This document shows positions 1 to 64,000 of a DNA stretch of 64,000 nucleotides, in pieces. Location of the stretch: the NCBI RefSeq assembly GCF_004135345.1, contig NZ_CP035495.1:3720001-3784000 (forward strand), given 5' to 3'. Under the pieces are notes generated by a model, which did no database searches, had not been told where the DNA came from, and saw only the letters and a program-made list of their open reading frames with translations. This DNA is from Xylanimonas allomyrinae (GTDB lineage Bacteria; Actinomycetota; Actinomycetes; Actinomycetales; Cellulomonadaceae). The stretch's first letter is position 1. Each line of letters opens with the position of its first letter. Both the position numbers and the translations under genes were made by a program.

Positions 1-2278
1 GCGCCGAACTGCCCCGCCGAGGCGCCCAGGGGCGCCGCCGCGAGCGTCTGCGGCACGCTGAGCCCGCCGTCGGCCGCGGGCGCGATGCGCGGTCCGGCGG
101 CCACGGACGGCGCCTCGTCGTCGGCGGTGACCAGGCCCAGACCGGAGGTGCTGACCGCGGCGGTCGGCTCCCAGCCGAGGTTGGCGGCCAGGATGCGGCC
201 ACCGGAGGAGGAGCCGAAGTCGGACGTCTCGCCCGCGAGCACCCAGCCTGCGGACGTGCCGCGCCCGTCGGACACCGACACCGGGACGAGGTCACCGGAG
301 GCGATCTGGTCGGCGCCGGTCAGGGTGACCTGCGACAGCGGCACGGTGGCCGTGTCCGGGACCTCGAGCGCGAGCACGCCGGGCTGGACGTCGGCCACGA
401 CGAGCTCGTGCCCGGCGCCGGGGCCGGCGGCGAGCGGGTCCAGCCAGCGCGTCTGCCACGGCCCCCAGCCGGCCGAGCTCTTGGCCCGCACGTGGACCTC
501 CTGGCGCTGGTGCACGTCGGCGCTCGGCGCGACCGAGCCGGCGAAGGACGCCGTCACGCCCGACGACGTCAGCGGCACCGACCGGGGAGCGGCGCTCGCC
601 GGGGTGTCCCCGACGACCACCTGGACGTCCGTGACCTCGTGGGTCGCGGGGCGCCGGGACGCGGCCGCGGGGTGGTTGCCCAGCGTGTCGTCGCTGGCCA
701 CGCCGGCGACGGACACCGAGCCGTCGCCGGTGTAGGCCACGCTCACGTCGGTCACCGACGGGCCCAGGGGGAGGTGTACGGCGACCCGGCCGCCTCGGCG
801 AGGTAGTAGATCGCCCGCTCCGTCTGCGCCCAGAACGCCGGGACGCGGCTGTAGGACGAGAAGAACCCGCCCTCGGCGCTCGAGCCGAGCTCCCACGTGT
901 ACGCCGGGATGCCGAGCTGGTCGTAGATCCAGTCGATGTCGTTGCCGGCGTTGTTGTAGAGGATCTCGCCGGCCTTGCCGGTGTTCTGCCCGCTGAAGTA
1001 CGTCTGGCGGAACCCGAGCGTCTTGACCTGTTCGAGGTTCGGCACGTTCGCCTGGTAGTCGTAGGCGTACGGGTAGATCGCCAGGCCGCCGGACGTGTGC
1101 AGGTTGAGGAACGTGCCGCGGCGGTCGTCCGGGGCGGCGGTCGTGGTGCCGGTCTCGTACGTGCCGAAGAGCGTGGTGAGCAGCGTGGCCTCGGCGGCCG
1201 CCTCCGGCTCGGAGAAGGGGGCCGTGCCCCGGTAGGTCTGCGAGCTCGGGGTCGCCGACGTCGACGCGCCGCCCCAGTCGGTCGCGAAGTTGCGGTTCAG
1301 GTCGATGCCCGGCTGCGAGCTGGACCAGCTGGTGCTGGTCTGCACGTAGTCGGAGTCGTCGAGGTTCTTGCGCTGCCACGCCTTCGACTGGTTGACGGGG
1401 TTGCCGTCACCGGCCGCCGTCAGGCGCAGGTCGGGGTCGTCCAGGGCGTCCTCGACGAGGTCGATGCCGTCGGGGTTGTTCTGCGTCTGGACCCAGATCT
1501 CGGTGGACTGCAGGAGCTGGGTGACCTGCGGGTCCTTGCCGTAGTTGTCGAGCAGCGACACGATGTAGCGCCAGGCGATCTCCGAGGTGAGGATCTCGCG
1601 GGCGTGCGCCTGGGCGGTGAGGAAGAACCGCGGCTTGCCGTTGTCGTTGGTCTCCCAGCGGCCGTCGTGGTCCGCGCCCTCGGTGATGCGCAGCGCGACC
1701 AGGTCGTGCCCGCCGCGGCCTTGGGTCTTGAGCCACGAGTCGCCGTAGTCGACCAGCTCGACGAGCTCGGGGTAGGCCGCGGCGACGTCGCGCAGGAACT
1801 GCTCGTGCGCCGAGACGGTGCGGTACCCGCCGAAGAACGTCTCGTACTGGTTGCCCGCGATGCGCTCGGGGACCGGGTACAGGGACTGCGCCGGGGCTGC
1901 GCGCAGGGCGCGCGGCTGGGGTGCCGAGCCGATGACGTCGCCGTAGGCCCGCGTGCGGACGACGTCGACGCCGGCGGCCTCGAGGTCCTCGACCGTCGCG
2001 GCGTCGCCGAGCAGGTTGGCCTGCGAGCCGTTGGCGTCGAGGACGTCGAGCCCGGCGATCGCGTCCCGCAGGCCCGCGTCGCCGGACTGCCCGGCCTGCA
2101 CGGTCACGACGACGACGTCGTCGGACCCGGCCGCGCGGGCCGGTGCGACGAGGCCGCCGACGACGAGACCCGCGACGGCGGTCGCGATCCCGGCTCGGGT
2201 GAGGGGGCGACGGCGCGACGGGGGCCTGCCGTCCGGCAGGCCGGTCAGGCCCTCCGGGGTGGTGCGATGGTGCGACAT
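1..2278 (-). CDS. Secreted M14 zinc carboxypeptidase (carboxypeptidase-T-like), frame broken near 769, C-terminus off the window
   Basis: Extracellular metallo-carboxypeptidase that removes C-terminal residues from peptides. ATG at 2276-2278 has a GAGAGG ribosome site upstream; a longer upstream reading is not supported. Residues 1-49 form a Tat/Sec-like signal with a basic stretch, a hydrophobic core and an A-R-A-A cleavage region. M14 residues are visible: H225-A-R-E228, H394 in NLHTSG (zinc ligands), N-R-N near 329 and catalytic E463 in YTWELGS. The frame stops at 752, but the same strand continues in another frame (PLGPSVTDVSVAYTGDG...) to base 1 as a Ser/Thr/Val-rich beta-type C-terminal region. 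Restoring one C in the run at 767-771 joins the two, so the gene is probably intact and runs off the window. Family very secure; exact substrate unknown. Confidence 0.9.
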
Positions 2279-2537
2279 GAAGGTGTGCCTCTCTGTGGTG
2301 TGTCCGGGGGTCGTGCGTCCGGATCGGGCGTGCCGGGCGGCCCGGAGCGCTCGCGCGGTCTCGCCGCGTGGGGTGTTCCGGGCAGACGGCGCGTGCGTGG
2401 GCCGGAGGGGGCGCACGGCGTCTGCTGCCCGCCGGCTGCGGGGGCTGGTGATCCGTGGCCGCCCGGTTCCGGGCGGCGAGGTCACGGCGTGGTCAGCGAC
2501 AACACGCGCGCAGCGAGACCGGCAGAGCGGTGGCCGC

Positions 2538-2559
2538 GTCCGCGCCGTGCGGCGCGGAC
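2538..2559 (-). terminator. Hairpin after the winged-helix gene
   Basis: Perfect 9-bp inverted repeat (GTCCGCGCC / GGCGCGGAC, 4-nt loop) just downstream of the stop of the winged-helix gene on the minus strand. It lies in the 306-bp gap before the carboxypeptidase gene; nothing else in that gap looks coding. No clear U-tract, as is common in GC-rich actinobacteria. Confidence 0.55.
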
Positions 2560-2584
2560 CCGTCCGTTCCGCGGGGCTGCCAGG

Positions 2585-3019
2585 TCATGGCGTGACCGTA
2601 GCCATGGGCGCGCCCGGAACTGAAGGGGTGGAGCCCGGTGGGACACACCTAGGAAACACTTGTGTCCACCCTGAGCCTTCGATGAGACGCAGATCGGTGC
2701 TGCGCAGGAGGTAGCCGACCCGGTGCACGGTCGTGATCGCCGCGCCCGCGGGGCCCAGCTTGCGGCGCAGGCGGGCGACGTGGGTGTCGACCGTGCGCGA
2801 CGCGTCGGGACTCGCCCAGCCCCACACGGCCCGCAGGATCGCCTCGCGCGTGTGGACGACATCCCGTTTGACCAGCAGGAACACCCACAGGTCGTGCTCC
2901 ATGCGGGTCAGCGGCACGACGGCGTCGCCGCGGCGCACCTCGCGTGCCCCGGGCAGCACGGTGACCACGTCGCGGCCGGGACGGTCGTGCGGTCGAGGCT
3001 CAGGAGGGGCGGTCACCAT
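2585..3019 (-). CDS. Stand-alone winged-helix (OmpR/PhoB-type) DNA-binding protein
   Basis: A 144-aa protein consisting almost only of a Trans_reg_C winged helix (roughly residues 35-115). It contains LTRMEHDLWVFLL (helix 1), TREAILRAVWG and the recognition region SRTVDTHVARLRRKLG followed by the wing VHRVGYLL. No receiver domain is present, so it is not a classical response regulator; such orphans often sense by other means or act constitutively. ATG at 3017-3019 chosen because the longer frame upstream overlaps metN antisense. It is divergent from metNIQ, sharing a 222-bp intergenic region, so it may regulate that operon or the carboxypeptidase gene downstream; both are inference. Confidence 0.8.
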   Translation of the reverse strand: MVTAPPEPRPHDRPGRDVVTVLPGAREVRRGDAVVPLTRMEHDLWVFLLVKRDVVHTREAILRAVWGWASPDASRTVDTHVARLRRKLGPAGAAITTVHRVGYLLRSTDLRLIEGSGWTQVFPRCVPPGSTPSVPGAPMATVTP

Positions 3020-3176
3020 GCCGCCGGACGCTACTGAAACGATTGCCGTCCGGTTCTGTGAGCCAAGTCTGTCCCAACCGGTGAGACAACCTGTGGGGGC
3101 GCCCAAAGAGCGTGCGGGACCGTGCTTCGATGCACGGCGTCCCTCCAGTCGGTTCCCATGCCGACCCCACCGACCT

Positions 3177-3216
3177 TGTCGGCATCTGTCGGCCCCTGTC
3201 GGCCCCTGTCGGCCAG
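3177..3216 (+). repeat. Four 10-bp tandem repeats in the metN leader
   Basis: TGTCGGC begins at 3177, 3187, 3197 and 3207, an exact 10-bp period. It lies 25-65 bp upstream of the metN start, between it and the divergent winged-helix gene. Position suggests a regulatory or leader-RNA element; the binder is unknown. Confidence 0.6.
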
Positions 3217-3241
3217 CCGCCCCAACCTCGAAGGAGTCCCG

Positions 3242-4258
3242 TTGCCCCCGCTCCCGACCGACACGGCGCGAGTGCGTATCGCCGGTCTGCGCAAGGTGTA
3301 CGGGTCCGGTGAGCGTGCCGTGACCGCGCTCGCCGGGATCGACCTCACGGTCCGCGCCGGGGAGATCCACGGCGTCGTCGGGCGCTCCGGCGCCGGCAAG
3401 TCGACCCTGATCCGGTGCCTGACACTGCTGGAGCGGCCCACGGCCGGCACCATCGAGGTCGACGGCGTCGAGCTGACCGCGCTCGGCGAACGGCAGCTCC
3501 GCTCTGCCCGGCGTCGCATCGGGCTGGTGTTCCAGCACGTCAACCTGCTCGACTCGAGGACGATCGCCGGGAACGTCGCCTACCCGCTGCAGATCGCCGG
3601 CGTCGGCCGCCGCGAGCGCGCCGCACGGGCGCTCGAGCTGCTCGACCTGGTCGGCCTCGCCGACCGGGCCGACGCCCACCCGGCGCAGCTCTCGGGCGGT
3701 CAGCGGCAGCGCGTCGGCATCGCCAGGGCGCTCGCGGTCCAGCCCGCCGTGCTGCTGTGCGACGAGCCGACCTCGGCCCTGGACGGGGCGACGACCCGCC
3801 AGATCCTGTCCCTCATCCGCGACCTGCGCGACCGGCTGGGTATCTCCGTCCTCGTGATCACGCACGAGATGAGCGTGGTGCGCCAGGTCTGCGACACCGT
3901 CACCCTGCTCGACGGCGGCCTGGTCGCCGAGCACGGCCCCGTCGCCGAGGCGGCGGGGCGTCCGGGCACCCGGCTGGCGCGCGCCCTCATCCCCGTGCCC
4001 GACCTGCCCGTCGGCGGCGAGCGTGCGCTGCTGGACGTCGGGTTCAGCACCGAGCGGACGCCGACGGCGCACGTGCTGCGCGCCGTGGCGGACCTGGGCG
4101 CCGCCGTCGAGGTCGCGGCCGGGACCATCGAGACGATCGCGGGGCGGCAGGTCGGCCGCCTCCAGCTCGACGTGCGTGCCGACCGGGTCGCCGTCGTCGA
4201 GGAACGGCTCCGGGAGATCGGGCTCGTCCCGACCGCGGCGGGGGAGGGCGAGCGATGA
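3242..4258 (+). CDS. metN: Methionine ABC importer ATP-binding protein
   Basis: Cytoplasmic ATPase that powers uptake of D/L-methionine with MetI and MetQ. The 338-aa product has Walker A (GRSGAGKST), Q-loop, signature LSGGQRQR, Walker B VLLCDEPTSALD and a switch His in VITHEMS. The C-terminal ~75 residues look like the NIL domain that binds methionine and gives trans-inhibition. Start is TTG at 3242 because AAGGAG lies 5 nt upstream and conserved sequence begins just after; the longer frame to 3122 is repeat-rich leader. Stop overlaps the metI ATG by 4 bp, so translation is coupled. Confidence 0.95.
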   Translation: MPPLPTDTARVRIAGLRKVYGSGERAVTALAGIDLTVRAGEIHGVVGRSGAGKSTLIRCLTLLERPTAGTIEVDGVELTALGERQLRSARRRIGLVFQHVNLLDSRTIAGNVAYPLQIAGVGRRERAARALELLDLVGLADRADAHPAQLSGGQRQRVGIARALAVQPAVLLCDEPTSALDGATTRQILSLIRDLRDRLGISVLVITHEMSVVRQVCDTVTLLDGGLVAEHGPVAEAAGRPGTRLARALIPVPDLPVGGERALLDVGFSTERTPTAHVLRAVADLGAAVEVAAGTIETIAGRQVGRLQLDVRADRVAVVEERLREIGLVPTAAGEGER

Positions 4259-4932
4259 GCTGGTGGGAGGTGCTGACGACCCACCGGGTCATCCGGCAGA
4301 TGCTGCCCGAGGCCACGGTCGAGACGTTGCAGATGGTCGGCGTCGCGGCGGGGCTGACCCTGCTGCTGGGCCTGCCGCTCGGCGTCATGCTCTACGCGAC
4401 GGCGAGCGGCGGCACGTCGCCGAACCGCCCGGTCAACGCCGTGGTCGGGCTCGTGGCCAACGTGGTGCGCTCGATGCCGTTCCTCATCCTCATGATCGCG
4501 CTGCTCCCGCTGACCCGGTGGGTGGTCGGCACGACCCTGCAGTGGGAGGCCGCCGTGGTGCCGCTGACGGTCGGCGCGGTGCCGTTCTACGCGCGCCTGG
4601 TCGAGACCGCCCTGAGGGACATCCCCGTGGGCAAGGTCGAGGCGGCGCAGGTCATGGGCGCATCACAGGCCAGCGTCACCGTGCACGTGCTGCTGCGCGA
4701 GGCGCTCCCGGCGCTCGTCTCGTCCTTCACCGTCACCGTCATCGCCCTGCTGGGGTACTCGGCCATGGCGGGCGTGATCGGCGCCGGCGGGCTGGGTGCG
4801 CTGGCGATCTCCTACGGCTACCAGCGGTTCGACAACGTGGTCATGGCCGCCTGCGTCGTCGTCCTGGCCGTGCTCGTGGTCGCCGTCCAGGCCCTGGGCG
4901 ACGCCGTCGCCCGCGTGGTCGACCACCGCTGA
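4255..4932 (+). CDS. metI: Methionine ABC importer permease
   Basis: Inner-membrane subunit (225 aa) with about five hydrophobic segments and the EAA-type coupling loop around VEAAQVMGASQASV. The terminal AGVIGAGGLG region is typical of MetI proteins. It starts with ATG inside the metN stop (ATGA overlap) and is followed 54 bp later by metQ. Pairs with MetN as a homodimer in the transporter; function follows from family and context. Confidence 0.95.
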   Translation: MSWWEVLTTHRVIRQMLPEATVETLQMVGVAAGLTLLLGLPLGVMLYATASGGTSPNRPVNAVVGLVANVVRSMPFLILMIALLPLTRWVVGTTLQWEAAVVPLTVGAVPFYARLVETALRDIPVGKVEAAQVMGASQASVTVHVLLREALPALVSSFTVTVIALLGYSAMAGVIGAGGLGALAISYGYQRFDNVVMAACVVVLAVLVVAVQALGDAVARVVDHR

Positions 4933-4986
4933 CGCGCCGCCACCCCCCCTAGACCTGTGTACCCATCCCCAACCAAGGAGACACCG

Positions 4987-5835
4987 ATGAGACGAATCGT
5001 GGGCCCCGCCGCCCTCGCCGCCGCCGCAGCACTCGCGCTCGCCGCGTGCGGCGGCTCGGCCGACGAGCCGGCCGCGGCAGGCGCGAGCTCGCCCGCCGGC
5101 GAGAAGGTCACCACCCTGCGGATCGGCGCCAGCCCGACCCCGCACGCGGAGATCCTGGAGTTCGTGCAGGACAACCTGGCGCAGGCCGCCGGGCTGAACC
5201 TGGAGATCGTCACCTACGACGACTACGTGCTGCCGAACACCGCGCTCGACGAGGGCGACCTGGACGCGAACTTCTTCCAGCACCTGCCCTACTACACCTC
5301 GCAGGTCAGCGAGCACGGCTACGACTTCGACCACTTCGACGGCATCCACATCGAGCCGTACGCCGCCTACTCGCAGCAGTGGGACAGCATCGACGAGGTG
5401 CCCGACGGGGCCCAGTTCGGCATCACCAACGACCCGGGCAACCAGGCCCGCGCGCTGGAGCTGCTGGAGCAGCAGGGCCTGATCACGCTCGCCGACACCG
5501 GCGACAAGGACCCGACCCTGCTCGACATCGCCGAGAACCCCAAGGACTTCGAGTTCATCGAGACGGCGCCGGAGTCCCTGGTGCGCGCGCTGCAGGACGT
5601 CGACCTGGCGATCATCAACGGCAACTACGCGCTCGAAGCCGGCCTCAACCCGGTCAAGGACTCGCTGTTCATCGAGTCGGGCGAGGACAACCCGTACGCC
5701 AACTTCCTCGCGGTGCGCGCGCAGGACAAGACCCGGCCGGAGATCGTCACGCTCGACAAGCTCCTGCACTCCGACGAGGTGCGCGCCTTCATCGAGGAGC
5801 GCTGGCCGGACGGCGAGGTCGTCCCGGCGTTCTGA
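4987..5835 (+). CDS. metQ: Methionine-binding lipoprotein
   Basis: Substrate-binding component (282 aa) anchored outside the membrane. The N-terminus has a hydrophobic signal ending in a lipobox, A-L-A-A-C-G-G, with lipidated Cys near residue 22. The body contains the NlpA/MetQ signature features: AEILEFVQ, DANFFQHLPY and INGNYALEAG. ATG at 4987 is preceded by AAGGAG at 4976-4981; the upstream in-frame ATG at 4957 lacks such a site. Last gene of metNIQ, followed by a strong hairpin. Confidence 0.95.
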   Translation: MRRIVGPAALAAAAALALAACGGSADEPAAAGASSPAGEKVTTLRIGASPTPHAEILEFVQDNLAQAAGLNLEIVTYDDYVLPNTALDEGDLDANFFQHLPYYTSQVSEHGYDFDHFDGIHIEPYAAYSQQWDSIDEVPDGAQFGITNDPGNQARALELLEQQGLITLADTGDKDPTLLDIAENPKDFEFIETAPESLVRALQDVDLAIINGNYALEAGLNPVKDSLFIESGEDNPYANFLAVRAQDKTRPEIVTLDKLLHSDEVRAFIEERWPDGEVVPAF

Positions 5836-5851
5836 GACGGCGGCGGATGTG

Positions 5852-5885
5852 ACGGCGGGACCTGGCTCGTGCCGGGTCCCGCCGT
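5852..5885 (+). terminator. Rho-independent-like terminator of metNIQ
   Basis: Long hairpin: ACGGCGGGACC...GGTCCCGCCGT with one internal mismatch and a TCGT loop, 17 bp after the metQ stop. Confidence 0.75.
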
Positions 5886-5951
5886 TCGCGCGCCGGGGCT
5901 GGGCGAGCCCACGCCGCCGGGCAGGTCGACGCGACGGCGGCCGACGGGGCT

Positions 5952-6240
5952 AGGGCCTCTTTTGGAATTGCGTTGTGACCTGCGGTTTCGCCGGGATGCG
6001 GGGTCGTGCGTGGTGCGGCTGGTCGACATGATCTGAGTGATGAGGCGTGGGCGGTGCTCGAGCCGTTGCTGTCGGTCAGGGCGCGCGGCCGCAAGGCAAG
6101 GGTTCTGCGCCGGCAGGTCGACGGGATCCGGTTCCGGCTCCGCACGGGTTGCCCGTGGCGGGACGTGCCCGAGGACCGGCTGTCCCAGATCCGGCTACTC
6201 CTGCGCCGGTTCGACCGCTGCGGGTAGTTGTTCGACAGGC
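5952..6240 (+). mobile_element. Truncated IS5-family-like insertion sequence
   Basis: A left-end-like sequence GGGCCTCTTTTGGAATTGC at about 5952-5970 precedes a transposase N-terminal fragment. No matching right end is visible, and the element stops against the 3' end of the next minus-strand gene at 6242. A dead remnant of a once-inserted element. Confidence 0.55.
6006..6227 (+). pseudogene. IS5-family transposase N-terminal fragment
   Basis: 73 residues from a GTG start. The core HDLSDEAWAVLEPLL ... RRQVDGIRFRLRTGCPWRDVPE is the characteristic N-terminal (DUF4096) block of IS5/IS427-type transposases. After WRDVPE the expected W-x-T-V-x-x-R-F-x-R-W stretch is degraded to QIRLLLRRFDRCG and ends at a stop. 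The DDE catalytic domain is absent, so the fragment cannot transpose. Confidence 0.75.
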
Positions 6241-6241
6241 T

Positions 6242-6607
6242 TTAGGCGTGCGGTCCGGGCAGCCTCGTCCCGTCCGCGTTCGCCCAGGTGCAGACGCACC
6301 GGCCGCCGGTGCCGGTCTCGGAGCACAGGGCGAGCGCCTCGTACCGGCCTTCTGCGGCCACGGCCCGCTCGCGCTGGGTGGCCGCGTCGGTCAGCGCGGC
6401 GTCGAGCTCGTCGCGCAGGTCGGCCATCTGCCGGGCCCAGGTGTTGCGCTCGCGCACGAGCTCGCACAGGGCGCGCTCGGCCTTCTCGAGGGTGTCGAGC
6501 GCGTGGCCGTCCGGGGCGGGGTACGCGGGGGCGGCGAGCTCGGCAGGACCGCGTGGCCCGGAAGGCTGTGGCGGGGTCGCGGCGTGGGCGGTCGGCGTGA
6601 CGTTCAT
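6242..6607 (-). CDS. Small predicted coiled-coil protein of unknown function
   Basis: 121 aa, not recognised. After a Pro/Ala-rich N-terminus (1-35) there is a helical segment (about 36-95: LDTLEKAERALCELVRERN, MADLRDELDAAL, TQRERAVAAEGRYEAL) with heptad-like spacing, then a short Cys-containing tail. ATG at 6607 has GAAGGA upstream. Third of three codirectional minus-strand genes, 79 bp after its neighbour; no signal peptide or membrane segment seen, so probably cytosolic. Confidence 0.6.
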   Translation of the reverse strand: MNVTPTAHAATPPQPSGPRGPAELAAPAYPAPDGHALDTLEKAERALCELVRERNTWARQMADLRDELDAALTDAATQRERAVAAEGRYEALALCSETGTGGRCVCTWANADGTRLPGPHA

Positions 6608-6686
6608 GGCGTGTCGTCCTTCGTGGGCGGTGGTGGAGATGCGAGAGGCGGGCCCTGTCCCCGGTGACCCGGCCCGCCTTCCGCGG

Positions 6687-7685
6687 CTAGGGCATGACGC
6701 ACCCCAGGCGACAGTTCGGGTTGACCCACGGATGCGTGGTGTCGGGCGGTACGGTCCCGGGCGTCCCGGGCGTCCCGGGTGTCCCGGGTGTCCCGGTGGA
6801 CCCGGCGGTCTGCCGGAGGGCGGCGTCGGCCGCGGCCTGCGCGGCGGCCTGTCGTGCTGCCTCCTCGGCGGCCTGCTGCTCGGCGGCGAGACGCGCGGAG
6901 TGCGCCTGGACGGCGTCGTTCACGGCGGCCACTGCGCCGTCGACCGAGGTCTTCGCGCCGGCGGCGGCCTGAGCCTGAGCCTCCTGGGCCGCGACGGTGC
7001 GCTCGGGCACCGCGGCGGCGACGGGTGCGGCCGCGTCGAGCGCGCTGCGCAGCCCCTGGCGGACGGCGTCGTCGTCGACCTGCCCCTCGGTGGCGGCGAA
7101 CAGCTGCTCGCCGCCGAGGGTCGAGGCGTTCAGCGCGCGTGTGGCGTCGTCCGCCTTCCGGGTGGCGTCGTCGAGGACGAACTGTGCGTGCGAGGCGGTC
7201 GCGACCTCCTGGGCGGCCCGCAGCCCGTCGAGGGCGAGCGCGTCGTCGTCGAGCACGGACTGGTTGACGGCGATGATCTTGAGGGCGGTGTGGAGCGTCA
7301 TGGCGTCGGTCGCGATGGTCGTGGACGCATCGAGCTTCTTGCTCGCGGTGTCGACGGCGCGGCGGAGCGAGGTGAGGGTGCCGGGGTCCGCGACGACGCC
7401 CCTGTACGTCTCCAGCAGTGCGGTCGCGGTGGCGATCTCGGCCGCGAGCTTCTCGTCGGCGAGATCCTCCTGGGCGGCCAGCACGTTCGCCTCCCGCATG
7501 GCGGCGTCGGCCTTCCGCTCGTTGTCCCAGATGCGGTAGCCGAGCGTCCCGCCAACGCTCAGGACGATCACGAGCACGCCGGCCAGGACCGCGCGGGTGA
7601 GGGTGCTGCCCGCGTGCACGGCATCGGGGGTGGCTGGCTCGTACGGCTGAAGGGCAACGATGTCGGTCGCGGGAGTGGCGTTCAT
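6687..7685 (-). CDS. Membrane-anchored helical protein with a collagen-like G-T-P tail
   Basis: 332 aa, function unknown. A single transmembrane segment (about 30-50, LAGVLVIVLSVGGTLGY) follows a short cytoplasmic N-terminus; the rest is Ala-rich helical and probably extracytoplasmic. Residues ~285-310 are four G-T-P triplets (encoded by repeats of a gtcccgggc unit at about 6758-6800), then a short tail with two Cys. The stretch SHAQFVLDDATRKADDATRAL ... DDDAVRQGLRSAL matches the next upstream gene, so the two are paralogues. ATG at 7685. Confidence 0.65.
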   Translation of the reverse strand: MNATPATDIVALQPYEPATPDAVHAGSTLTRAVLAGVLVIVLSVGGTLGYRIWDNERKADAAMREANVLAAQEDLADEKLAAEIATATALLETYRGVVADPGTLTSLRRAVDTASKKLDASTTIATDAMTLHTALKIIAVNQSVLDDDALALDGLRAAQEVATASHAQFVLDDATRKADDATRALNASTLGGEQLFAATEGQVDDDAVRQGLRSALDAAAPVAAAVPERTVAAQEAQAQAAAGAKTSVDGAVAAVNDAVQAHSARLAAEQQAAEEAARQAAAQAAADAALRQTAGSTGTPGTPGTPGTPGTVPPDTTHPWVNPNCRLGCVMP

Positions 7686-7843
7686 GACGGGGCGTCTTTC
7701 GGGCTGGTGGAGGTGCTCCGGTCAGCGAGAACGGCTCGGTGGGGCGGTCTTGGTTGCGCCAAGTCTCGCCGCGCCGGTCGCCCGTGGCTCACCGTTGGCA
7801 CGAACTGGCGCCCGCCCGGCGACTCCTGGGCGTTCGCGACGCG

Positions 7844-8620
7844 TCACGCTCGGTCGGCAGGCGCCGTATCGCCGTGTCCCGCCCCGGCTTCGCCGCTCGC
7901 GGCGCGCCGCGCCGCGGCCGTCCGGGCGACGACGTCGGCCTGCACGGCGGCGTGCTGCGCGGCGGTCTCGTCGAACCCGGCGACGGACTCGTCGCGGGGT
8001 GTGGCGGGCAGTGCCGCCGCGACGGCGAGGGCGTCGCGCAAGTCCTGCCGGACGGCGTCGTCCGGGACCCGCCCCGCGGTGTCGGCGAGGGTCCGCTCGC
8101 CCTCGCCGACCGCGGCGTCGAGCGCGGTCCTCGCGTCGGCCGCGCGCGCGACCGCCTGGTCGAGGACGAACGTCGCGTGCGAGTCGCCGACCATCGTGAC
8201 GGCCATCGACAGCTCCTTGCCCGCGTCCCGCTGCGCGGTGCGCGCACGCTGCACCGCACGGATCGCCGCCTCCGCCGTCTCGAGCGAGCGACCGGGCCGC
8301 GCTGCCTGGCTCTCGGCGGCCGCGTCGTCGGCCCTCTCGGCCTGGGCGATCGCGGCGGCGAGCGTCGTGCGCGTGGGGCTGTAGGCGACGGTTCCGTCGG
8401 TGTCGGCGAGCAGCCGGCGCGCCTCGGCGACCGCGGCGCGCAGGGCGGCGTCGTCGGTGTCGAGGCGAGCCACCTCGGCGGCGTGGACGTGCATCGCGGC
8501 CTCGTAGCGGGCCTGCGTCCGGGCGCCGGTGGAGGCGAGGGCGCCTGCCGTGACCGCGAGGACGACGGCCCCGCCGGTGACGGCGCGGGCGATCGTGGTG
8601 ACGTAGGGGGTGATGCGCAT
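7844..8620 (-). CDS. Secreted or membrane-anchored helical protein, paralogue of the neighbouring gene
   Basis: 258 aa from ATG 8620; longer readings to 8758 would add a low-GC, non-coding-looking extension. A hydrophobic N-terminal segment (about 10-32) serves as anchor or signal, followed by Ala/Arg-rich helices. SHATFVLDQAVARAADART and VPDDAVRQDLRDAL correspond to blocks of the 6687-7685 product in the same order, so a tandem duplication is likely. No catalytic motif recognised. First gene of the three-gene minus-strand group. Confidence 0.65.
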   Translation of the reverse strand: MRITPYVTTIARAVTGGAVVLAVTAGALASTGARTQARYEAAMHVHAAEVARLDTDDAALRAAVAEARRLLADTDGTVAYSPTRTTLAAAIAQAERADDAAAESQAARPGRSLETAEAAIRAVQRARTAQRDAGKELSMAVTMVGDSHATFVLDQAVARAADARTALDAAVGEGERTLADTAGRVPDDAVRQDLRDALAVAAALPATPRDESVAGFDETAAQHAAVQADVVARTAAARRAASGEAGAGHGDTAPADRA

Positions 8621-9025
8621 GTTCCTGGCTTCTTCTGCTGCACGGAGACGACGTTTTGAGAATAGCGATCGGCATATGCGGTGTTCGCTGGTCGTGCCTC
8701 GACCGACAATGCGACAAAGAATGACGCCCGGAAATGCGTCGATGGTGTGAAGGCTCACACCGACGGATCTATGCCGACGTCAGACCCATTTTCGAAACAG
8801 GGTCGACGCATCGTGCCGACCGCAGCCGGCGGGAGGTCCCCGGTGATTCCCCGGCGCGCGATCCTGCTATTCGTGGCCATTCGGAAAAGGTGGCGCGACA
8901 TGAGGGCGGCGCCAGGGGTGATCGTCTGATCGCTTTGCCTGGACGATCCGATCACCTCTCCGGTGTGCTGGGCGCCTGGCCGCGACCGAGCACGCCGCCA
9001 GGCGCACCCGTCCGAAGGAGGATCG
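8621..9025. other. 405-bp intergenic region, low GC in its first half
   Basis: Divergent promoter region between the helical-protein group and the GH88 gene. Bases ~8640-8900 are distinctly less GC-rich than the surroundings and hold only implausible short frames. The second half carries GATC-rich repeats noted separately. Confidence 0.6.
8918..8955. promoter_or_regulatory. Candidate operator upstream of the uronate operon
   Basis: GTGATCG (8918-8924) and CGATCAC (8949-8955) form an inverted repeat, with further GATC-type copies inside. The same ACGATCA word occurs twice in front of the DeoR/LacI-type regulator gene at 11922-11940, suggesting both promoters are bound by that regulator. Inference from shared words only. 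Confidence 0.45.
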
Positions 9026-10183
9026 ATGAGGCTCGTCACCGAGTTCGCCCCCGCCGTCGAGGCTGCCGTGGCCACGCTGCGGTCCAACCTCGCCGCGTTC
9101 GGCTCGCTCTACCCGGACGACACGACGACGGGCGGCCGCTACCTGACGCGCCCGTCGGTGCCCGGGTTCGCGGAGGGGGGCAACTACGGGTGGACCACGA
9201 GCTTCTGGCCCGGCATGCAGTGGCTGGCCTACGAGCTGACGGGCGACGCCGTCTTCCGGTCCGCGGGCCTGTCGCACGTGGCCGACTTCGCGCGCCGGAT
9301 CGAGCTGACCGAGGACGTCGGTACGCACGACCTGGGGTTCCTGTACTCGCTCGCGTGCGTGGCCCCGTGGCGGCTGACGGGCGACCAGGACGCGTGGCGG
9401 GCGGCGGTCGCCGCGGCCGAGCACCTCATGACACGGTTCCTGGAGCCGGCGGGCATCGTCCAGGCGTGGGGCAACCTGGCCGACCCTGCCCAGCGCGGGC
9501 GCACCATCATCGACAGCCTCATGAACATGCCGCTGCTGACCTGGGCGGGCCGGCAGACGGGTGACCCGCGCTACGCCGAGGCGGTGGCGCGGCACAGCGT
9601 GCAGCTCGCGCGGCAGATCGTGCGCCCCGACGACTCGACGTTCCACACGTTCACCTGGGACCCGGTCACCGGCGAGCCCATGGGTGGGTCGACGGCACAG
9701 GGTGCTCATGACGGCTCGTGCTGGGCGCGCGGGCAGGCGTGGGGCATCTACGGGTTCGCACTGAACTTCCAGGCGACGGGTGACGTGCGCCTGCTGCGCG
9801 CTGCCGAACGCTGCGCCCGCTACTACCTGGAACACCTTCCGGGGGACGGCGTGCCCTACTGGGACCTCACCTTCACCTCGGGCGACGAGCCGCGCGACAG
9901 CTCGGCGGCGGCGGTCGCCGCGTGCGGGCTGCACGAGCTCGCCCGGCTCGTGGCCCCGGCCCGCGGGGAGTGCTACGCGGCCGCGGCGCGCGACATGCTG
10001 CGCTCCCTGGCGAAGGGGTACACGCCCGCTGCCGACGGCGTCCGCTCGGACGCGCTGCTGCTGCACTCGGTGTACAGCGTGCCGGGCAACCTGGGCGTCG
10101 ACGAGGGCAGCCTGTGGGGCGACTACTTCTACCTCGAGGCGCTCGTGCGGCACGTCGACCCCGAGTGGGAGCGGTACTGGTGA
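9026..10183 (+). CDS. GH88 unsaturated glucuronyl hydrolase
   Basis: Hydrolyses the unsaturated 4,5-uronic acid from the non-reducing end of oligosaccharides made by polysaccharide lyases. 385 aa, normal for the family. The two key Asp of the hydration mechanism are visible: D102 in THDLGFLYS and D163 in IIDSLMNMPLL; GFAEGGNYGWTTSFWPGM and AHDGSCWARGQAWGIYG are family blocks. No signal peptide, so it acts in the cytoplasm. ATG at 9026 has AAGGAGG 5 nt upstream. Overlaps kduD by 4 bp; KduI and KduD process the released uronate. No lyase gene lies in the window. Confidence 0.92.
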   Translation: MRLVTEFAPAVEAAVATLRSNLAAFGSLYPDDTTTGGRYLTRPSVPGFAEGGNYGWTTSFWPGMQWLAYELTGDAVFRSAGLSHVADFARRIELTEDVGTHDLGFLYSLACVAPWRLTGDQDAWRAAVAAAEHLMTRFLEPAGIVQAWGNLADPAQRGRTIIDSLMNMPLLTWAGRQTGDPRYAEAVARHSVQLARQIVRPDDSTFHTFTWDPVTGEPMGGSTAQGAHDGSCWARGQAWGIYGFALNFQATGDVRLLRAAERCARYYLEHLPGDGVPYWDLTFTSGDEPRDSSAAAVAACGLHELARLVAPARGECYAAAARDMLRSLAKGYTPAADGVRSDALLLHSVYSVPGNLGVDEGSLWGDYFYLEALVRHVDPEWERYW

Positions 10184-10992
10184 GCGGCCAGGGGACGGTG
10201 GGCCCCGGCGCGGGCCACGGTGCGCCGGGCGTTCTCGACCGCTTCCGGCTCGACGGGCGTGTCGCGCTCGTCACGGGCACCTCGCGCGGGCTGGGCCAGG
10301 GCATCGCGGTCGCGCTCGCGCAGGCCGGTGCCGACGTCGCGCTGCTCGACCGCAGCGACGCCTCGCGGACGGCGGACCTCGTGCGCGCCACCGGGCGGCG
10401 CTGCCTGGAGCTGCGCGCCGACCTGGCCACCGCGACGCCGGCGGACCTCGCGGCCGCGGTCGAGGCGACGTCGCGGGGCCTGGGGCCGGTCGACATCCTG
10501 GTCAACAACGCCGGGCTGATCCGGCGCTCCCCGGCGGCCGAGTACGCGGCCGCAGACTGGGCCGCGGTGCTGCGGGTCGACCTCGACGCGGTCTTCCACC
10601 TGACCCAGGCGGCAGGCCGGCACATGCTGGCGCGCGGCTCGGGCAGCATCATCACGGTCGCGTCGATGCTCTCGTTCCAGGGCGGCGTCCGCGTGCCCGC
10701 GTACACCGCGGCCAAGCATGCGGTCGCCGGGCTGACGAAGGCGCTCGCCAACGAGTGGGCGGGCCGCGGGGTCAACGTGAACGCTGTGGCGCCCGGCTAT
10801 CTGGCGACCGACAACACCGCGCCGCTGCGCGCCGACGCCGCCCGCTCGCGCTCGATCGCCGAGCGCATCCCGGCCGGGCGCTGGGGCACGCCCGCCGACC
10901 TGCAGGGCGCGGTCGTCTTCCTCGCCTCGCCTGCGGCGGCGTACGTCCACGGCGTCGTGCTGCCCGTCGACGGCGGGTGGCTCGTGCGCTGA
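10180..10992 (+). CDS. kduD: SDR oxidoreductase, KduD-type (2-dehydro-3-deoxy-D-gluconate 5-dehydrogenase)
   Basis: Short-chain dehydrogenase (270 aa) that likely reduces the diketo product of KduI to 2-keto-3-deoxygluconate. Features: cofactor loop TGTSRGLGQGIA, NNAG (about 108-111), catalytic Ser in SMLSFQGG and Y-x-x-x-K in YTAAKHAVAGL, ending in VDGGWLVR. GTG start at 10180 overlaps the GH88 stop. Its place between GH88 and KduI makes KduD far more likely than a generic SDR. Confidence 0.87.
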   Translation: MSGQGTVGPGAGHGAPGVLDRFRLDGRVALVTGTSRGLGQGIAVALAQAGADVALLDRSDASRTADLVRATGRRCLELRADLATATPADLAAAVEATSRGLGPVDILVNNAGLIRRSPAAEYAAADWAAVLRVDLDAVFHLTQAAGRHMLARGSGSIITVASMLSFQGGVRVPAYTAAKHAVAGLTKALANEWAGRGVNVNAVAPGYLATDNTAPLRADAARSRSIAERIPAGRWGTPADLQGAVVFLASPAAAYVHGVVLPVDGGWLVR

Positions 10993-11035
10993 GCGCGCGG
11001 CACGCATCTGTGAGACCCCTGACGGACGGAGCACC

Positions 11036-11872
11036 ATGCAGCAACGCCATGCGACCAGCCCCGAGCAGCTTCTCGGCGCGACCAGCCAGGAGGTGCGCGA
11101 CAGGTTCCTGGTCGCGGACCTGTTCGTGCCGGGGGAGGTGCGGCTCACCGGGACCGAGCACGACCGCGTCGTCGTCGGTGGGGCCGTGCCCGTCGGCGAG
11201 CCGCTCGCGCTGCCGGCGCCGGCGGAGCTGCGTGCCGCGTTCTTCCTGGAGCGTCGCGAGCTCGGCGTCGTCAACGTGGGCGGTCCGGGTGTGGTCACGG
11301 TCGACGGCGACGTGTACGACCTGGCGCACGGCGCGTGCCTGTACGTGGGCCGGGGGGCGCGCGAGGTGCTGTTCGCGGGTGGGTCCGGCGACGGGGCCGA
11401 GCCGCCCGCGTTCTACCTGTTCTCGGCGCCCGCGCACGTCACGTGTCCGACGGTGCTGACGCCGCCGGGCGGCGGGACGGTGCTCGAGCTGGGTGATCCG
11501 CTCACCTCCAACCGCCGCTCGCTGCACCAGATCGTCCACGAGGGCGGGGTGCGGTCGTGCCAGATCGTCCTGGGGGTCACGCGGCTGCACCCGGGCAGCA
11601 TGTGGAACACCATGCCGGCGCACACGCACGCGCGCCGCACCGAGTGCTACCTGTACTTCGACGTGCCCGACGACGCGCGCGTGCTGCACCTGTGCGGCGA
11701 GCCGCGCGAGACGCGGCATCTGGTCGTCGGAGACCGCGAGGCCGTGATCGCCCCGGGGTGGTCGGTCCACTCGGGCGTGGGAACGGCGGCCTACGCGTTC
11801 GTGTGGGCGATGGCGGGGGAGAACCAGGCGTTCGACGACATGGACGGGTTCCCGGTCGCGTCGCTGCGATGA
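11036..11872 (+). CDS. kduI: 5-dehydro-4-deoxy-D-glucuronate isomerase
   Basis: 278 aa, the same length as E. coli KduI. It isomerises 4-deoxy-5-threo-hexosulose uronate, the spontaneous product of GH88 action. Cupin metal ligands are present: PAHTHARRTECY supplies two His and a Glu, and PGWSVHSG the final His. FRHYIFW-type family blocks are represented by CQIVLGVTRLHPGSMWNTM. ATG at 11036 with GGAG upstream, 43 bp after kduD. Confidence 0.95.
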   Translation: MQQRHATSPEQLLGATSQEVRDRFLVADLFVPGEVRLTGTEHDRVVVGGAVPVGEPLALPAPAELRAAFFLERRELGVVNVGGPGVVTVDGDVYDLAHGACLYVGRGAREVLFAGGSGDGAEPPAFYLFSAPAHVTCPTVLTPPGGGTVLELGDPLTSNRRSLHQIVHEGGVRSCQIVLGVTRLHPGSMWNTMPAHTHARRTECYLYFDVPDDARVLHLCGEPRETRHLVVGDREAVIAPGWSVHSGVGTAAYAFVWAMAGENQAFDDMDGFPVASLR

Positions 11873-11921
11873 CGCACGCTCCGCGCGAAGGTCGAGCCAT
11901 CTGCCAGGTTGCGACCATCAT

Positions 11922-11940
11922 ACGATCAGGTGACGATCAG
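11922..11940. promoter_or_regulatory. Direct-repeat candidate operator of the regulator gene
   Basis: ACGATCAG occurs at 11922-11929 and 11933-11940, 11 bp apart (same helix face), 77 bp upstream of the regulator start. Related words occur before the GH88 gene at 8918-8955, consistent with autoregulation and control of the operon. Confidence 0.5.
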
Positions 11941-12016
11941 TTTGACGGGACGACACCCATCCCGGTCACAGCGAGGTCCGCGGCACGCAGGCCGCGGCGA
12001 GAAGGGGAGTGGTGAC

Positions 12017-13144
12017 GTGCGCGCGTCCGAGAGGCGAGCGGCCATCGAGCGCGAGCTGCGGCTCACCGGCAAGGTCAACGTCGCCGAGCTCGCGCGGGCG
12101 ATGGCGACCTCGCCCATCAGCATCCGGCGTGACCTCAACACGCTCGTCGAGCGAGGCGTGGCCCGCCGCATCCACGGCGGCGCGATCGCCGTCGGGCAGA
12201 GGCAACCCACGCCCCCCACGCCCCGCCCGCGCCCGGTGCGGCGCCCCGGCGCCGAGGGCACGCCCACCACGATCGGTCTCCTCGTACCGTCGGCGCGCTA
12301 CTACTACGCCGGCGTGCTCGACGGCGTGAAGGCCGCCGCAGCCCAGACGCGCGTGCGCGTGGTGCTCGCCGTCTCGGGCTACTCGCAGGCGGAGGAACGC
12401 TCGCAGATCCAGCGCCTGGTCCAGCGCGGCGTGGACGCGATCGTCGCCACGCCCGCGCAGGTCGCCCGGGACGACGCCGCGACCTACGACCTCCTGCGCG
12501 ACCTGCCGCTGCCCGTCGTGCTCATGGAACGCGACGGCGGCGACGAGTACGCGCTGCTCGACTCCGTGCGCTCCGACCACGCCTACGGCGCCCGCATGGC
12601 CTTCGGGCGGCTCGCCGGCGCGGGCCACCGCGCGGTCATGCTCGTGTGCGCCGAGGACACGGCGACCTCCGCGTGGCTGCACGCCGGCTTCGAGGCCAGG
12701 CGCGAGCTGTTCGACCCCGCGCGCACCGAACGGATGGCGATCCCGTCCGCGCCCGAGTACGCGCCCGAGCTGCGCACACGCATCGACGAGGTGCTCGACC
12801 GCTGCGCCGAGCTCGGCGTCACGGGCGCCGTCGTCCACCCCGACGTCGCGGCCATCCTCATGGCGCAGCGCGCCCGCGAGCGCGGCATCGACATCCCGCG
12901 CGAGCTCGAGATCATCGCGTACGACGACGAGGTCGCGGCGCTCGCAGACCCGCCCCTCGACGCGATCGCCCCGCCCAAGCACGAGGTCGGGCGCCTGGCC
13001 CTGCGCCTGGCGATCGAGCGCGCACGCACGTCGCCCACCGGTGCGCTGCCCCGGCACATCGCGCTGCCGCCCTCACTGGTCCTGCGGGGCATGGGGCTGC
13101 GTGACGAGTCGGGTGCCGGTCACGAGACCGGAGCGATCCTCTGA
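12017..13144 (+). CDS. DeoR-type HTH fused to a LacI-type sugar-sensing domain
   Basis: Transcription regulator of 375 aa. Residues ~1-60 are a DeoR winged HTH (AAIERELRLTGKVNVAEL ... SIRRDLNTLVERGVARRIHGGA). After a Pro-rich linker (about 62-82), residues ~85-370 are a periplasmic-binding-protein-like sensor (TIGLLVPSARYYYAGVLDGVKAAA, GVDAIVATPAQ, DSVRSDHAYGARMA, ELEIIAYDDEVAALADPPL). GTG at 12017 with GGGGAG upstream is preferred to the longer frame from 11909, which would include the operator-like repeats. Probably senses a uronate or oligosaccharide and controls the surrounding catabolic genes; ligand not deducible. Confidence 0.87.
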   Translation: MRASERRAAIERELRLTGKVNVAELARAMATSPISIRRDLNTLVERGVARRIHGGAIAVGQRQPTPPTPRPRPVRRPGAEGTPTTIGLLVPSARYYYAGVLDGVKAAAAQTRVRVVLAVSGYSQAEERSQIQRLVQRGVDAIVATPAQVARDDAATYDLLRDLPLPVVLMERDGGDEYALLDSVRSDHAYGARMAFGRLAGAGHRAVMLVCAEDTATSAWLHAGFEARRELFDPARTERMAIPSAPEYAPELRTRIDEVLDRCAELGVTGAVVHPDVAAILMAQRARERGIDIPRELEIIAYDDEVAALADPPLDAIAPPKHEVGRLALRLAIERARTSPTGALPRHIALPPSLVLRGMGLRDESGAGHETGAIL

Positions 13145-13236
13145 GCGTCCGCGACGCACGCCCGCATCCGGTGGCTCCCCGCATGGCGGCGAGCGGGCAG
13201 CGAACGGCCGGACGGCACGGACCGAGGGAGGACGCG

Positions 13237-14622
13237 GTGCCACGACGAGTGCTCCTTCGCCCGCGCCTGGCCCTCGCCGTCGTGCTCGCGCTGGGCGCCG
13301 CCCCGGCCGCCTGCGCGCCCGGGGAGACCGGACCCGGCGGCGACCCGACCGGTGACGTCGTCGGCCCGTTCGGCGCGCCGGCGGGCGCAGACCTCGAGGT
13401 GTACGTCTTCGACGGCGGCTACGGAGCCGAGTACACCGACACGGTCGTCGACCTGTACCACCGCGGCCTGCCCGGATCGCGGGTCGACGTGTCCGCGGTG
13501 CAGGAGATCGCGACCCAGCTCCAGCCCCGGTTCGTGGCCGGCAACCCGCCCGACCTGGTCGACAACTCCGGCAGGCCGCTCGAGGTCACCACGCTCGCCG
13601 ACGCCGGCCAGCTCACCGACCTGGCGCCGCTGCTCGCGGCGCCGTCGTTCGACGACCCGGCCGTGACGGTCGGCGAGACCCTGGTCGACGGCGTCGTGCA
13701 GGCCGGCACGCACGACGGCACGCTGCTCGAGCTGCGATACGTCAACACCGCCTACGGGCTGTGGTACTCGCGGTCGCTGTTCGACCGGCACGGCTGGACC
13801 GTGCCGACCACGTGGGACGAGCTCCTGGCCCTGGGCGAGCAGGCGAAGGCCGAGGGCATCGCGCTGCTCGCCTACCCGGGCCAGGCCATGAGCTACCTCG
13901 CCGACGTGTTCGTCGCCCTCGTCGGCAAGCAGGCAGGCCTCGGCGCGCTGGAGGCGCTCGACAACCTGGAGCCGGGAGCATGGCGGGCCCCCGCCGTCGT
14001 CGCGGCGTTCGACGCGCTCGCCGGGCTGCGCACGCGGGGCCTCGTCCTGGACGGCTGCGAGGGGCTCGACCACACCCAGGCACAGACCGCGTTCGTGCGC
14101 GGCGAGGCGCTGTTCTACCCGGCCGGGTCGTGGCTCGAGAACGAGATGCGCCACGTCACGCCGGCGGGCTTCGAGATGGCGATCGCGCCCGTGCCGCTGC
14201 TCGACGACGACGCCGCGCTCGACGCCGCCGCGCTCACCGTCGTGCCCGGCGAGCCGTTCGTCGTGCCCGCCCGGGCCGCCAACCCCGCCGGGGCGATGGA
14301 GTTCCTGCGCGCGATGCTCTCCCGGGAGGCCGCGGCCGACTTCACGCGGCGCACCGGCGTGCCCACCGTCGTGCGCGGCACGACCGGCGACGCCGACCTG
14401 CCGGCGCTGCGGACGGTCACCGAGGCCATCGACGCGGGCGCGCAACCGCAGCTGCGAGCGTGGTTCCGCACCTGGTACGAGCCGCTGCGCACCCAGGTGT
14501 TCGCGACGCTCGGCGACGTGCTCGCCGGCCGGGTCACGGCCCAGGAGGCCGCCACGACCCTCCAGGAGACCGCCGACGACGTCGCGGCCGACGACGCGAT
14601 CACGAAGCACACGCGGCGGTGA
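13237..14622 (+). CDS. Sugar ABC transporter substrate-binding lipoprotein
   Basis: Extracellular solute-binding protein family 1 member, 461 aa. The signal ends in a lipobox A-P-A-A-C with Cys near residue 27. Body features VSAVQEIATQLQPRFVAGNPPDLVDN, GLWYSRSLFDRHGWTVPTTWDEL and FYPAGSWLENEM are typical of oligosaccharide binders. GTG at 13237 follows GAGGGAGGA; the upstream frame from 13171 is unlikely. Followed immediately by two permease genes; no ATPase gene is nearby, so it probably uses a shared MsmK-type ATPase encoded elsewhere. Confidence 0.9.
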   Translation: MPRRVLLRPRLALAVVLALGAAPAACAPGETGPGGDPTGDVVGPFGAPAGADLEVYVFDGGYGAEYTDTVVDLYHRGLPGSRVDVSAVQEIATQLQPRFVAGNPPDLVDNSGRPLEVTTLADAGQLTDLAPLLAAPSFDDPAVTVGETLVDGVVQAGTHDGTLLELRYVNTAYGLWYSRSLFDRHGWTVPTTWDELLALGEQAKAEGIALLAYPGQAMSYLADVFVALVGKQAGLGALEALDNLEPGAWRAPAVVAAFDALAGLRTRGLVLDGCEGLDHTQAQTAFVRGEALFYPAGSWLENEMRHVTPAGFEMAIAPVPLLDDDAALDAAALTVVPGEPFVVPARAANPAGAMEFLRAMLSREAAADFTRRTGVPTVVRGTTGDADLPALRTVTEAIDAGAQPQLRAWFRTWYEPLRTQVFATLGDVLAGRVTAQEAATTLQETADDVAADDAITKHTRR

Positions 14623-14626
14623 CCGC

Positions 14627-15535
14627 ATGAGGCACGCCCGCACGCGATTCGTCGCCCTGTTCCTCGCCCCCGCGCTGGCGCTCTACGGGGTGTTCGTGCT
14701 GTACCCGTACGCCCAGGGCGTCGTCGTGTCCTTCACCGACTGGGGCGGGTACGGCGGCGAGCGCCGGTTCGTCGGGCTCGCCAACTACGCCGAGCTGCTG
14801 CGCGACGAGCGGTTCTGGGCCGCGCTGGGGCACAACGCGGTGTTCCTCGCCGTCCTGCCGCCCGTGACGCTCGGCATCGCCGTGCTCCTCGCCGCGCTCA
14901 CGGCGGTGGCCGGCGGGCCGGGCGGGCGCCTCGGCCCCGTCGCCGGCGCCGGCCTGTACCGCGCCGTCTTCGTGATGCCCCACGTGCTGCCGCTCGTCAT
15001 GAGCCTGGTGCTGTGGCAGTTCGTGCTCACCCCGAGGATCGGGCTGCTCAACGGCCTGCTCGAACGGGCCGGCCTGGGCGGCTGGGCGCACGCCTGGCTC
15101 GGGGAGCCCGGCACGGCGCGCTGGGCGGTGCTCGCGGTGCTCGTCTGGGGCCAGGTGGGCTTCGCCTACCTGCTGCTGCTCGCGGCGTTCGGGGCCGTGC
15201 CCGCCGAGTGCCTCGAAGCGGCCCAGCTCGACGGCGCCGGGCGGGTGCGCGTCGTGCGGTCGATCCTGCTGCCCATGACGGTGCGGACCGTCCGGGCCGT
15301 GGGGGTGTTCCTCGGGATGCTCGCGCTCGACATGTTCGTCGCCGTCGCGATCCTCACGCCCGACGGCGGACCGTCCGGCTCGACCGAGGTGGTCGCCACC
15401 TACATGCAGCGCCTCGCGTTCAGCGCCGGCCGGTTCGGCTACAGCGCGACGATCGGGGTCGCGCTCACGGTCCTGACGCTCGCGTTCGCGCTCGTGACGT
15501 TCCGGGTCACGCGCCGCGAACGCGTCGAGTACTGA
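14627..15535 (+). CDS. Sugar ABC transporter permease (MalF/UgpA type)
   Basis: 302-aa integral membrane protein with about six segments. N-terminal FLAPALALYGVFVLYPYAQGVVVSFTDW is the classic start of this permease type. The coupling motif is seen in ECLEAAQLDGAGRVRVVRSILLPM. ATG at 14627, 4 bp after the lipoprotein stop; next permease starts within 11 bp of its end. Confidence 0.92.
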   Translation: MRHARTRFVALFLAPALALYGVFVLYPYAQGVVVSFTDWGGYGGERRFVGLANYAELLRDERFWAALGHNAVFLAVLPPVTLGIAVLLAALTAVAGGPGGRLGPVAGAGLYRAVFVMPHVLPLVMSLVLWQFVLTPRIGLLNGLLERAGLGGWAHAWLGEPGTARWAVLAVLVWGQVGFAYLLLLAAFGAVPAECLEAAQLDGAGRVRVVRSILLPMTVRTVRAVGVFLGMLALDMFVAVAILTPDGGPSGSTEVVATYMQRLAFSAGRFGYSATIGVALTVLTLAFALVTFRVTRRERVEY

Positions 15536-15545
15536 GGTGACGGCC

Positions 15546-16388
15546 GTGAGCGCACCCACCCGCCACCGACGCGTCGCCGGGCAGGGCGCCGCCCACCTGG
15601 CGCTCGCGGGCTGGGCGGCGCTCGCGGCGTTCCCCGTGGCCTGGAGCGTGGTCGGCTCGCTCAAGTCCGACGCCGAGATCTTCGCCTCGCCCTGGTCGCT
15701 GCCCGCGGCCCCACGGTGGGACAACTACGTGCGGGCATGGCGCGAGGCCGGGATCGGGCGGTTCTTCGCCAACACCGTCGTGGTCGTCGGCGGCGCGCTG
15801 GCGCTCACGCTCGCGCTGGGGGCCATGGCCGCGTACGTGCTGGCCCGGTTCTCGTTCCGGCTCAACCGGACGGTGCGGACCGTGTTCCTCGCCGGGATGG
15901 TCTTTCCCGTGTTCCTGGCGATCGTGCCGCTGTTCGTCGTCGTCGACGCGCTGGGGCTGCTGGGCACGCAGGCCGGGCTGATCCTCGTGCTGGCCGCCTA
16001 CGGTCTGCCGTTCACGGTGTTCTTCCTGACCGGGTTCTTCAGCACGCTGCCCGGCTCGGTCGCCGAGGCGGCGCTGCTCGACGGCTGCGGGCACGCGGGA
16101 GCGTTCTTCCGGGTCATGCTGCCCATGGCGCTGCCGGGTCTGGCGAGCGTCGCGGTCTTCGACTTCCTCGGGCTGTGGAACGGCTACCTGCTGCCGCTCG
16201 TGCTCAACCCCGACCCCGAGCGGTACGTGCTGGCTCAGGGCCTGGCCTCGCTCGCCGTCACGCAGGGGTACGCGGCGGACTACTCCGCGCTGTTCGCCGG
16301 GCTCGTCCTGACGATGGCGCCCGTGCTGGTCGTCTACGTCCTGCTGCACCGCCGGCTGCGCGGCCTGTCGCTCGGAGCGCTCCGGTGA
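15546..16388 (+). CDS. Sugar ABC transporter permease (MalG/UgpE type)
   Basis: Second membrane subunit, 280 aa, with six predicted segments and the EAA loop in SVAEAALLDGCGHAGAFFRVMLPM. GTG at 15546 is chosen because GAGGTGA lies 5 nt upstream; an in-frame GTG at 15537 would add three residues (M-T-A). Forms the heteromeric pore with the preceding gene. Substrate unknown; the neighbouring fucosidase, DUF2264 and uronate genes suggest an acidic, possibly fucosylated oligosaccharide. Confidence 0.92.
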   Translation: MSAPTRHRRVAGQGAAHLALAGWAALAAFPVAWSVVGSLKSDAEIFASPWSLPAAPRWDNYVRAWREAGIGRFFANTVVVVGGALALTLALGAMAAYVLARFSFRLNRTVRTVFLAGMVFPVFLAIVPLFVVVDALGLLGTQAGLILVLAAYGLPFTVFFLTGFFSTLPGSVAEAALLDGCGHAGAFFRVMLPMALPGLASVAVFDFLGLWNGYLLPLVLNPDPERYVLAQGLASLAVTQGYAADYSALFAGLVLTMAPVLVVYVLLHRRLRGLSLGALR

Positions 16389-16468
16389 GCGCCGTGTTCC
16401 CGCCCGACCTGTCGCCGTCCTGCCCTGTTCTGCCCAGTCCAGCCCCTTCCCGACAAGGAGACCCACCC

Positions 16469-17806
16469 GTGACCGACCCGCTGACCGCGGACGAGCGGAC
16501 CGCCTGGTTCCGCCACGACCACTTCGGGATGTTCGTCCACTACGGCACCTACGCCGTCGCGGGCCGCCAGGAGTGGGTCAAGTACGCCGAGCACATCGAC
16601 GACGCGACCTACCGCCGCTATGCCGACCACTTCGACCCCGACCTGTACGACGCGCGCGCGATCGCACGCCTCGCGCGCGACGCCGGCCAGCGCTACGTCG
16701 TCCTGACCGCCAAGCACCACGAGGGCTTCTGCCTGTGGGACACCGAGACGACGGACGACAACCTGATGCGCACGCGCGGGCGCGACCTGGTGCGCGAGCA
16801 CGTCGACGCGCTGCGCGCCGAGGGGCTGCGCGTCGGGATCTACTTCTCGCTGCTCGACTGGTCGCACCCCGACTACACCGTCGACTGGTCGCACCCCCTG
16901 CGAGACCACCCCGACGTCGCCGGCCTCAACGCGGTGCGCGACATGGGCCGGTTCCGGGCGTACATGCGCGCCCAGCTGTGCGAGCTGCTGACCCGGTACG
17001 GGCCCATCGACTACCTGTTCGTCGACTTCACCCAGCCGGGGGTGCGCCACGGGCTGCGCGGCAAGTCGCCCGCGGACTGGGACTCGGCAGGGCTGCTGGC
17101 CATGTGCCGCGAGCTGCAGCCGCACATGGTGGTCAACGACAGGTTCGGGCTGCCGGCCGACGTCGCCACGCCCGAGCAGTACCAGCCGGTGCGACCGATC
17201 GAGGTCGACGGTGTGCCCGTGCTGTGGGAGGCGTGCCAGACCGTCAACGGGGCCTGGGGCTACGACCGCGACAACCTGGACGACAAGAGCCCCGAGCTGA
17301 TCGCACGCATGCTCGCCGAGACGGTCTCGCTGGGCGGCAACCTGCTGCTCAACGTGGGCCCGACGGCGCGCGGTGAGGTGCTGGAGCGGCACGCCGACCT
17401 GCTGCGCGCCGTCGGCCGGTGGGTGCGGCGCAACGCCGGGGCGATCTACGGTGCGGGCCCGGCCGCGTTCGAGGCGCCGTCGGGCGTCGTCTACACCCAG
17501 CGCAGGGACCGGCTGTACGCGCACGTGCTGGCCTGGCCGTTCAAGACGCTCTACCTGCCCGGCCTGAGCGGCAGGGTGAGCTTCGCCCGACTGCTCGCGG
17601 ACGGGTCGCAGGTCGAGATCGACGCCGCCCCCGAGCGCCCGGAGGGATCGAACCTCAACCCGGCGGCCCCGCCGCCGGGCACCCTGACCCTGACGCTGCC
17701 GGTGCGGCGCCCGGACGACCTGATCCCGGTGATCGAGCTGACCCTGCAGCCCGAGGCGAGCGGACCGGCGGGAGAGGGACGCGATGGTGTGGCAGCCCGC
17801 CCGTGA
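16469..17806 (+). CDS. GH29 alpha-L-fucosidase
   Basis: 445 aa; cleaves terminal alpha-L-fucose. Family blocks: WFRHDHFGMFVHYGTYA (about 13-29), VLTAKHHEGFCLWDT with the H84-H85 pair, IYFSLLDW, and YLFVDF with candidate nucleophile D186. The C-terminal ~90 residues form a small beta domain. No signal peptide, so cytoplasmic action on imported sugars is likely. GTG at 16469 with AAGGAG 8 nt upstream; the frame is open far upstream but overlaps the permease there. Overlaps the following gene by 23 bp. Confidence 0.9.
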   Translation: MTDPLTADERTAWFRHDHFGMFVHYGTYAVAGRQEWVKYAEHIDDATYRRYADHFDPDLYDARAIARLARDAGQRYVVLTAKHHEGFCLWDTETTDDNLMRTRGRDLVREHVDALRAEGLRVGIYFSLLDWSHPDYTVDWSHPLRDHPDVAGLNAVRDMGRFRAYMRAQLCELLTRYGPIDYLFVDFTQPGVRHGLRGKSPADWDSAGLLAMCRELQPHMVVNDRFGLPADVATPEQYQPVRPIEVDGVPVLWEACQTVNGAWGYDRDNLDDKSPELIARMLAETVSLGGNLLLNVGPTARGEVLERHADLLRAVGRWVRRNAGAIYGAGPAAFEAPSGVVYTQRRDRLYAHVLAWPFKTLYLPGLSGRVSFARLLADGSQVEIDAAPERPEGSNLNPAAPPPGTLTLTLPVRRPDDLIPVIELTLQPEASGPAGEGRDGVAARP

Positions 17807-19760
17807 CCCGCGGCGCGCGAGCGCCTGGACGCGCGAGGAGTGGACGGGGTTCGCCGACCGCCTCCTGACGGGTGCGCGCGCCTACGCGTCGCCGGGCTAC
17901 GCGCGTCTGACGCTGCCCGGCCCGGCGGGCGCGTACGGCACGGCGGTCGACGGGCTGGAGGGCTTCGCCCGGACGTTCCTGCTCGCCGGGTTCCGCATCG
18001 CGGGCGACCCCGGCGGCGCGCGTGACGACCTCGCCCAGCGCTACGCCGACGGCATCGCCGCGGGCGTCGACCCCGCCGCCCCGGCGCACGAGCGCTGGGT
18101 CCGCCTGACCGAGCACCCGCAGGCCAAGGTCGAGGCCGCGTCCATCGCGCTCGTGCTCGACCTGTGCCGCCCGTGGGTGTGGGACCGGTTGTCGGAGCGC
18201 ACGCGCGAGCAGGTGGTCGAGTACCTGTCGCCCGTCGTGGGCGACACCGCCTACCCCGACAACAACTGGCTCTGGTTCCGCGTGGTGGTGCAGACCTTCC
18301 TGCGGTCGGTGGGCGGCCCGTGGTCGCCCGACGACGTCGAGTCCGACCTCGCCCGCTACGAGTCGTTCTACCGCGGGGACGGCTGGTACTCGGACGGCCC
18401 GCGGCGGGCGTTCGACCACTACGCGGGCTGGGCGATGCACCTGTACCCCGTCCTGTGGTCGCGCATGGCCGGGGCCGACACGCTGGCCGGGGGCCGGTCG
18501 GCCACGCACCGGGACCGCCTCGACCGCTACCTGCTCGACGCGGTGCGGCTCGTCGGCGGCGACGGGGGCCCGCTCGTCCAGGGTCGCAGCCTCGTGTACC
18601 GGTTCGCGGCCGCCGCGCCCTTCTGGGCCGGGGTGCTCGCCGAGGTCCCCTCGACGACGCCGGGCGTGCTGCGGCAGGCGGCCGGGCGGACGGTCGGGCA
18701 CTTCCTCGGTCACGGCGTCCCCGAGGCGGGCGACCTGCTGACGCTCGGCTGGCACCGTCAGTGGCGTCCGCTGGCCCAGGGCTACTCGGGGCCGTCGTCG
18801 CCGTACTGGGCGGTCAAGGGGCTGCTCGGCATCGCGCTCCCGGCCGGCCACCCCGTCTGGGCGGCCCACGCCGAGCCGTTGCCCGTCGACCTGTCCGACC
18901 AGGCGTTCGCCGTCGCGCCGGCGGGCTGGGCCGTGGCGACGACGCGCGCCGACGGTCTTGTGCGGGTCGCCAACCACGGCACCGACCACGCGACGCCCGG
19001 CGTGCCGACGGGCGACTCGCCCCTGTACGCCCGTCTCGGCTATTCGACGGCGACGTCACCGCTGCTCGACGAGGACGCGTGGGTCACACCCGTCGACCAG
19101 GCGGTCGCGCTCGTCGACCAGCAGGGCCGTACGACCCACCGCACGCCGATGACGCCGCGGAGAACCGTCGTGGGCGACGGGTTCGCGATGGCGAGCTCGG
19201 TGACCGACGCGCACTGGATGCGCGACGTCGTCACCCCGCCCATCGACCTCGGTGACGGGCGTGCGGGCACGGCGGTGCCCGCCGGCCGCCTGGAGGTGGT
19301 CTCGGTGCTGCGCGGCCCCTGGGAGCTGCGCCTCGTGCGGGTCGCGTCGATGGCCGACGGCGTCGCGGCGCACGACCTGCGGCTGCACGTCGGCGGCTGG
19401 GCGCTGCCGGGTGACACCGTCGACGACGGTGCTCCGCGGCCCGTCGAGGTGCGGGTCGACGCAGGCAGCGCCGTCGTGACGTGCGGCGCACTGACCTCGG
19501 CGATCGCGAGCGTCGAGGTGGGCGGCATCGGCGACGTCGTCACCGTCGCCGATGCCAGCCCGCTCGCGCGGCGCTCGTTCGTCCCGGTGCTCGAACGTCC
19601 CGTCACCGTCGGCTCCTGGTGCGGGGCGCTCGTCACGCTCACCGGGACGAGGCCCCCGCGGCGACGGTGCCGGGCCACGGTGACGGCCGGTGCCGTGGAC
19701 GTCTGCTGGCCCGACGGTGTCGCGCACCGCGTGGCTCTGCCCGCCGACGGCGCGGCGTGA
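17784..19760 (+). CDS. DUF2264-family protein, probable glycoside hydrolase
   Basis: 658 aa, cytoplasmic. The N-terminal two thirds show an (alpha/alpha)-barrel-like pattern with W/F-rich blocks: YPDNNWLWFRVVVQTFL, GDGWYSDGPRRAFDHYAGWAMHLY and LVQGRSLVYRFAAAAPFWAG; the last third is a beta domain. These match PF10022 (DUF2264), which as I recall includes or is close to the GH154 exo-beta-glucuronidases; treat the activity as likely but unproven. ATG at 17784 lies inside the end of the fucosidase gene, so they are co-translated. An activity on glucuronosyl linkages would fit the GH88/KduI/KduD genes upstream. Confidence 0.78.
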   Translation: MVWQPARDPRRASAWTREEWTGFADRLLTGARAYASPGYARLTLPGPAGAYGTAVDGLEGFARTFLLAGFRIAGDPGGARDDLAQRYADGIAAGVDPAAPAHERWVRLTEHPQAKVEAASIALVLDLCRPWVWDRLSERTREQVVEYLSPVVGDTAYPDNNWLWFRVVVQTFLRSVGGPWSPDDVESDLARYESFYRGDGWYSDGPRRAFDHYAGWAMHLYPVLWSRMAGADTLAGGRSATHRDRLDRYLLDAVRLVGGDGGPLVQGRSLVYRFAAAAPFWAGVLAEVPSTTPGVLRQAAGRTVGHFLGHGVPEAGDLLTLGWHRQWRPLAQGYSGPSSPYWAVKGLLGIALPAGHPVWAAHAEPLPVDLSDQAFAVAPAGWAVATTRADGLVRVANHGTDHATPGVPTGDSPLYARLGYSTATSPLLDEDAWVTPVDQAVALVDQQGRTTHRTPMTPRRTVVGDGFAMASSVTDAHWMRDVVTPPIDLGDGRAGTAVPAGRLEVVSVLRGPWELRLVRVASMADGVAAHDLRLHVGGWALPGDTVDDGAPRPVEVRVDAGSAVVTCGALTSAIASVEVGGIGDVVTVADASPLARRSFVPVLERPVTVGSWCGALVTLTGTRPPRRRCRATVTAGAVDVCWPDGVAHRVALPADGAA

Positions 19761-20026
19761 CGCGCGCCGCGCGGCGAAACGATCGTCCGACGGCTGGTCA
19801 GGACGCGACGGGACGGGGCGAGGTTCACGGGCCCACGGGGGCGTGCGGAGCCGACCGACACCCGGCCGACCTGCGTAGACGCTCCGTTGCCCGCGCGCAC
19901 GCGGACCACTGCCGCTGAGTCGATTTGCGACGCCTCGTGGAGAGCGTCCCGTTCGGGTCCCGATGATCTCTGTGCGAGCGCGGCAGTGCCAGGGCCGTCC
20001 GCAGCACATGAGGGCAGGGGGCCACC
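19761..20026. other. 266-bp gap with no gene seen
   Basis: Between the DUF2264 gene and the CSLREA protein gene. No convincing frame or clear hairpin; presumably the promoter of the surface-protein locus. A ribosome-site-like AGGGCAGGGG precedes the ATG at 20027. Confidence 0.5.
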
Positions 20027-23000
20027 ATGCGATCAGGGAAACGGGCGGAAAGAGCGGGGGCTCAGCACGTGCGCCCTCGACGCGGTGGTGGCCTGCGCCG
20101 GGCTGCGGCACTCGCGGCGGTTGCCGCGCTCGCGGTCGTGCCGGTCGTCGTCGCCGTCGAGGTGGCGTCGGCGACGGGCTATGTCCTGCCGGTCGACTCG
20201 CTCGGGCTGGAGCCCGCGGCGGGCAACCTGACCGACGGATTCTGCGAGTCGACCGTGGGCACCTGCACGCTTCGCGCCGCGATCGAGGAGGCCAACGCCC
20301 TCAAGGGCGCGCCCGGTGACGTGACGATCACCGTCCACCCCTCGTTCGCAGGGGGTGTGATCCCGCTCGACAACGCCGTCGGCACGCGAATGCTCACCAC
20401 GAGCCCGTCGAGCGGGGCCACGGTCACCGGGGACGCCGGCGCGTACCTCGTCGTCACCCAGCCGGTGACCATCGACCTCGGCCACCGGATCAAGCTCCAG
20501 GACGCGGCGCCGACGACCGCCGAGTCGGCGTCCGCGGCGGTGTTCTACCTCAACGGACCGGACATCACGGTCCGGGGCGTGGACGACACCTACTCGTCGC
20601 AGACCACCTTCTACGTCGGCCCGCAGGCGACCCGCGTGTCGATCACCGACGGTTCGGTGACGACCCCCAACACCGATGCGAAGCGGTTCCTGGTCGTGCG
20701 CGGCGGGGCGAGCAACGTGACGTTGCGCGGCTACCAGGTCTCGGGGTACGGCTCGCTCGGGACCGCGGCCGACGCCCCCACGCAGGGGTGGGTGATGGTG
20801 GACGGAGCCACCGTCTCGCCCGTGATGGACCTGCTCGTGGACGGCAACACGTTCACCGTGGCGACTCCCGGCGCTCGCTGCGACACCTCGACCGCGGCCG
20901 GGTGCACCGCCCCGGCGGTCAACTTCAACTCGGCGGTCGGGCAGCAGGCGACGAGGTTCACCTTCTCGAACAACGTCGTCCGCGGCCTCAACCAGCGTGG
21001 CGAAAACTGGCACGCCGGCATCGACATGGGCCGAGCGAAGCTGACCGACACCGTCATCTCCGGCAACACGTTCGAGGACTGCCAGATGTCAGGTGCCGAC
21101 GCGAGCGCGCTCATCGAGATGAACACCCACTCGACCTCCTCCATGGCGGTGATCGACGGCATCAGGATCGACCACAACGCGTTCTCCGGGCTGAGGACCG
21201 CGGTCGAGGGCGGCATTAACAGCGGCGTGATCCGGTTCCCCGGGATCGGGGGACGCTCAAGGGCATCTCGACGGTGGAGCACAACTACTTCGCGGCCAGC
21301 CCGGGCAAGCTCGGGCCGCAGGCGATCACGTGGCTGCCGGCCGGGAGCGCTGCCGCCAAGGTGACCGCCTCACGGCTGACCATTCGTGACAACTTCTTCG
21401 ACGGGCTCGCAAGCGGCACCTCACGCTCGATGATGCGGCTGTGGGACACCGGAGCGGTGTTCGTCACGGGCAACCGGGCCGGCCCCGGCTCGCTCACGCT
21501 CGCGAACACCGTGCTCGAGGAGAACGAGGGCGACGCGGTCTACCACCAGAACATCCTCAACAACCTCTACCCGTCGAGCAACGGCAAGCTCAACACCTGG
21601 TTCCCGACCGCTCGCTCCAAGGACAACACGCAGACCGGCCCGGTGAACGCGGTCGCGTGCAGCGTCCCCTCGAGGTGGCCCCGCCGACCGACGCCGCCGC
21701 GAACGCGTCGACCACGGGAAGGATGCCCCCGGCCGCCAGCACCACGCTCGACGTGTACTGGACGGCGACCACCAACGCCGAGGTGTTCCTCGGCACCTAC
21801 CCGCTCAACGGCACGAACGAGCGCCAGACGATCGACGTCGCGCTGCCGGTCGCGGGCGACCCTCGCCTGACCTTCGAGGCCGTCGACGGGGGCACGACCG
21901 GGCGGATCACCGTGCCGGGACCCGTGGACCCGGTCACCGGCCGGGTGAGCGGTGGGCTGCGCGTGCAGACGCACGACGCGTCGGCAGGGGTCACACCCGC
22001 ATCGTCGCAGTACAGCCGCGTCGCGACGATCACCGGGCAGTGCGCCCCGGTGTTGACGATCATGCAGGCCGAGACGCAGCCGGAGGAGACGCTGGCCCGC
22101 GACCTCAGGTTCACGGTCACCTCGAGCATGGCGCTGGTGCCGGACTCGTTCGAGCCCGGTGACGTGCACGTGACGGCCGCGACCGCGACCTCGACCGGGG
22201 CGGACGGCGTGCCGGCCGGTGTGAGCACGCTCGACGGGACGCTGCCCGTCGCCACCGTCGTCTCCGTCACGCCGGTCCCGGGGACGGGCGACACGAGGTT
22301 CGAGGTCGTCGTCCGCGCGAACGACACGGCACGGGTCTCGGTGAGCATCGACGCCGACGCCGTCGTCTCGCAGGACTCGGGCCTGCGCAACCCGGCTCCG
22401 GCGGCGTCGGGCGCCACGGCGGCGACCGACAGCACGGTGACCTTCGTCAACCCGGTGACCGTCACGCCACCCCGGCTCCGGGTGGTCGCCGGTGACCCGA
22501 TCGGCAAGGACTACTCGCTGACCCTGATCGCGGGTGCGCCGTCGCCGACGGCGGACCTGCGGTTCACGGCGACGGTGGACCAGCCGGCGGGCACCCCGGA
22601 GGTGCGGCTCAGCACGGGCGCGCCGGTGATCCCCGTGGCGGGGACCAGCAGCGAGCCGGTGACGGTCCGGGTCGCGATCGGTGACGTCGCGGCGAACACT
22701 CCGGCGACCGTCGTCCACACCGTGGCCTCCGACGACCCGGCCTACGACGGGCTCCTGGTGCCGGCGCTGCGGGTCGCCCTGTTCATGCACGACCCGAACC
22801 TGAGGGTCGTGAAGGAGGCGTGGGTGGAGCGCCCGGACGGCACTCCGCTCGACGACACCTCGGTCGAGGGGATCCGGGCGACTGGCGTCCGGGTGCCGGC
22901 CGGGTCGCGGCTCGCGGACCAGCAGACCGTGTGCTTCGTGTACACGGTCACCAACGAGACGGCCGGTGAGTGGGCGACCGACGTCACGGAGGTCACCGTG

Positions 23001-23147
23001 ACCGACTCCGACGCGCGGCTCGGCGACGGCGGGGTCATCGGGCAGATCCCCGTGGTCCACGTCGACGAGCCCAAGTCGCTGTTCGCCTGCGCTCGGCTGG
23101 TCCCCAGAGACACCACGGTCGGCGGCAACGCCCCGACGGGGGAGTGA
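20027..23147 (+). CDS. Large secreted CSLREA/parallel-beta-helix surface protein, frame broken twice
   Basis: About 1040 aa once two breaks are repaired. Residues 1-50 are a twin-basic signal peptide; a CSLREA-type motif follows (CTLRAAIEEANAL near 88-100). Residues ~150-550 contain repeated V-x-G-N-x-F and N-V/T-x-x-N units typical of right-handed beta helices; the C-terminal ~450 aa are Ig-like beta repeats. Reading passes from frame 2 (20027) to frame 1 at the G5 run 21248-21252 and to frame 0 at the C4 run 21666-21669; adding one base at each restores continuous protein. It heads the SipW-type locus and ends 4 bp before the next gene. Probably a cell-surface or matrix adhesin; function unproven. 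Confidence 0.8.
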
Positions 23148-23151
23148 CGGA

Positions 23152-23811
23152 ATGGCAACCCGGACCCGGCCGAGGGCCGGGCGGTCGCGCACGCTGCTCG
23201 TCGTGACGAGCCCGTTCGCCGCCGCCGCGGTGGCGAGCGTGCTGGCTGCTGGCGGCACGCTTGCGGCGTGGTCGAGCGAGGGCTCGTTGCCGGACGTGGT
23301 GGTGAGCGCGGGCGACCTCGACCTGCGCGTCGTGGGGGCGCTCTGGCAGCAGGTCCCGCCGGGTTCGGGCGCGACCGCCGGGCAGCCGCTCGCGGACACG
23401 AACCCCGGGGTCGTGTCGATGCCTGGCGACGTGTACGCGATCCGGCTCGACGTCGAGACGTACCTGCAGGGCGACAACCTTGAGGGTGCCCTGCGCGTCG
23501 AGTACGCCGGAGCCGTCGCCGATGACGTCGCCGCAGGCCGTGCCGCCGTGTCCTTCCACGTCGAGGACGCCGACGGCAACCCGGTCGCTCCCACCTCGGG
23601 TGACGCCGACGCCGGGGCGACCGTGGCCGTCCCCGGGCTGCGGGGCGGGAGCGAGGGCGTGACGACGAGCTGGCGCGTCGTCGTGACCGTGCGCGTGCTC
23701 GGCGACAACCGGTGGGTCACGCCCGACACGGAGGGGTACCCGGGGGAGTGGTCGTCCGGTGACTTCGTGGTGCACCTCGACCAGGTGCGCCGAGGAGGTG
23801 CCGCGGGATGA
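23152..23811 (+). CDS. Secreted protein with SipW/TasA-like signal peptide (1 of 3)
   Basis: 219 aa. The signal (about 12-45) ends in GGTLAAWSSEG, the A-x-W-S type junction seen in substrates of SipW-like peptidases. The mature part is beta-rich and reads like camelysin/TasA-type domains (VVSAGDLDLRVVG, VVSMPGDVYAIRLDVETYLQGDNLEGAL). ATG at 23152; stop overlaps the next start by 4 bp. Related in sequence to the 24764 product (MPGD and GDNLEGAL versus VPGDKV and GDNLVATL). Likely exported to form or decorate surface fibres. Confidence 0.75.
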   Translation: MATRTRPRAGRSRTLLVVTSPFAAAAVASVLAAGGTLAAWSSEGSLPDVVVSAGDLDLRVVGALWQQVPPGSGATAGQPLADTNPGVVSMPGDVYAIRLDVETYLQGDNLEGALRVEYAGAVADDVAAGRAAVSFHVEDADGNPVAPTSGDADAGATVAVPGLRGGSEGVTTSWRVVVTVRVLGDNRWVTPDTEGYPGEWSSGDFVVHLDQVRRGGAAG

Positions 23812-24719
23812 CGCCGACGGCACGACGTGGGGTTCGCGCGGGCGCCGCGGCCGCTGTCGCCGCAGCGGTGACGTGCGCCGCCGTGACGGCGGCGCACGCG
23901 CTGTGGTCGCTCGATGCTGCCGTCACCGTCCCGGCGTTCCAGGTCGGCGGGGTCTCGTTCGCCGCCGAGCCGCGCGATGCGGACGACGCGACGACCCTCC
24001 GCTATTCCGTCGACGGAGGCGCGGTGGCGGTCCTGGTCCCGGGATCCACGATCGCGCAGGTCCTCGGGCGGACGGGCAACGACCTGGCGCCGGTGATCTG
24101 GAGCTTCGACGTGACCGGCTGGGCCGACGGCGCCGCCGGGCTGGTCTACGACGTCTCCGTCGCCGCGCAGGTCGACGCGGTCGGCACCACCCACGACCTG
24201 TCGTCCGGGTCGGGCCGGGACGGGACGCTCCTGCGGTACTCGACCTTCAAGGTCTACCCCGCCTCAGGATCGGGCGGCTGCTCGTGGGTCCCCCAGACGG
24301 CTCAGCCCGCCGCGGGGCAGGTGCCGCAGAACGTCTACGTCGTCGACGGGGACGCGCACCTGCTCCAGGAACCGGGCGCACGGGCCGGCGAGGGCACCAC
24401 GCAGGTGTGGTGCGTCGCGATCGCCGCCATCGACCGGCCCGACGGCCTGTACGCCAACGAGGTGACGGCGACAGGGACGGATGCTGCCAAGGGAACGACC
24501 CGCGTGTCCGTCGACTCGTGGCATGCGGCCGTGGCCTTCCCGTCGTCTCAGCCCCCGCTGGGCGACTACCGCAACACGGTGCTCGCGCAGGGCGTCGCGG
24601 ACGGCACGATCGCCCGCGACGCAGACGAGTGGGGTGCCGCCGTCTACCCCGACCCGGGAAGCGAGCCGGACGTGCGCATCACGCTCGACCCGGCCGTCAT
24701 CCACCCCGGCCAGAACTGA
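23808..24719 (+). CDS. Secreted protein with SipW-like signal peptide (2 of 3)
   Basis: 303 aa. An Ala-rich signal (about 8-35) ends in AHALWSLDA. The mature region is beta-rich with two Cys (GGCSWVPQ and VWCVAI) that could form a disulphide. Longer than its neighbours and only distantly similar. Starts within the previous stop codon region (ATGA-type overlap) and ends 44 bp before the third member. No enzymatic motif. Confidence 0.72.
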   Translation: MTPTARRGVRAGAAAAVAAAVTCAAVTAAHALWSLDAAVTVPAFQVGGVSFAAEPRDADDATTLRYSVDGGAVAVLVPGSTIAQVLGRTGNDLAPVIWSFDVTGWADGAAGLVYDVSVAAQVDAVGTTHDLSSGSGRDGTLLRYSTFKVYPASGSGGCSWVPQTAQPAAGQVPQNVYVVDGDAHLLQEPGARAGEGTTQVWCVAIAAIDRPDGLYANEVTATGTDAAKGTTRVSVDSWHAAVAFPSSQPPLGDYRNTVLAQGVADGTIARDADEWGAAVYPDPGSEPDVRITLDPAVIHPGQN

Positions 24720-24763
24720 CCCAGCACGCCCCTCCCGGGGACCACCGAAAGGAAACCCACACC

Positions 24764-25498
24764 ATGAGCACCAACACCACCAACACCACCAACACCACCG
24801 ACGCCTCGCTCGTCCTCGTGACGGAAGTCAGGAGGCGCCGCGGGGGCGCGATCTGGCTCGCAGGAGGCGCCGCGCTCGCAGTCGCCCTGCTCGGCGGCGG
24901 CACCTTCGCCCTGTGGTCGCAATCGGTCGGGTTGGACGGGGGCACGATCACGGCGGGCGACTTGTCGCTGAGCGCGGAAGCGTCCTCCTTCTACGATGTC
25001 TCGGCCGACCGGAACTACACCGAAGCAATCGCCGGGTTGAGCAATCCGGTCGTCAAGGGCCAGAAGATCTCCCCGGAGACGTGGCTGATGGTCCCCGGCG
25101 ACAAGGTGGCCGCAGTCCTGCCCGTCGTAGTCACCCTGAAGGGCGACAACCTGGTCGCCACCCTGGCGCTCAGCTCGGAGGTGTTCGGCCAGGACAAGGT
25201 CATCCCCGGCGAGTACACCTACGCCGTCTACGACGGGAAGGGAACAGCGATCGCCCAGGAGGCGAAGGTGCCGGCAGGCGGGGTCCTGGCCACGCTCCAG
25301 GCGAAAGGGCTCGGCCAGGGCGTGGCTGGCGGCGAAGGCATCCCGACCCGTGCGGTGGACGGAACCGAGACTTTCACGGTGGTCGTCTTCGACACGTTCG
25401 ATGAGAACGGCACGCCCGAGGCTCCAGGTAGGAAGGACGCGCTGACCGACCTGGAGGTGACCCTGACGCAGATCCGCACGCCCGGCGTCGGCAACTGA
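24764..25498 (+). CDS. Alternate-type signal peptide protein (3 of 3), likely fibre subunit
   Basis: 244 aa. Begins with a TNT repeat (T-N-T-T-N-T-T-N-T-T), encoded by aacaccacc units, then a basic stretch and hydrophobic signal ending in GGTFALWSQSV. This matches the actinobacterial alternate-type signal peptide class processed by SipW-like enzymes. The mature domain (ITAGDLSLSAEAS, TWLMVPGDKVAAVLPV, LKGDNLVATLALS) resembles TasA/camelysin folds. ATG 24764 with GAAAGGAAA upstream; its own good ribosome site suggests high expression, and the peptidase gene follows at 25584. Confidence 0.78.
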   Translation: MSTNTTNTTNTTDASLVLVTEVRRRRGGAIWLAGGAALAVALLGGGTFALWSQSVGLDGGTITAGDLSLSAEASSFYDVSADRNYTEAIAGLSNPVVKGQKISPETWLMVPGDKVAAVLPVVVTLKGDNLVATLALSSEVFGQDKVIPGEYTYAVYDGKGTAIAQEAKVPAGGVLATLQAKGLGQGVAGGEGIPTRAVDGTETFTVVVFDTFDENGTPEAPGRKDALTDLEVTLTQIRTPGVGN

Positions 25499-25583
25499 AC
25501 GCCGAGTGAGCCGCCGGCGGCGCCTCGGCCCGGTCTGCGGGCCGGGGTGCCCGGCGGTCGCTCAGGACCGAAGGGGGTGGAGC

Positions 25584-26288
25584 ATGCTGCGCAGGCGCGA
25601 CGTGGCGTGGCGCATCGTCGGCGCGGCAGTCACGTTTGCCGTGTCCATCGCGCTCGTTGCCGTCGTCGTCCTCCTCAGCGTGATCCCGAGGGTGACGGGT
25701 GGCGCGAGCCTGACGGTGCTGACCGGCTCGATGGAGCCGACGTTCTCGCCGGGCGACGTCATCGTCGTACGTGGCGTGAGCGAGGACGACGTCTGCACTG
25801 ACGTCGGTATCGGTGACATCGTGACGTACTTCCCCCGTCCTGAGGATCCCGCTCTGGTGACGCACCGCGTCGTCGGCGTGACGGTCGGAGCGTTCGACGA
25901 CGGCACCTCCTGCCGGCTTGTCACGCAGGGGGACGACAACACCGCCGCCGACGATCCCGTGTCCCCCGCACAGGTGCGGGGCAGGTTCCTGTACCGGTTC
26001 CCCCGGGTCGGGCTGGCCCGCCAGTGGGCGCTACAGAACACCGACGTGGTCCTGGCGGCCCTTGCCGCGTGGGTGGTCGTCGCGCTCGTGTGGAGCGGGC
26101 TGCGTCCGTCGCGCACGCGTGTCGTCGTGCAGACCCAGACCGCGCACGACGCCGACCTGCTCCGGGAGAGCGGGCTCGCCGCGCGGGAGCGCCGGGTCGC
26201 GCTCCGGGAGGCCGAGCTCGGGATCGCTCGGCCCGGTGGCCGGTCCGGCGGCCGCCCCGCTGAGCATGTGCTCCCGGAGCGGCCCTGA
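25584..26288 (+). CDS. SipW-like signal peptidase I (S26B)
   Basis: Membrane protease of 234 aa that likely cleaves the three upstream ALWS/AAWS-type signals. One N-terminal membrane span (about 10-35) and one C-terminal span (about 150-172). Catalytic Ser in LTGSMEPTFSPGDVIVV (near 49) and, as in archaeal/eukaryotic-type enzymes, His rather than Lys as base in LVTHRVVGV (near 94). DDNTAADDPV is the conserved downstream block. ATG 25584 preceded by GGGGGTGGA. Ends exactly at the start of the LPxTG gene. Confidence 0.88.
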   Translation: MLRRRDVAWRIVGAAVTFAVSIALVAVVVLLSVIPRVTGGASLTVLTGSMEPTFSPGDVIVVRGVSEDDVCTDVGIGDIVTYFPRPEDPALVTHRVVGVTVGAFDDGTSCRLVTQGDDNTAADDPVSPAQVRGRFLYRFPRVGLARQWALQNTDVVLAALAAWVVVALVWSGLRPSRTRVVVQTQTAHDADLLRESGLAARERRVALREAELGIARPGGRSGGRPAEHVLPERP

Positions 26289-27229
26289 TGGCCGGCCGCA
26301 CACGTGCCGTCCCGTGGGGAGGCGTGGCGTCGACCGTGCGCACGGGAAGCCCGTCTCGCCGCAGGCGAGCCCTGGCGTGGGCGGTCGCGCTGGCGTTCGT
26401 GGCGCTCGTGGTTCTCGCCGTGGCGGGGAGGCCGACGCTGGGGTGCGCCGGCGCGGCGCCGCTGACCATCCGCGCCGCGCCCGGCCCCGGGAACCCGACC
26501 GCCGGCGCAGCAGCCGTGAGCGGGGGATCAGAGGGCACCGCCGGTGGGTCGGGGCCGTTGCCGCCCGCATCGGTGCCCGGCGACCCGGCGCAGGACGGCT
26601 GGGCGCAGGACGGCTGGGCTCAGGACGGCTGGGCGCAGGCGCTCCGGGCGCGGTGGGACGGCCCCACGATGCACCTCGACTGGCGGGGGCGCGCCTATGC
26701 GACCGCCGAGGCGTCTTTTGTCGGGGACCGCGTCCTCACGCCCGGCGACGACGTGCACCGGACGCTTGCGGTGGGCAACGGCGGCCCGGCGGACGCCGTC
26801 ATGACGGTCCGGATCCTGTTCGACGACCAGAGCCTGACGCGCGCCGACGAGGTGCTCGCCGCGCGCGCCGAGCTGTACTGGGATGTCGCGGAGGTCCACG
26901 GTGCGCTGTCGATGGACAGGCTCCGGGACGCTCCGGGCGGTTCCACCGTCGTCGCGGCGGTACGCGTGCCGCGGGCCGCGACGGTGCCCGTCACGGTCGG
27001 AGTCCGGATGAGGGCCGACGAGACCGCGGGCCGCGACACGGGCGACGACCCGGCGGACGGCATGGCGTTCCGGGTGCTCGTGCGTCTCGGCGCAGACACC
27101 TCCTCGGTCCCGGCGCCGGGCGTGCTGCCCCGGACGGGTGCGGCCGTCGCAGACCTGGTTGTCGTGGCGCTCGTCCTGGTGGGGCTCGGGCGGGTGCTGG
27201 TCGCCGCGTCGCGCCGCCGGAGCGGGTAG
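26288..27229 (+). CDS. Cell-wall-anchored LPxTG surface protein
   Basis: 313 aa: N-terminal signal/anchor (about 26-50), Gly/Ala/Pro-rich region, three A-Q-D-G-W repeats near 98-112, a beta-type domain (~120-275), then a sortase signal LPRTG followed by a hydrophobic span and the basic tail R-R-R-S-G. This indicates covalent attachment to peptidoglycan by sortase, which is not encoded here. Its start overlaps the peptidase gene by one base. Likely anchors the assemblies made from the upstream proteins. Confidence 0.8.
   Translation: MAGRTRAVPWGGVASTVRTGSPSRRRRALAWAVALAFVALVVLAVAGRPTLGCAGAAPLTIRAAPGPGNPTAGAAAVSGGSEGTAGGSGPLPPASVPGDPAQDGWAQDGWAQDGWAQALRARWDGPTMHLDWRGRAYATAEASFVGDRVLTPGDDVHRTLAVGNGGPADAVMTVRILFDDQSLTRADEVLAARAELYWDVAEVHGALSMDRLRDAPGGSTVVAAVRVPRAATVPVTVGVRMRADETAGRDTGDDPADGMAFRVLVRLGADTSSVPAPGVLPRTGAAVADLVVVALVLVGLGRVLVAASRRRSG
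26588..26632 (+). repeat. Three 15-bp tandem repeats in the LPxTG gene
   Basis: Units GCGCAGGACGGCTGG, identical in copies 1 and 2 with one synonymous change in copy 3, encoding A-Q-D-G-W. Prone to copy-number variation. Confidence 0.85.
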
Positions 27230-27241
27230 CCCGCGCCGGAC

Positions 27242-28336
27242 CTACGACCGCTCGGCGTGCGCGGGTGGCAGGTACATGCCCGCGAGCGCGCCGGTGTCGC
27301 GCGCGTGGAGCGCCGCCCCGACGTGCCGTTCCCGGTACGTCGACGGCGGCAGGCCCGTCGCGGCCAGCACGCCGCGGCGCAGCGCGACCGTGGACCCGAA
27401 CCCGACGCGAGCGGCGATCTCGGGCAGAGTCATCTCCGCGAACTGCGGGTCGCGCAGGAGCGCGAGCCCGCTCTCGAGGCGGAACGAGGCGATCCACTGC
27501 GACACGCTCTTGTCGTCGGCGAAGGCACGCTGGAGGGTGCGTACCGACATGCCCAGACCGCTGGCCACGGTGGCGGGCGTCAGCGAGGGGTCGGTGTGGT
27601 GGGTGCGGATGTACTGCAGCGCCTGCTGGCGGTGGCCGAGCACCTGCTCGACGCCGTTGAGGAAGGGCGGAGCGGTGGAGATGGTGGCGCACACCATGGC
27701 CTCGAGCGTGCTGCGGATGGACGCCCTGTCCGCCCACGTCTGGGTGCTGTCGTTGCGTTGCAGGAGGCTGCCGACGAAGGCGCTCAAGGCGAGGAGCAGC
27801 GGCGTCTTGGGCGGCCAGTGGCCGCAGCGGGCGTGCTCCAGGAGCGGCATGAACCCAGGGTGGTCGGCAGCGATATCGATATGCATACGCGCCGCGACGG
27901 TCGAGGCGTGGAACGTCGCAGGCATGTCGCCCGGCAGCAGGAACCCCGAGCCGGGTGTCATGAGGTACTCCTGGCCGTCGACCGTGACCGTCTGCGTGCC
28001 GTCGAGCGTGATGCTCAGGCGCGAGACCGGGTGGTTGTGCCCGAAGTTGTCGCCCGGGGTGGAGTGCGTGTGCGGTGTGAACTGAGTCAGCCCGATGTCG
28101 ATCGGGCCATATCTCGCGCACACGACGCGGCCTTTGAACCGCAGGGCGTCGGCCCGGCGTGCTGGCTTCGCGCCCAGGGCAGCCATGCCCTTCGTGCCCA
28201 CGAGCGTGCGGACCATGCGGCGGCCGCCGGGCTGTGTGCTCGCGAAGACCGACGGGCAGGAGACCCGGTCGCGCTCGCGGGCGTGGGCGGACACGGTCGC
28301 CGGCGCGAGCGCACGAGGTTCGGTCATCGATGACAT
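27242..28336 (-). CDS. AraC-family transcription regulator
   Basis: 364 aa. A cupin-like N-terminal sensor region (about 90-170, with HTHSTPGDNFGHNHPVSRL and GSGFLLPGDMPATFH) is followed by a C-terminal pair of HTHs (LTPATVASGLGMSVRTLQRAF and TLPEIAARVGFGSTVALRRG ending STYRERH). ATG 28336; ATG at 28327 is possible and neither has a good ribosome site. It is divergent from the phenylacetate beta-oxidation operon but the TetR regulator at 34195 is a better candidate for that; the target is unknown. Confidence 0.85.
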   Translation of the reverse strand: MSSMTEPRALAPATVSAHARERDRVSCPSVFASTQPGGRRMVRTLVGTKGMAALGAKPARRADALRFKGRVVCARYGPIDIGLTQFTPHTHSTPGDNFGHNHPVSRLSITLDGTQTVTVDGQEYLMTPGSGFLLPGDMPATFHASTVAARMHIDIAADHPGFMPLLEHARCGHWPPKTPLLLALSAFVGSLLQRNDSTQTWADRASIRSTLEAMVCATISTAPPFLNGVEQVLGHRQQALQYIRTHHTDPSLTPATVASGLGMSVRTLQRAFADDKSVSQWIASFRLESGLALLRDPQFAEMTLPEIAARVGFGSTVALRRGVLAATGLPPSTYRERHVGAALHARDTGALAGMYLPPAHAERS

Positions 28337-28713
28337 GCGCCCATCGTTGGGTCCGCGACGGACCGCCTTCGTGCCGATGACACCGCGTGAGCAAGACCGT
28401 GTCGTGTAGCGCGCGACCGCACTTCTGGCGGCGTGCGTACGACATTCTGGCGCCGTGCGAACCGTCCGTGTCCGGACTGGACGTTCGTGCGTGCGCGTGA
28501 CGTGCGGGGATGCGCGGACATCGTTTCCCAGTGAGGAAGATCACATGCCCTCCGGAGTCCAAGGGGCGGACGCTTCCGGCTGTTGCTGACACCCCGTTGC
28601 CTCGAGCGCGCGCGTTGTGGCACGATTACCGCCTGAACGGTCGGTCACTTATTCGGGTGAGGAGTCCCCGTACGGGCGGCCGCGCGCGAGCGACGACGAG
28701 GTCAGGAGCTGGG
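28337..28713. other. 377-bp divergent promoter region
   Basis: Lies between the AraC gene and the thiolase gene. No convincing frame. Contains a candidate PaaR site near the thiolase and a ribosome site AGGAG at 28704-28708; otherwise nothing recognised. Confidence 0.6.
28628..28641. promoter_or_regulatory. Candidate PaaR operator before the paa beta-oxidation operon
   Basis: ACCGCCTGAACGGT has ACCG and CGGT arms separated by six bases, as in the TetR/PaaR-type site ACCG-N6-CGGT. A related palindrome sits before paaA. About 73 bp upstream of the thiolase start. Confidence 0.6.
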
Positions 28714-29913
28714 ATGGCAGAGGCATTTCTCGTCTCGGGTGTGCGAACACCCGTCGGCCGGTACGGAGGGGCGCTCGCGAGCGTCCGTCCAGACGACCTC
28801 GCGGCGCTCGTCGTCGGCGAGGCCCTCAGCCGCGCCGGGCTCGACCCCGCGACGCTCGGCCACGACGTCGTCGACGAGGTCATCCTCGGTGCCGCGAACC
28901 AGGCGGGGGAGGACAACCGCAACGTCGCGCGCATGGCGGTCCTGCTGGCCGGGCTGCCCGACTCCGTCCCCGGCATCACGGTCAACCGCCTGTGCGCCTC
29001 CGGCATGTCGGCCGTCGCGATGGCCGCCCAGGCCGTGCGGGCCGGCGACGCCGACCTCGTCGTGGCCGGCGGCGTCGAGTCCATGACGCGCGCTCCCTGG
29101 GTACAGGCCAAGCCCGAGAAGGCGTTCGCCCGCCCGGGCGCGCAGTTCGACACCTCGATCGGCTGGCGGTTCCCCAACCCGCGCCTGCTCGCCCGTGAGA
29201 AGGCCACCTTCTCCATGCCCGAGACGGCCGAGGAGGTCGCCCGCGTCGCGGGGATCACCCGCGCGCAGGCCGACGAGTTCGCCTGCCTCAGCCAGCAGCG
29301 CGCCGCCCAGGCCGTCGACGCCGGCCACTTCGACGCCGAGATCGTGCCCGTCGAGACGCGCACGGGCCTGGTCGCCGCCGACGAGACACTGCGCCGCGAC
29401 ACCACGCGCGAGCGGCTCGCCGCGCTGCGCCCCGTCGTGCCCGGGGGCAGCGTCGTCACCGCCGGCAACTCCAGCCCGCTCAACGACGGCGCCTCGGCGC
29501 TGATCGTGGCGAGCGCCGCCGCCGTCGAACGGTACGGCCTGGTGCCGCGCGCGCGGCTGGTCGCCGCGGCGTCGGCCGGCGTCGCCCCCGAGGTCATGGG
29601 CCTGGGCCCCATCCCCGCCACGCGCAAGGTGCTCGCCCGCACGGGCCTGGACATCGGCGACCTGGGAGCCGTCGAGCTCAACGAGGCGTTCGCGACGCAG
29701 TCCCTCGCCTGCATGCACGAGCTCGGGCTCGACCCCGAGCGGGTCAACGCCGTCGGCGGGGCCATCGCCCTCGGGCACCCGCTCGGATCCAGCGGCGCAC
29801 GGCTGCTGGTCACCCTGCTGGGCCGCATGGAGCGCGAGGACGCCCGGCTCGGGCTCGCGACCATGTGCGTCGGCGTCGGGCAGGGCACCGCGACGATCGT
29901 GGAGCGCGTCTGA
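28714..29913 (+). CDS. paaJ: Acetyl-CoA acyltransferase (3-oxoadipyl-CoA thiolase type)
   Basis: Thiolase of 399 aa that performs the last CoA-dependent cleavages of phenylacetate degradation. Active-site Cys in NRLCASGMSAV (near 91), His in GGAIALGHPLGSSG and Cys in TMCVGVGQG. ATG 28714 with AGGAG upstream. First gene of an operon thiolase-paaF-paaH-paaI-paaZ with stop/start overlaps throughout, so the role as PaaJ is strongly supported by context. Confidence 0.9.
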   Translation: MAEAFLVSGVRTPVGRYGGALASVRPDDLAALVVGEALSRAGLDPATLGHDVVDEVILGAANQAGEDNRNVARMAVLLAGLPDSVPGITVNRLCASGMSAVAMAAQAVRAGDADLVVAGGVESMTRAPWVQAKPEKAFARPGAQFDTSIGWRFPNPRLLAREKATFSMPETAEEVARVAGITRAQADEFACLSQQRAAQAVDAGHFDAEIVPVETRTGLVAADETLRRDTTRERLAALRPVVPGGSVVTAGNSSPLNDGASALIVASAAAVERYGLVPRARLVAAASAGVAPEVMGLGPIPATRKVLARTGLDIGDLGAVELNEAFATQSLACMHELGLDPERVNAVGGAIALGHPLGSSGARLLVTLLGRMEREDARLGLATMCVGVGQGTATIVERV

Positions 29914-30695
29914 TGACCGCCACGCTCACCGAGAACACCCCCGGCACCGCGCCGGCACGCAAGCCCCTGAGGGTCGAACGGCGCAAGGACCGCGTCGTCG
30001 CGACGCTCGACCGGCCCGAGGTGCGCAACGCCATCGACCAGGCCACGGTCGACGCGCTGCACGCGCTGTGCGCCGAGCTGGAGGCCGAGCCGCGCACGCT
30101 CGTCCTCACCGGCGCAGGCGGCGTGTTCGCCGCCGGGGCGGACATCGCCGAGCTGCGCGAACGCACCGGCGCCGACGCCCTCGCAGGCATCAACACCCAC
30201 GTCTTCGAACGCATCCACGCCCTCCCGATGCCCGTCATCGCGGCCATCGACGGCTACGCCCTCGGCGGCGGCGCCGAGCTGGCCTACGCGGCCGACATCC
30301 GCCTCGGCGCCCCCACGCTCAAGATGGGCAACCCCGAGACGGGGCTCGGCATCATCGCGGCCGCCGGCGCGAGCTGGCGGCTGCCCCGGATCGTCGGCCA
30401 GGCCCGTGCCGCCGAGCTGCTGCTGACCGGGCGCATCGTCGAGGCGTCCGAGGCGCTCGCGATCGGCCTCGTCAGCGCGCTGCACCCGGCCGCGGAGCTG
30501 CTCGCGGCCGCGCACGCCGTCGCCGACCGCATCGCAGCCAACGACCCGCTCGCCACGCGTCACATGAAGGAAGCCCTCGATGCCCCCGACGAGCTGCACC
30601 CGGGGATCGACCTGCGCCTCCAGGCCGAGCTCTTCGACAGCGCAGAGAAGCACCGCCGCATGACGGCGTTCCTGGAACGGAGGTCCAACCGATGA
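29913..30695 (+). CDS. paaF: 2,3-dehydroadipyl-CoA hydratase (enoyl-CoA hydratase)
   Basis: Crotonase-fold enzyme, 260 aa, hydrating 2,3-dehydroadipyl-CoA in the beta-oxidation part of the paa pathway. Oxyanion-hole blocks GVFAAGADIAEL and GYALGGGAELAYAADIRLGAP and a Glu in MGNPETGLGI (near 146) are visible. An ~18-residue N-terminal extension precedes the core. Start ATG shares one base with the thiolase stop. Confidence 0.9.
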   Translation: MTATLTENTPGTAPARKPLRVERRKDRVVATLDRPEVRNAIDQATVDALHALCAELEAEPRTLVLTGAGGVFAAGADIAELRERTGADALAGINTHVFERIHALPMPVIAAIDGYALGGGAELAYAADIRLGAPTLKMGNPETGLGIIAAAGASWRLPRIVGQARAAELLLTGRIVEASEALAIGLVSALHPAAELLAAAHAVADRIAANDPLATRHMKEALDAPDELHPGIDLRLQAELFDSAEKHRRMTAFLERRSNR

Positions 30696-31606
30696 ACGGA
30701 AGCGTCCCAGCACACGTCGGCGTCCTGGGTGCGGGGCGCATGGGCTCCGGCATCGCGCACGCCTTCCTGCTCGCCGGCTCCGCGGTCACGATCGTGGACC
30801 GCGACGACGCGGCAGCCGACGCCGGTCGCGCCCGCGTGGCCCGCGCCGTGGCGCTGTCCGTGGCGCGCGGCACCACGCACGAAGACGAGACGGCTCTGAT
30901 GGACCGGCTCGAGACCCGCACGGACGTGGCCGCGTTCGCGCCGGCCGGGCTCGTCGTCGAGGCCGTCCCCGAGGACGTCGACCTCAAGACCGACGCGCTG
31001 CGCCGCGTCGAGGACGCCATCGGCCCGGGCGCCGTGCTCGCGAGCAACACGTCGTCGATCTCGATCGACCTGCTCGCCGGGCTGCTGCGGCGCCCCGCGG
31101 CGTTCGTGGGCATGCACTTCTTCAACCCCGTGCCGGCGTCGTCGCTGGTCGAGGTGGTTCAGGGCGCCGCGACGGCCGCGGTGACGACCGAGCGCGCGTG
31201 CGCCTGGGTCGAGGCGGTCCGCAAGACGCCCATCGTGGTCAACGACGCCCCCGGCTTCGCGTCCTCGCGCCTGGGCGTCGCCATCGGCGTCGAGGCCATC
31301 CGCATGGTCGAGGAGGGCGTGGCGGGCGTCGCCGACGTCGACGCCGCCATGACGCTCGGCTACAAGCACCCCGTCGGCCCGCTGCGGCTGACCGACCTGG
31401 TGGGCCTGGACGTGCGCCTCGGGATCGCCGAGTACCTCGAGAGCCGGCTCGGGCCGCGGTTCGCGCCGCCCGCGCTGCTGCGCGAGCTGGTCGCCGCTGG
31501 GCACCTGGGCCGCAAGACCGGCCGCGGGTTCTACACGTGGGACGACGACGGCGCCGGCGTGCCCGTCGAGGTCTCCCGGCTCGTCGGCGCGGGGGCCCTG
31601 CGGTGA
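30692..31606 (+). CDS. paaH: 3-hydroxyadipyl-CoA dehydrogenase
   Basis: 304-aa NAD-dependent 3-hydroxyacyl-CoA dehydrogenase. N-terminal Rossmann motif GVLGAGRMGSGIAHA, catalytic region SNTSSISIDLLA and MHFFNPVPASSLVEVV (His near 144), and C-terminal domain GYKHPVGPLRLTDLVGLD. Oxidises 3-hydroxyadipyl-CoA to 3-oxoadipyl-CoA. 4-bp overlap with paaF; GGAGG ribosome site. Confidence 0.92.
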   Translation: MNGSVPAHVGVLGAGRMGSGIAHAFLLAGSAVTIVDRDDAAADAGRARVARAVALSVARGTTHEDETALMDRLETRTDVAAFAPAGLVVEAVPEDVDLKTDALRRVEDAIGPGAVLASNTSSISIDLLAGLLRRPAAFVGMHFFNPVPASSLVEVVQGAATAAVTTERACAWVEAVRKTPIVVNDAPGFASSRLGVAIGVEAIRMVEEGVAGVADVDAAMTLGYKHPVGPLRLTDLVGLDVRLGIAEYLESRLGPRFAPPALLRELVAAGHLGRKTGRGFYTWDDDGAGVPVEVSRLVGAGALR

Positions 31607-32019
31607 CGGCCACGGTGGACGCCCCCTGGACGATCGAGCTCGGTGAGCTCGACGCCCGGATGGGGGTCGAGGTCCTCGAACAGTCGGCCGACAGAGTCGT
31701 TGCGCGCATGCCGGTGGCGGGCAACCGGCAGTCGTTCGGACTGTTGCACGGCGGTGCGTCTGCCGCGTTCGCCGAGGCGATCGGCTCCTGGGCCGCCGTC
31801 ATCCATGCGGGGCCGGGGCGCACCGCCGTCGGCGTCGACCTGAGCGTCACCCACCACTCCTCCGCGCGCGAGGGTCACGTCACCGGCGTCGCCACCGCGC
31901 TGCACCGCGGGCGCACGCTCGCGACGTACGAGGTCGTCCTCACGGCCGACGACGGGCGGCGCCTGTCCACCGCACGCATCACCAACCTCATCGTCACCAA
32001 GAAGGAGCCGGCCTCATGA
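31603..32019 (+). CDS. paaI: Hotdog thioesterase, PaaI-type
   Basis: 138 aa, single hotdog fold. FGLLHGGASAAFAEAIGSWAA is the active-site helix block and GVDLSVTHHSSAREGHV the second strand region. Removes CoA from dead-end or toxic ring-CoA intermediates. GTG start overlaps the paaH stop by 4 bp and its own stop overlaps paaZ. A second PaaI-type gene lies at 36269; this copy has no long N-terminal extension and could have a different substrate. Confidence 0.82.
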   Translation: MTATVDAPWTIELGELDARMGVEVLEQSADRVVARMPVAGNRQSFGLLHGGASAAFAEAIGSWAAVIHAGPGRTAVGVDLSVTHHSSAREGHVTGVATALHRGRTLATYEVVLTADDGRRLSTARITNLIVTKKEPAS

Positions 32020-34112
32020 CCGCCGTTCCCGTCGTCCCCTCGTACGTCCAGGACACCTGGTGGGTCCCCCGGCAGGACGCGGAGGGCGGGGCCGTCGTGC
32101 GCGACGCGGCGACGGGCGAGCCCGTCGCGCGCGTGTCGGCCGCAGGGCTCGACGTCGCCGCCGCGCTCGAGCACGCCCGCACCGTGGGCCAGGAGTCCCT
32201 GGGCGCGCTGACGCTGCACCAGCGCGCCCTGCTGCTCAAGCAGATGGCGCTCGCGCTGACCGCGCGCAAGGGCGAGCTGTACGAGGCGTCGGCGCGCACG
32301 GGCGCCACGCGCCGCGACTCGGCGGTCGACGTCGACGGCGGCATCGGCGTCCTGTTCACCTACTCGTCCAAGGGGCGGCGCGAGCTGCCCAACGCGAACG
32401 TCATCCTCGACGGTCCCGCCGAGGTGCTGTCGAAGGACGGCTCGTTCCTCGGCCGGCACGTGTACACGCGGCTGCCCGGCGTCGCGGTGCAGATCAACGC
32501 CTTCAACTTCCCCGTGTGGGGGCCGCTGGAGAAGCTCGCGCCCGCGTTCCTCGCCGGGGTGCCCACGCTCATCAAGCCCGCGACGCCCACCGCGCCGCTC
32601 ACCGAGGCGTGGGTGCGCATCCTCGCCGACGCCGGGCTGCTGCCCGCCGGCACCGTGCAGCTCGTCTCGGGCGCCGCGCGCGACCTGCTCGACCACCTGC
32701 GGCTGGGGGACGCGGTCGCGTTCACCGGGAGCGCCTCGACCGCGCGGCGGCTGCGCGCGCACCCGGCCGTCGCCGAGGCGGGCGTGCGGTTCACCGCCGA
32801 GACCGACTCGCTCAACGCGAGCGTGCTCGGCCCCGACGCGCTGCCCGGCACGCCCGAGCTCGAGGCGTTCGTGGCCCAGGCCGTCACCGAGATCACCACC
32901 AAGGCCGGGCAGAAGTGCACCGCGATCCGCCGGCTCGTGGTGCCCGGCGTGCTGGTCGACGTCGTCGTCGAACGGCTGCGCGAGCGCCTGGGCGCCACGG
33001 TGGTCGGCGACCCGCGCGCGGAGGGCGTGACCATGGGCCCGCTCGCCTCGACCGACCAGGTCGCCGAGGTGCGCCGCCAGGTCGAACGGCTCGTCGCCGA
33101 CGGCGGCGAGATCGTCGTCGGCGCCCTGCCCGGTGCCGAGGGTCCGCGCGTGCGCCGGGCCGACGGCACCACGGGCACCGTGCCCGGCGGGGCGTTCGTC
33201 GCCCCGCTGGTGCTGCGCTTCGCCGACGGCACCGCGCCGGCGCTGCACGAGGTCGAGGCGTTCGGCCCGGTCGCGAGCGTCGTCGGCTACGGCACCGTGG
33301 CCGAGGCGATCGCCCTCGTCAACCGGGGCGGCGGCTCGCTCGTGACGAGCGTCGTGACCGACGACCCGCAGGCCGCCGTCGCGATCACCCTCGGCATCGG
33401 CGCCGCCCACGGGCGCGTGCTGCTGCTCGACCGTGACGACGCCCGCACGTCGACCGGGCACGGCTCGCCCGTGCCGCACCTCGTGCACGGCGGCCCCGGC
33501 CGCGCCGGCGGCGGCGAGGAGCTGGGCGGCGTGCGCGCCGTCCACCACTACATGCAGCGCACCGCCGTGCAGGGCTCGCCCCGCATGCTGACCGCGCTCA
33601 CGGGCGTCTGGCACCCGGGCGCTGGGACGACGGACGACGGCGAGCACCCCTTCCGCAAGTCGCTCGCGGAGCTGGCGGTCGGCGACCGCGTCGTGTCGGG
33701 GTCGCGCACCGTGACGCTCGCCGACATCGAGACGTTCGCGCACTTCACCGGCGACACGTTCTACGCGCACATGGACGCCGACGCGGCCGCCGCCAACCCG
33801 TTCTTCCCCGGCCGGGTCGCACACGGGTACCTGCTCGTGTCGTGGGCTGCGGGGCTGTTCGTCGACGCGGCCCCCGGCCCGGTGCTGGCGAACTCGGGGC
33901 TGGAGAACCTGCGGTTCGTGACGCCCGTCTCGCCCGGCGACTCGATCCGCGTCGAGCTCACCGCCAAGCAGATCACCCCGCGCGAGACGGAGGACTACGG
34001 CGAGGTGCGCTGGGACGCGGTGCTGCGCAACCAGGACGACGCCCTGGTGGCGGCCTACGACGTGCTGACTCTCGTGGCCAAGACCCGCGCCCAGGTGCCC
34101 GCGCCGGTCTGA
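32016..34112 (+). CDS. paaZ: Bifunctional oxepin-CoA hydrolase / 3-oxo-5,6-dehydrosuberyl-CoA semialdehyde dehydrogenase
   Basis: 698 aa, full length. Residues ~1-530 are an aldehyde dehydrogenase domain (QINAFNFPVWGPLEKL, FTAETDSLN with the Glu, catalytic Cys in KAGQKCTAIRR). Residues ~545-698 are a MaoC-like (R)-hydratase domain that opens the oxepin ring (HFTGDTFYAHMDAD, HGYLLVSWAAGLFV). Last gene of the operon, converging on the TetR gene with a hairpin between them. Confidence 0.95.
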   Translation: MTAVPVVPSYVQDTWWVPRQDAEGGAVVRDAATGEPVARVSAAGLDVAAALEHARTVGQESLGALTLHQRALLLKQMALALTARKGELYEASARTGATRRDSAVDVDGGIGVLFTYSSKGRRELPNANVILDGPAEVLSKDGSFLGRHVYTRLPGVAVQINAFNFPVWGPLEKLAPAFLAGVPTLIKPATPTAPLTEAWVRILADAGLLPAGTVQLVSGAARDLLDHLRLGDAVAFTGSASTARRLRAHPAVAEAGVRFTAETDSLNASVLGPDALPGTPELEAFVAQAVTEITTKAGQKCTAIRRLVVPGVLVDVVVERLRERLGATVVGDPRAEGVTMGPLASTDQVAEVRRQVERLVADGGEIVVGALPGAEGPRVRRADGTTGTVPGGAFVAPLVLRFADGTAPALHEVEAFGPVASVVGYGTVAEAIALVNRGGGSLVTSVVTDDPQAAVAITLGIGAAHGRVLLLDRDDARTSTGHGSPVPHLVHGGPGRAGGGEELGGVRAVHHYMQRTAVQGSPRMLTALTGVWHPGAGTTDDGEHPFRKSLAELAVGDRVVSGSRTVTLADIETFAHFTGDTFYAHMDADAAAANPFFPGRVAHGYLLVSWAAGLFVDAAPGPVLANSGLENLRFVTPVSPGDSIRVELTAKQITPRETEDYGEVRWDAVLRNQDDALVAAYDVLTLVAKTRAQVPAPV

Positions 34113-34169
34113 CCCGGTCGGGCCGGCCTGCGGGTCCGGCCAGCACAGGTCCGGCCCGCACAGGTCCGG

Positions 34170-34194
34170 CCCGCACGGGTCCGGCCCGTGCGGG
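34170..34194. terminator. Bidirectional hairpin between paaZ and the TetR gene
   Basis: Perfect 10-bp inverted repeat CCCGCACGGG / CCCGTGCGGG with loop TCCGG, directly abutting the end of the minus-strand gene. It sits in a short tract (34141-34190) of GGTCCGGCCCGCA-type tandem repeats. Confidence 0.7.
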
Positions 34195-34800
34195 TCAGGC
34201 CCGCAGGCCCTCCAGGGCGACGGCCAGGACGTCGTGGGCAAGGTCGTGCGCCGACTGGGAGCGGTCGGGGCGGTACCACTCGACGATCGAGTTGATCATC
34301 CCGAACAGCAGCCGCTCGACGACGTGCGGGTCGACGTCGGAGCGCAGCGAGCCGTCCTCGATCGCCGCGGCGACGATCCGCTGCACGCGGTTGTCGAACG
34401 CGCGCCGGCGTGCGAGCGCGGCCCGCTCGACCTCGGTGTTGCCGCGCACGCGCAGCAGAAGGGTCACGTACGGGAGCTTCTCGACGAGCACGTGGACGGC
34501 GCCGCTGAGCACGTGCTCGAGCTGGTCCGCGGCCGCGCCCTGGGCGGCGGCCGGGTCGTCGAGCACGGCCTCGAGCGCGTCGAGCGCCTCGCCCACGGCG
34601 AGCTCGAGGATCTGCTCCTTGGCGGTGAAGTGGTGGTAGAGCGCGGACTTCGACAGCCCGAGCCGCTCCGCCAGCAGACCGACGGACGTCGCGTCGTAGC
34701 CGTGCTCGTTGAACGCGTCGACCGCGACGTCGAGGATCTCCCGGCGGTCGTATCCGGGGCGTCCGCGGCGCGTCGGCCGGTCCGGCGTGCGTGGTGCCAT
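34195..34800 (-). CDS. paaR: TetR-family repressor of phenylacetate genes
   Basis: 201 aa. N-terminal TetR HTH (YDRREILDVAVDAFNEHGYDATSVGLLAERLGLSKSALYHHF, about 16-58) and a helical ligand domain. Located between paaZ and paaK in the island, which with the palindromes at 28628 and 36801 supports a PaaR role sensing phenylacetyl-CoA. ATG at 34800 preferred; ATG at 34809 (adding M-S-A) is possible and could be leaderless. No good ribosome site for either. Confidence 0.85.
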   Translation of the reverse strand: MAPRTPDRPTRRGRPGYDRREILDVAVDAFNEHGYDATSVGLLAERLGLSKSALYHHFTAKEQILELAVGEALDALEAVLDDPAAAQGAAADQLEHVLSGAVHVLVEKLPYVTLLLRVRGNTEVERAALARRRAFDNRVQRIVAAAIEDGSLRSDVDPHVVERLLFGMINSIVEWYRPDRSQSAHDLAHDVLAVALEGLRA

Positions 34801-34876
34801 GGCGGACATTCTGACAGTGCGCGCGGTGGGGCCCGCGGCGGCGGCACGGCCTGCGTGCGCCACCGCGGGCCGCACC

Positions 34877-36244
34877 TCAGGCCTCGCGCAGGTCGCGCAC
34901 CCGCTGCGTCTTGCCCTCGGAGCGGGGCAGGCTGCCGGGCGCGGCGAGCCGCACGGCGACGCTCGACCCCACGAACTCCTTGATCTGGAAGGCGAGCTCG
35001 TCGGCCCCGGCCTGTGCCGTCTCGGCCGACAGGCCGGGCTGCGGCTCGACGACGGCGGCGAGCGCGTCCATGCGCCCGGACGTGGTGAGCTCGAGCACGA
35101 AGTGCGCGGTGAGCGCCGGGATGCCGAGCACGAGCTCCTCGATCTGCGTGGGGAACACGTTGACGCCGCGCAGGTTGATCATGTCGTCGTTGCGTCCGGT
35201 GATCTTCGCCATGCGGCGCATGCCCGGGCGGTCCGTGCCGGGCAGCAGGCGCGTCAGGTCGCGCGTGCGGTAGCGCAGGACGGGGAACGCCTCCTTGGTC
35301 AGCGAGGTGAACACGAGCTCGCCGAGCTCGCCGTCGGGCAGGCGCTCGCCGGTCTCGCTGTCGACGACCTCGGGCAGGAAGTGGTCTTCCCAGATGTGCG
35401 GGCCGTCCTTGGTCGCGACGCTCTCGCAGGCGATGCCTGGCCCCATGACCTCGCTGAGCCCGTAGATGTCGACGGCGTCGATGCCGAGGCGCTGCTCGAG
35501 CTCGTTGCGCATCTCGTCCGTCCACGGCTCGGCGCCGCAGATCGCGACCTTGAGGCTGGTCGAGCGCGGGTCGACTCCGGCCTTCTCCATCGCGTCGGCG
35601 ATGGTCAGCAGGTAGGTGGGGGTGCACATGATGGCCTCGGGCTCGAAGTCCCCGATGAGCTTGACCTGCTTGGACGTCTGCCCGCCCGACATGGGGATGA
35701 CGGTGGCGCCGAGCCGCTCGATGCCGGAGTGGGCGCCGAGCCCGCCCGTGAAGAGCCCGTACCCGTAGGCGTTGTGCACGCGCCAGCCCGGCTTGACGCC
35801 GGCCGCGCGCAGCGAGCGGGCCACCAGCCCCGACCAGGTGTCGAGGTCGTCGGGCGTGTAGCCGACGACGGTCGGCAGGCCGGTCGTTCCGGACGACGCG
35901 TGGATGCGTGCGATGCGGTCGCGCGGCACGGCGAACATGCCGAACGGGTAGTTCGCGCGCAGGTCCGCCTTGGTGGTGAAGGGCAGCAGCGTGACGTCGT
36001 CGAGGGTGCGGATGTCGCGCGGGTGGACGCCTGCCTCGTCGAGCGCTTGCCGGTAGTGGGGCACCGCGTGGTAGGCGCGCGCCACGGTCTCCTGGAGGCG
36101 CTGGAGCTGGAGCTCCTCGATCTGCTCGCGTGACATCAGCTCCTCGGCGTCGAGGCCGGTCTCGTACGCGCTCAGCGCGGCGTCGGTGCCGAGAAGGGTC
36201 CGTTCGAGGCGGGGTGCGGGCGTGGCGTTGGTCGTCGTCGACAA
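34877..36244 (-). CDS. paaK: Phenylacetate-CoA ligase
   Basis: 455-aa adenylate-forming enzyme that activates phenylacetate with CoA, the first pathway step. AMP-binding block HASSGTTGLPTVVGYT (about 114-129), the region YGLSEVMGPGIACE, and C-terminal GRNDDMINLRGVNVFP are diagnostic. Start is TTG at 36244 with GGGAGA 5 nt upstream. Preceded by paaI on the same strand with a 24-bp gap, and both are divergent from paaABCDE. Confidence 0.95.
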   Translation of the reverse strand: MSTTTNATPAPRLERTLLGTDAALSAYETGLDAEELMSREQIEELQLQRLQETVARAYHAVPHYRQALDEAGVHPRDIRTLDDVTLLPFTTKADLRANYPFGMFAVPRDRIARIHASSGTTGLPTVVGYTPDDLDTWSGLVARSLRAAGVKPGWRVHNAYGYGLFTGGLGAHSGIERLGATVIPMSGGQTSKQVKLIGDFEPEAIMCTPTYLLTIADAMEKAGVDPRSTSLKVAICGAEPWTDEMRNELEQRLGIDAVDIYGLSEVMGPGIACESVATKDGPHIWEDHFLPEVVDSETGERLPDGELGELVFTSLTKEAFPVLRYRTRDLTRLLPGTDRPGMRRMAKITGRNDDMINLRGVNVFPTQIEELVLGIPALTAHFVLELTTSGRMDALAAVVEPQPGLSAETAQAGADELAFQIKEFVGSSVAVRLAAPGSLPRSEGKTQRVRDLREA

Positions 36245-36268
36245 GATGCTCTCCCGTGCGAAGAGGGG

Positions 36269-36718
36269 TCAGTGGGTGAGGGTGCGCGAGGTCGTGTGGC
36301 TGCGGCCGCGCATTTCGGCGACGACGGTGCCGTCGTCGGCCGTGACGGTGACGTCGTACAGCCCCGTGCGGCCGCGGCGCGCGCGGCGCACCGCCGTGGC
36401 GGTGAGCACGTCGCCGGACGTGGTCGGGGCGAGGAAGGCGATGTCGGCTCCGGAGGAGATGGTGATGCGCTCGTCCTCGTTGCACGCGACGGCGAACGCC
36501 GTGTCCGCGAGCGTGAAGACGACGCCGCCGTGGGTGATGCCGAAGCCGTTGGTGAGCGCGTCGGTGACCGTGAGGGTCATGACCGCGCGGCCGGCGCGCT
36601 CCTCGACGAGGGTGATCCCCAGCAGGTCGCGCACGTTGTCCTCGCGCATCATCGCGCGGACCTCTGGGCGGACCTCTGGGCGAACCGTGGGGACGGGTTC
36701 GGGCGCGAGCTCTGTCAC
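36269..36718 (-). CDS. paaI: Hydroxyphenylacetyl-CoA thioesterase
   Basis: 149 aa hotdog enzyme. A repeat VRPEVRPEV near the N-terminus precedes NVRDLLGITLVEERAG and NGFGITHGGVVFTLADTAFAVACN, the PaaI active-site block with D in ADTAF. Releases CoA from hydroxyphenylacetyl-CoA when the pathway stalls. GTG at 36718 has GAGGAGG 4 nt upstream; longer readings extend across the paaA promoter and are rejected. Confidence 0.9.
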   Translation of the reverse strand: MTELAPEPVPTVRPEVRPEVRAMMREDNVRDLLGITLVEERAGRAVMTLTVTDALTNGFGITHGGVVFTLADTAFAVACNEDERITISSGADIAFLAPTTSGDVLTATAVRRARRGRTGLYDVTVTADDGTVVAEMRGRSHTTSRTLTH

Positions 36719-36793
36719 GTGGCCTCCTCGTTGAGCCGCCGCACACGATACGTGATCGAGGTGGCGGGCCGTCATCTCCAATGTGACCCACAC

Positions 36794-36818
36794 TATACTG
36801 ACCGAACGATCGTTTGGT
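36794..36818 (+). promoter_or_regulatory. paaA promoter -10 and PaaR-type operator
   Basis: TATACT (36794-36799) is a good -10 box on the paaA side. Directly after it, ACCGAACGATCGTTTGGT (36801-36818) is an 18-bp near-perfect palindrome with one mismatched pair, placed over the expected transcription start. This is the position and pattern expected for TetR/PaaR repression of paaABCDE and possibly the divergent paaI-paaK. Confidence 0.75.
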
Positions 36819-36872
36819 AAGGTGCGGCCCGAACAGATCCCGCAGCACCTGCCGAACCCCTTGGAGTCGACG

Positions 36873-37862
36873 ATGACGACGACGACCGAAGCACCGCCGC
36901 GTGACGACCAGCAGGTCTTCGACGCACTGATCGAGGCGGACTCCCGCGTGGAGCCGCGCGACTGGATGCCCGACGCATACCGCCGCACCCTGGTACGCCA
37001 GATCTCCCAGCACGCGCACTCCGAGATCATCGGGATGCAGCCCGAGGCGAACTGGATCACGCGCGCCCCCAGCCTCAAGCGCAAGGCCATCCTCATCGCC
37101 AAGGTGCAGGACGAGGGCGGGCACGGCCTCTACCTGTACTCGGCCGCGCAGACGCTCGGCGCCTCGCGCGAGGACATGCTCGACCAGCTCCACGCAGGCA
37201 AGGCCCGCTACTCCTCGATCTTCAACTACCCCGCCCGCACCTGGGCCGACATGGGCGCCATCGGCTGGCTCGTCGACGGCGCCGCGATCTGCAACCAGGT
37301 CGCGCTGTGCCGCACCTCCTACGGCCCCTACGCCCGGGCCATGGTGCGCATCTGCAAGGAGGAGTCGTTCCACCAGCGGCAGGGGTTCGAGATCCTGCTC
37401 GCGCTCTCGCGCGGCACCGAGGAGCAGCACCAGATGGCCCAGGACGCCGTCGACCGCTGGTACCGGCCCGCGCTCATGATGTTCGGCCCGCCCGACGCCG
37501 AGTCGCCCAACTCGCGGCAGTCGATGGCGTGGAAGATCAAGCGCGTCTCCAACGACGAGCTGCGCCGCCGGTTCGTCGGCATGTGCGTGCCGCAGTTCGA
37601 GGCCCTCGGGCTGACGATGCCCGACCCCGAGCTGCGCTTCGACGAGGAGACCGGCCAGTGGGAGCCCGGCCCGATCGACTGGGACGAGTTCCACGAGATC
37701 CTCGCCGGCCGCGGCCCCCTGAACGCCGAGCGCATGCGACGCCGTCGTGCGGCGCACGACGAGGGTGCGTGGGTCCGCGACGCCGCGGCCGCCTACGCCC
37801 GCAAGCAGACCGAGCGCCCGGCACCGGCCGGCGCGAGCAACCACAAGGAGGTGGCGGCGTGA
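36873..37862 (+). CDS. paaA: Phenylacetyl-CoA epoxidase subunit A
   Basis: Catalytic di-iron subunit, 329 aa, that epoxidises the ring of phenylacetyl-CoA. Iron-ligand regions visible: [12 protein letters not shown] (E-x-x-H) and [12 protein letters not shown] (E-x-x-H), with [13 protein letters not shown] upstream. ATG 36873 with TTGGAG upstream. Overlaps paaB by 4 bp, starting the paaABCDE-paaG operon. Confidence 0.97.
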
Positions 37863-38164
37863 CCACGCCTGGCTACAGCGAGAAGGAGTCCTGGCCCCTG
37901 TGGGAGGTGTTCGTCCGTGCCGGGCGAGGCCTGTCCCACGTTCACGTCGGCTCGCTGCACGCACCCGACGCGACGCTCGCGGTGCGCAACGCGCGCGACC
38001 TGTACACGCGCCGCCGCGAGGGCCTGTCGATCTGGGTGGTGCCCGCCGCGGCGGTCACCACGAGCGACCCCGACGCGCGCGACGAGTGGTTCGAGAGCCC
38101 GGCGGGCAAGAACTACCGGCACGCCGTCTACTACACGCACGCCGAGGGGGTGCGTCACCTGTGA
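37859..38164 (+). CDS. paaB: Phenylacetyl-CoA epoxidase subunit B
   Basis: Small structural subunit, 101 aa, that bridges PaaAC units. [27 protein letters not shown] and [12 protein letters not shown]-like region ([16 protein letters not shown]) are typical. GTG at 37859 overlaps the paaA stop; its stop overlaps paaC. Confidence 0.95.
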
Positions 38165-39033
38165 GCGCCACCCGCACCGCGGACGACGTCCACGGCGACA
38201 TCCACCGCGACGTCCACGGCGACATCCACGGCGACGTCCACGTCGATGCCGTCGAGCTCGACCCCGAGCTGGTCGGTGCCGGCGGCGCGGACGCCGACCA
38301 CGACGTCGCGCAGTACGCCCAGTGGCTGGGCGACGACGCCCTCGTCCTCGCCCAGCGCCTCGGTGCCTGGATCTCCCGCGCGCCCGAGCTCGAGGAGGAC
38401 ATCGCGCTCGGCAACATCGCGCTCGACCTCGTCGGCCAGGCACGGTCGCTGCTGCACCACGCCGGCACGGCCGACGGGCGCAGCGAGGACGACCTCGCCT
38501 ACTTCCGCGACGAGACCGAGTTCCGCTCGAGCTGGCTCGTCGAGCAGCCCAACGGGGACTTCGCCGCCACCATCGCGCGCCAGCTCGTCGCCTCGACGTA
38601 CATGCACGAGCTGTACGCGCGCCTCCAGCACGCGAGCGAGCCGACGCTCGCGGCGATCGCCGCCAAGGCGGTGCTCGAGGTCGCCTACCACCGCGACCAC
38701 GCCGTGCAGTGGACGCTGCGCCTGGGCGACGGCACCGACGAGTCCCGCCGCCGCATGGTCGCGGGGCTCGACGCCGTGTGGCCCTACGTGGACGAGCTGT
38801 TCGCCGACACCCCGCTGATCGACCGCCTGGGCGACCGTGCCGTGCGCCCGTCCACGCTGCGCGAGCCCGTGCTGGCCGCGCTGCGTGACGTGCTGCGGCA
38901 GGCGGGGCTCGCCGAGCCCGACCTCCCCCCGGCCCCGTGCGGCGGTCGCGCCGGCCGGCACAGCGAGTACCTCGGCTACATCCTGGCCGAGATGCAGGTG
39001 CTCGCCCGGCAGCACCCCGGTGCGTCGTGGTGA
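38161..39033 (+). CDS. paaC: Phenylacetyl-CoA epoxidase subunit C with His-rich N-terminal repeat
   Basis: 290 aa, structural partner of PaaA. Core from about residue 48: YAQWLGDDALVLAQRLGAW, EEDIALGNIALDLVGQARSLLHHAG, FLLVEQPNGDFA-type block (SWLVEQPNGDFAATIARQ) and EVAYHRDHAVQW. Unusual: residues 9-28 are five D-V/I-H-G/R/V units not expected in PaaC. GTG start overlaps paaB; a later start (for example GTG/ATG after the repeat) is not clearly supported. Confidence 0.93.
   Translation: MSATRTADDVHGDIHRDVHGDIHGDVHVDAVELDPELVGAGGADADHDVAQYAQWLGDDALVLAQRLGAWISRAPELEEDIALGNIALDLVGQARSLLHHAGTADGRSEDDLAYFRDETEFRSSWLVEQPNGDFAATIARQLVASTYMHELYARLQHASEPTLAAIAAKAVLEVAYHRDHAVQWTLRLGDGTDESRRRMVAGLDAVWPYVDELFADTPLIDRLGDRAVRPSTLREPVLAALRDVLRQAGLAEPDLPPAPCGGRAGRHSEYLGYILAEMQVLARQHPGASW
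38185..38244 (+). repeat. Five 12-bp tandem repeats at the start of paaC
   Basis: Units of GACrTCCACsGC encode D-V/I-H-x five times in frame, giving five His in 20 residues. Confidence 0.85.
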
Positions 39034-39524
39034 CCAGCATCGACGGCGAGGTCGCGCGCGCCTGGCAGGCGGCCGCCGCCGTCGTCGACCCCGAGGTGCC
39101 CGTGCTGACCATCGAGGATCTCGGCGTGCTGCGGTCGGTCACCGTGACGGGCGACACCGCGCGCGCGGCGATCACCCCGACGTACTCCGGCTGCCCCGCC
39201 GTCGACGCCATCCGCTGCGACGTCGCCGACGCGCTGCGCGGTGCCGGCTACCGCGACGTCAGCGTCGACGTCGTGCTCGCCCCCGCGTGGTCCACCGACT
39301 GGATGACCGACGCCGGCAAGCACAAGCTGCGTGCATACGGCATCGCGCCCCCGTCGGGCCGGGCCGCGCACTCCGGGCCCGTCCCGATCGCGCTGTCCGT
39401 CCGCTGCCCGCGGTGCGGTTCGCTGTCCACGCGCGAGATCGCGCACTTCGGCTCGACCTCGTGCAAGGCGCTGTACGAGTGCTCGGCCTGCCTCGAGCCG
39501 TTCGACTACTTCAAGGTGCACTGA
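39030..39524 (+). CDS. paaD: Phenylacetate degradation protein PaaD (Fe-S/di-iron maturation)
   Basis: 164 aa. N-terminal DUF59/MIP18-like region (VVDPEVPVLTIEDLGVLRSV, TPTYSGCPAVDAI) plus a C-terminal zinc-type cluster CPRCGS ... CKALYECSACLEPFDYFKVH with four or more Cys. Thought to assist metal/cluster assembly of the epoxidase. GTG 39030 overlaps the paaC stop by 4 bp. Confidence 0.93.
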   Translation: MTSIDGEVARAWQAAAAVVDPEVPVLTIEDLGVLRSVTVTGDTARAAITPTYSGCPAVDAIRCDVADALRGAGYRDVSVDVVLAPAWSTDWMTDAGKHKLRAYGIAPPSGRAAHSGPVPIALSVRCPRCGSLSTREIAHFGSTSCKALYECSACLEPFDYFKVH

Positions 39525-40630
39525 TGACGACCACCGCGACCCCCACCCGCCGCCGCGCCCGCTTCCACACCCTCCGGGTGACGCGGGTGCGGCCCCTGAC
39601 GACCGACAGCGTCGAGGTCACGTTCGCCGTGCCCGGCGCGCTCGCCGACGACTACGACTACGCGCCCGGGCAGTACGTGGCCCTGCGCGCCACCATCGAC
39701 GGCCAGGAGGTGCGCCGCAGCTACTCGCTGTGCCGGCCCCCGCAGGCCGGCGAGATCGCCGTGGCGATCAAGCGCGACCACGGCGGACTCTTCTCCACCT
39801 GGGCCAACGACGTCCTCGCCGCCGGTGCCGAGATCGACGTCATGAGCCCGCAGGGCACGTTCACCAGCGACCTGCGCGACCTGGACGGCAAGCACCTGGC
39901 CGGCATCGCGGCCGGCTCGGGCATCACCCCGCTCATGGCGCTCGTGCGCAGCACGCTCGACGGCTCGCCGACGGCGCGCGTCAGCCTCGTCTACGCCAAC
40001 CGCTCCACGCCCGACGTGATGTTCCTCGAGGAGCTCGCCGATCTCAAGGACCGCTACCCGGACCGGTTCGCGCTGCACCACGTGCTCACGCGCGAGAAGC
40101 GCACCGCCCCGCTGCTGTCGGGCCACCTCGACGCCGACCGCCTCGACGCGGTGCTGAACGGCCTGGTCCGCCCGCAGACCGTGGACGAGTGGTTCCTGTG
40201 CGGGCCCCTCGGCCTGGTGCAGACGTGCCGCGACTCGCTCGACCGCGCCGACGTCGACCGGACCCACGTGCGCTACGAGCTGTTCACCACGGGCGAGCCC
40301 GGCGACGGCCCTCGCCGCGCCGCGCCGGTGACGACCGGCGACGGGCCGAGCGTCCAGATCGACTTCACGCTCGACGGGCAGTCGGCGCGGGTCACCACCC
40401 CCGTCGACGCGCGCGAGACGATCCTCGATGCCGCGTTGCGCGTGCGGCCCGACACGCCGTTCGCGTGCGCGGGCGGGGTGTGCGGCACGTGCCGGGCGCG
40501 CGTGATCGAGGGCAGCGTGCAGATGGCCGAGAACTACGCGCTCGAACCGGAGGAGATCGAGCGCGGGTACGTGCTCACGTGCCAGTCGCACCCGACGACG
40601 CCGTGCGTCGTCCTCGACTACGACGTGTGA
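39524..40630 (+). CDS. paaE: Phenylacetyl-CoA epoxidase reductase subunit
   Basis: 368 aa. FAD-binding (RRSYSLCRPP, about 65-74) and NAD(P)-binding (GIAAGSGITPLMALV) ferredoxin-reductase domains, then a C-terminal plant-type 2Fe-2S domain with CAGGVCGTC and a last Cys in LTCQSH. Transfers electrons from NAD(P)H to PaaA. ATG shares one base with the paaD stop. Confidence 0.95.
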   Translation: MTTTATPTRRRARFHTLRVTRVRPLTTDSVEVTFAVPGALADDYDYAPGQYVALRATIDGQEVRRSYSLCRPPQAGEIAVAIKRDHGGLFSTWANDVLAAGAEIDVMSPQGTFTSDLRDLDGKHLAGIAAGSGITPLMALVRSTLDGSPTARVSLVYANRSTPDVMFLEELADLKDRYPDRFALHHVLTREKRTAPLLSGHLDADRLDAVLNGLVRPQTVDEWFLCGPLGLVQTCRDSLDRADVDRTHVRYELFTTGEPGDGPRRAAPVTTGDGPSVQIDFTLDGQSARVTTPVDARETILDAALRVRPDTPFACAGGVCGTCRARVIEGSVQMAENYALEPEEIERGYVLTCQSHPTTPCVVLDYDV

Positions 40631-40641
40631 GGGGGGACGCC

Positions 40642-41439
40642 ATGATCAGGCTCACGCTCGACGGCGACGCCGGTGTCGCCGAGATCGTCCTCGACGCCCC
40701 CAAGCGGCTCAACGCCATCGACGAGACCGGGCTCAGAGAGCTCGCCGACGCGCTGGCGAGGGCACGCCGCGCCCGGGTGCGCGCCCTGGTGCTGCACGGC
40801 GTGGGGCGCGCATTCTGCGCGGGGCGCGACATCGCGGGCGTCGACCCGGCGCTCGACGACCCGCTGCAGTTCCTCGGCGTCCACGTGGCCCCCGTGATGC
40901 GGAGCCTGGCCGAGTTCCCCGCCCCGACCTACGCCGTCGCGCACGGCGCGTGCCTCGGCGTCGGACTCGGGCTGCTCATCGCCTCCGACGTGGTGCTCGT
41001 CGCCGACGACGCCAAGATCGGCTCCCCGTTCGCCGGCATCGGGGCCACGCTCGACTCGGGCGGGCACGCGCTGTTCTACGAACGGCTCGGCGCGCACCGC
41101 ACGCTCGACCTCGTGTACTCGGGCCGGCTCATGACCGGGGCCGAGGCCGTCGCCGCAGGCCTGTTCTCACGCGTCGTGCCCGCCGAGGAGGTGCTGGAGG
41201 AGGCACGGTCCGCGGCACGCGCCGCCGCGTCCGGCCCCACCCAGGCGTTCGTCGCGAGCAAGCGCCTCGTGGCCGAGCTGCGTGACCGGCGGATCGGGCT
41301 GTGGACGTCGATGGACGCCGAGAACCGCGCGCAGGCCGTGCTGTCCGACACCGACGACTACCACGAGGGGTTCGCGGCGTTCCAGGCCAAGCGGGCCCCG
41401 CAGTTCACCGGCGCGCCCCTGGCGTCCCGAGCCCACTGA
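40642..41439 (+). CDS. paaG: Ring-1,2-epoxyphenylacetyl-CoA isomerase
   Basis: 265-aa crotonase-fold enzyme, last gene of the epoxidase operon. GVGRAFCAGRDIAGVD and HGACLGVGLGLLIASDVVLVADDAKIGSPFAGIG supply the CoA-binding and oxyanion-hole blocks; an Asp in IGSPFAGIGATLDSG could be catalytic. Converts the epoxide to oxepin-CoA, the substrate of PaaZ. ATG 40642, 11 bp after paaE with a G-rich ribosome site. Confidence 0.88.
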   Translation: MIRLTLDGDAGVAEIVLDAPKRLNAIDETGLRELADALARARRARVRALVLHGVGRAFCAGRDIAGVDPALDDPLQFLGVHVAPVMRSLAEFPAPTYAVAHGACLGVGLGLLIASDVVLVADDAKIGSPFAGIGATLDSGGHALFYERLGAHRTLDLVYSGRLMTGAEAVAAGLFSRVVPAEEVLEEARSAARAAASGPTQAFVASKRLVAELRDRRIGLWTSMDAENRAQAVLSDTDDYHEGFAAFQAKRAPQFTGAPLASRAH

Positions 41440-41473
41440 GGCCGTCGACCCGGCGCGTGGCGCCGTCGCCCTT

Positions 41474-42208
41474 TCACCGCATCAGCGCGACGACGCGGGG
41501 TGACGGCTCCACGCGCAGCTCGGCGCGCAGGCGGCGGCGGAACGCGTCGAACGTGCGCCTGGCCTCGACGACGCTGCCCTCGGCCAGGTGCAACGAGATG
41601 AGCAGCATCGCCGGCTCCTCGCGCAACGGGTCGAGCTCCGCCGCCGCCTCCGCCGCCGCGATGGCCCACGACGTCTCACCCAGCCGTGCGAGCTCACGCG
41701 TCAGGTGCTCCAGAGCGTGCAGGCGCTGACGCTGCAGGCGCCGGCGCTCCTGCTCGACCCACTCGTCGAACTCGCCCAGCAGAAGCTCGGGCCCGACGAT
41801 CGCGTGCAACGCGTCGACCGCGCGCCGCACCGTCAGCCGCGCCCCCGACAGGACGTCGTCACAGTGGGCGCGCACCTCGTGGACGTCCACCGCGAGCCCC
41901 GGCACCAGCCCCAGCGAGCCCGTGCCGACGACGAACCCGCCCGGCAGCACCTGCTTGAGCGTGCGCAGCGACTGCCGCAGGCTCGCGCGGGCGCGGTCCT
42001 CGGGCACCTCGGGCCACAGCGTCCCGGCGATGTGCCCGCGCGGGCGCGATCCCTGGAGCGCGAGCAACGAGACGAGCAGGCGCTCGCGGTGCTGGAGCGG
42101 GACGGCCGCGCCGCAGCGCTTCACCGTGACGTCCCCGAGCAACGTCACGCGATAGTCACTCCAGGCCGCCTCGCGCCGTGCGGCGGCGGCTTCCACGGTC
42201 ATCGCCAT
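41474..42208 (-). CDS. SARP/BTAD-family transcription regulator
   Basis: 244 aa. An OmpR-like DNA-binding region (about 12-95: VTLLGDVTVKRCGAAVPLQHRERLLVSLLALQGSRPRGHIAGTLWPE, ARASLRQSLRTLKQVL) is followed by the bacterial transcriptional activation domain (about 105-240, helical, EFDEWVEQERRRLQRQRLHALEHLTRELARLG). No ATPase domain, so a small SARP. ATG 42208 chosen; ATG 42202 also possible. Divergent from the peptide operon whose promoter carries SARP-like phased repeats, so it is the probable activator. Converges with paaG. Confidence 0.87.
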   Translation of the reverse strand: MAMTVEAAAARREAAWSDYRVTLLGDVTVKRCGAAVPLQHRERLLVSLLALQGSRPRGHIAGTLWPEVPEDRARASLRQSLRTLKQVLPGGFVVGTGSLGLVPGLAVDVHEVRAHCDDVLSGARLTVRRAVDALHAIVGPELLLGEFDEWVEQERRRLQRQRLHALEHLTRELARLGETSWAIAAAEAAAELDPLREEPAMLLISLHLAEGSVVEARRTFDAFRRRLRAELRVEPSPRVVALMR

Positions 42209-42211
42209 GAA

Positions 42212-42244
42212 TCGCACCCCGAGTAGTTCGACTCGCACCCCGAG
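42212..42244. promoter_or_regulatory. Direct repeats upstream of the SARP gene
   Basis: TCGCACCCCGAG at 42212-42223 and again at 42233-42244, two helical turns apart, plus a partial third copy from 42252. They lie immediately before the regulator start and may be its own control site. Confidence 0.5.
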
Positions 42245-42378
42245 CACCTCCCGCACCCCGGCGCGAAGTGGTCGGCCCTCATGGACAAGAGGGGGCGGGA
42301 GCGCGTTCGTGACACGGCACGCCGCGGCTCACGAACACCGCCACGGTAAGGCGGCGCTGCGGCGCACGACAGCCCATG

Positions 42379-42465
42379 TCACGCGCAGATCACGGTCCGA
42401 TCACGCCCGCCTCACACGATGGTGACGCACGCACGACGCCCGGGTCACGGGCGCCCGCCTACCGT
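42379..42465 (+). promoter_or_regulatory. SARP-type promoter of the peptide operon
   Basis: Seven heptamers start every 11 bp from 42379 to 42445: TCACGCG, TCACGGT, TCACGCC, TCACACG, TGACGCA, CGACGCC, TCACGGG. The last ends at 42451 and is separated by exactly 8 bp from TACCGT (42460-42465), a plausible -10. SARP activators are known to bind heptameric direct repeats at 11-bp spacing with the last copy 8 bp before the -10, so the architecture fits closely. Confidence 0.8.
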
Positions 42466-42504
42466 CGCCTCGTCCCGACACCGTGGGAGAGGGGGTGACA
42501 AGCA

Positions 42505-42711
42505 ATGAACGAGATCACGTTCCTCGAGCTGGAGGGCGAGTCGACCGAGCTGCTTCCCGAACGGGAGACGCTGCTGTGGAACACGAACATCTTCCGCACC
42601 AACTACGCCAGTGTCGTCGCGTCGAACTCCTCGCTGGCCCTCAACGCCGCGTCGCTGTTCTCCGCGGCATCCAGCAACGCGCTGCAGTCCATCACCGTCG
42701 CCCAGGGCTGA
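42505..42711 (+). CDS. Small precursor-like peptide 1 (ELLPERETL family)
   Basis: 68 aa, no known name. An acidic leader-like N-terminus (1-24) ends in ELLPERETL; the remainder is small-residue and Asn/Ser/Ala-rich with VASNSSLALNAAS and ends in VAQG. It aligns with peptide 2 over both blocks. No Cys; Ser/Thr are plentiful. ATG 42505 preceded by a G-rich site (GGGGGTG). First gene under the SARP-type promoter; followed by a PqqD-like/M50 protein, so a processed peptide is likely, though the modification or cleavage is unknown. Confidence 0.78.
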   Translation: MNEITFLELEGESTELLPERETLLWNTNIFRTNYASVVASNSSLALNAASLFSAASSNALQSITVAQG

Positions 42712-42844
42712 CCTGCCGGCGCCATGAACGCCCGGTGTCGCCGTGCCGTGGACCCGCGCGGCGCGCAGGGAGCCTCCCACCCCGAGGGCACGCGAGCCGT
42801 GCCTGCGGGCGGCGGCACCGGGCCTGTCCAGGAAGTGAGCTGCC

Positions 42845-43063
42845 ATGCACGACCTCATCTCGGGCGACGAGCTCGCCGCGCAGAGCGTCGAACTCCTCCC
42901 GGAACGCGAGACGTTGTTCCTCTTCCGGGGCTTCTCGCCGGTCAGCGTCAACGTCGCGCCCGTCGTCGCCGTCAACGTGAGCCTCGCCCTGAACGCCGCG
43001 ACGATCGGGTCGACGGCCGCCAGCGACATCCTCCAGGGCCTGTCCCTCACCCTCGGGCGCTAG
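42845..43063 (+). CDS. Small precursor-like peptide 2 (ELLPERETL family)
   Basis: 72 aa, homologous to peptide 1: SVELLPERETL (about 14-24), then a hydrophobic stretch FLFRGFSPVSVNVAPVVAV, the shared NVSLALNAA and AAS-x-x-LQ, ending in LTLGR. No Cys. ATG 42845 with AGGAAGTGAG upstream. The leader-like part is more conserved than the tail, as in bacteriocin or RiPP precursors, but no signal peptide or double-Gly site is present. Confidence 0.78.
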   Translation: MHDLISGDELAAQSVELLPERETLFLFRGFSPVSVNVAPVVAVNVSLALNAATIGSTAASDILQGLSLTLGR

Positions 43064-43129
43064 CCCGTCAGCGCGACCACCGGCGCCGGACCGATCTGCG
43101 GCGCCGGCGGTCACGCCCCGGAGCAGACC

Positions 43130-45844
43130 ATGACCGCCACGGCCCTCCCGCGTCACGTGCCGCCGCCTGCGCCGCAGCCGGTGTCGCCGTCCGTGCGCGC
43201 CGAGCCCCGCTGGGCGCGGCCCGCCGGGACGGCGCTGCTCGGGCGCGTGTCCGGGTCCGGCCTGGCCAGGCCCGCGTACCTGGTGCGCCGCCCGGACGGG
43301 CAGGTCGTTCAGGTCTCCGAGCTGGTCAACACCGTGCTCGCGCGCCTCGACCCGCGTCGCACCGCCGCCGAGGTCGCCGCGGCCGTCTCGAGCGCCTACG
43401 GGCGCACGCTCACCGCCGACGGCCTCCACCACCTCGTCACCATGAAGCTGCGGCCCGCGGGCCTGGCCGACGACGCCGCGACGCAGCGCGCGCCGGGCCC
43501 GGCCGCTCCGCGCTCGGCGCCGCTGCTGAGCCTCGCGCTGCGCGGCACGGTCGTCCCCGCGCGCGCGGTGCGCCGTGTCGCCCGCGTGCTCACCCCCACG
43601 TTCCATCCGGCCGTCGTGGCCGCCGTGCTCGCCGCCTGGGTCGCCGTCGTCGTCGCCGTCGTGCTGCGCGCGCAGGTGCTCGACGCCGTCGCGACCGTGC
43701 TTCGGACACCCGCCGTGCTCGTGGGCGTCTTCGCGCTCATGACGTTCTGCGAGCTGGTCCACGAGCTGGGCCACGCGGTCGCGTGCTCGTCCTCGGGTGC
43801 GACGCCGGGGCGTGTCGGCGTCGGCGTCTACCTGCTCGCGCCCGCGTTCTTCACCAACGTGACGGACTCCTACCGGCTCGGCCGGGCCGGGCGGCTGCGC
43901 ACCGACCTGGGCGGCCTGTACTACACCGTGTGGTGCATGCTCGCCGTCGCGATCGCGCAGCTCGCGACCGGCGACCCGGTGCTGCTCGTCGTGCTCGTGC
44001 TCCTGCACGTCGAGGCCGCAGAGCAGCTCCTGCCGGCCGTGCGGCTCGACGGCTACTACGTGCTCGCCGACCTCGCGGGCGTCCCCGACCTGTTCGGGCG
44101 TGTCGCTCCCGTGCTGCGCTCCGTCCTGCCCGGCCGCGCCGTCGACCCTCGCGTGGCCGACATGCTGCCGTGGGCGCGGCGGGCCGTCACCGCGTGGGTG
44201 CTGCTCGTGGTGCCGCTGCTCGCGGGCGGGCTGGTGTGGCTCGCCTGGCACGTGCCGCAGCTCGCGCGCACGCTCGCCGACGCCGTCGCGCACCAGTGGT
44301 CCCTGCTCGACGCCGCACTGGTGGCCCACCAGTGGCCGGGCGTCGCCCTCGGGCTCGTCTCGCTCGCCCTGCTGGCCGTGCCCGTGGCCGGAGTGGCGGC
44401 GTTCGTGGCCCGCATCGTGCAGACGGCCGCCGCCCTCGTGCGCCGCCGGTACGCCCACACCCGGCACGAGGGCCGCGACCGCGAACGATCCAGGAGGCAG
44501 ATCATGGACGCGATCACCACCCCGGGCGCCCACACGGGCCCCGGACGAGCCGACGACGACGCAGGCCCGGGTGCTCCGCGCCCGCCCGCGGCCGTCGCCG
44601 ACCCGTGGTTCACTCCCGAGCTCCCGAGCTGGTCCTCGGGGTTCGACCTGCTCGCCGCCCTCGGCCGCGAGCCGGCCGTGCCCGGGCAGAAGCGCGACGC
44701 CGCACGTGCGCCCGCGTTCGACGACGCCCGGCACCTCGACGCAGGGCCGGGCGCGGCACCAGCCCCGCCGGCCCGCACCGCTGGTCTCGCCGTCATCCCA
44801 GCGGCCGCTCGGACGACCACTCTCGACGGCGGCCCCGAGGGCGGCCCCGACGGCGGTGCTGCACGCGGCCCCGAGGGCGGCCCCGGCGACGGCACCCGCC
44901 TGAGCGGTCTCACCGCGGCCGACCTGACCGACGCCACCGTGCTGGGCGCCCCGCGCCGGGTCGCCGCGACCGGCTGGCGTCGCGCCGTGCGCGCCGGCAC
45001 GCACGGCGCCGTCGCTCTCGGCCCCAGCCGCGCCGAGCTGCGCCACGAGGCCGTGCTCGACCGCGTCCGCACGCCCATCGACGGGACCCGCCGCGTGCTC
45101 GTCATGAGCCGCAAGGGAGGTGTCGGCAAGACGTCCGTGACCGTCGGGCTCGGCGCGACGTTCGCGAGCCTGCGCGGGGACCGCGTCGTCGCCGTCGACG
45201 CCAACCCCGACGCCGGCAACCTGGCCCGGCGCATCGCGGGGGACTGCGACCGCACCGTCACCGACCTGCTCGCCGACGCCGACCGGATCGACAGCTTCTC
45301 GACGATGCGCCGCTACACCTCGCAGTGCCCCGAGTCGCGCCTGGAGGTGCTCGCGTCGAACGACGACGCCCGCATCACGCAGGCGCTCGACCGCGCCGCC
45401 TACGAGCGCGTCGTCGGCCTGCTCGACCACTACTACAACCTGGTGCTGCTCGACACCGGCACAGGCATTCTCGACAGCGCCAACCAGGGCCTGCTCGCCG
45501 AGGCGGACGAGCTCGTGCTGGTGCTGCGCCCCGCGCTCGACGGCGCCCGCGCCGGCGCGCAGACGCTCGACTGGCTCGAGGAGCACGGTCACGGGAACCT
45601 GGTCGGCACTGCCGTGGTCGTCGTCAACGGGGTGGCCGACCCGGCAGACCCGGCCGTCGGCATCGTGCGCGAGCACTTCGAGCAACGGTGCGCGCACGTG
45701 GCGCTCGTCCCGTGGGACAAGACGCTGCTCGCCGGCGGGCGCACCACGCTGGGCGCGCTCGCCCCGCGCACACGTGAGGCGTTCATGCAGGTCGCGGCCG
45801 CACTCGCCGACTCGTTCCACGAGCGCGGGAGGGCCGACCGGTGA
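43130..45844 (+). CDS. PqqD-like domain + M50 membrane protease + MinD/ParA-like ATPase fusion
   Basis: 904 aa. Residues ~40-118 form a PqqD-like winged helix (YLVRRPDGQVVQVSELV ... LHHLVTMKLRPAGL), a fold that often binds peptide leaders. Residues ~150-445 are a polytopic M50 peptidase with H-E-x-x-H in VHELGHAVAC (near 211) and the distal Asp in RLDGYYVLADL. Residues ~460-625 are a Pro/Gly linker, and ~645-904 are a MinD/CpsD-like ATPase with deviant Walker A RKGGVGKTS and VVAVDANPDAGNL. An internal AGGAGG/ATG at 44492-44506, in frame, could also start the ATPase alone (446 aa). Likely recognises and cleaves or moves the two peptides; proposed, not shown. Confidence 0.83.
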   Translation: MTATALPRHVPPPAPQPVSPSVRAEPRWARPAGTALLGRVSGSGLARPAYLVRRPDGQVVQVSELVNTVLARLDPRRTAAEVAAAVSSAYGRTLTADGLHHLVTMKLRPAGLADDAATQRAPGPAAPRSAPLLSLALRGTVVPARAVRRVARVLTPTFHPAVVAAVLAAWVAVVVAVVLRAQVLDAVATVLRTPAVLVGVFALMTFCELVHELGHAVACSSSGATPGRVGVGVYLLAPAFFTNVTDSYRLGRAGRLRTDLGGLYYTVWCMLAVAIAQLATGDPVLLVVLVLLHVEAAEQLLPAVRLDGYYVLADLAGVPDLFGRVAPVLRSVLPGRAVDPRVADMLPWARRAVTAWVLLVVPLLAGGLVWLAWHVPQLARTLADAVAHQWSLLDAALVAHQWPGVALGLVSLALLAVPVAGVAAFVARIVQTAAALVRRRYAHTRHEGRDRERSRRQIMDAITTPGAHTGPGRADDDAGPGAPRPPAAVADPWFTPELPSWSSGFDLLAALGREPAVPGQKRDAARAPAFDDARHLDAGPGAAPAPPARTAGLAVIPAAARTTTLDGGPEGGPDGGAARGPEGGPGDGTRLSGLTAADLTDATVLGAPRRVAATGWRRAVRAGTHGAVALGPSRAELRHEAVLDRVRTPIDGTRRVLVMSRKGGVGKTSVTVGLGATFASLRGDRVVAVDANPDAGNLARRIAGDCDRTVTDLLADADRIDSFSTMRRYTSQCPESRLEVLASNDDARITQALDRAAYERVVGLLDHYYNLVLLDTGTGILDSANQGLLAEADELVLVLRPALDGARAGAQTLDWLEEHGHGNLVGTAVVVVNGVADPADPAVGIVREHFEQRCAHVALVPWDKTLLAGGRTTLGALAPRTREAFMQVAAALADSFHERGRADR
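44492..44506 (+). promoter_or_regulatory. Internal ribosome site and in-frame ATG for the ATPase domain
   Basis: AGGAGG at 44492-44497, 6-nt spacer, ATG at 44504-44506, exactly at the junction between the M50 and MinD-like parts and in the same frame. Confidence 0.6.
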
Positions 45845-46938
45845 GGGCCCCCGGTACCGCGACGTCGAGCGTCGCCGTGCTGGTGGCGTCCGCGCTGCTC
45901 GCCGGGGCGGCCTGGCTCCCGCAGGCGCCCTGGTTCCCGCACGCGTCCTGGTCCTGGGGGACGCAGTCCGACGTCGAGCTGGTCGCGACGGCGCACACCG
46001 ACGTCGGACGCTCGGCGCTGACCGACGCGCGGGGCCGCACCTTCGCCGTGCGCGACGGCGGTCACGCACGGGCGACGGCGACGGCGTCGGCCCTGTGCGA
46101 CGGGTGCGCCGGCCGGGCGGCGACCGTCGAGGTCGTGTACGTGCCCCGCGGCGGGGCGACGGCCGACAACGTGGCCGCCGCGTGGGCGTCGGGCGGGTCG
46201 GGGACGGCCAGCGCGGTGGCCGTGCAGGTCGTCGTCCAGCGGCCCGGCACGGGCGTGACCGCGAGCAACCGCGCGCTCGCCGTCTCGGCCGACTGCGCGG
46301 GATGCACCGCCGAAGCCGTCGCGGTGCAGGTGGTCGTGCTCACGCGGCTCGACCGGACGGTCTCTGCGCGCACCCGGGCGCTGCTCGAGAACCTCGCGGA
46401 CGTGCTCGGCACTCCGGTGCCGGACGGGCCGCACCTGCGCCGGTCGCACCACAGCGGGCCGTGGGCGCGCGGGGCGGCGTTCCCGGCGCCCGACGGCGCG
46501 CGCGGCCGGTCGCCATGGGCCGCGACACTGCTCGCGCCCGCGCCGCTCGCCCGACCGGTGGTGCTGGGCGAGCGGGTGGTGCTGGGGGCGTCGGTGCCGT
46601 CGGGGGAGCAGGAACGGCTGGGGGACCCGGCGTCGTCGGGCTCGCCGCCGCCGACCGCCGCGCCGGACGAGCCGGTCGCCCCGGCTCCCGCACCGGGGGA
46701 GGGTCCCGACGCCGGGGACTCACCGGAGCCTCCGCCGGGCCCAGGGACGCCGGGCCCGTCACCCTCCACGTCGCCCGTCGTCCCCAGCCCGGCGCCGTCG
46801 CCTGCGGTGATGCGGCCCCTGCCCGCGCCCGACGATCCCACGCCGAGCGCGGCCGAGGGGGCGCTCGACGCGGTGCTGGCCCAGCTCGCGAGGGACTACA
46901 TGACGGGGGCGGTCACGGTCGACGTCGACGAGGGATGA
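45841..46938 (+). CDS. Secreted CxxC repeat protein of the peptide locus
   Basis: 365 aa, function unknown. GTG start overlaps the fusion gene by 4 bp. Signal peptide about 1-25. Residues ~70-170 hold three tandem modules; the first and third contain C-x-x-C (CDGC, CAGC), and each ends in A-V/T-V/A-V-E/Q-V-V. The third module aligns without gaps to the core of peptides 1 and 2. A basic segment, then a long Pro/Ser/Gly-rich tail (~240-330) typical of wall-spanning regions, complete the protein. No LPxTG seen. Probably the exported partner or scaffold of the peptides. Confidence 0.75.
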   Translation: MRAPGTATSSVAVLVASALLAGAAWLPQAPWFPHASWSWGTQSDVELVATAHTDVGRSALTDARGRTFAVRDGGHARATATASALCDGCAGRAATVEVVYVPRGGATADNVAAAWASGGSGTASAVAVQVVVQRPGTGVTASNRALAVSADCAGCTAEAVAVQVVVLTRLDRTVSARTRALLENLADVLGTPVPDGPHLRRSHHSGPWARGAAFPAPDGARGRSPWAATLLAPAPLARPVVLGERVVLGASVPSGEQERLGDPASSGSPPPTAAPDEPVAPAPAPGEGPDAGDSPEPPPGPGTPGPSPSTSPVVPSPAPSPAVMRPLPAPDDPTPSAAEGALDAVLAQLARDYMTGAVTVDVDEG

Positions 46939-46980
46939 CACGTGGCCGCTGGTCGCGGTCGCTCGCGGCCCCCGCACACG

Positions 46981-47022
46981 ACGAAGCACCCGCCCGGGCC
47001 ACGGCCCGAGCGGGTGCTTCGT
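46981..47022. terminator. Strong bidirectional terminator
   Basis: ACGAAGCACCCGC pairs with GCGGGTGCTTCGT, continued by CGGGCC/GGCCCG with one mismatch and a 2-nt gap, giving a 42-bp hairpin between the convergent peptide locus and the sugar ABC genes. Confidence 0.85.
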
Positions 47023-47053
47023 GTGTGCCGCGCAGGCGGCAGGTCGGGGCCGG

Positions 47054-47976
47054 TCAGCCCTTCACTGCCCCCGAGAGGCCGTTGACGATGTGCTTCTCCA
47101 TGGTGAGGAAGAAGATCAGCGCCGGGATCATGGCGAGCGAGGTGAACGCCATGATCATCGTCGTCGAGGACGAGAACTGGGTCTGGAACGCCTGGACACC
47201 AAGGGGAGTGTGACAGACGCGTTCATCCCGAAGATGTTGACGTTGGCGCCACCGACGCGCAGCACGAACAGCGGGAGCATGTACGCGTTCCACGAACCGA
47301 CGAACGCGAGCACGCCCACCGTGACCATGCCCGGCTTCGCGAGCGGGAGCAGGATGCGGAAGAAGAAGCCGGTGCGCGTCGTCCCGTCGAGGGCCGCGGC
47401 CTCCTCCAGCTCCTTGGGGATGGCCTTGATGAACGGGGTGAGGATGACCACCGTCGTCGGCAGCGCGAACGCCACCTGCGGGATGATCACACCCGCCCAG
47501 GTCCCGATGAGGCCGACGCTCTGCAGGATCATCCAGGTCGGCAGGATGGCGATGGTCGCCGGGAACATGAGGCCGGCGGCGAAGATGCTGAACAGCACCG
47601 GGCCACCCTTCATGTTGAACCGGGCGATCGCGTAGGCGACCGAGACGCCCAGGACGACGACGAGCGCCGTCGTGATGAGGGCGATCGACACCGACGCGAT
47701 GACCTGGCCGAAGAACATCGGGCCGAACCGCGTCGTCGGGTCGAGGATCTGGCCGTAGTTCGACCAGACCCACGGGTCGGGCAGGCCGCCCGGGTTCAGC
47801 AGGAGCTGCGGGTTGGTCCGGAAGCCGCCGAGGACGACGAACAGGACGGGCCCGATCGACAGCGCGAGCGCCACGAGGGCGACGAGGTAGACCCACGGCT
47901 GGCTCCAGGAGAACACCCGCTTGTGGCGGATCTCCGGTGTCGCCTCGGAGGTGCGGTCAAGAGTCACAGCGGCCAC
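47054..47976 (-). CDS. Sugar ABC transporter permease (MalG type), frame broken near 47205
   Basis: 307 aa when repaired. GTG at 47976 with AAAGGAG upstream. Six hydrophobic segments; coupling loop IPKELEEAAALDGTTRTGFFFRILLPLAKPG. Reading is good to NASVTLPL, then shifts at the G4 run 47203-47206 (plus strand); the continuation GVQAFQTQFSSSTTMIMAFTSLAMIPALIFFLTMEKHIV in another frame completes a normal MalG C-terminus ending LSGAVKG. One missing base explains it. Last gene of the SBP-permease-permease operon. Confidence 0.88.
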
Positions 47977-47977
47977 G

Positions 47978-49012
47978 TCAGGACTCCTTTCCGATGTCGC
48001 GGCTGAGGATGAAGCGCTGGTAGAGCAGCGCGACGATCAGCGTGATGACGAACAGCACGATGGCGATCGCTGAGCCGTAGCCGACGCGGTTGCGGTTCAT
48101 GCCCTGGTCGACCATGAAGGTCGCCATGGTGTGCATGCCGGTGCGGCCAGGCTGCTGGCCGGTGAGGATCCACACCATGTCGAAGAGCTGGAACGACCCG
48201 ATGAGGGACAGGAACGCCCAGATGCGGATCGTGGGGCCCAGCAGCGGGATGGTGATCTTGCGCTGGGTCTGCCACCACGTGGCGCCGTCGATCGCGGCGG
48301 CCTCGTTGAGCTCCTCGGGCACGCCGGACAGGCCGGCGAGGAACAGGATGATCGCCAGGCCCACGTACTTCCAGGTCAGGATGGCGAAGACGGCCCAGAA
48401 GGTGCGCGACCCGAGGATCGCGAACATGCCGGCGTCCGCCGGTGCGGCGCTGGTGTCCATGAGCCACTGGAAGTTCGCGAACTGCTCGAACCCGAGGCGG
48501 GTCAGCCAGTCGTTGACCGCACCCTGAGGCGAGAGCATGAGGCTGAAGATGACGCCGGTGATGACCTCGGAGAGGACATACGGCACGAAGATCATCAGCC
48601 GGAAGAATCCACGGAACCGCATCTTGCGGTTGAGCAGCAGCGCGACACCGATCGCGATGGGTCCCTGGATGAGCAGCGACATCACGGCGATGAGGAAGTT
48701 GTTGCGCACCGCGTGCCAGAACCACGGCTGGCCGAGGGTCTCACCACGTCCCGTGGTGAAGATCTCCGTGAAGTTCTGGAACCCGACGAAGTCGCGGATC
48801 GGACTGGTCGGCGTGCCGTTGAACAGCGAGAGGACGACGGCGTAGCCGATCGGGACGAAGACGAAGAGCACGAAGACGAGGAGCGCCGGCCCGGTGAACC
48901 CGATCACCTCGAGGCGCCCACGCCGCCGGCGTGCCCGCGCCGCCTTGCTGAGCGTAGGGGTAGACCCCCGGGCGGCGTCGGCCGCCCGGGGGTCAGTCTC
49001 GACTGCGGACAC
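47978..49012 (-). CDS. Sugar ABC transporter permease (MalF type)
   Basis: 344 aa, GTG start at 49012. After a charged N-terminus, FTGPALLVFVLFVFVPIGYAVVLSLFNG begins the membrane domain; the EAA loop is PEELNEAAAIDGATWWQTQRKITIPLL. Codons ~6-17 overlap a strong inverted repeat (48963-48994). Stop lies 2 bp before the next permease start. No ATPase gene in the operon. Confidence 0.93.
   Translation of the reverse strand: MSAVETDPRAADAARGSTPTLSKAARARRRRGRLEVIGFTGPALLVFVLFVFVPIGYAVVLSLFNGTPTSPIRDFVGFQNFTEIFTTGRGETLGQPWFWHAVRNNFLIAVMSLLIQGPIAIGVALLLNRKMRFRGFFRLMIFVPYVLSEVITGVIFSLMLSPQGAVNDWLTRLGFEQFANFQWLMDTSAAPADAGMFAILGSRTFWAVFAILTWKYVGLAIILFLAGLSGVPEELNEAAAIDGATWWQTQRKITIPLLGPTIRIWAFLSLIGSFQLFDMVWILTGQQPGRTGMHTMATFMVDQGMNRNRVGYGSAIAIVLFVITLIVALLYQRFILSRDIGKES
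48963..48994. other. Perfect 14-bp inverted repeat just after the binding-protein gene
   Basis: GACCCCCGGGCGGC / GCCGCCCGGGGGTC with a 4-nt loop, 24 bp downstream of the binding-protein stop on the minus strand and inside the start of the permease gene. Could attenuate transcription or stabilise the upstream mRNA so that binding protein exceeds permease. Confidence 0.65.
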
Positions 49013-49017
49013 TGAGG

Positions 49018-50340
49018 TCAGCCTGCCCAGGAGTTCGAGATGGCGTCGACGACCTGCTGCGGCGTGCCGTTGCCCTGCATGAACTGCACGATCGCGTCGT
49101 TCATCGGGTTGGCGACGGCCGGGCCGAACGCGGTGTCGAGCCAGAGCTGGACACCCGAGGCGTTGGCGAGAGCCTTCTGGGCCGCGGCCTGAGCCGGGTC
49201 CTCGATCTCGGCGCCGAGGGAGGCGAGAGCCGGCGAGTTGCCGAGCGCGACGTAACGGCGCTGCACGTCCTCCGAGAGGATGTACTTGAGGAAGTCGACC
49301 GTCTCGGCCGGGGCGTCGGCGTGGACGGAGAAGCCGTCGCCGCCACCGAGGATGCGGCCGTCGCCCTCACCGTTCGCGAACGCGGGGAAGGGGAACCAAC
49401 CGAGGTGGTTCTCCTGGAGCTCCTGCGAGTTCTCGTCGAGGCCGTTGGCCTCGTTGTAGATGCCACCCATGACGCCGCCGTTCCAGACGCCCATGAGCTC
49501 CGACGCGGCCTGGCCGAGAGCGACCATGCCGGCCGACGACGCGGCACCCTGCTGGGCCGAGGTGGCCTGCCAGCCGTCGTTGAACGCGTTCGCGTCCAGG
49601 ATCGTCTGGAGGTTCTCGCCGGTCTTCTCCCACGCGGGGTCGGAGAAGTCACCGGTGGACATGGCCTTCTCGAACGTCTCGGGCGAGACGGTCGAGACGG
49701 CGGTGTGGTACCACCAGTGCGCGGCGGGCCAGCCGTCGAGGCCACCGACGGCGACCGGCGTGATGCCGGCGTCCTTCAGCGTGCTCCACGCGGCGAACAG
49801 CTCGTCCCAGGTGGTCGGGAAGTTGGTGGTGTCGAGGCCGGCCTTCTCCCACAGGTCGGTGTTGACCCAGAAGCCGGCGGGACCGAAGGTGTACGGCAGG
49901 CCGTAGGTCTTGCCGTCGACCTGCCACGCGGTGGCGGGGGTGCCGATCGCGTCGATCGTGTCCGAGGCCACGTCCGACAGGTCCTTGACGATGCCGTCCT
50001 CGACCCACTGGGCCAGCTCGCCGCCGCCCCAGCTCTGGAACAGGTCGGGAGCGTTGCCGCCGGCGAACGCGTTGGGGAGCACCGTGTTGCGGAGCTCCTC
50101 GTTCTGGAACGCCTGGATGTTGATCGTCACGCCCGGGTTCTTGTCCTCGAACTCCTGGGCGACGTCCTCCCAGAATCCGAGCAGCGGCTCGCCGGTGCCG
50201 TTGTGCCACCAGGTGATCTCGACGCCGTTGCCGTCGGCCGAGCCGCCGTTGCCGTTGTCGCCGCCACCGCAGGCGGCAGCGACCAGGGCGACGGTCGCTG
50301 CCATAGCGACCATGCCCCCTGCGCGAATCTTGGTCTTCAT
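49018..50340 (-). CDS. Sugar ABC transporter substrate-binding lipoprotein
   Basis: 440 aa, extracellular solute-binding protein family 1. Lipobox VAAACGGG with Cys near 24. VEITWWHNGTGEPLLGFWEDVAQEFEDKNPGV and GGNAPDLFQSWGGGELAQWVEDGIVKDLSDV are family features; the sequence resembles xylooligosaccharide/raffinose-type binders. ATG at 50340, ribosome site weak. First gene of the operon, with palindromic LacI-like sites upstream at 50421-50445. Confidence 0.92.
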   Translation of the reverse strand: MKTKIRAGGMVAMAATVALVAAACGGGDNGNGGSADGNGVEITWWHNGTGEPLLGFWEDVAQEFEDKNPGVTINIQAFQNEELRNTVLPNAFAGGNAPDLFQSWGGGELAQWVEDGIVKDLSDVASDTIDAIGTPATAWQVDGKTYGLPYTFGPAGFWVNTDLWEKAGLDTTNFPTTWDELFAAWSTLKDAGITPVAVGGLDGWPAAHWWYHTAVSTVSPETFEKAMSTGDFSDPAWEKTGENLQTILDANAFNDGWQATSAQQGAASSAGMVALGQAASELMGVWNGGVMGGIYNEANGLDENSQELQENHLGWFPFPAFANGEGDGRILGGGDGFSVHADAPAETVDFLKYILSEDVQRRYVALGNSPALASLGAEIEDPAQAAAQKALANASGVQLWLDTAFGPAVANPMNDAIVQFMQGNGTPQQVVDAISNSWAG

Positions 50341-50420
50341 GGAATGTCCAATCTGATCGGGCGACCGACGTGGTCGCATGAACCCATCCCACCGGGGTCC
50401 CGCTCCCCGTGGTGCGAGAG

Positions 50421-50445
50421 TGCGTGGAACCACGCATAAACGTTT
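50421..50445. promoter_or_regulatory. LacI-type palindromes upstream of the second sugar operon
   Basis: TGCGTGGAACCACGCA (50421-50436, 7-bp arms) abuts AAACGTTT (50438-50445); both are palindromes of the kind bound by LacI-family repressors. They lie about 80 bp before the binding-protein start. The rest of 50341-50675 shows nothing coding. Confidence 0.6.
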
Positions 50446-50675
50446 TCCTACTGTTGCGGGGGCACTCGATGGGCGCCACCGGAAGGCGCTTCCAGCGCCA
50501 GCGCCGGTGCGGCTGCTTGCCGTCGTCGTCGCGGGGCGTGCCGGACCCCGCAGAGCGCGCTCCGGAGGCCTACGAAGGCGCCCGCGCGCGGTGTCCTCAG
50601 GGCCCCGTTCGGTCGTCGGGCGCCCGCGCCGTGCCTGGTAGAGCGCGGTTCGGCGCGCCAACCTAGGGTGGGCGG

Positions 50676-51122
50676 ATGGGCAGTCTGGACGACGTGATGC
50701 GGACCGTGATCGACGCTGTCGACGGCGCCCTGGCCGGCGCCGTCATCGACGTCGAGACGGGTGCCCTGCTGGGGGCGGCGCACGAGGTGCCGTATTTCAC
50801 CCAGGACTACCTCGACGCCGTCGCCGCCGCGGCGATCGAGACCTTCCGTGGTGCGTCCGTGACGCGCGTCGAGGAGCTCATCGCGCAGCACCGCGGGGTG
50901 CCGCCCGAGCACCTCGTCGAGGAGGTCCAGGTCACCACGCGCGGCACGCTGCACTTCCTCACGACCGTGCCCGAGAGGCCGGACGTGGCAATCGTTCTTG
51001 TCATCGATCGACGTTCGAGCACCGGGATGGGCTGGGCGGCGACCCGCCGCGCGGCCGCCGAGGTGAGTCCGCTCCTGGACGCGCCCGACGCCGCCGCGCC
51101 GGGGTCTGGCGGCGCCGGATGA
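50676..51122 (+). CDS. Roadblock/LC7-like small protein
   Basis: 148 aa. MRTVIDAVDGALAGAVIDVETGALLGAAHE, TRVEELIAQHRG and TLHFLTTVPERPDVAIVLVIDRR give the helix-strand pattern of Roadblock/MglB-type regulatory proteins; assignment is by pattern and tentative. ATG 50676. Overlaps the next gene by 4 bp and begins a four-gene signalling operon, so a role in that partner-switching system is likely. Confidence 0.65.
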   Translation: MGSLDDVMRTVIDAVDGALAGAVIDVETGALLGAAHEVPYFTQDYLDAVAAAAIETFRGASVTRVEELIAQHRGVPPEHLVEEVQVTTRGTLHFLTTVPERPDVAIVLVIDRRSSTGMGWAATRRAAAEVSPLLDAPDAAAPGSGGAG

Positions 51123-52321
51123 ACATCGCGGCACACGAGGCCGAGCGACTCGCGGAGGCGGCCGGCAGTCGATACGACCGTGTGGTGCGACTGGTCCAGG
51201 CGATCTTCGGCGCCCCGATCGTCGCCCTCAACCTGCTCGGCCCGCACGAGCAGTTCACCGTCGCGGCGATCGGGCCGTACCAGCGGCGGCTCCCGCTCGA
51301 CGCGTCGATCTGCGCCACCACCGTGCTCCACGACGACGTCGTCGAGATCCCCGACCTGCGCGCCGACGAGAGGTTCCGCGACTTCCCGATGGTCGTTGCG
51401 CCGCCCCGGGTGCGCTTCTACGCCGGGGTTCCGCTGCGCGGCGCGGGCGGGCGCAAGGTGGGGGCGCTGTGCATGCTCGACCTGGTGCCGCGCGAGCTGG
51501 GCCCGATGCAGCGCGAGATGCTCGCGGACCTGGGCTCGATGGTCGAGCGCGAGCTCATGGTGCAGGACGAGATGTTGCGCGTCGGTGAGGTGCAGCGGCT
51601 GCTCCTGCCGACCGGCCCACCCGCGATGCCCGGGGTCGAGGTCGCCGGGCGCGTGCAGTCGGCACGCGAGGCCGGTGGCGACTTCTTCGACTGGCAGGTC
51701 GTGGGCGGCCCCGGTGGGTCGCAGCAGCTCCAGGTGGTGCTCGGCGACGTCATGGGGAAGGGCCTGGCGGCCTCGCTCATCGCCGCCGAGATGCGCGCGG
51801 TGCTCGGCACGCACTCGCGGTACGTCGCACTCGACGAGGCCGTGCGCCGCACGAGCGAGGCGACGTTGCAGAACCTGGAGAGCAACGGCCGGTTCGTCAC
51901 GCTGTGGGGCGGGCGGCTCGACCCCGCCGACGGTACGCTCCGCTACGTCGACGCCGGTCACGGGCTCGCCGCGCTGGCCTCTCCGCGCGGGGTGCGGCGT
52001 CTCGTCCAGCGGTCGATGCCGCTCGGGATGCCGGTGCCGGTCACCTGGGCGCAGACGACGGCGGTCATGGCGCCCGACGAGACGCTGGTCGTCGTCAGCG
52101 ACGGCGTGCTGGACGTCTTCGGGGACCTGGGCATCGCGCTCGACGCGGTGCGTGACCTGATCGTCACCGGCAGGACGTGCGCCGACGTCGTCGACAGGAT
52201 CGTCGAGCAGGCCGCGGGGCGTGGTGCCACGGACGACGTCGCTGCCGTCGTCGTCCGGCGTGCGAGTGGTGAGCAGGATGCGTGGCGGAGCGAGGACCGA
52301 CGAGAGGGGCGAGCTGGCTGA
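51119..52321 (+). CDS. GAF-domain PP2C-type phosphatase (SpoIIE/RsbU-like)
   Basis: 400 aa. N-terminal GAF sensor (about 15-150: LVQAIFGAPIVALNLLG, LDASICATTVLHDDVVEIPDLRAD, FYAGVPLRGAGGRKVGALCMLD). C-terminal phosphatase (about 160-385) with the metal-binding Asp in AREAGGDFFDW, GDVMGKGLAASL, VVSDGVLDVFG and GATDDVAAVVV. Likely dephosphorylates the STAS protein encoded next. Stop/start overlap of one base with it. Confidence 0.9.
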   Translation: MNIAAHEAERLAEAAGSRYDRVVRLVQAIFGAPIVALNLLGPHEQFTVAAIGPYQRRLPLDASICATTVLHDDVVEIPDLRADERFRDFPMVVAPPRVRFYAGVPLRGAGGRKVGALCMLDLVPRELGPMQREMLADLGSMVERELMVQDEMLRVGEVQRLLLPTGPPAMPGVEVAGRVQSAREAGGDFFDWQVVGGPGGSQQLQVVLGDVMGKGLAASLIAAEMRAVLGTHSRYVALDEAVRRTSEATLQNLESNGRFVTLWGGRLDPADGTLRYVDAGHGLAALASPRGVRRLVQRSMPLGMPVPVTWAQTTAVMAPDETLVVVSDGVLDVFGDLGIALDAVRDLIVTGRTCADVVDRIVEQAAGRGATDDVAAVVVRRASGEQDAWRSEDRREGRAG

Positions 52322-52653
52322 TGGAGTTCGGGGAGCAGGACGCAGGAACCTACATGACGCTGGCGCCGGAAGGGCGGCTCAACCTCATCTCGGCGCCACC
52401 GCTCAAGGCGCGCGTCGACGACCTCGTGCGGGAGGGGCGCACCCGGGTCGTGGTCGACCTGGGGGCTGTCGACCACATCGACTCCTCGGGCCTGGGTGCG
52501 CTGGTCGGCGGGCTGAAGGCGGCACGGCAGGCCGGCGGGGACCTGCGGATCGCGCGCGCAGGCGAGCAGGTCCGGGCGGTGCTCAAACTGACAAACCTGG
52601 ACCGGATCCTCGTGCCGTACCGCACGGTGGAGGAGGCCGGCCATGACTGGTGA
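52321..52653 (+). CDS. STAS-domain anti-sigma-factor antagonist
   Basis: 110 aa, RsbV/SpoIIAA-like. GRLNLISAPPLKARVDDL and the phosphorylation segment VDHIDSSGLGALVGGL (Ser near 57-58) are diagnostic. Target of the upstream phosphatase and of the HATPase encoded next, with which it overlaps by 11 bp. ATG 52321. Confidence 0.9.
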   Translation: MEFGEQDAGTYMTLAPEGRLNLISAPPLKARVDDLVREGRTRVVVDLGAVDHIDSSGLGALVGGLKAARQAGGDLRIARAGEQVRAVLKLTNLDRILVPYRTVEEAGHDW

Positions 52654-53077
52654 CGCTGTCGAGCGCAGCGACTACGTGCTTGAAGGGTTCGCCGTGCCGG
52701 CGGAGATCGACCATGTCCACGCCCTGCTGGAGCGCGTCGGCGCGGAGCACCCGGAGCTCGACTCGACCGACCTCATGATGTTCGAGACCGCGGTGGTCGA
52801 GATCGCGACCAACGTCGTCGAGCACGGACGGCCACCCGGTGAGGTGCGCTGGCGGCTGACCCTGACCGTCCGCCCCGACGAGATCGAAGGCGAGCTGCTC
52901 GACTCTGGCCAGGAGTTCAGCCCCGACCTCGACACGCCCATGCCCCACACGCTGGCCGAGGGTGGCCGAGGCCTTCCCCTGGCGAGCGCGCTCCTGCACC
53001 GCATCGAGCTCGCGCGGATCGACGACGCCAACCACTGGCGCATGGTGCGGCACCTCACTCCGCCGGCCGGCGCGTGA
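52643..53077 (+). CDS. RsbW/SpoIIAB-like histidine-kinase-fold anti-sigma factor
   Basis: 144 aa GHKL ATPase. N-box FETAVVEIATNVVEHG with E and N, D in LLDSGQEF, and G-box LAEGGRGLPLASALL. Probably phosphorylates the STAS protein and sequesters an unidentified target (sigma factor or other partner). No sigma factor gene lies in the window. Its 3' end overlaps the convergent minus-strand gene by 23 bp. Confidence 0.88.
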   Translation: MTGDAVERSDYVLEGFAVPAEIDHVHALLERVGAEHPELDSTDLMMFETAVVEIATNVVEHGRPPGEVRWRLTLTVRPDEIEGELLDSGQEFSPDLDTPMPHTLAEGGRGLPLASALLHRIELARIDDANHWRMVRHLTPPAGA

Positions 53078-53315
53078 CGGCGCTGGCCCACAGCCACACG
53101 AAGCCCTCGCGGCCGTGGGGGTCGCTGTAGCGCACCTCGACCTGCCGGTCCGTCCACGCGACGGCGAGGCCGTCGGCCTCGAACGCACCCGTCTGCCGTT
53201 GGGTCACCCAGGCGCGCACCGGCAGCGGGTGCTCGGGGCGCGTGACGCGTGCGTTGTCGCGCTGACGGCGGGGTGCCTCCTCAGGGGAGTCGCGCACGGG
53301 GACTCGGTCGACCAT
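53055..53315 (-). CDS. Small protein under LexA-type control, function unknown
   Basis: 86 aa. Arg/Pro-rich N-terminus, then an SH3-like beta pattern: PVRAWVTQRQTGAFEADGLAVAWTDRQVEVRYSDPHGREGFVWLWASAVTRR. No motif recognised. ATG 53315 sits about 7 bp after the -10 TATTCT, so the mRNA may be leaderless; ATG 53333 would lie inside the LexA box. The SOS-type promoter suggests a DNA-damage role. Confidence 0.7.
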   Translation of the reverse strand: MVDRVPVRDSPEEAPRRQRDNARVTRPEHPLPVRAWVTQRQTGAFEADGLAVAWTDRQVEVRYSDPHGREGFVWLWASAVTRRPAE

Positions 53316-53320
53316 CACAC

Positions 53321-53341
53321 CAGAATAGAACATGTGTTCTA
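53321..53341 (-). promoter_or_regulatory. LexA (SOS) box and -10 of the small gene
   Basis: TAGAACATGTGTTCTA (53326-53341) has perfect 7-bp arms and matches GAAC-N4-GTTC, the actinobacterial LexA core. On the minus strand it is followed at once by TATTCT (-10) and, six bases on, the ATG. Confidence 0.8.
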
Positions 53342-53369
53342 GGTATCGGCTTGAGTGAAGTCAACCCGT

Positions 53370-53710
53370 GTCATGTCTCGGGACATCGGTGACGGGTCTG
53401 CATCAGGACATCGGTAACAGTTGATGTGTCAGGACTTCGGTGACACTCCGCGGTTCTTGGGGTGGCCCCTCGGGGTTTGCCGTTGCCGACGCCGCACCCC
53501 CGCCACACGCTTTCAGCCTCACGCTGTCAACTCCAGCTCGCGATCGCCCTGTGGCCCGACGACGCGCCACGGGGCGCGGTGAGCACGGTCTGCGTGGAGC
53601 GCGGCATCTCGCGCAAGTCGTTCGACGAGCTGCGTCGGCGTGCCCGGGTCGAGGGGCAGGCCGCGGTTCTCGAGTCGCGTTCGCGGCGATCGCGAGGATC
53701 GCGCTGAGGC
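53370..53710 (+). mobile_element. IS481/IS3-like element remnant
   Basis: Three imperfect direct repeats, GGACATCGGTGAC (53381), GGACATCGGTAAC (53406) and GGACTTCGGTGAC (53432), mark an IS end. They are followed by a short transposase HTH fragment. No integrase core or right end is visible. Confidence 0.6.
53527..53707 (+). pseudogene. Transposase HTH fragment
   Basis: About 60 residues with VSTVCVERGISRKSFDELRRRARVEGQAAVLESRSRR, the N-terminal helix-turn-helix of IS481-type integrases; ends at a stop before any DDE domain. Codons are otherwise host-like. Non-functional remnant. Confidence 0.65.
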
Positions 53711-53757
53711 GCGACGAGAGACGGAGCCCGACACGCCGAAACCTGACCATTCCCTCA

Positions 53758-53776
53758 GTGTATACACCGGGTGTAT
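53758..53776. promoter_or_regulatory. PadR-type operator
   Basis: GTGTATACAC (53758-53767) overlaps ATACACC-G-GGTGTAT (53762-53776), two nested palindromes directly before the PadR gene, as expected for autorepression. Confidence 0.65.
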
Positions 53777-53786
53777 GGTCGCAGTC

Positions 53787-54332
53787 ATGACGGTTCCCAT
53801 GGCTCTCCTGGCCCTCCTCGACGAGGGGCCCACACACGGGTTCGACCTCAAGCGTCGCTATGACGCGCTGCTCGGGCATGAGCGTGAGCTCAAGTACGGG
53901 CAGGTCTACTCGACCCTCCAGCGCCTCGAGCGCGACGGCCTCGCCGACGGCGTCGGACTTGAGGCGGGTGGGGGCGGTGACCGAAAGGTCTACGCGATCA
54001 CCGCTCACGGCATCACCGAGCTCGACCAGTGGCTCGCCACGCCAGAGCCCGCGACCGGTCGCCCGGCAGAGGTCTTCACGCGCGTCGTGCTCGCCCTCGT
54101 CAGCGGCCGTGACGCCGACCAGGTCCTCGACGCACACCGCCGTGCGTACCTGGACCGCATGCGCGTGCTCACCGCCCGGCGGCACGACGGCGACGTCGTC
54201 GACCGTCTCGCGGGCGACTACGAGATCGCCCACCTGGAGGCCGACCTGCGCTGGATCGAGCTGGCCTCCGTCCGACTGACCACGATCGCTGCGCAGGTCC
54301 GCGCGGCGGGAGCGAAGGGATCGCACCCATGA
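53787..54332 (+). CDS. PadR-family transcription repressor
   Basis: 181 aa. Winged helix (MALLALLDEGPTHGFDLKRRYDALLG, KYGQVYSTLQRLERDGLADG, DRKVYAITAHGITELDQWL) and a C-terminal helical dimer region of the Vir_act_alpha type. ATG 53787 keeps the operator outside the gene; ATG 53775 is in frame but lies in the palindrome. Overlaps the ABC gene by 4 bp, so it probably represses its own operon and senses an exported compound. Confidence 0.9.
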   Translation: MTVPMALLALLDEGPTHGFDLKRRYDALLGHERELKYGQVYSTLQRLERDGLADGVGLEAGGGGDRKVYAITAHGITELDQWLATPEPATGRPAEVFTRVVLALVSGRDADQVLDAHRRAYLDRMRVLTARRHDGDVVDRLAGDYEIAHLEADLRWIELASVRLTTIAAQVRAAGAKGSHP

Positions 54333-55045
54333 ACGGGATCGTCCTGGAGGGCCGCCGCCTCGGGCATTCCTACGGCCCCACCCGCGTGCTCGACGACGTC
54401 GACGTCACGATCCGCGCTGGGGAGATCGTTGCCGTCATGGGCCCGTCCGGCTCCGGCAAGTCGACGCTGCTGCACCTGCTCGCCGGGCTGCTGAAGCCCG
54501 ACGTCGGTGAGGTCTGGCTCGCGGGCCAGAGGTTCGACACCTTGGGTGAGCGCAAGCGCTCCGAGCGGCGCCTCAAGGAGCTGGGATTCGTGTTCCAGTT
54601 CGGTGACCTGGTGCCGGAACTGACGGTCGAGGAGAACGTCGAGCTGCCGCTCCGGCTGCTGGGCACTCGCCCGGCCCAGGCCCGCGCGCGGGCGCACGAG
54701 ATGCTCGACCGCCTTGGCGTCGTCGAGCATGCCGCGAAGCGGCTGAGCGAGGTCTCGGGCGGGCAGGCGCAGCGCGCCGCCGTCGCTCGCGCACTGGTGC
54801 ACACCCCGCCGGTGATCCTCGCCGACGAGCCCACCGGTTCGCTGGACACCACCACGGGCGAGCTCGTCCTGGAGGCGTTCGTCGACGCCGCGCGGGATCA
54901 GGGCACCGCCGTCGTCCTGGTGACGCACGAGCTGCGCGTTGCGTCCTGGGCGGGCCGCGACATTCTGCTGCGCGACGGCCGTGTGGTCGGCGGTTCCGCG
55001 GCCGGCGACCTGACCGGCGCGTCCGCGGGCTCGGTGTCCGCATGA
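54329..55045 (+). CDS. ABC transporter ATP-binding protein (MacB/LolD type)
   Basis: 238 aa. Walker A GPSGSGKST, signature SEVSGGQAQRAAVARALV, Walker B VILADEPTGSLD, His in VTHELR. LAGLLKPDVGEVWLAGQ and FVFQFGDLVPELTVEENVELPL are typical of the family that works with FtsX-like permeases. Overlaps the permease gene by 4 bp; part of a PadR-controlled export or stress-response module. Confidence 0.92.
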   Translation: MNGIVLEGRRLGHSYGPTRVLDDVDVTIRAGEIVAVMGPSGSGKSTLLHLLAGLLKPDVGEVWLAGQRFDTLGERKRSERRLKELGFVFQFGDLVPELTVEENVELPLRLLGTRPAQARARAHEMLDRLGVVEHAAKRLSEVSGGQAQRAAVARALVHTPPVILADEPTGSLDTTTGELVLEAFVDAARDQGTAVVLVTHELRVASWAGRDILLRDGRVVGGSAAGDLTGASAGSVSA

Positions 55046-56961
55046 GCGCGCTCGTCACGCTCGGCCTGCGCCTGGCCCGGGCGGGTAGCCCGCTGCGCGC
55101 CTGGTCGATCGCTGCCGGGAACGCGATCGGCGTCGTGCTGCTGCTCCTCGCCGGCTCGCTGCCGCAGGCGATGTATCCCGATCCGATCGAGCGCGGCGAC
55201 CAGCGTGTCGCTCTGCTGACGATCGCGCTGTTCCTGCTGGTGCCCGCCGCGGTGCTGCTGGTGATGGTCGGGCGACTCTCGTCCGGGGTGCGTGACCGGC
55301 GCCTGGCCTCACTGCGCATGATCGGCGTGCCGCCGCACCACACACGTGTGGTGGCCGCGGTGGAGAACGGAGTGCTCGCGCTCGTCGGCGCGGTCGCGGG
55401 AGCGGTCCTGTTCCTGGTGGTGCTTCAGCCCACCAGTGCGCTGTTCGTGCGCGACACGACCGTGCTGGGCGAGCGTCTCGACGGCGCCCCGGCCCTGGTC
55501 GTCGCCGCGGTCCTCCTGGTGGTTGCCGTGTCGATCGGCGCGGGAACGGCCTCGACGTGGGACCGCGCGCTGCCCGGCACTGCGCCGCGCTCCGAGGCGC
55601 GAACCACAAACCCGCGTGCGTGGCGGCTGATCGTGCTGGGCGCCGGGCTGAGCGCGCTTGCCTGGCTCGCCGGCGCCGATATGGGAACGGCGAACCCCGA
55701 CCTTGTGACGGTCGCGATGCTGGGCGGCGCGACCGCGACCGGCGTCGGGATCGCGCTCGTCACGCCGCTCGTGTCGTCCTGCGTCGCGCGGCTGCTCGTC
55801 CGGTCCGACGGCGTCACCTCTCGCCTGGCCGGCCGCGCGATGCAGGCCGACTCGGGAAGTGCGTCCCGGGTCGTCGCAGGGCTCGGCGTGGCCGTGTTCC
55901 TCTCGACGGGTGCTCTCGGCGTGCTCGGCGCGTTCGAGGCCGCACCGCAGAACGCGGACGCGATCCGCACGTTCGGTTCCGGCCCGCAGAAGGTGCGCAT
56001 CATGGCCCCCGCCGATGGCGTCGCCTGGGAGCCGAACGACCTCGACTCGCTTCTTGCGGTGCCCGGCGTTCGCGGACTCGAACCGATCTCGCTCCAGGCT
56101 GGCCCCAAAGGTTGCCCTGAAGACGGGACCTGCCTGGAGGTGCTGGTCGGGACCTGTGCGCAGCTCAAGCTCTCGTTTGCGATGACCGGCTGCGACGACA
56201 CCCGCGCCTCGGTGATCAGCACGGTCGATGCCGACGGCGCCACCCACCCCACCGGCTTCCTTCCGGAGCCGCCGCCCGCGGTCGGCGACACCATCTCGCT
56301 CGTCGACGACGACGGAACCGTTGCGCAGTACGTGACCCTCGACGGCCCCACCGTCATCCAGGATCTGCCCCGCCAGCAGGAGGAGTGGGCCTGGCCCAGC
56401 GACGCGGTCGCCTTCGTCCCCGTCGCGCTGCTCGGCGACTGGTACGCCGGACAATCGTTCCCTGTCGTCGTCGCCGACGGCGGGAGCGCGATGGTCCGGC
56501 AGCTTGAAACCTGGGCAGACGAGCACGGCTACTTCGCTTGGCAGCCCGCCGAGAGGGAGTGGGCCAAGGTCCAGGCGTTCCGTACCGCGGTCTGGTCGCT
56601 GTGCGGGGTCGCGATCACGGTCGCCCTCATCGTGCTCGCTCTCGGCGCCGCCGACCGGGCGACCGAGCGCCGCCGGTCGGTCGCTCGTCAGGTCATGGTC
56701 GGCGTACCGCCACGTGTACTCCAGCGCAGCCAGCTCCTCCAGACGCTCGTCCCGGTCGCCGTCGCCGTCCTGCTCGCTCTCGGCGCCGGCATCGTCGGCG
56801 TCAGCGGCTACACCAACATGGCGGAGCAGGCCTCGACGCTGGACAGCGGCGCGTGGCTCGGCCTCGTCCTCATCGCCGGCGTCGGCGGACTCCTCGCGGC
56901 GGCGAGCACCGTGCCGCTGGTGCGCACGCGACTGACCCCAGAACTGCTGCGACGGGAGTGA
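55042..56961 (+). CDS. FtsX-like ABC permease
   Basis: 639 aa. N-terminal membrane block (segments near 25, 60, 110, 155, 200, 225), a large extracytoplasmic part (~300-500) with four Cys (KGCPEDGTCLEVLVGTC, MTGCDD), and C-terminal segments with RRSVARQVMVGVPPRVL coupling region. Works with the preceding ATPase; type-VII (MacB-fold) mechanotransmission or antimicrobial/lipid export is inferred. ATG 55042. The final 100 bp to metG hold nothing clear. Confidence 0.88.
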   Translation: MSALVTLGLRLARAGSPLRAWSIAAGNAIGVVLLLLAGSLPQAMYPDPIERGDQRVALLTIALFLLVPAAVLLVMVGRLSSGVRDRRLASLRMIGVPPHHTRVVAAVENGVLALVGAVAGAVLFLVVLQPTSALFVRDTTVLGERLDGAPALVVAAVLLVVAVSIGAGTASTWDRALPGTAPRSEARTTNPRAWRLIVLGAGLSALAWLAGADMGTANPDLVTVAMLGGATATGVGIALVTPLVSSCVARLLVRSDGVTSRLAGRAMQADSGSASRVVAGLGVAVFLSTGALGVLGAFEAAPQNADAIRTFGSGPQKVRIMAPADGVAWEPNDLDSLLAVPGVRGLEPISLQAGPKGCPEDGTCLEVLVGTCAQLKLSFAMTGCDDTRASVISTVDADGATHPTGFLPEPPPAVGDTISLVDDDGTVAQYVTLDGPTVIQDLPRQQEEWAWPSDAVAFVPVALLGDWYAGQSFPVVVADGGSAMVRQLETWADEHGYFAWQPAEREWAKVQAFRTAVWSLCGVAITVALIVLALGAADRATERRRSVARQVMVGVPPRVLQRSQLLQTLVPVAVAVLLALGAGIVGVSGYTNMAEQASTLDSGAWLGLVLIAGVGGLLAAASTVPLVRTRLTPELLRRE

Positions 56962-57065
56962 GGTCGCGTCACGGGACTCGTGCGACGGTATCGCCACGTG
57001 ACGATGTGGACGGCGCAGCGCGTGCTCCAGGCCGGACCGGCCGAGCGGTCAGGCCCGCGCCACGG

Positions 57066-58852
57066 TCACGCCCGTGCCCGGAGGCGTTCGATCTCCTCCT
57101 CGACGATCGAGTCGTCCAGCTTGGTGAAGACGGGCGACGGTTTGCCGATCGGCGTGCCGGGGACGACGGGCCGTGACCCCACGCAGGGACGTCGCGGTAG
57201 TCGCCCGTGATCACCGGGTAGGTGCGTGCGGCGTCGTCGAGGTCGGTGACCTCGTCGATGCGTGGCTGCGGTGCGATGGTCCCGGTGCCGCCGAGCGTCT
57301 CGTGGATCGTCTGGGCGCTGTGCGGCAGGAACGGCGACAGGAGCGTGTTGCAGTCGCTGACGGCCTGCGTCACGGTGTGCAGCACGGTGGCCAGCCGGTC
57401 CGGGTCGGTCTTGAGCTTCCACGGCTGCGTCTCGGACACGTAGCGGTTGACGTCGCCGACCACGCGCATCGCCTCGGCGATCGCGGCGCGCTGCCGGTTC
57501 GCGCCGATGCTCGCACCCACCGTCTCGAACGCCACCGACGTCGTCGCGAGCACGGCGCGGTCCACGTCGAGCAGGGCGCCGGGCGCCGGGATCTGCCCGG
57601 TGTTCTTGTGGACCATCGACGCGGTGCGGTTGACGAGGTTGCCCCACCCGGCGACGAGCTCGTCGTTGGTGCGGCGCAGGAAGCTCTCCCAGGTGAAGTC
57701 GACGTCCTGGTTCTCCGGCCCGGCCGCCGCCACGTAGTAGCGGAACGCGTCGGGCTGGTAGCGGGCGAGCATGTCGCGCACGTAGATGACCACCCCGCGT
57801 GAGGAGCTGAACTTCTGCCCCTCGACGTTGAGGTACTCGCTGCTGACGACGTCGGTCGGCAGCTGGAGCGTGCCGTAGGGGCCCGGCTGCCCGCCTCGTG
57901 ACCCGCGGCCGTCGTATCCGAGCAGCTCGGCCGGCCAGATCTGGGAGTGGAACGTGATGTTGTCCTTGCCCATGAAGTAGTACGAGCGGGCGTTCTCGTC
58001 CGTCCACCAGGCCCGCCACGCGTCCGGGTCGCCCGTGCGGCGCGCCCACTCGATCGACGCCGAGAGGTAGCCGATGACGGCGTCGAACCACACGTACAGG
58101 CGCTTGGCGGGGTTGTCCTCCCACCCGGGCAGCGGAACCGGGATGCCCCAGTCGATGTCGCGCGTCATGGCGCGCGGGCGGACGTCGTCGAGCAGGTTGA
58201 GGCTGAACTTCAGCACGTTGGGGCGCCAGCCCTGCCGGCCTCGCAGCCAGCCGCCGAGCGCGTCGACCAGCGCGGGCAGGTCGAGGAAGAAGTGGTTCGA
58301 CTCGACGAACCGAGGGGTCTCTCCGTTGATGCGGCTCTTGGGGTGGACGAGGTCGATCGGGTCGAGCTGGTTGCCGCAGTTGTCGCACTGGTCGCCGCGC
58401 GCCCCGTCGTACCCGCAGATCGGGCAGGTGCCCTCGATGAACCGGTCCGGAAGGGTGCGGCCCGTCGAGGGGGAGACGGCTCCCTGGGTCGTCTTCTCGA
58501 CCATGTAGCCGTTCTTGTGGACCGTGCGGAACATCTCCTGCACGACGGCGTAGTGGTTGCGCGTCGTGGTGCGCGTGAACAGGTCGTAGGTGAGCCCGAG
58601 CGACGTGAGGTCTTCGACGATGACGCGGTTGAAGCGGTCGGCGAGCTGCTGCGGCGTGACGCCCTCCTTCTCGGCCTGCACGAGGATGGGCGTCCCGTGC
58701 TCGTCGGTGCCCGAGACCATCAGGACGTCGTGACCCGCCATCCGCATGTACCGGCTGAACACGTCGGAGGGGACGCCGAAGCCGGCGACATGGCCGATGT
58801 GCCGCGGCCCGTTGGCGTAGGGCCACGCCACGGCCGAGAGGATGTGGGTCAT
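57066..58852 (-). CDS. metG: Methionyl-tRNA synthetase, frame broken near 57178
   Basis: 595 aa when repaired. Charges tRNA-Met. HIGH-type motif [11 protein letters not shown] (about 15), zinc knuckle [20 protein letters not shown] (about 140-160) and KFSSSRG as KMSKS; anticodon domain follows. The frame shifts at the C4 run 57177-57180: after DYRDVPAW the other frame gives [23 protein letters not shown] ... ERLRARA to the stop at 57066. Adding one base restores a normal MetG. ATG at 58852 overlaps the upstream aminotransferase stop by 4 bp, an unusual coupling; whether it is the sole metG is unknown. Confidence 0.9.
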
Positions 58853-60165
58853 GCGCCCGATCGTAGGGGGCAGCGTCCGAACGGGCGCGCATCCAGGATC
58901 TCGGCGAGCTCGTCGAGCAGCAGCTCGGCCTCGCGGGGGCCGAACGGCATCGGCGGGCGCATCTTCAGCACGCTGTCCTCGCGCCCGATCCGGCTGACCA
59001 GCACGTGCCGTGCGCGCAGGGCCTCGACGACGCGCCGCGTGCTCGCGGGGTCGGGGCGCGCCCGCGGGTCGTTCCGCGGGCGGTCGAGGATCTCGACGCC
59101 GAAGAACAGGCCGGTGCCCTTGACCGGCCCCAGCCGTTCGTGCGCCGCGACGAGCCGCTCCAGGCCGCGGCGCACGACGACGCCGGTCGCGCGCGCCCGC
59201 TCGACGAGATCCTCGTCCCGCAGGACGTCGAGCACGGCCAGGCCGGCCGCCGCGGACACCGGGTTGCCGCCGAAGGTGTTGAAGTACATGTTGCGCGGGC
59301 CGAACTCGTCGAGCAGCGCCGCGCTGAGGGCGACGCCGCCGACCGGGTGCCCGTTGCCCATCGGCTTGCCCATCGTGACCAGGTCGGGCACCACGCCGTG
59401 GTTCTGGTACCCCCAGAACGCGGTGCCCGTGCGGCCGAACCCCGACTGCACCTCGTCGCCGACGACGAGGCCGCCGGCCCCCCGGACCAGGGCGGCCAGC
59501 CCGGCGACGTACCCCGCGGGGACGCGGTTGAGGCCTTCGGTCGAGAACAGCGAGTCGAACAGCAGGGCGCTGAGCCCGTGCCCTTCCTGGCGAAGCGAGT
59601 CGATGGCGGCCCGGGCCTCGTCCAGCGCCACGGCGAGCACCGTGGCCTCGTCGTGGCCGCGGTCGGCGCCGTCGAGGTCGGGGACCCGCAGGGTGCGCAC
59701 GTGCGGCCCCAGGCCCTCGCGCGTGCGCAGCCCCGTCGTCGCGGCGGCCAGGGCGCGCGTGTGACCGTGGTAGCTGAAGTCGGAGACGAGCACGCCTTCG
59801 CTCGACGTGTGCTGCGCGGCGATGCGCAGGGCGAGGTCGTTGGACTCCGAGCCGCTGTTGGTGAACACCACGCGGTCGAGCGGGGCGTCGAAGGTCGCCA
59901 GCAGCCGTTCGGCGTAGTCGACGACGCGGTCGTTGAGGTACCGCGTGTGGAGGTTGAGCGTGGCCGCCTGCCGGGCGATCGCCTCGACGACGCGCGGGTG
60001 GGCGTGGCCCACGTGCGGCACGTTGTTGTACGCGTCGAGGTACCGGCCGCCCGCGACGTCCGTGAGCCACACGCCGTCGCCGCCGACCAGCTCCAGCGGT
60101 CGGTCGTAGAACAAGGGGGCGTACGGGCCGAGCGTCCGCTCGCGCCGCTCCCGCAGGCCGGTCAT
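58849..60165 (-). CDS. Class-III PLP aminotransferase-fold enzyme, possible phospho-lyase
   Basis: 438 aa. [26 protein letters not shown] (PLP-phosphate region), and Schiff-base Lys in [16 protein letters not shown] (near 276). [12 protein letters not shown] near 50 is also typical. It belongs to the group that includes ethanolamine-phosphate and 5-phosphohydroxylysine phospho-lyases; adjacency to a kinase gene (4-bp overlap) fits, but a transaminase cannot be excluded. ATG 60165 with GGGAGGGA upstream; overlaps metG at its end. Confidence 0.82.
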
Positions 60166-61241
60166 GCCGCGTCCCTCCCGGCGTCGCCCGCGGCGTGCAG
60201 CGACGGCCACCCCGTCTCGCCCGTCTCGACGAACCGGCGCGCGCCCTCGACGACGAACGGCGCGACGACCTCGTGGTGCCACACGCTCACCGGGTCGTCC
60301 GGGCGTTGCGCCGCCCACCCCAGGTAGCTCAGGGCGCGCGCGAGCAGCAGCGGGTGCCACGCCGCGGCGTCGTCGGCCGTGAGCGCGCGCACGGCGGCAT
60401 ACCCGCCGACGAGCGCGGCGACGCGCTCGGCCGCACCGTCGCCGCGACCGCACCAGAACGCGGGCGTCGCCAGGTCGAACATGAACCAGCCCTCGCCCGA
60501 GTCGTCGAAGTCGAGCGCCACGAGGCCGTCGGGCGTGGCCAGGACGTTCTCGAACGTGAGGTCGGCGTGGATGAGGCCGTACGTCGCGCGGTCCCGCCGC
60601 AGGCCGGCCAGCCGCTCGGCGACGGCGTGCTCGGCGTCGTCCAGGATGTGGCGCTGCTCGTCGTCCAGGGACGCCAGGTCACCGGGGCGGCCCCACAGCG
60701 CGGCCGGGCCGGTCAGGCCCGCCGCGTCCCACGCGGGACGCTCCGACGGCGGGACGCTCGCGGTGCTCGCGACCTGGTGCAGCCGCGCCGCGAGCCGCCC
60801 GAGCCGGTACAGCGCGCCCGGCTCCGGGCCGGCGCCGTGCTCGAACGCCGCGCCGACGTCGCCCACGGGCGCACCGCCGTCGCACCACTCCTGCATCGTC
60901 GCCTGGCGCCGCGTGCCCGCCGCGTCGACGACGACGGCGACGTGCTCGCCGCGCGGCGTCGGCACCGGCGCCGGGACGCGCAGCCCGGCGGCGCGGAACA
61001 CCTCGAGCGCACGGCACTCGGCCCGCAGCTGCGCGTCGTCGCGGTACCCGGGGCGGTGCATGCGCAGCGCCCGGTCGACGCCGGGCGCGCGCACCCGCCA
61101 CACGTGGTTCTCGCGGTGCTTGACGAACGAGAGGTCGGCGTCGGCGGCGATCCCGAACGCGGCGAGCGCCGCGCGCGCCACATCACGCTCGACGTCGGGA
61201 ACGACGCCGTCGTCGGGAACGGTGGGGCAGGACGCGGTCAT
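60162..61241 (-). CDS. APH/choline-kinase-like phosphotransferase
   Basis: 359 aa protein-kinase-like small-molecule kinase. Brenner motif [12 protein letters not shown] with D and N, and Mg-binding [11 protein letters not shown]-terminal [12 protein letters not shown] and RMHRPGYR are nucleotide-binding-loop regions of the homoserine/hydroxylysine-kinase group. ATG 61241 with TGGAG upstream. Its gene directly precedes the class-III enzyme gene and is divergent from an amino-acid permease, suggesting phosphorylation of an amino alcohol. Confidence 0.82.
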
Positions 61242-61417
61242 GAACGCTCCAGGGTCGGCTCGCCGCAAGGCTAGGGGCGGCGGGTGAGCGCGCCGCAGGG
61301 CCCGGACGGTCCGCGCGCGCACAGACAACTGCTCGGCACCGGCGGACAACCGCGGCGAGCGCCCCCGGCCTCACGGTGGGGGTCACACGTCCGAGCGCCC
61401 TACCGAAGGAGCCCCCC

Positions 61418-62926
61418 ATGACCTCCGCCCCGCAGGGCGGCGCACTCAAGCCGAACCAGCTTGGTGTGCCCGCCATCGTCTTCCTCGTCCTGGCGGCCGT
61501 CGCGCCGCTCACCGGCGCCATCGTGGTGCTGCCCCTGGCCATCGGGTTCGGCAACGGCGGCGGCATCCCGGCCGCGGTCATCATCGTCGCGGTCGCGCTG
61601 CTGCTGTTCGCCGTCGGGTACGCGCAGATCTCCAAGGAGCTCGTCAGCGCCGGCGGGTTCTACGCCATCGCCGTCAAGGGCCTGGGCCGGGCCGCCGGGG
61701 TGATCACCGGGCTCGTGGCGACGCTCGGGTACAACTTCTTCGTCGCCGGGGCGCTCGGCACCATCGGCTTCTTCACGGGGTCGGTGGTGATGCCGGCGCT
61801 GTTCGGCGGGTTCGAGGTCCACTGGTTCCTCGCCGGGTCGGTGCTGTTCGTCGTCGCGTTCCTGCTCGCCCGTGCGGGCATCCACGTCAGCGCGCTGATC
61901 CTGGGCATCGCCCTGGTGCTGGAGACGCTCATCCTGTTCGCGTTCGTCGTCGTGGTGGCCGTGCGCGGCGAGTTCAGCACGGCCGCGTTCACGCAGGCCT
62001 TCAGCCCCACGATCCTCGTGGGCGGCTCGATCTGGATCGCCTTCCTGCTGGTCGCGACGGCGTTCATCGGGTTCGAGGCGACGGCCCTGTTCGGTGAGGA
62101 GGCGCGCGAGCCGCGCCGCACCATCCCGCGAGCGACGTACGCGGGCATCATCACGATCGGCCTCCTGCACAGCGTCGTGGGCTGGGCGATCGTCAGCGCC
62201 GTCGGCGTCGGCGAGTCACAGCAGGCGGCGCTCGACAGCCTCGCCGACGGCGACCTCACGCTCGACCTGCTCGACTCCTACCTGGGCCCCGTCGTGGGGG
62301 CCATCGCCCTCGTGCTGCTCGTGGTGAGCCTGTTCGCGGCACAGCTCGCGTTCCACAGCTCGGCCGCGCGGTACCTGTTCGCGCTGGGGCGCGCGCGCAT
62401 CCTGCCGGGCTGGCTCGCCACGACCAACCGCAACGGCGTCCCGGAGCGGGGCCAGGTGGTCAACCTGGTGTTCGCGCTCGCGGTCGCGGGCGTGTTCGCG
62501 CTGGTCGTCGAGAAGGACGCGGACGGCAACCCGCTGCCGCCCGTGCTGACGCTCGTGCCCGTCGGCATCGGGTTCGGCACGCTCGCCGTCATGATCGTGC
62601 AGACGATCGCGGCGCTCGCCGTCGTCGCCTACTTCCGCAAGGCCGCCGACCCGCGGTTGTGGAGCACCCTGGTCGCCCCCGGCCTGGGCTTCCTCGCCCT
62701 GCTCGGGTTCAGCATCGGCGCGATCGTCAACTTCACGCTCGTGGCCGGGTCGGAGGCGCTGTACGTGCGGGTGCTGCCGTGGCTGCTGGTCGTGACCGTC
62801 GTCGGCGGCCTCGTCTTCGCCGGCCGCCTGCGCACCCGCAGACCCGAGGTGTACCGCGACCTCGACGAGGACCTGGAGCGTTTCGACGCCGCAGACCCCG
62901 TGCTGACCGGGGCCGGTGCGCGGTAG
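61418..62926 (+). CDS. APC-family amino acid/polyamine permease
   Basis: 502 aa, about 12 hydrophobic segments. Begins at ATG 61418 with GAAGGAG upstream; the in-frame start at 61376 lacks one. Conserved APC block APLTGAIVVLPLAIGFGNGGG and YAQISKELVSAGGFYAIAVKGLGR near the N-terminus, and GFEATALFGEEAREPRRTIPRAT in the middle. Divergent from the kinase/phospho-lyase genes, so it may import their substrate (ethanolamine, hydroxylysine or similar). Confidence 0.9.
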   Translation: MTSAPQGGALKPNQLGVPAIVFLVLAAVAPLTGAIVVLPLAIGFGNGGGIPAAVIIVAVALLLFAVGYAQISKELVSAGGFYAIAVKGLGRAAGVITGLVATLGYNFFVAGALGTIGFFTGSVVMPALFGGFEVHWFLAGSVLFVVAFLLARAGIHVSALILGIALVLETLILFAFVVVVAVRGEFSTAAFTQAFSPTILVGGSIWIAFLLVATAFIGFEATALFGEEAREPRRTIPRATYAGIITIGLLHSVVGWAIVSAVGVGESQQAALDSLADGDLTLDLLDSYLGPVVGAIALVLLVVSLFAAQLAFHSSAARYLFALGRARILPGWLATTNRNGVPERGQVVNLVFALAVAGVFALVVEKDADGNPLPPVLTLVPVGIGFGTLAVMIVQTIAALAVVAYFRKAADPRLWSTLVAPGLGFLALLGFSIGAIVNFTLVAGSEALYVRVLPWLLVVTVVGGLVFAGRLRTRRPEVYRDLDEDLERFDAADPVLTGAGAR

Positions 62927-62941
62927 CGGCACCGGCCCCGG
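62907..62941. terminator. Terminator overlapping the permease stop
   Basis: CCGGGGCCGGTGC (62907-62919) pairs perfectly with GCACCGGCCCCGG (62929-62941); the TAG stop is in the 9-nt loop. Confidence 0.8.
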
Positions 62942-62962
62942 GCGGAGGCTACGCTCGCCCGC

Positions 62963-63144
62963 ATGCGATTCACGGTGCGCGTGACCTCGGTGGGCGACGG
63001 CTGGCGCGCCGACGTCGAAGGGCTCGACGACGCGAGCGTCCAGGTGCCCGAGTGGGCGCAGCTCGACGCGGCGGTCCGTGCCCTGGTGGGGACCTCACGG
63101 GGGCGTGGATCGAGGACGTCGAGCTCGACTGGACCGACGGCTGA
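62963..63144 (+). CDS. Small HicB-like protein, frame broken near 63090
   Basis: 60 aa when repaired. FTVRVTSVGDGWRADVEGLDDASVQVPEW ... LDAAVRALVG, then after one added base at the G4 run 63088-63091, DLTGAWIEDVELDWTDG to a stop at 63142-63144. This is the single small alpha/beta unit of HicB/DUF1902-type proteins. No HicA toxin gene is adjacent in the window. ATG 62963. Confidence 0.65.
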
Positions 63145-63190
63145 CGCCCGGACGTCGCGAGCCGCCGCGCCGATGGGGAAGGATGTTGCC

Positions 63191-64000
63191 GTGGATCCCC
63201 GTGAAGCTCGAGCCGGTCGCCGCACGGTGGTTCCCACCGCCGCCATGGCCCTCGCCGTGGCGCTCGTCGCCGGTCTCGCGGCATGTTCGCCCGAGCCGGT
63301 CGCCGTGCCTCCCGCGGCGCACACGGTCGAGGTGCGTGACCTGCACGAGCACACCCCGCTGCTGACGTCGCCCGATCCGGCCGCGCTGGCGGTCGCCGCG
63401 AGCAAGCTCGTGTTCGAGACGTCACCCGTCGTGGTGGTCGCCGGCCTCGGGGACGACGACGCCGCGGCGGCGCTGAGCGCCGTCACGACGGCGCTGCGCG
63501 CTCCCGCGCTGCTCGCCGACGGCTCCGACGACCGGGGGCTGCGCAGCGAGGCCGCACGGCTCGGGGCGCGTGCCGCCGTCATCGTCGAGGAGGACCCGGC
63601 CGAGGTCGCCGCCGAGACGGGGGCGGCCGTCGAGCCGTCGGCGACGGAGGCCGCGGTGCGTGCTGCGGGCCTGCGGGTGGTGCGCCTCGACCCCGACGCC
63701 GTCGTGCCTGGCGGGGCGGCCGACGGCGCCGGCGCGGCACCCGGGACCGAGGGCCCCGCGCTCGACCGGCGCCGGCTCGAGGACCTGCGCGCCGACCTTG
63801 GCAGCACGCTGGCCGACGCGGAGCCCGCCCTGCTGACCGAGGTTCTCGCGCTGGTCGATCCCGCGCCGGGCCAGGAGGCGGCGCTCGCCACGCTGCGCGC
63901 GGCGGGTGCGGTGACGCGCGACGTTCCCGGCGGTGACCCGGGAGCGTCGGGGGAGACGGTCCGCCTGCTCAGCGACGCGCAGGCGCTGACGGTCGTGGGC
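63191..64000 (+). CDS. Lipoprotein of unknown function, partial (runs off the window)
   Basis: At least 270 aa. Signal peptide with lipobox GLAACSPE (Cys near 35). The rest is Ala/Val/Asp-rich with repeated V-V-V-A-G, A-A-V-I-V and alternating helix patterns (SKLVFETSPVVVVAGLGDDDAAAAL, LGARAAVIVEEDPAEVAAET), reminiscent of cell-wall-binding or ComEC-type alpha/beta repeats, but not recognised. GTG 63191 with GGAAGGA upstream preferred; ATG 63173 is possible. Open to base 64000. Confidence 0.7.
   Translation, partial: MDPREARAGRRTVVPTAAMALAVALVAGLAACSPEPVAVPPAAHTVEVRDLHEHTPLLTSPDPAALAVAASKLVFETSPVVVVAGLGDDDAAAALSAVTTALRAPALLADGSDDRGLRSEAARLGARAAVIVEEDPAEVAAETGAAVEPSATEAAVRAAGLRVVRLDPDAVVPGGAADGAGAAPGTEGPALDRRRLEDLRADLGSTLADAEPALLTEVLALVDPAPGQEAALATLRAAGAVTRDVPGGDPGASGETVRLLSDAQALTVVG

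Follow-up and report, generated by a model that had tools for sequence, protein, structure and literature searches.

A leader-peptide, RRE-like/M50 protease and CxxC protein locus of Xylanimonas allomyrinae that may build a cell-surface structure

The locus lies in the window, by which we mean the whole stretch of 64,000 nucleotides of Xylanimonas allomyrinae DNA that was analysed, and every part named in the original prediction was found there: a regulator, two peptides, a fusion protein and a CxxC protein (Table 1). The divergent regulator matched Pfam BTAD with 55.9 bits (E 7.8e-15, cut-off 22.1). The direct repeats upstream of it may constitute an operator; they were looked for in one relative (L010) and not found. 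The remaining genes had been described as a one-strand run with overlaps, and they do share a strand, but the 4 nt by which the CxxC gene overlaps the preceding fusion gene are the sole overlap in the operon. Similarly, the strong terminator is present as a stable hairpin, but a clear T run is missing from it. Gene order was identical in three relatives (L010-L012), and this conservation, together with the association of the genes in 82 distinct loci described below, indicates that the locus is not a chance arrangement.

Table 1. Features of the locus, in window coordinates.
Feature	Position	Strand	Remark
SARP-like regulator, BTAD domain, divergent	41474..42208	-	alternative start GTG 42256
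Two 15-nt direct repeats, 21 nt apart	42209..42244		just 5' of regulator ATG; candidate operator
pepA, type A leader-bearing peptide, 68 aa	42505..42711	+	
pepA leader motif ELLPERETL	42547..42573	+	
pepA 21-residue module N41-Q61	42625..42687	+	S-x2-S in turn
pepB, type B leader-bearing peptide, 72 aa	42845..43063	+	
pepB leader motif ELLPERETL	42890..42916	+	
pepB 21-residue module N44-Q64	42974..43036	+	T-x2-S in turn
RRE-like / M50 site-2 protease / MinD-type ATPase fusion, 904 aa	43130..45844	+	
Putative RRE (PqqD-like) region, approximate	43184..43480	+	overlaps NF041824 match
M50 intramembrane protease region, approximate	43540..44480	+	HELGH and LDGY
In-frame ATG behind AGGAGG	44504..44506	+	same site in L011
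MinD/ParA-type ATPase domain	44951..45841	+	Pfam CbiA
Exported CxxC protein	45841..46938	+	N-terminal hydrophobic segment, CxxC module domain, Pro-rich linker
CxxC domain, strand-turn-strand units and C-terminal helix	45958..46455	+	AlphaFold2 model
CxxC module N143-Q163, in register with peptide core	46267..46329	+	peptide-model match
Strong terminator-like hairpin	about 46976..47026	+	-43.8 kcal/mol, z -5.93

The two small genes are homologous, as had been proposed, and ELLPERETL is common to both within a conserved leader-like block. In an alignment of 98 peptides, L17 of the leader is invariant and P18 and R20 are nearly so. The remainder of the peptides had been considered a variable tail rich in Ala, Ser and Asn; this did not hold, and a conserved 21-residue module was found there instead. 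The strict pattern N-x5-[NS]-x2-[CST]-x2-[CST]-x7-Q fitted 148 of 178 unique peptides, compared to a mean of 0.2 and a maximum of 2 among shuffled cores (200 shuffles per core), and a looser pattern fitted 172 of 178 (shuffles: mean 3.3, maximum 8), although the shuffles test composition only, since the pattern was composed after viewing the peptides and the peptides are related. Both leader and module are conserved elements of this family. Searches of 98 members against Pfam and NCBIfam gave nothing significant (best E 0.021 and 0.01, respectively), and the AlphaFold2 model of pepA was poor (pLDDT 67.7, pTM 0.27). Some RRE-M50 genes adjoin peptides with different, hydrophobic cores (L154, L025).

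The fusion protein was expected to contain an M50 protease and a MinD-type ATPase, and both were confirmed, the former by its HExxH and LDGY motifs and the latter by a match to Pfam CbiA (38.1 bits, E 1.8e-09, cut-off 25.4). HExxH is present in all 82 M50 loci and [FL]DGY in 80; these are the HExxH and C-terminal DG motifs of an M50 site-2 protease, and membrane helices were judged by eye. The ATPase is fused to M50 in 42 of the 82 distinct loci and absent as a fusion in 40, and is not a core part of the system. The ATG at 44504 may be an internal start producing a free ATPase; of 44 fused ORFs, a total that includes the duplicate loci L045 and L051, 13 have a Shine-Dalgarno-like site at some point in the linker.

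The PqqD-like label fared less uniformly, being weak by Pfam and more strongly supported by a DapP-type model. Pfam PqqD had no match in the X. allomyrinae genome, including the region in the window; it matched 5 of 66 aligned relatives (best E 9.9e-4), and unrelated families scored similarly (DUF3320, 1.4e-4, one member; DUF6668, 1.6e-3, four members). Comparison of the RRE region with PDB sequences gave no relevant match. The best NCBIfam match, however, was the daptide protease model NF041824 (residues 51-321, 108.8 bits, cut-off 300), and PMC10036551 describes members of the DapP-type family as fusions of an RRE with a site-2 protease. A weak match to NF058609 (epipeptide protease EpeP/YydH) was also seen (31 bits, cut-off 225).

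Among named families the protease comes closest to the daptide model NF041824, and the locus could belong to the daptides as a branch not yet recognised, or to some other RiPP type with its modification enzymes encoded elsewhere in the genome. PMC10036551 reports for daptides, too, several precursors in each locus and a fusion of an RRE with a site-2 protease, which resembles the fusion seen here. We nevertheless regard this as improbable: the score is far under the 300-bit cut-off, the leader is unlike ELExMEAP, and only 9 of 178 peptides end in Thr, the C-terminal residue that never varies in daptides, those of the window ending in G and R. Neither the 16 largest clusters of 540 neighbouring ORFs nor the 25 listed Pfam families, out of 103 matched by 146 same-strand neighbours, included a decarboxylase, aminotransferase or methyltransferase. 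The absence of a classic RiPP modification enzyme noted in the original prediction was borne out to the extent that no recurrent one appeared among these clusters and listed families, none of the 25 listed families occurring in more than 6 of the 146 neighbours.

A peptide gene was adjacent in 78 of the 82 distinct loci, and a CxxC protein was present in 60. Three of the four loci lacking a peptide have M50 at a contig end (L083, L102, L116), and the fourth (L114) encodes a long two-module protein instead of a short peptide. Among 396 sampled genomes of the phylum, an 8-row peptide model matched 12, of which 11 contain RRE-M50, within 1.5 kb of the peptide in 10. A 98-row model matched 15, and 13 of these contain RRE-M50, in agreement with the proposed pairing of leader peptides with such a protease. 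RRE-M50 was found in 25 of the 396 genomes, giving a Fisher p of 6.6e-16 for co-occurrence with the 98-row model, a test that is partly circular because this model was built from peptides beside M50 genes. In one genome (G261) the peptides and CxxC gene are on a different contig from the M50 gene, and in one genome with matched peptides (G104) the M50 search gave no match. Twenty-two of the 82 loci, some at contig ends, have no CxxC gene within 5 kb, and these include ten Arthrobacter/Pseudarthrobacter-type loci in which both peptides are present. Homologues of the peptides were expected not to occur without the M50, MinD and CxxC genes; the link to M50 is nearly strict, but those to the CxxC protein and the ATPase are not.

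At least three architectures can be distinguished: a separate M50, the M50-ATPase fusion, and an M50-CxxC fusion with two-module subunits. The last, with M50 and CxxC domain in one ORF, is seen in ten loci (L114, L116, L119, L148-L152, L155, L160), in each of which the M50 part is followed by two CxxC pairs. Nine of these are preceded by a gene for a two-module protein (about 220-345 aa) whose leader reads LP-x-K-E; the tenth (L116) is at a contig end. The cassette is present in Nocardioides, Arthrobacter-type genera, Sinomonas, Intrasporangium and Georgenia, and in MAGs titled Chloroflexi, Acidimicrobiia and Frankiaceae.

The signal segment of the CxxC protein was judged by eye. On our favoured reading this protein contains three versions of the module, in the window two of them with CxxC in the turn. 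AlphaFold2 modelled the CxxC domain with confidence (pLDDT 92.8, pTM 0.84) as all-beta before the C-terminal helix, with the CxxC pairs sitting in turns. The 8-row peptide model matched the CxxC gene at 46252-46344 (E 0.0046), its sole non-peptide match in the X. allomyrinae genome, and a peptide model also picked up the CxxC protein of a second genome (G143) in a whole-genome search (E 3.7e-4). A core-only model, built from 170 cores with those of the window and its close relatives left out, recovered 8 of 63 CxxC ORFs at a full-sequence E of up to 1 among 11,375 ORFs (6 by best single domain; best E 0.0015). Its 19 other rows were 10 peptide copies, 8 two-module leader proteins and one other ORF, which we read by eye as a frameshifted peptide. 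Comparison of the peptide and CxxC profiles gave a P of 0.001 and a probability of 21.5, against at most 2.63 for 60 column-permuted controls.

Most CxxC proteins were not matched by the peptide core model. Among ORFs of the window, the core-only model ranked the two peptides first, followed by an unrelated ORF (E 0.89), and the CxxC protein was missing from its top six matches. A repeat model gave 1.3e-11 for the CxxC protein, 0.14 for an unrelated ORF, 0.28 for pepA and 0.29 for pepB, and in the loci it picked up 3 of 178 peptide ORFs and one unrelated ORF. There is moderate evidence, drawn from sequence profiles, that the peptide core resembles the CxxC repeat in register. Searches of 48 CxxC domains against Pfam gave scattered weak matches (best 2.5e-4, at most four members per family), and one member matched in NCBIfam at 7.8e-4. 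Nothing that Foldseek listed for the CxxC model was significant (first rank FapC, E 5.1e-3, TM 0.12, probability 0.06; CsgA at rank 6, E 0.2), and by this search neither CsgA/CsgB nor FapC is a homologue or shares its fold.

We tentatively favour, with a little less than even confidence, a secreted surface-structure system that uses RiPP leader logic and whose unmodified beta-module subunits co-assemble at the surface with a disulfide-capable CxxC relative. The SARP-like protein would turn the operon on, and the RRE-like domain would bind the leader that pepA and pepB share, [E]LLPxR[E/D]TL. Near the end of this motif the fused M50 protease would then cut within the membrane and, alone or together with the MinD-type ATPase, release a core some 40-46 residues long. 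Every core would stay unmodified and contain a single strand-turn-strand module of 21 residues. Outside the cell, the two core types would stack onto the exported CxxC protein, probably forming a heteromeric beta-fibre or layer for which that protein could be an anchor, nucleator or cap. For the proteolytic step there are precedents: EpeP, an M50 protease, is thought to cleave and export the epipeptide EpeX (PMC10885120, PMC7614699), and MpaP is reported as an RRE-dependent intramembrane peptidase that takes off the daptide leader (PMC10036551). That the locus represents a new route of surface-fibre export and assembly, in which an RRE and RiPP-type leader feed unmodified beta-module subunits to an intramembrane protease and these polymerise on a disulfide-stapled exported relative with that module, is possible but less likely than not.

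The original prediction left the product as either part of a surface assembly or an antimicrobial; a beta-module subunit of an assembly now appears the likelier, and an antimicrobial less so. As a two-peptide bacteriocin or other bioactive peptide, which we consider unlikely, pepA and pepB would be freed of their leaders by RRE-M50 and act on neighbouring cells, with the CxxC protein providing immunity or escort. Types A and B, told apart by a crude rule that uses one residue, do occur together in 56 of 76 loci, distribution is patchy (within the family, 3 of 221 genomes, all of one genus), and a SARP relative lies within 5 kb in 59 of the 82 distinct loci. SARP regulators are typical of specialised metabolism. 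Epipeptide and daptide precedents are, moreover, bioactive (PMC10036551 and the epipeptide papers above). Against this, the core is a polar Asn/Ser/Gln-rich module like that of the exported protein, other architectures have the large two-module leader proteins, and no recurrent immunity-like gene was seen among the neighbour clusters. ABC genes were restricted to Nocardioides-type and two other loci, on the opposite strand; an FtsX-like ABC permease is encoded in eleven of the Nocardioides-type loci, with an ABC ATPase in 7 loci, and a transporter may be at work there, a point against our favoured reading.

That the producer senses the released cores as pheromones, which the CxxC protein would bind, is very unlikely. 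Short peptides, a dedicated protease and a neighbouring transcriptional regulator would suit such signalling, but to our knowledge SARPs do not act as peptide receptors, and no recurrent receptor gene was seen among the neighbour clusters. Signals would also not be expected to come in two or more conserved core types, each about 40 residues long, or as two-module proteins of the size given above.

Since the leader tag is probably read and removed by a membrane protease and the body of each peptide resembles a single copy of the CxxC module, these genes may specify a cell-surface structure not recognised before, and not a classic antibiotic peptide. If so, the RRE-plus-protease logic of modified natural products would also secrete structural proteins, and some loci mined as RiPP clusters may make no natural product.

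The conserved leader motif of the 98 peptides and the RRE-like region, which overlaps the NF041824 match, may be RiPP-type features. With daptides the system shares an RRE-like domain N-terminal to an M50 protease, several precursors and occurrence in Actinomycetota (NF041824 and the account in PMC10036551), but differs in its LLPxRETL leader, CxxC-like core module, optional MinD-type ATPase and SARP. The system falls outside the definition of daptides, the C-terminal Thr being missing and no DapB/C/D/M-like genes being seen in the operon of the window by Pfam or NCBIfam, or among the neighbour clusters and listed families of the other loci. EpeXEP is similar in that cutting and export of a small peptide have been proposed for its M50 protease, EpeP/YydH (PMC10885120, PMC7614699). 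Here, in contrast, the peptide and leader are different, no radical SAM epimerase was seen nearby, and the operon of the window contains no EpeAB-like transporter. The chaplins and rodlins of Streptomyces are likewise small secreted surface proteins of actinobacteria that assemble; they are Sec-exported and have other sequences, and we know of no RRE-M50 protease associated with them. Curli (CsgA/CsgB) and Fap combine a subunit with a related second protein and have short strand-turn-strand repeats with Asn/Gln positions, as in the curli repeat, whereas here the leader is apparently removed by the RRE-M50 protease in place of Sec export. If our interpretation is correct, monoderm soil bacteria would gain a surface-fibre system unlike chaplins or curli.

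The locus in the window has a compact, divergent layout, and its features are collected in the table below. All parts named in the original prediction were found in place, and the system proved larger than described there; it could be followed through 82 distinct loci. The five-gene order is shared with two further members of the genus (G008 and G001) and with one genome from another family of the order (G075), and pepA shares 75 and 72% identity with its counterparts in the two same-genus relatives. We therefore took the genes to be real. The peptides have a patchy distribution in the family: they occur in 3 of 221 genomes, all from the window's own genus.

Features of the peptide locus and its surroundings in the window
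Feature	Positions	Strand	Remarks
Phenylacetate catabolism (paa) and related acyl-CoA enzymes	~30000-41450		lie upstream; judged by eye
SARP-like BTAD regulator	41474 to 42208 or 42256	minus	divergent, faces pepA
Direct repeats	42209-42244		two of 15 nt, 21 nt apart, at regulator 5' end
pepA	42505-42711	plus	
Open frame of 1125 residues	42692-46069	minus	antisense to fusion gene; probably a G+C artefact
pepB	42845-43063	plus	
Fusion, 904 residues	43130-45844	plus	RRE-like region, M50 (HELGH, LDGY), MinD/ParA-type ATPase
AGGAGG-N6-ATG	44504		in frame inside fusion gene, at protease/ATPase boundary
Exported CxxC protein	45841-46938	plus	strong hairpin closes the locus after it

SARP sites are direct repeats. 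In the gap corresponding to that of the window's repeats, locus L011 from another genome carries an 11-nt repeat at 11-nt spacing, and none was found in L010.

Named genome contigs were scanned with an alignment of the fusion, which gave 316 relatives. The best 80 loci were kept, and removal of two duplicates (L045 and L051) and addition of L010, L011, L012 and the window resulted in the 82 distinct loci. A peptide was present in 78 of these; of the remaining four, three (L083, L102 and L116) have the M50 gene at a contig end, and L114 encodes a long two-module protein. The M50 motifs HExxH and DGY were found in 82 and 80 loci, respectively, and a SARP in 59. A CxxC protein was encoded within 5 kb in 60 loci, including three in which it forms one protein with M50, and the repeat pattern itself was confirmed in all but one of the 60 (L111, cut by a contig end).

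At the level of genomes, 396 from the phylum were searched. A peptide model built from eight rows found matches in 12, with RRE-M50 in 11 of these and within 1.5 kb in 10. A 98-row model matched 15 genomes and the RRE-M50 profile (E up to 1e-40) 25, with 13 in common (Fisher p 6.6e-16), a test that is partly circular because the model rows are peptides beside M50 genes and the window's own genome is among the 396. There were three exceptions: the peptide-model match in G143 is a CxxC protein itself, a search for M50 in G104 gave no match, and G261 has its M50 gene on a separate contig from the peptides and the CxxC gene. The proposed interpretation of the system was supported in part, namely in the pairing of peptides with RRE-M50. 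The MinD-type ATPase was rejected as a core part, since the fused form is present in 42 of the 82 loci and missing from 40.

The ATPase is the sole part of the fusion recognised by Pfam, and may resemble ESX-associated ATPases. Its other matches in the window's own genome amount to six rows, including one on a plasmid (L133) and one at about 2.148 Mb on C1 (L132), which by eye lies in a CpaE/TadZ Flp-pilus locus. The internal start codon at the protease/ATPase boundary of the fusion gene occurs at the same site in L011, and a Shine-Dalgarno-like site was seen in the linker of 13 of 44 fused ORFs. Translation from this start might yield a free ATPase.

The peptides had been described as carrying a variable tail after the leader. 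This was rejected, as the tail is a conserved 21-residue module. A strict pattern, N-x5-[NS]-x2-[CST]-x2-[CST]-x7-Q, was found after the leader in 148 of 178 unique peptides, with a mean of 0.2 in 200 shuffles of each core, and the looser N-x5-N-x13-Q in 172 (shuffle mean 3.3); the pattern was drawn up after the sequences had been seen, and the count leaves out three peptides of L112 that have no leader pattern and long ORFs in which the match is not at the end. The repeat of the CxxC protein has a spacing identical to that of the peptide module, with Cys at both turn positions. Repeat length, determined for 147 repeats in 63 CxxC ORFs, was 21 residues in 84, 22 in 34 and 20 in 29.

We compared the peptide core and the CxxC repeat by profile. 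In the own genome, the eight-row peptide model had the CxxC protein as its sole non-peptide match (E 0.0046). A core-only model of 170 cores, from which those of the window and its close relatives were excluded, was searched against 11,375 ORFs and matched 8 of the 63 CxxC ORFs at a full-sequence E of no more than 1; by best domain the number was 6, the best at 0.0015. The other 19 rows comprised peptides, leader proteins with two modules and a single peptide ORF that looked frameshifted. Comparison of the core and repeat profiles gave a P of 0.001 and a probability of 21.5, while 60 column-permuted controls reached at most 2.63. When the core-only model was run on the ORFs of the window, the third match was an unrelated ORF (E 0.89) and the CxxC protein was not among the matches listed. 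The repeat model placed an unrelated ORF of the window (0.14) narrowly above pepA and pepB (0.28 and 0.29), and of the 178 peptide ORFs across the loci it recovered 3, together with one ORF that is unrelated. Taken together, these comparisons provide moderate evidence that the peptide core and the CxxC repeat are the same module.

The CxxC domain was modelled confidently by AlphaFold2 from a 48-sequence alignment (pLDDT 92.8, pTM 0.84) as paired 12-residue strands followed by a helix, with the two CxxC pairs of the window's protein sitting in turns. The model of pepA alone was poor (pLDDT 67.7), and therefore no structural claim is based on it. Foldseek comparison of the CxxC model with the PDB gave no significant match (FapC ranked first, CsgA came sixth, and TM scores were around 0.1), and nothing useful emerged when the PDB was searched by sequence with the RRE and CxxC alignments.

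A single protein combining M50 and the CxxC domain was found in L114, L116 and L119 and again in another seven genomes (L148-L152, L155 and L160); in each of the ten, the M50 part is followed by two CxxC pairs. Except in L116, which lies at a contig end, the gene is preceded in all of them (nine of ten) by one for a leader protein about 220-345 residues long, in which the leader reads, for instance, LP-D/A-K-E-V and a low-complexity stretch links two modules. A structural subunit fits these proteins better than a signal or a small antibiotic. Longer peptide proteins, in which the module is followed by Asn/Gln- or Asp/Arg-rich tails, were also seen (L022 1462-1899, L023 1162-1725). In addition, leader-bearing peptides with short hydrophobic cores, unlike the beta module, adjoin RRE-M50 in L154 (757-963 and 987-1157) and L025 (1498-1689), suggesting that the RRE-M50 device may also serve other cargo.

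We surveyed 540 ORFs within 5 kb of the loci that passed a simple coding filter, and none of the 16 largest clusters (5-17 loci each) looked like a RiPP modification enzyme, nor was one among the 25 most frequent, as listed, of the 103 Pfam families (each with at most six members) found in 146 same-strand neighbours within 3.5 kb. As far as these neighbours go, this is in line with the original prediction, which saw no classic RiPP modification enzyme. Near 17 loci there is a small protein, about 95 residues long (VIRVWSE...FRARL; for example L062 5482-5769, L052 5423-5683, L059 5389-5628 and L012 7579-8289). On the opposite strand, 12 Nocardioides-type loci have a conserved protein, roughly 580 residues long, that looks exported (L056 4106-5854), 11 loci of the Nocardioides type have an FtsX-like ABC permease beside the cluster (L103 10962-13682), and seven loci have an ABC ATPase there (L055 13932-14654); permease and ATPase might act in export or immunity in this lineage. 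Six loci of a distant clade have a lipoprotein gene directly 3' of the CxxC gene (L091 10435-11268), and a LuxR-type response regulator occurs in six loci, some with a SARP and others without. The remaining clusters were lineage-specific genes.

In the most likely course of events, proposed with moderate confidence, the leader would be captured by the RRE-like region and cleaved within the membrane near the end of LLPxRETL, the core would be released outside the cell, and cores would stack with their exported CxxC relative. The RRE-like domain, M50, SARP and ParA-type ATPase are known in kind, and the peptides and the CxxC protein are unnamed families. No description of such a system was found in titles and abstract openings of the open-licence PMC literature, where the searches did retrieve the daptide paper (PMC10036551). 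Membership of the daptides or of other RiPPs was not accepted, given the enzymes absent from the neighbourhood, the lack of a C-terminal Thr and the score against NF041824. Because the two families are unnamed, the daptide definition does not apply and no modification enzyme recurs nearby, we judge the system to be new in kind. Among NCBIfam models, that of the YydH/LiaK epipeptide protease matched the fusion weakly (31 bits against a cut-off of 225), and the best named relative was the daptide intramembrane protease, over residues 51-321. Unlike daptides, most of the peptides described here end without a C-terminal Thr and no modification enzyme was seen to recur near their genes, and their protease scores 108.8 bits where the daptide model has a cut-off of 300.
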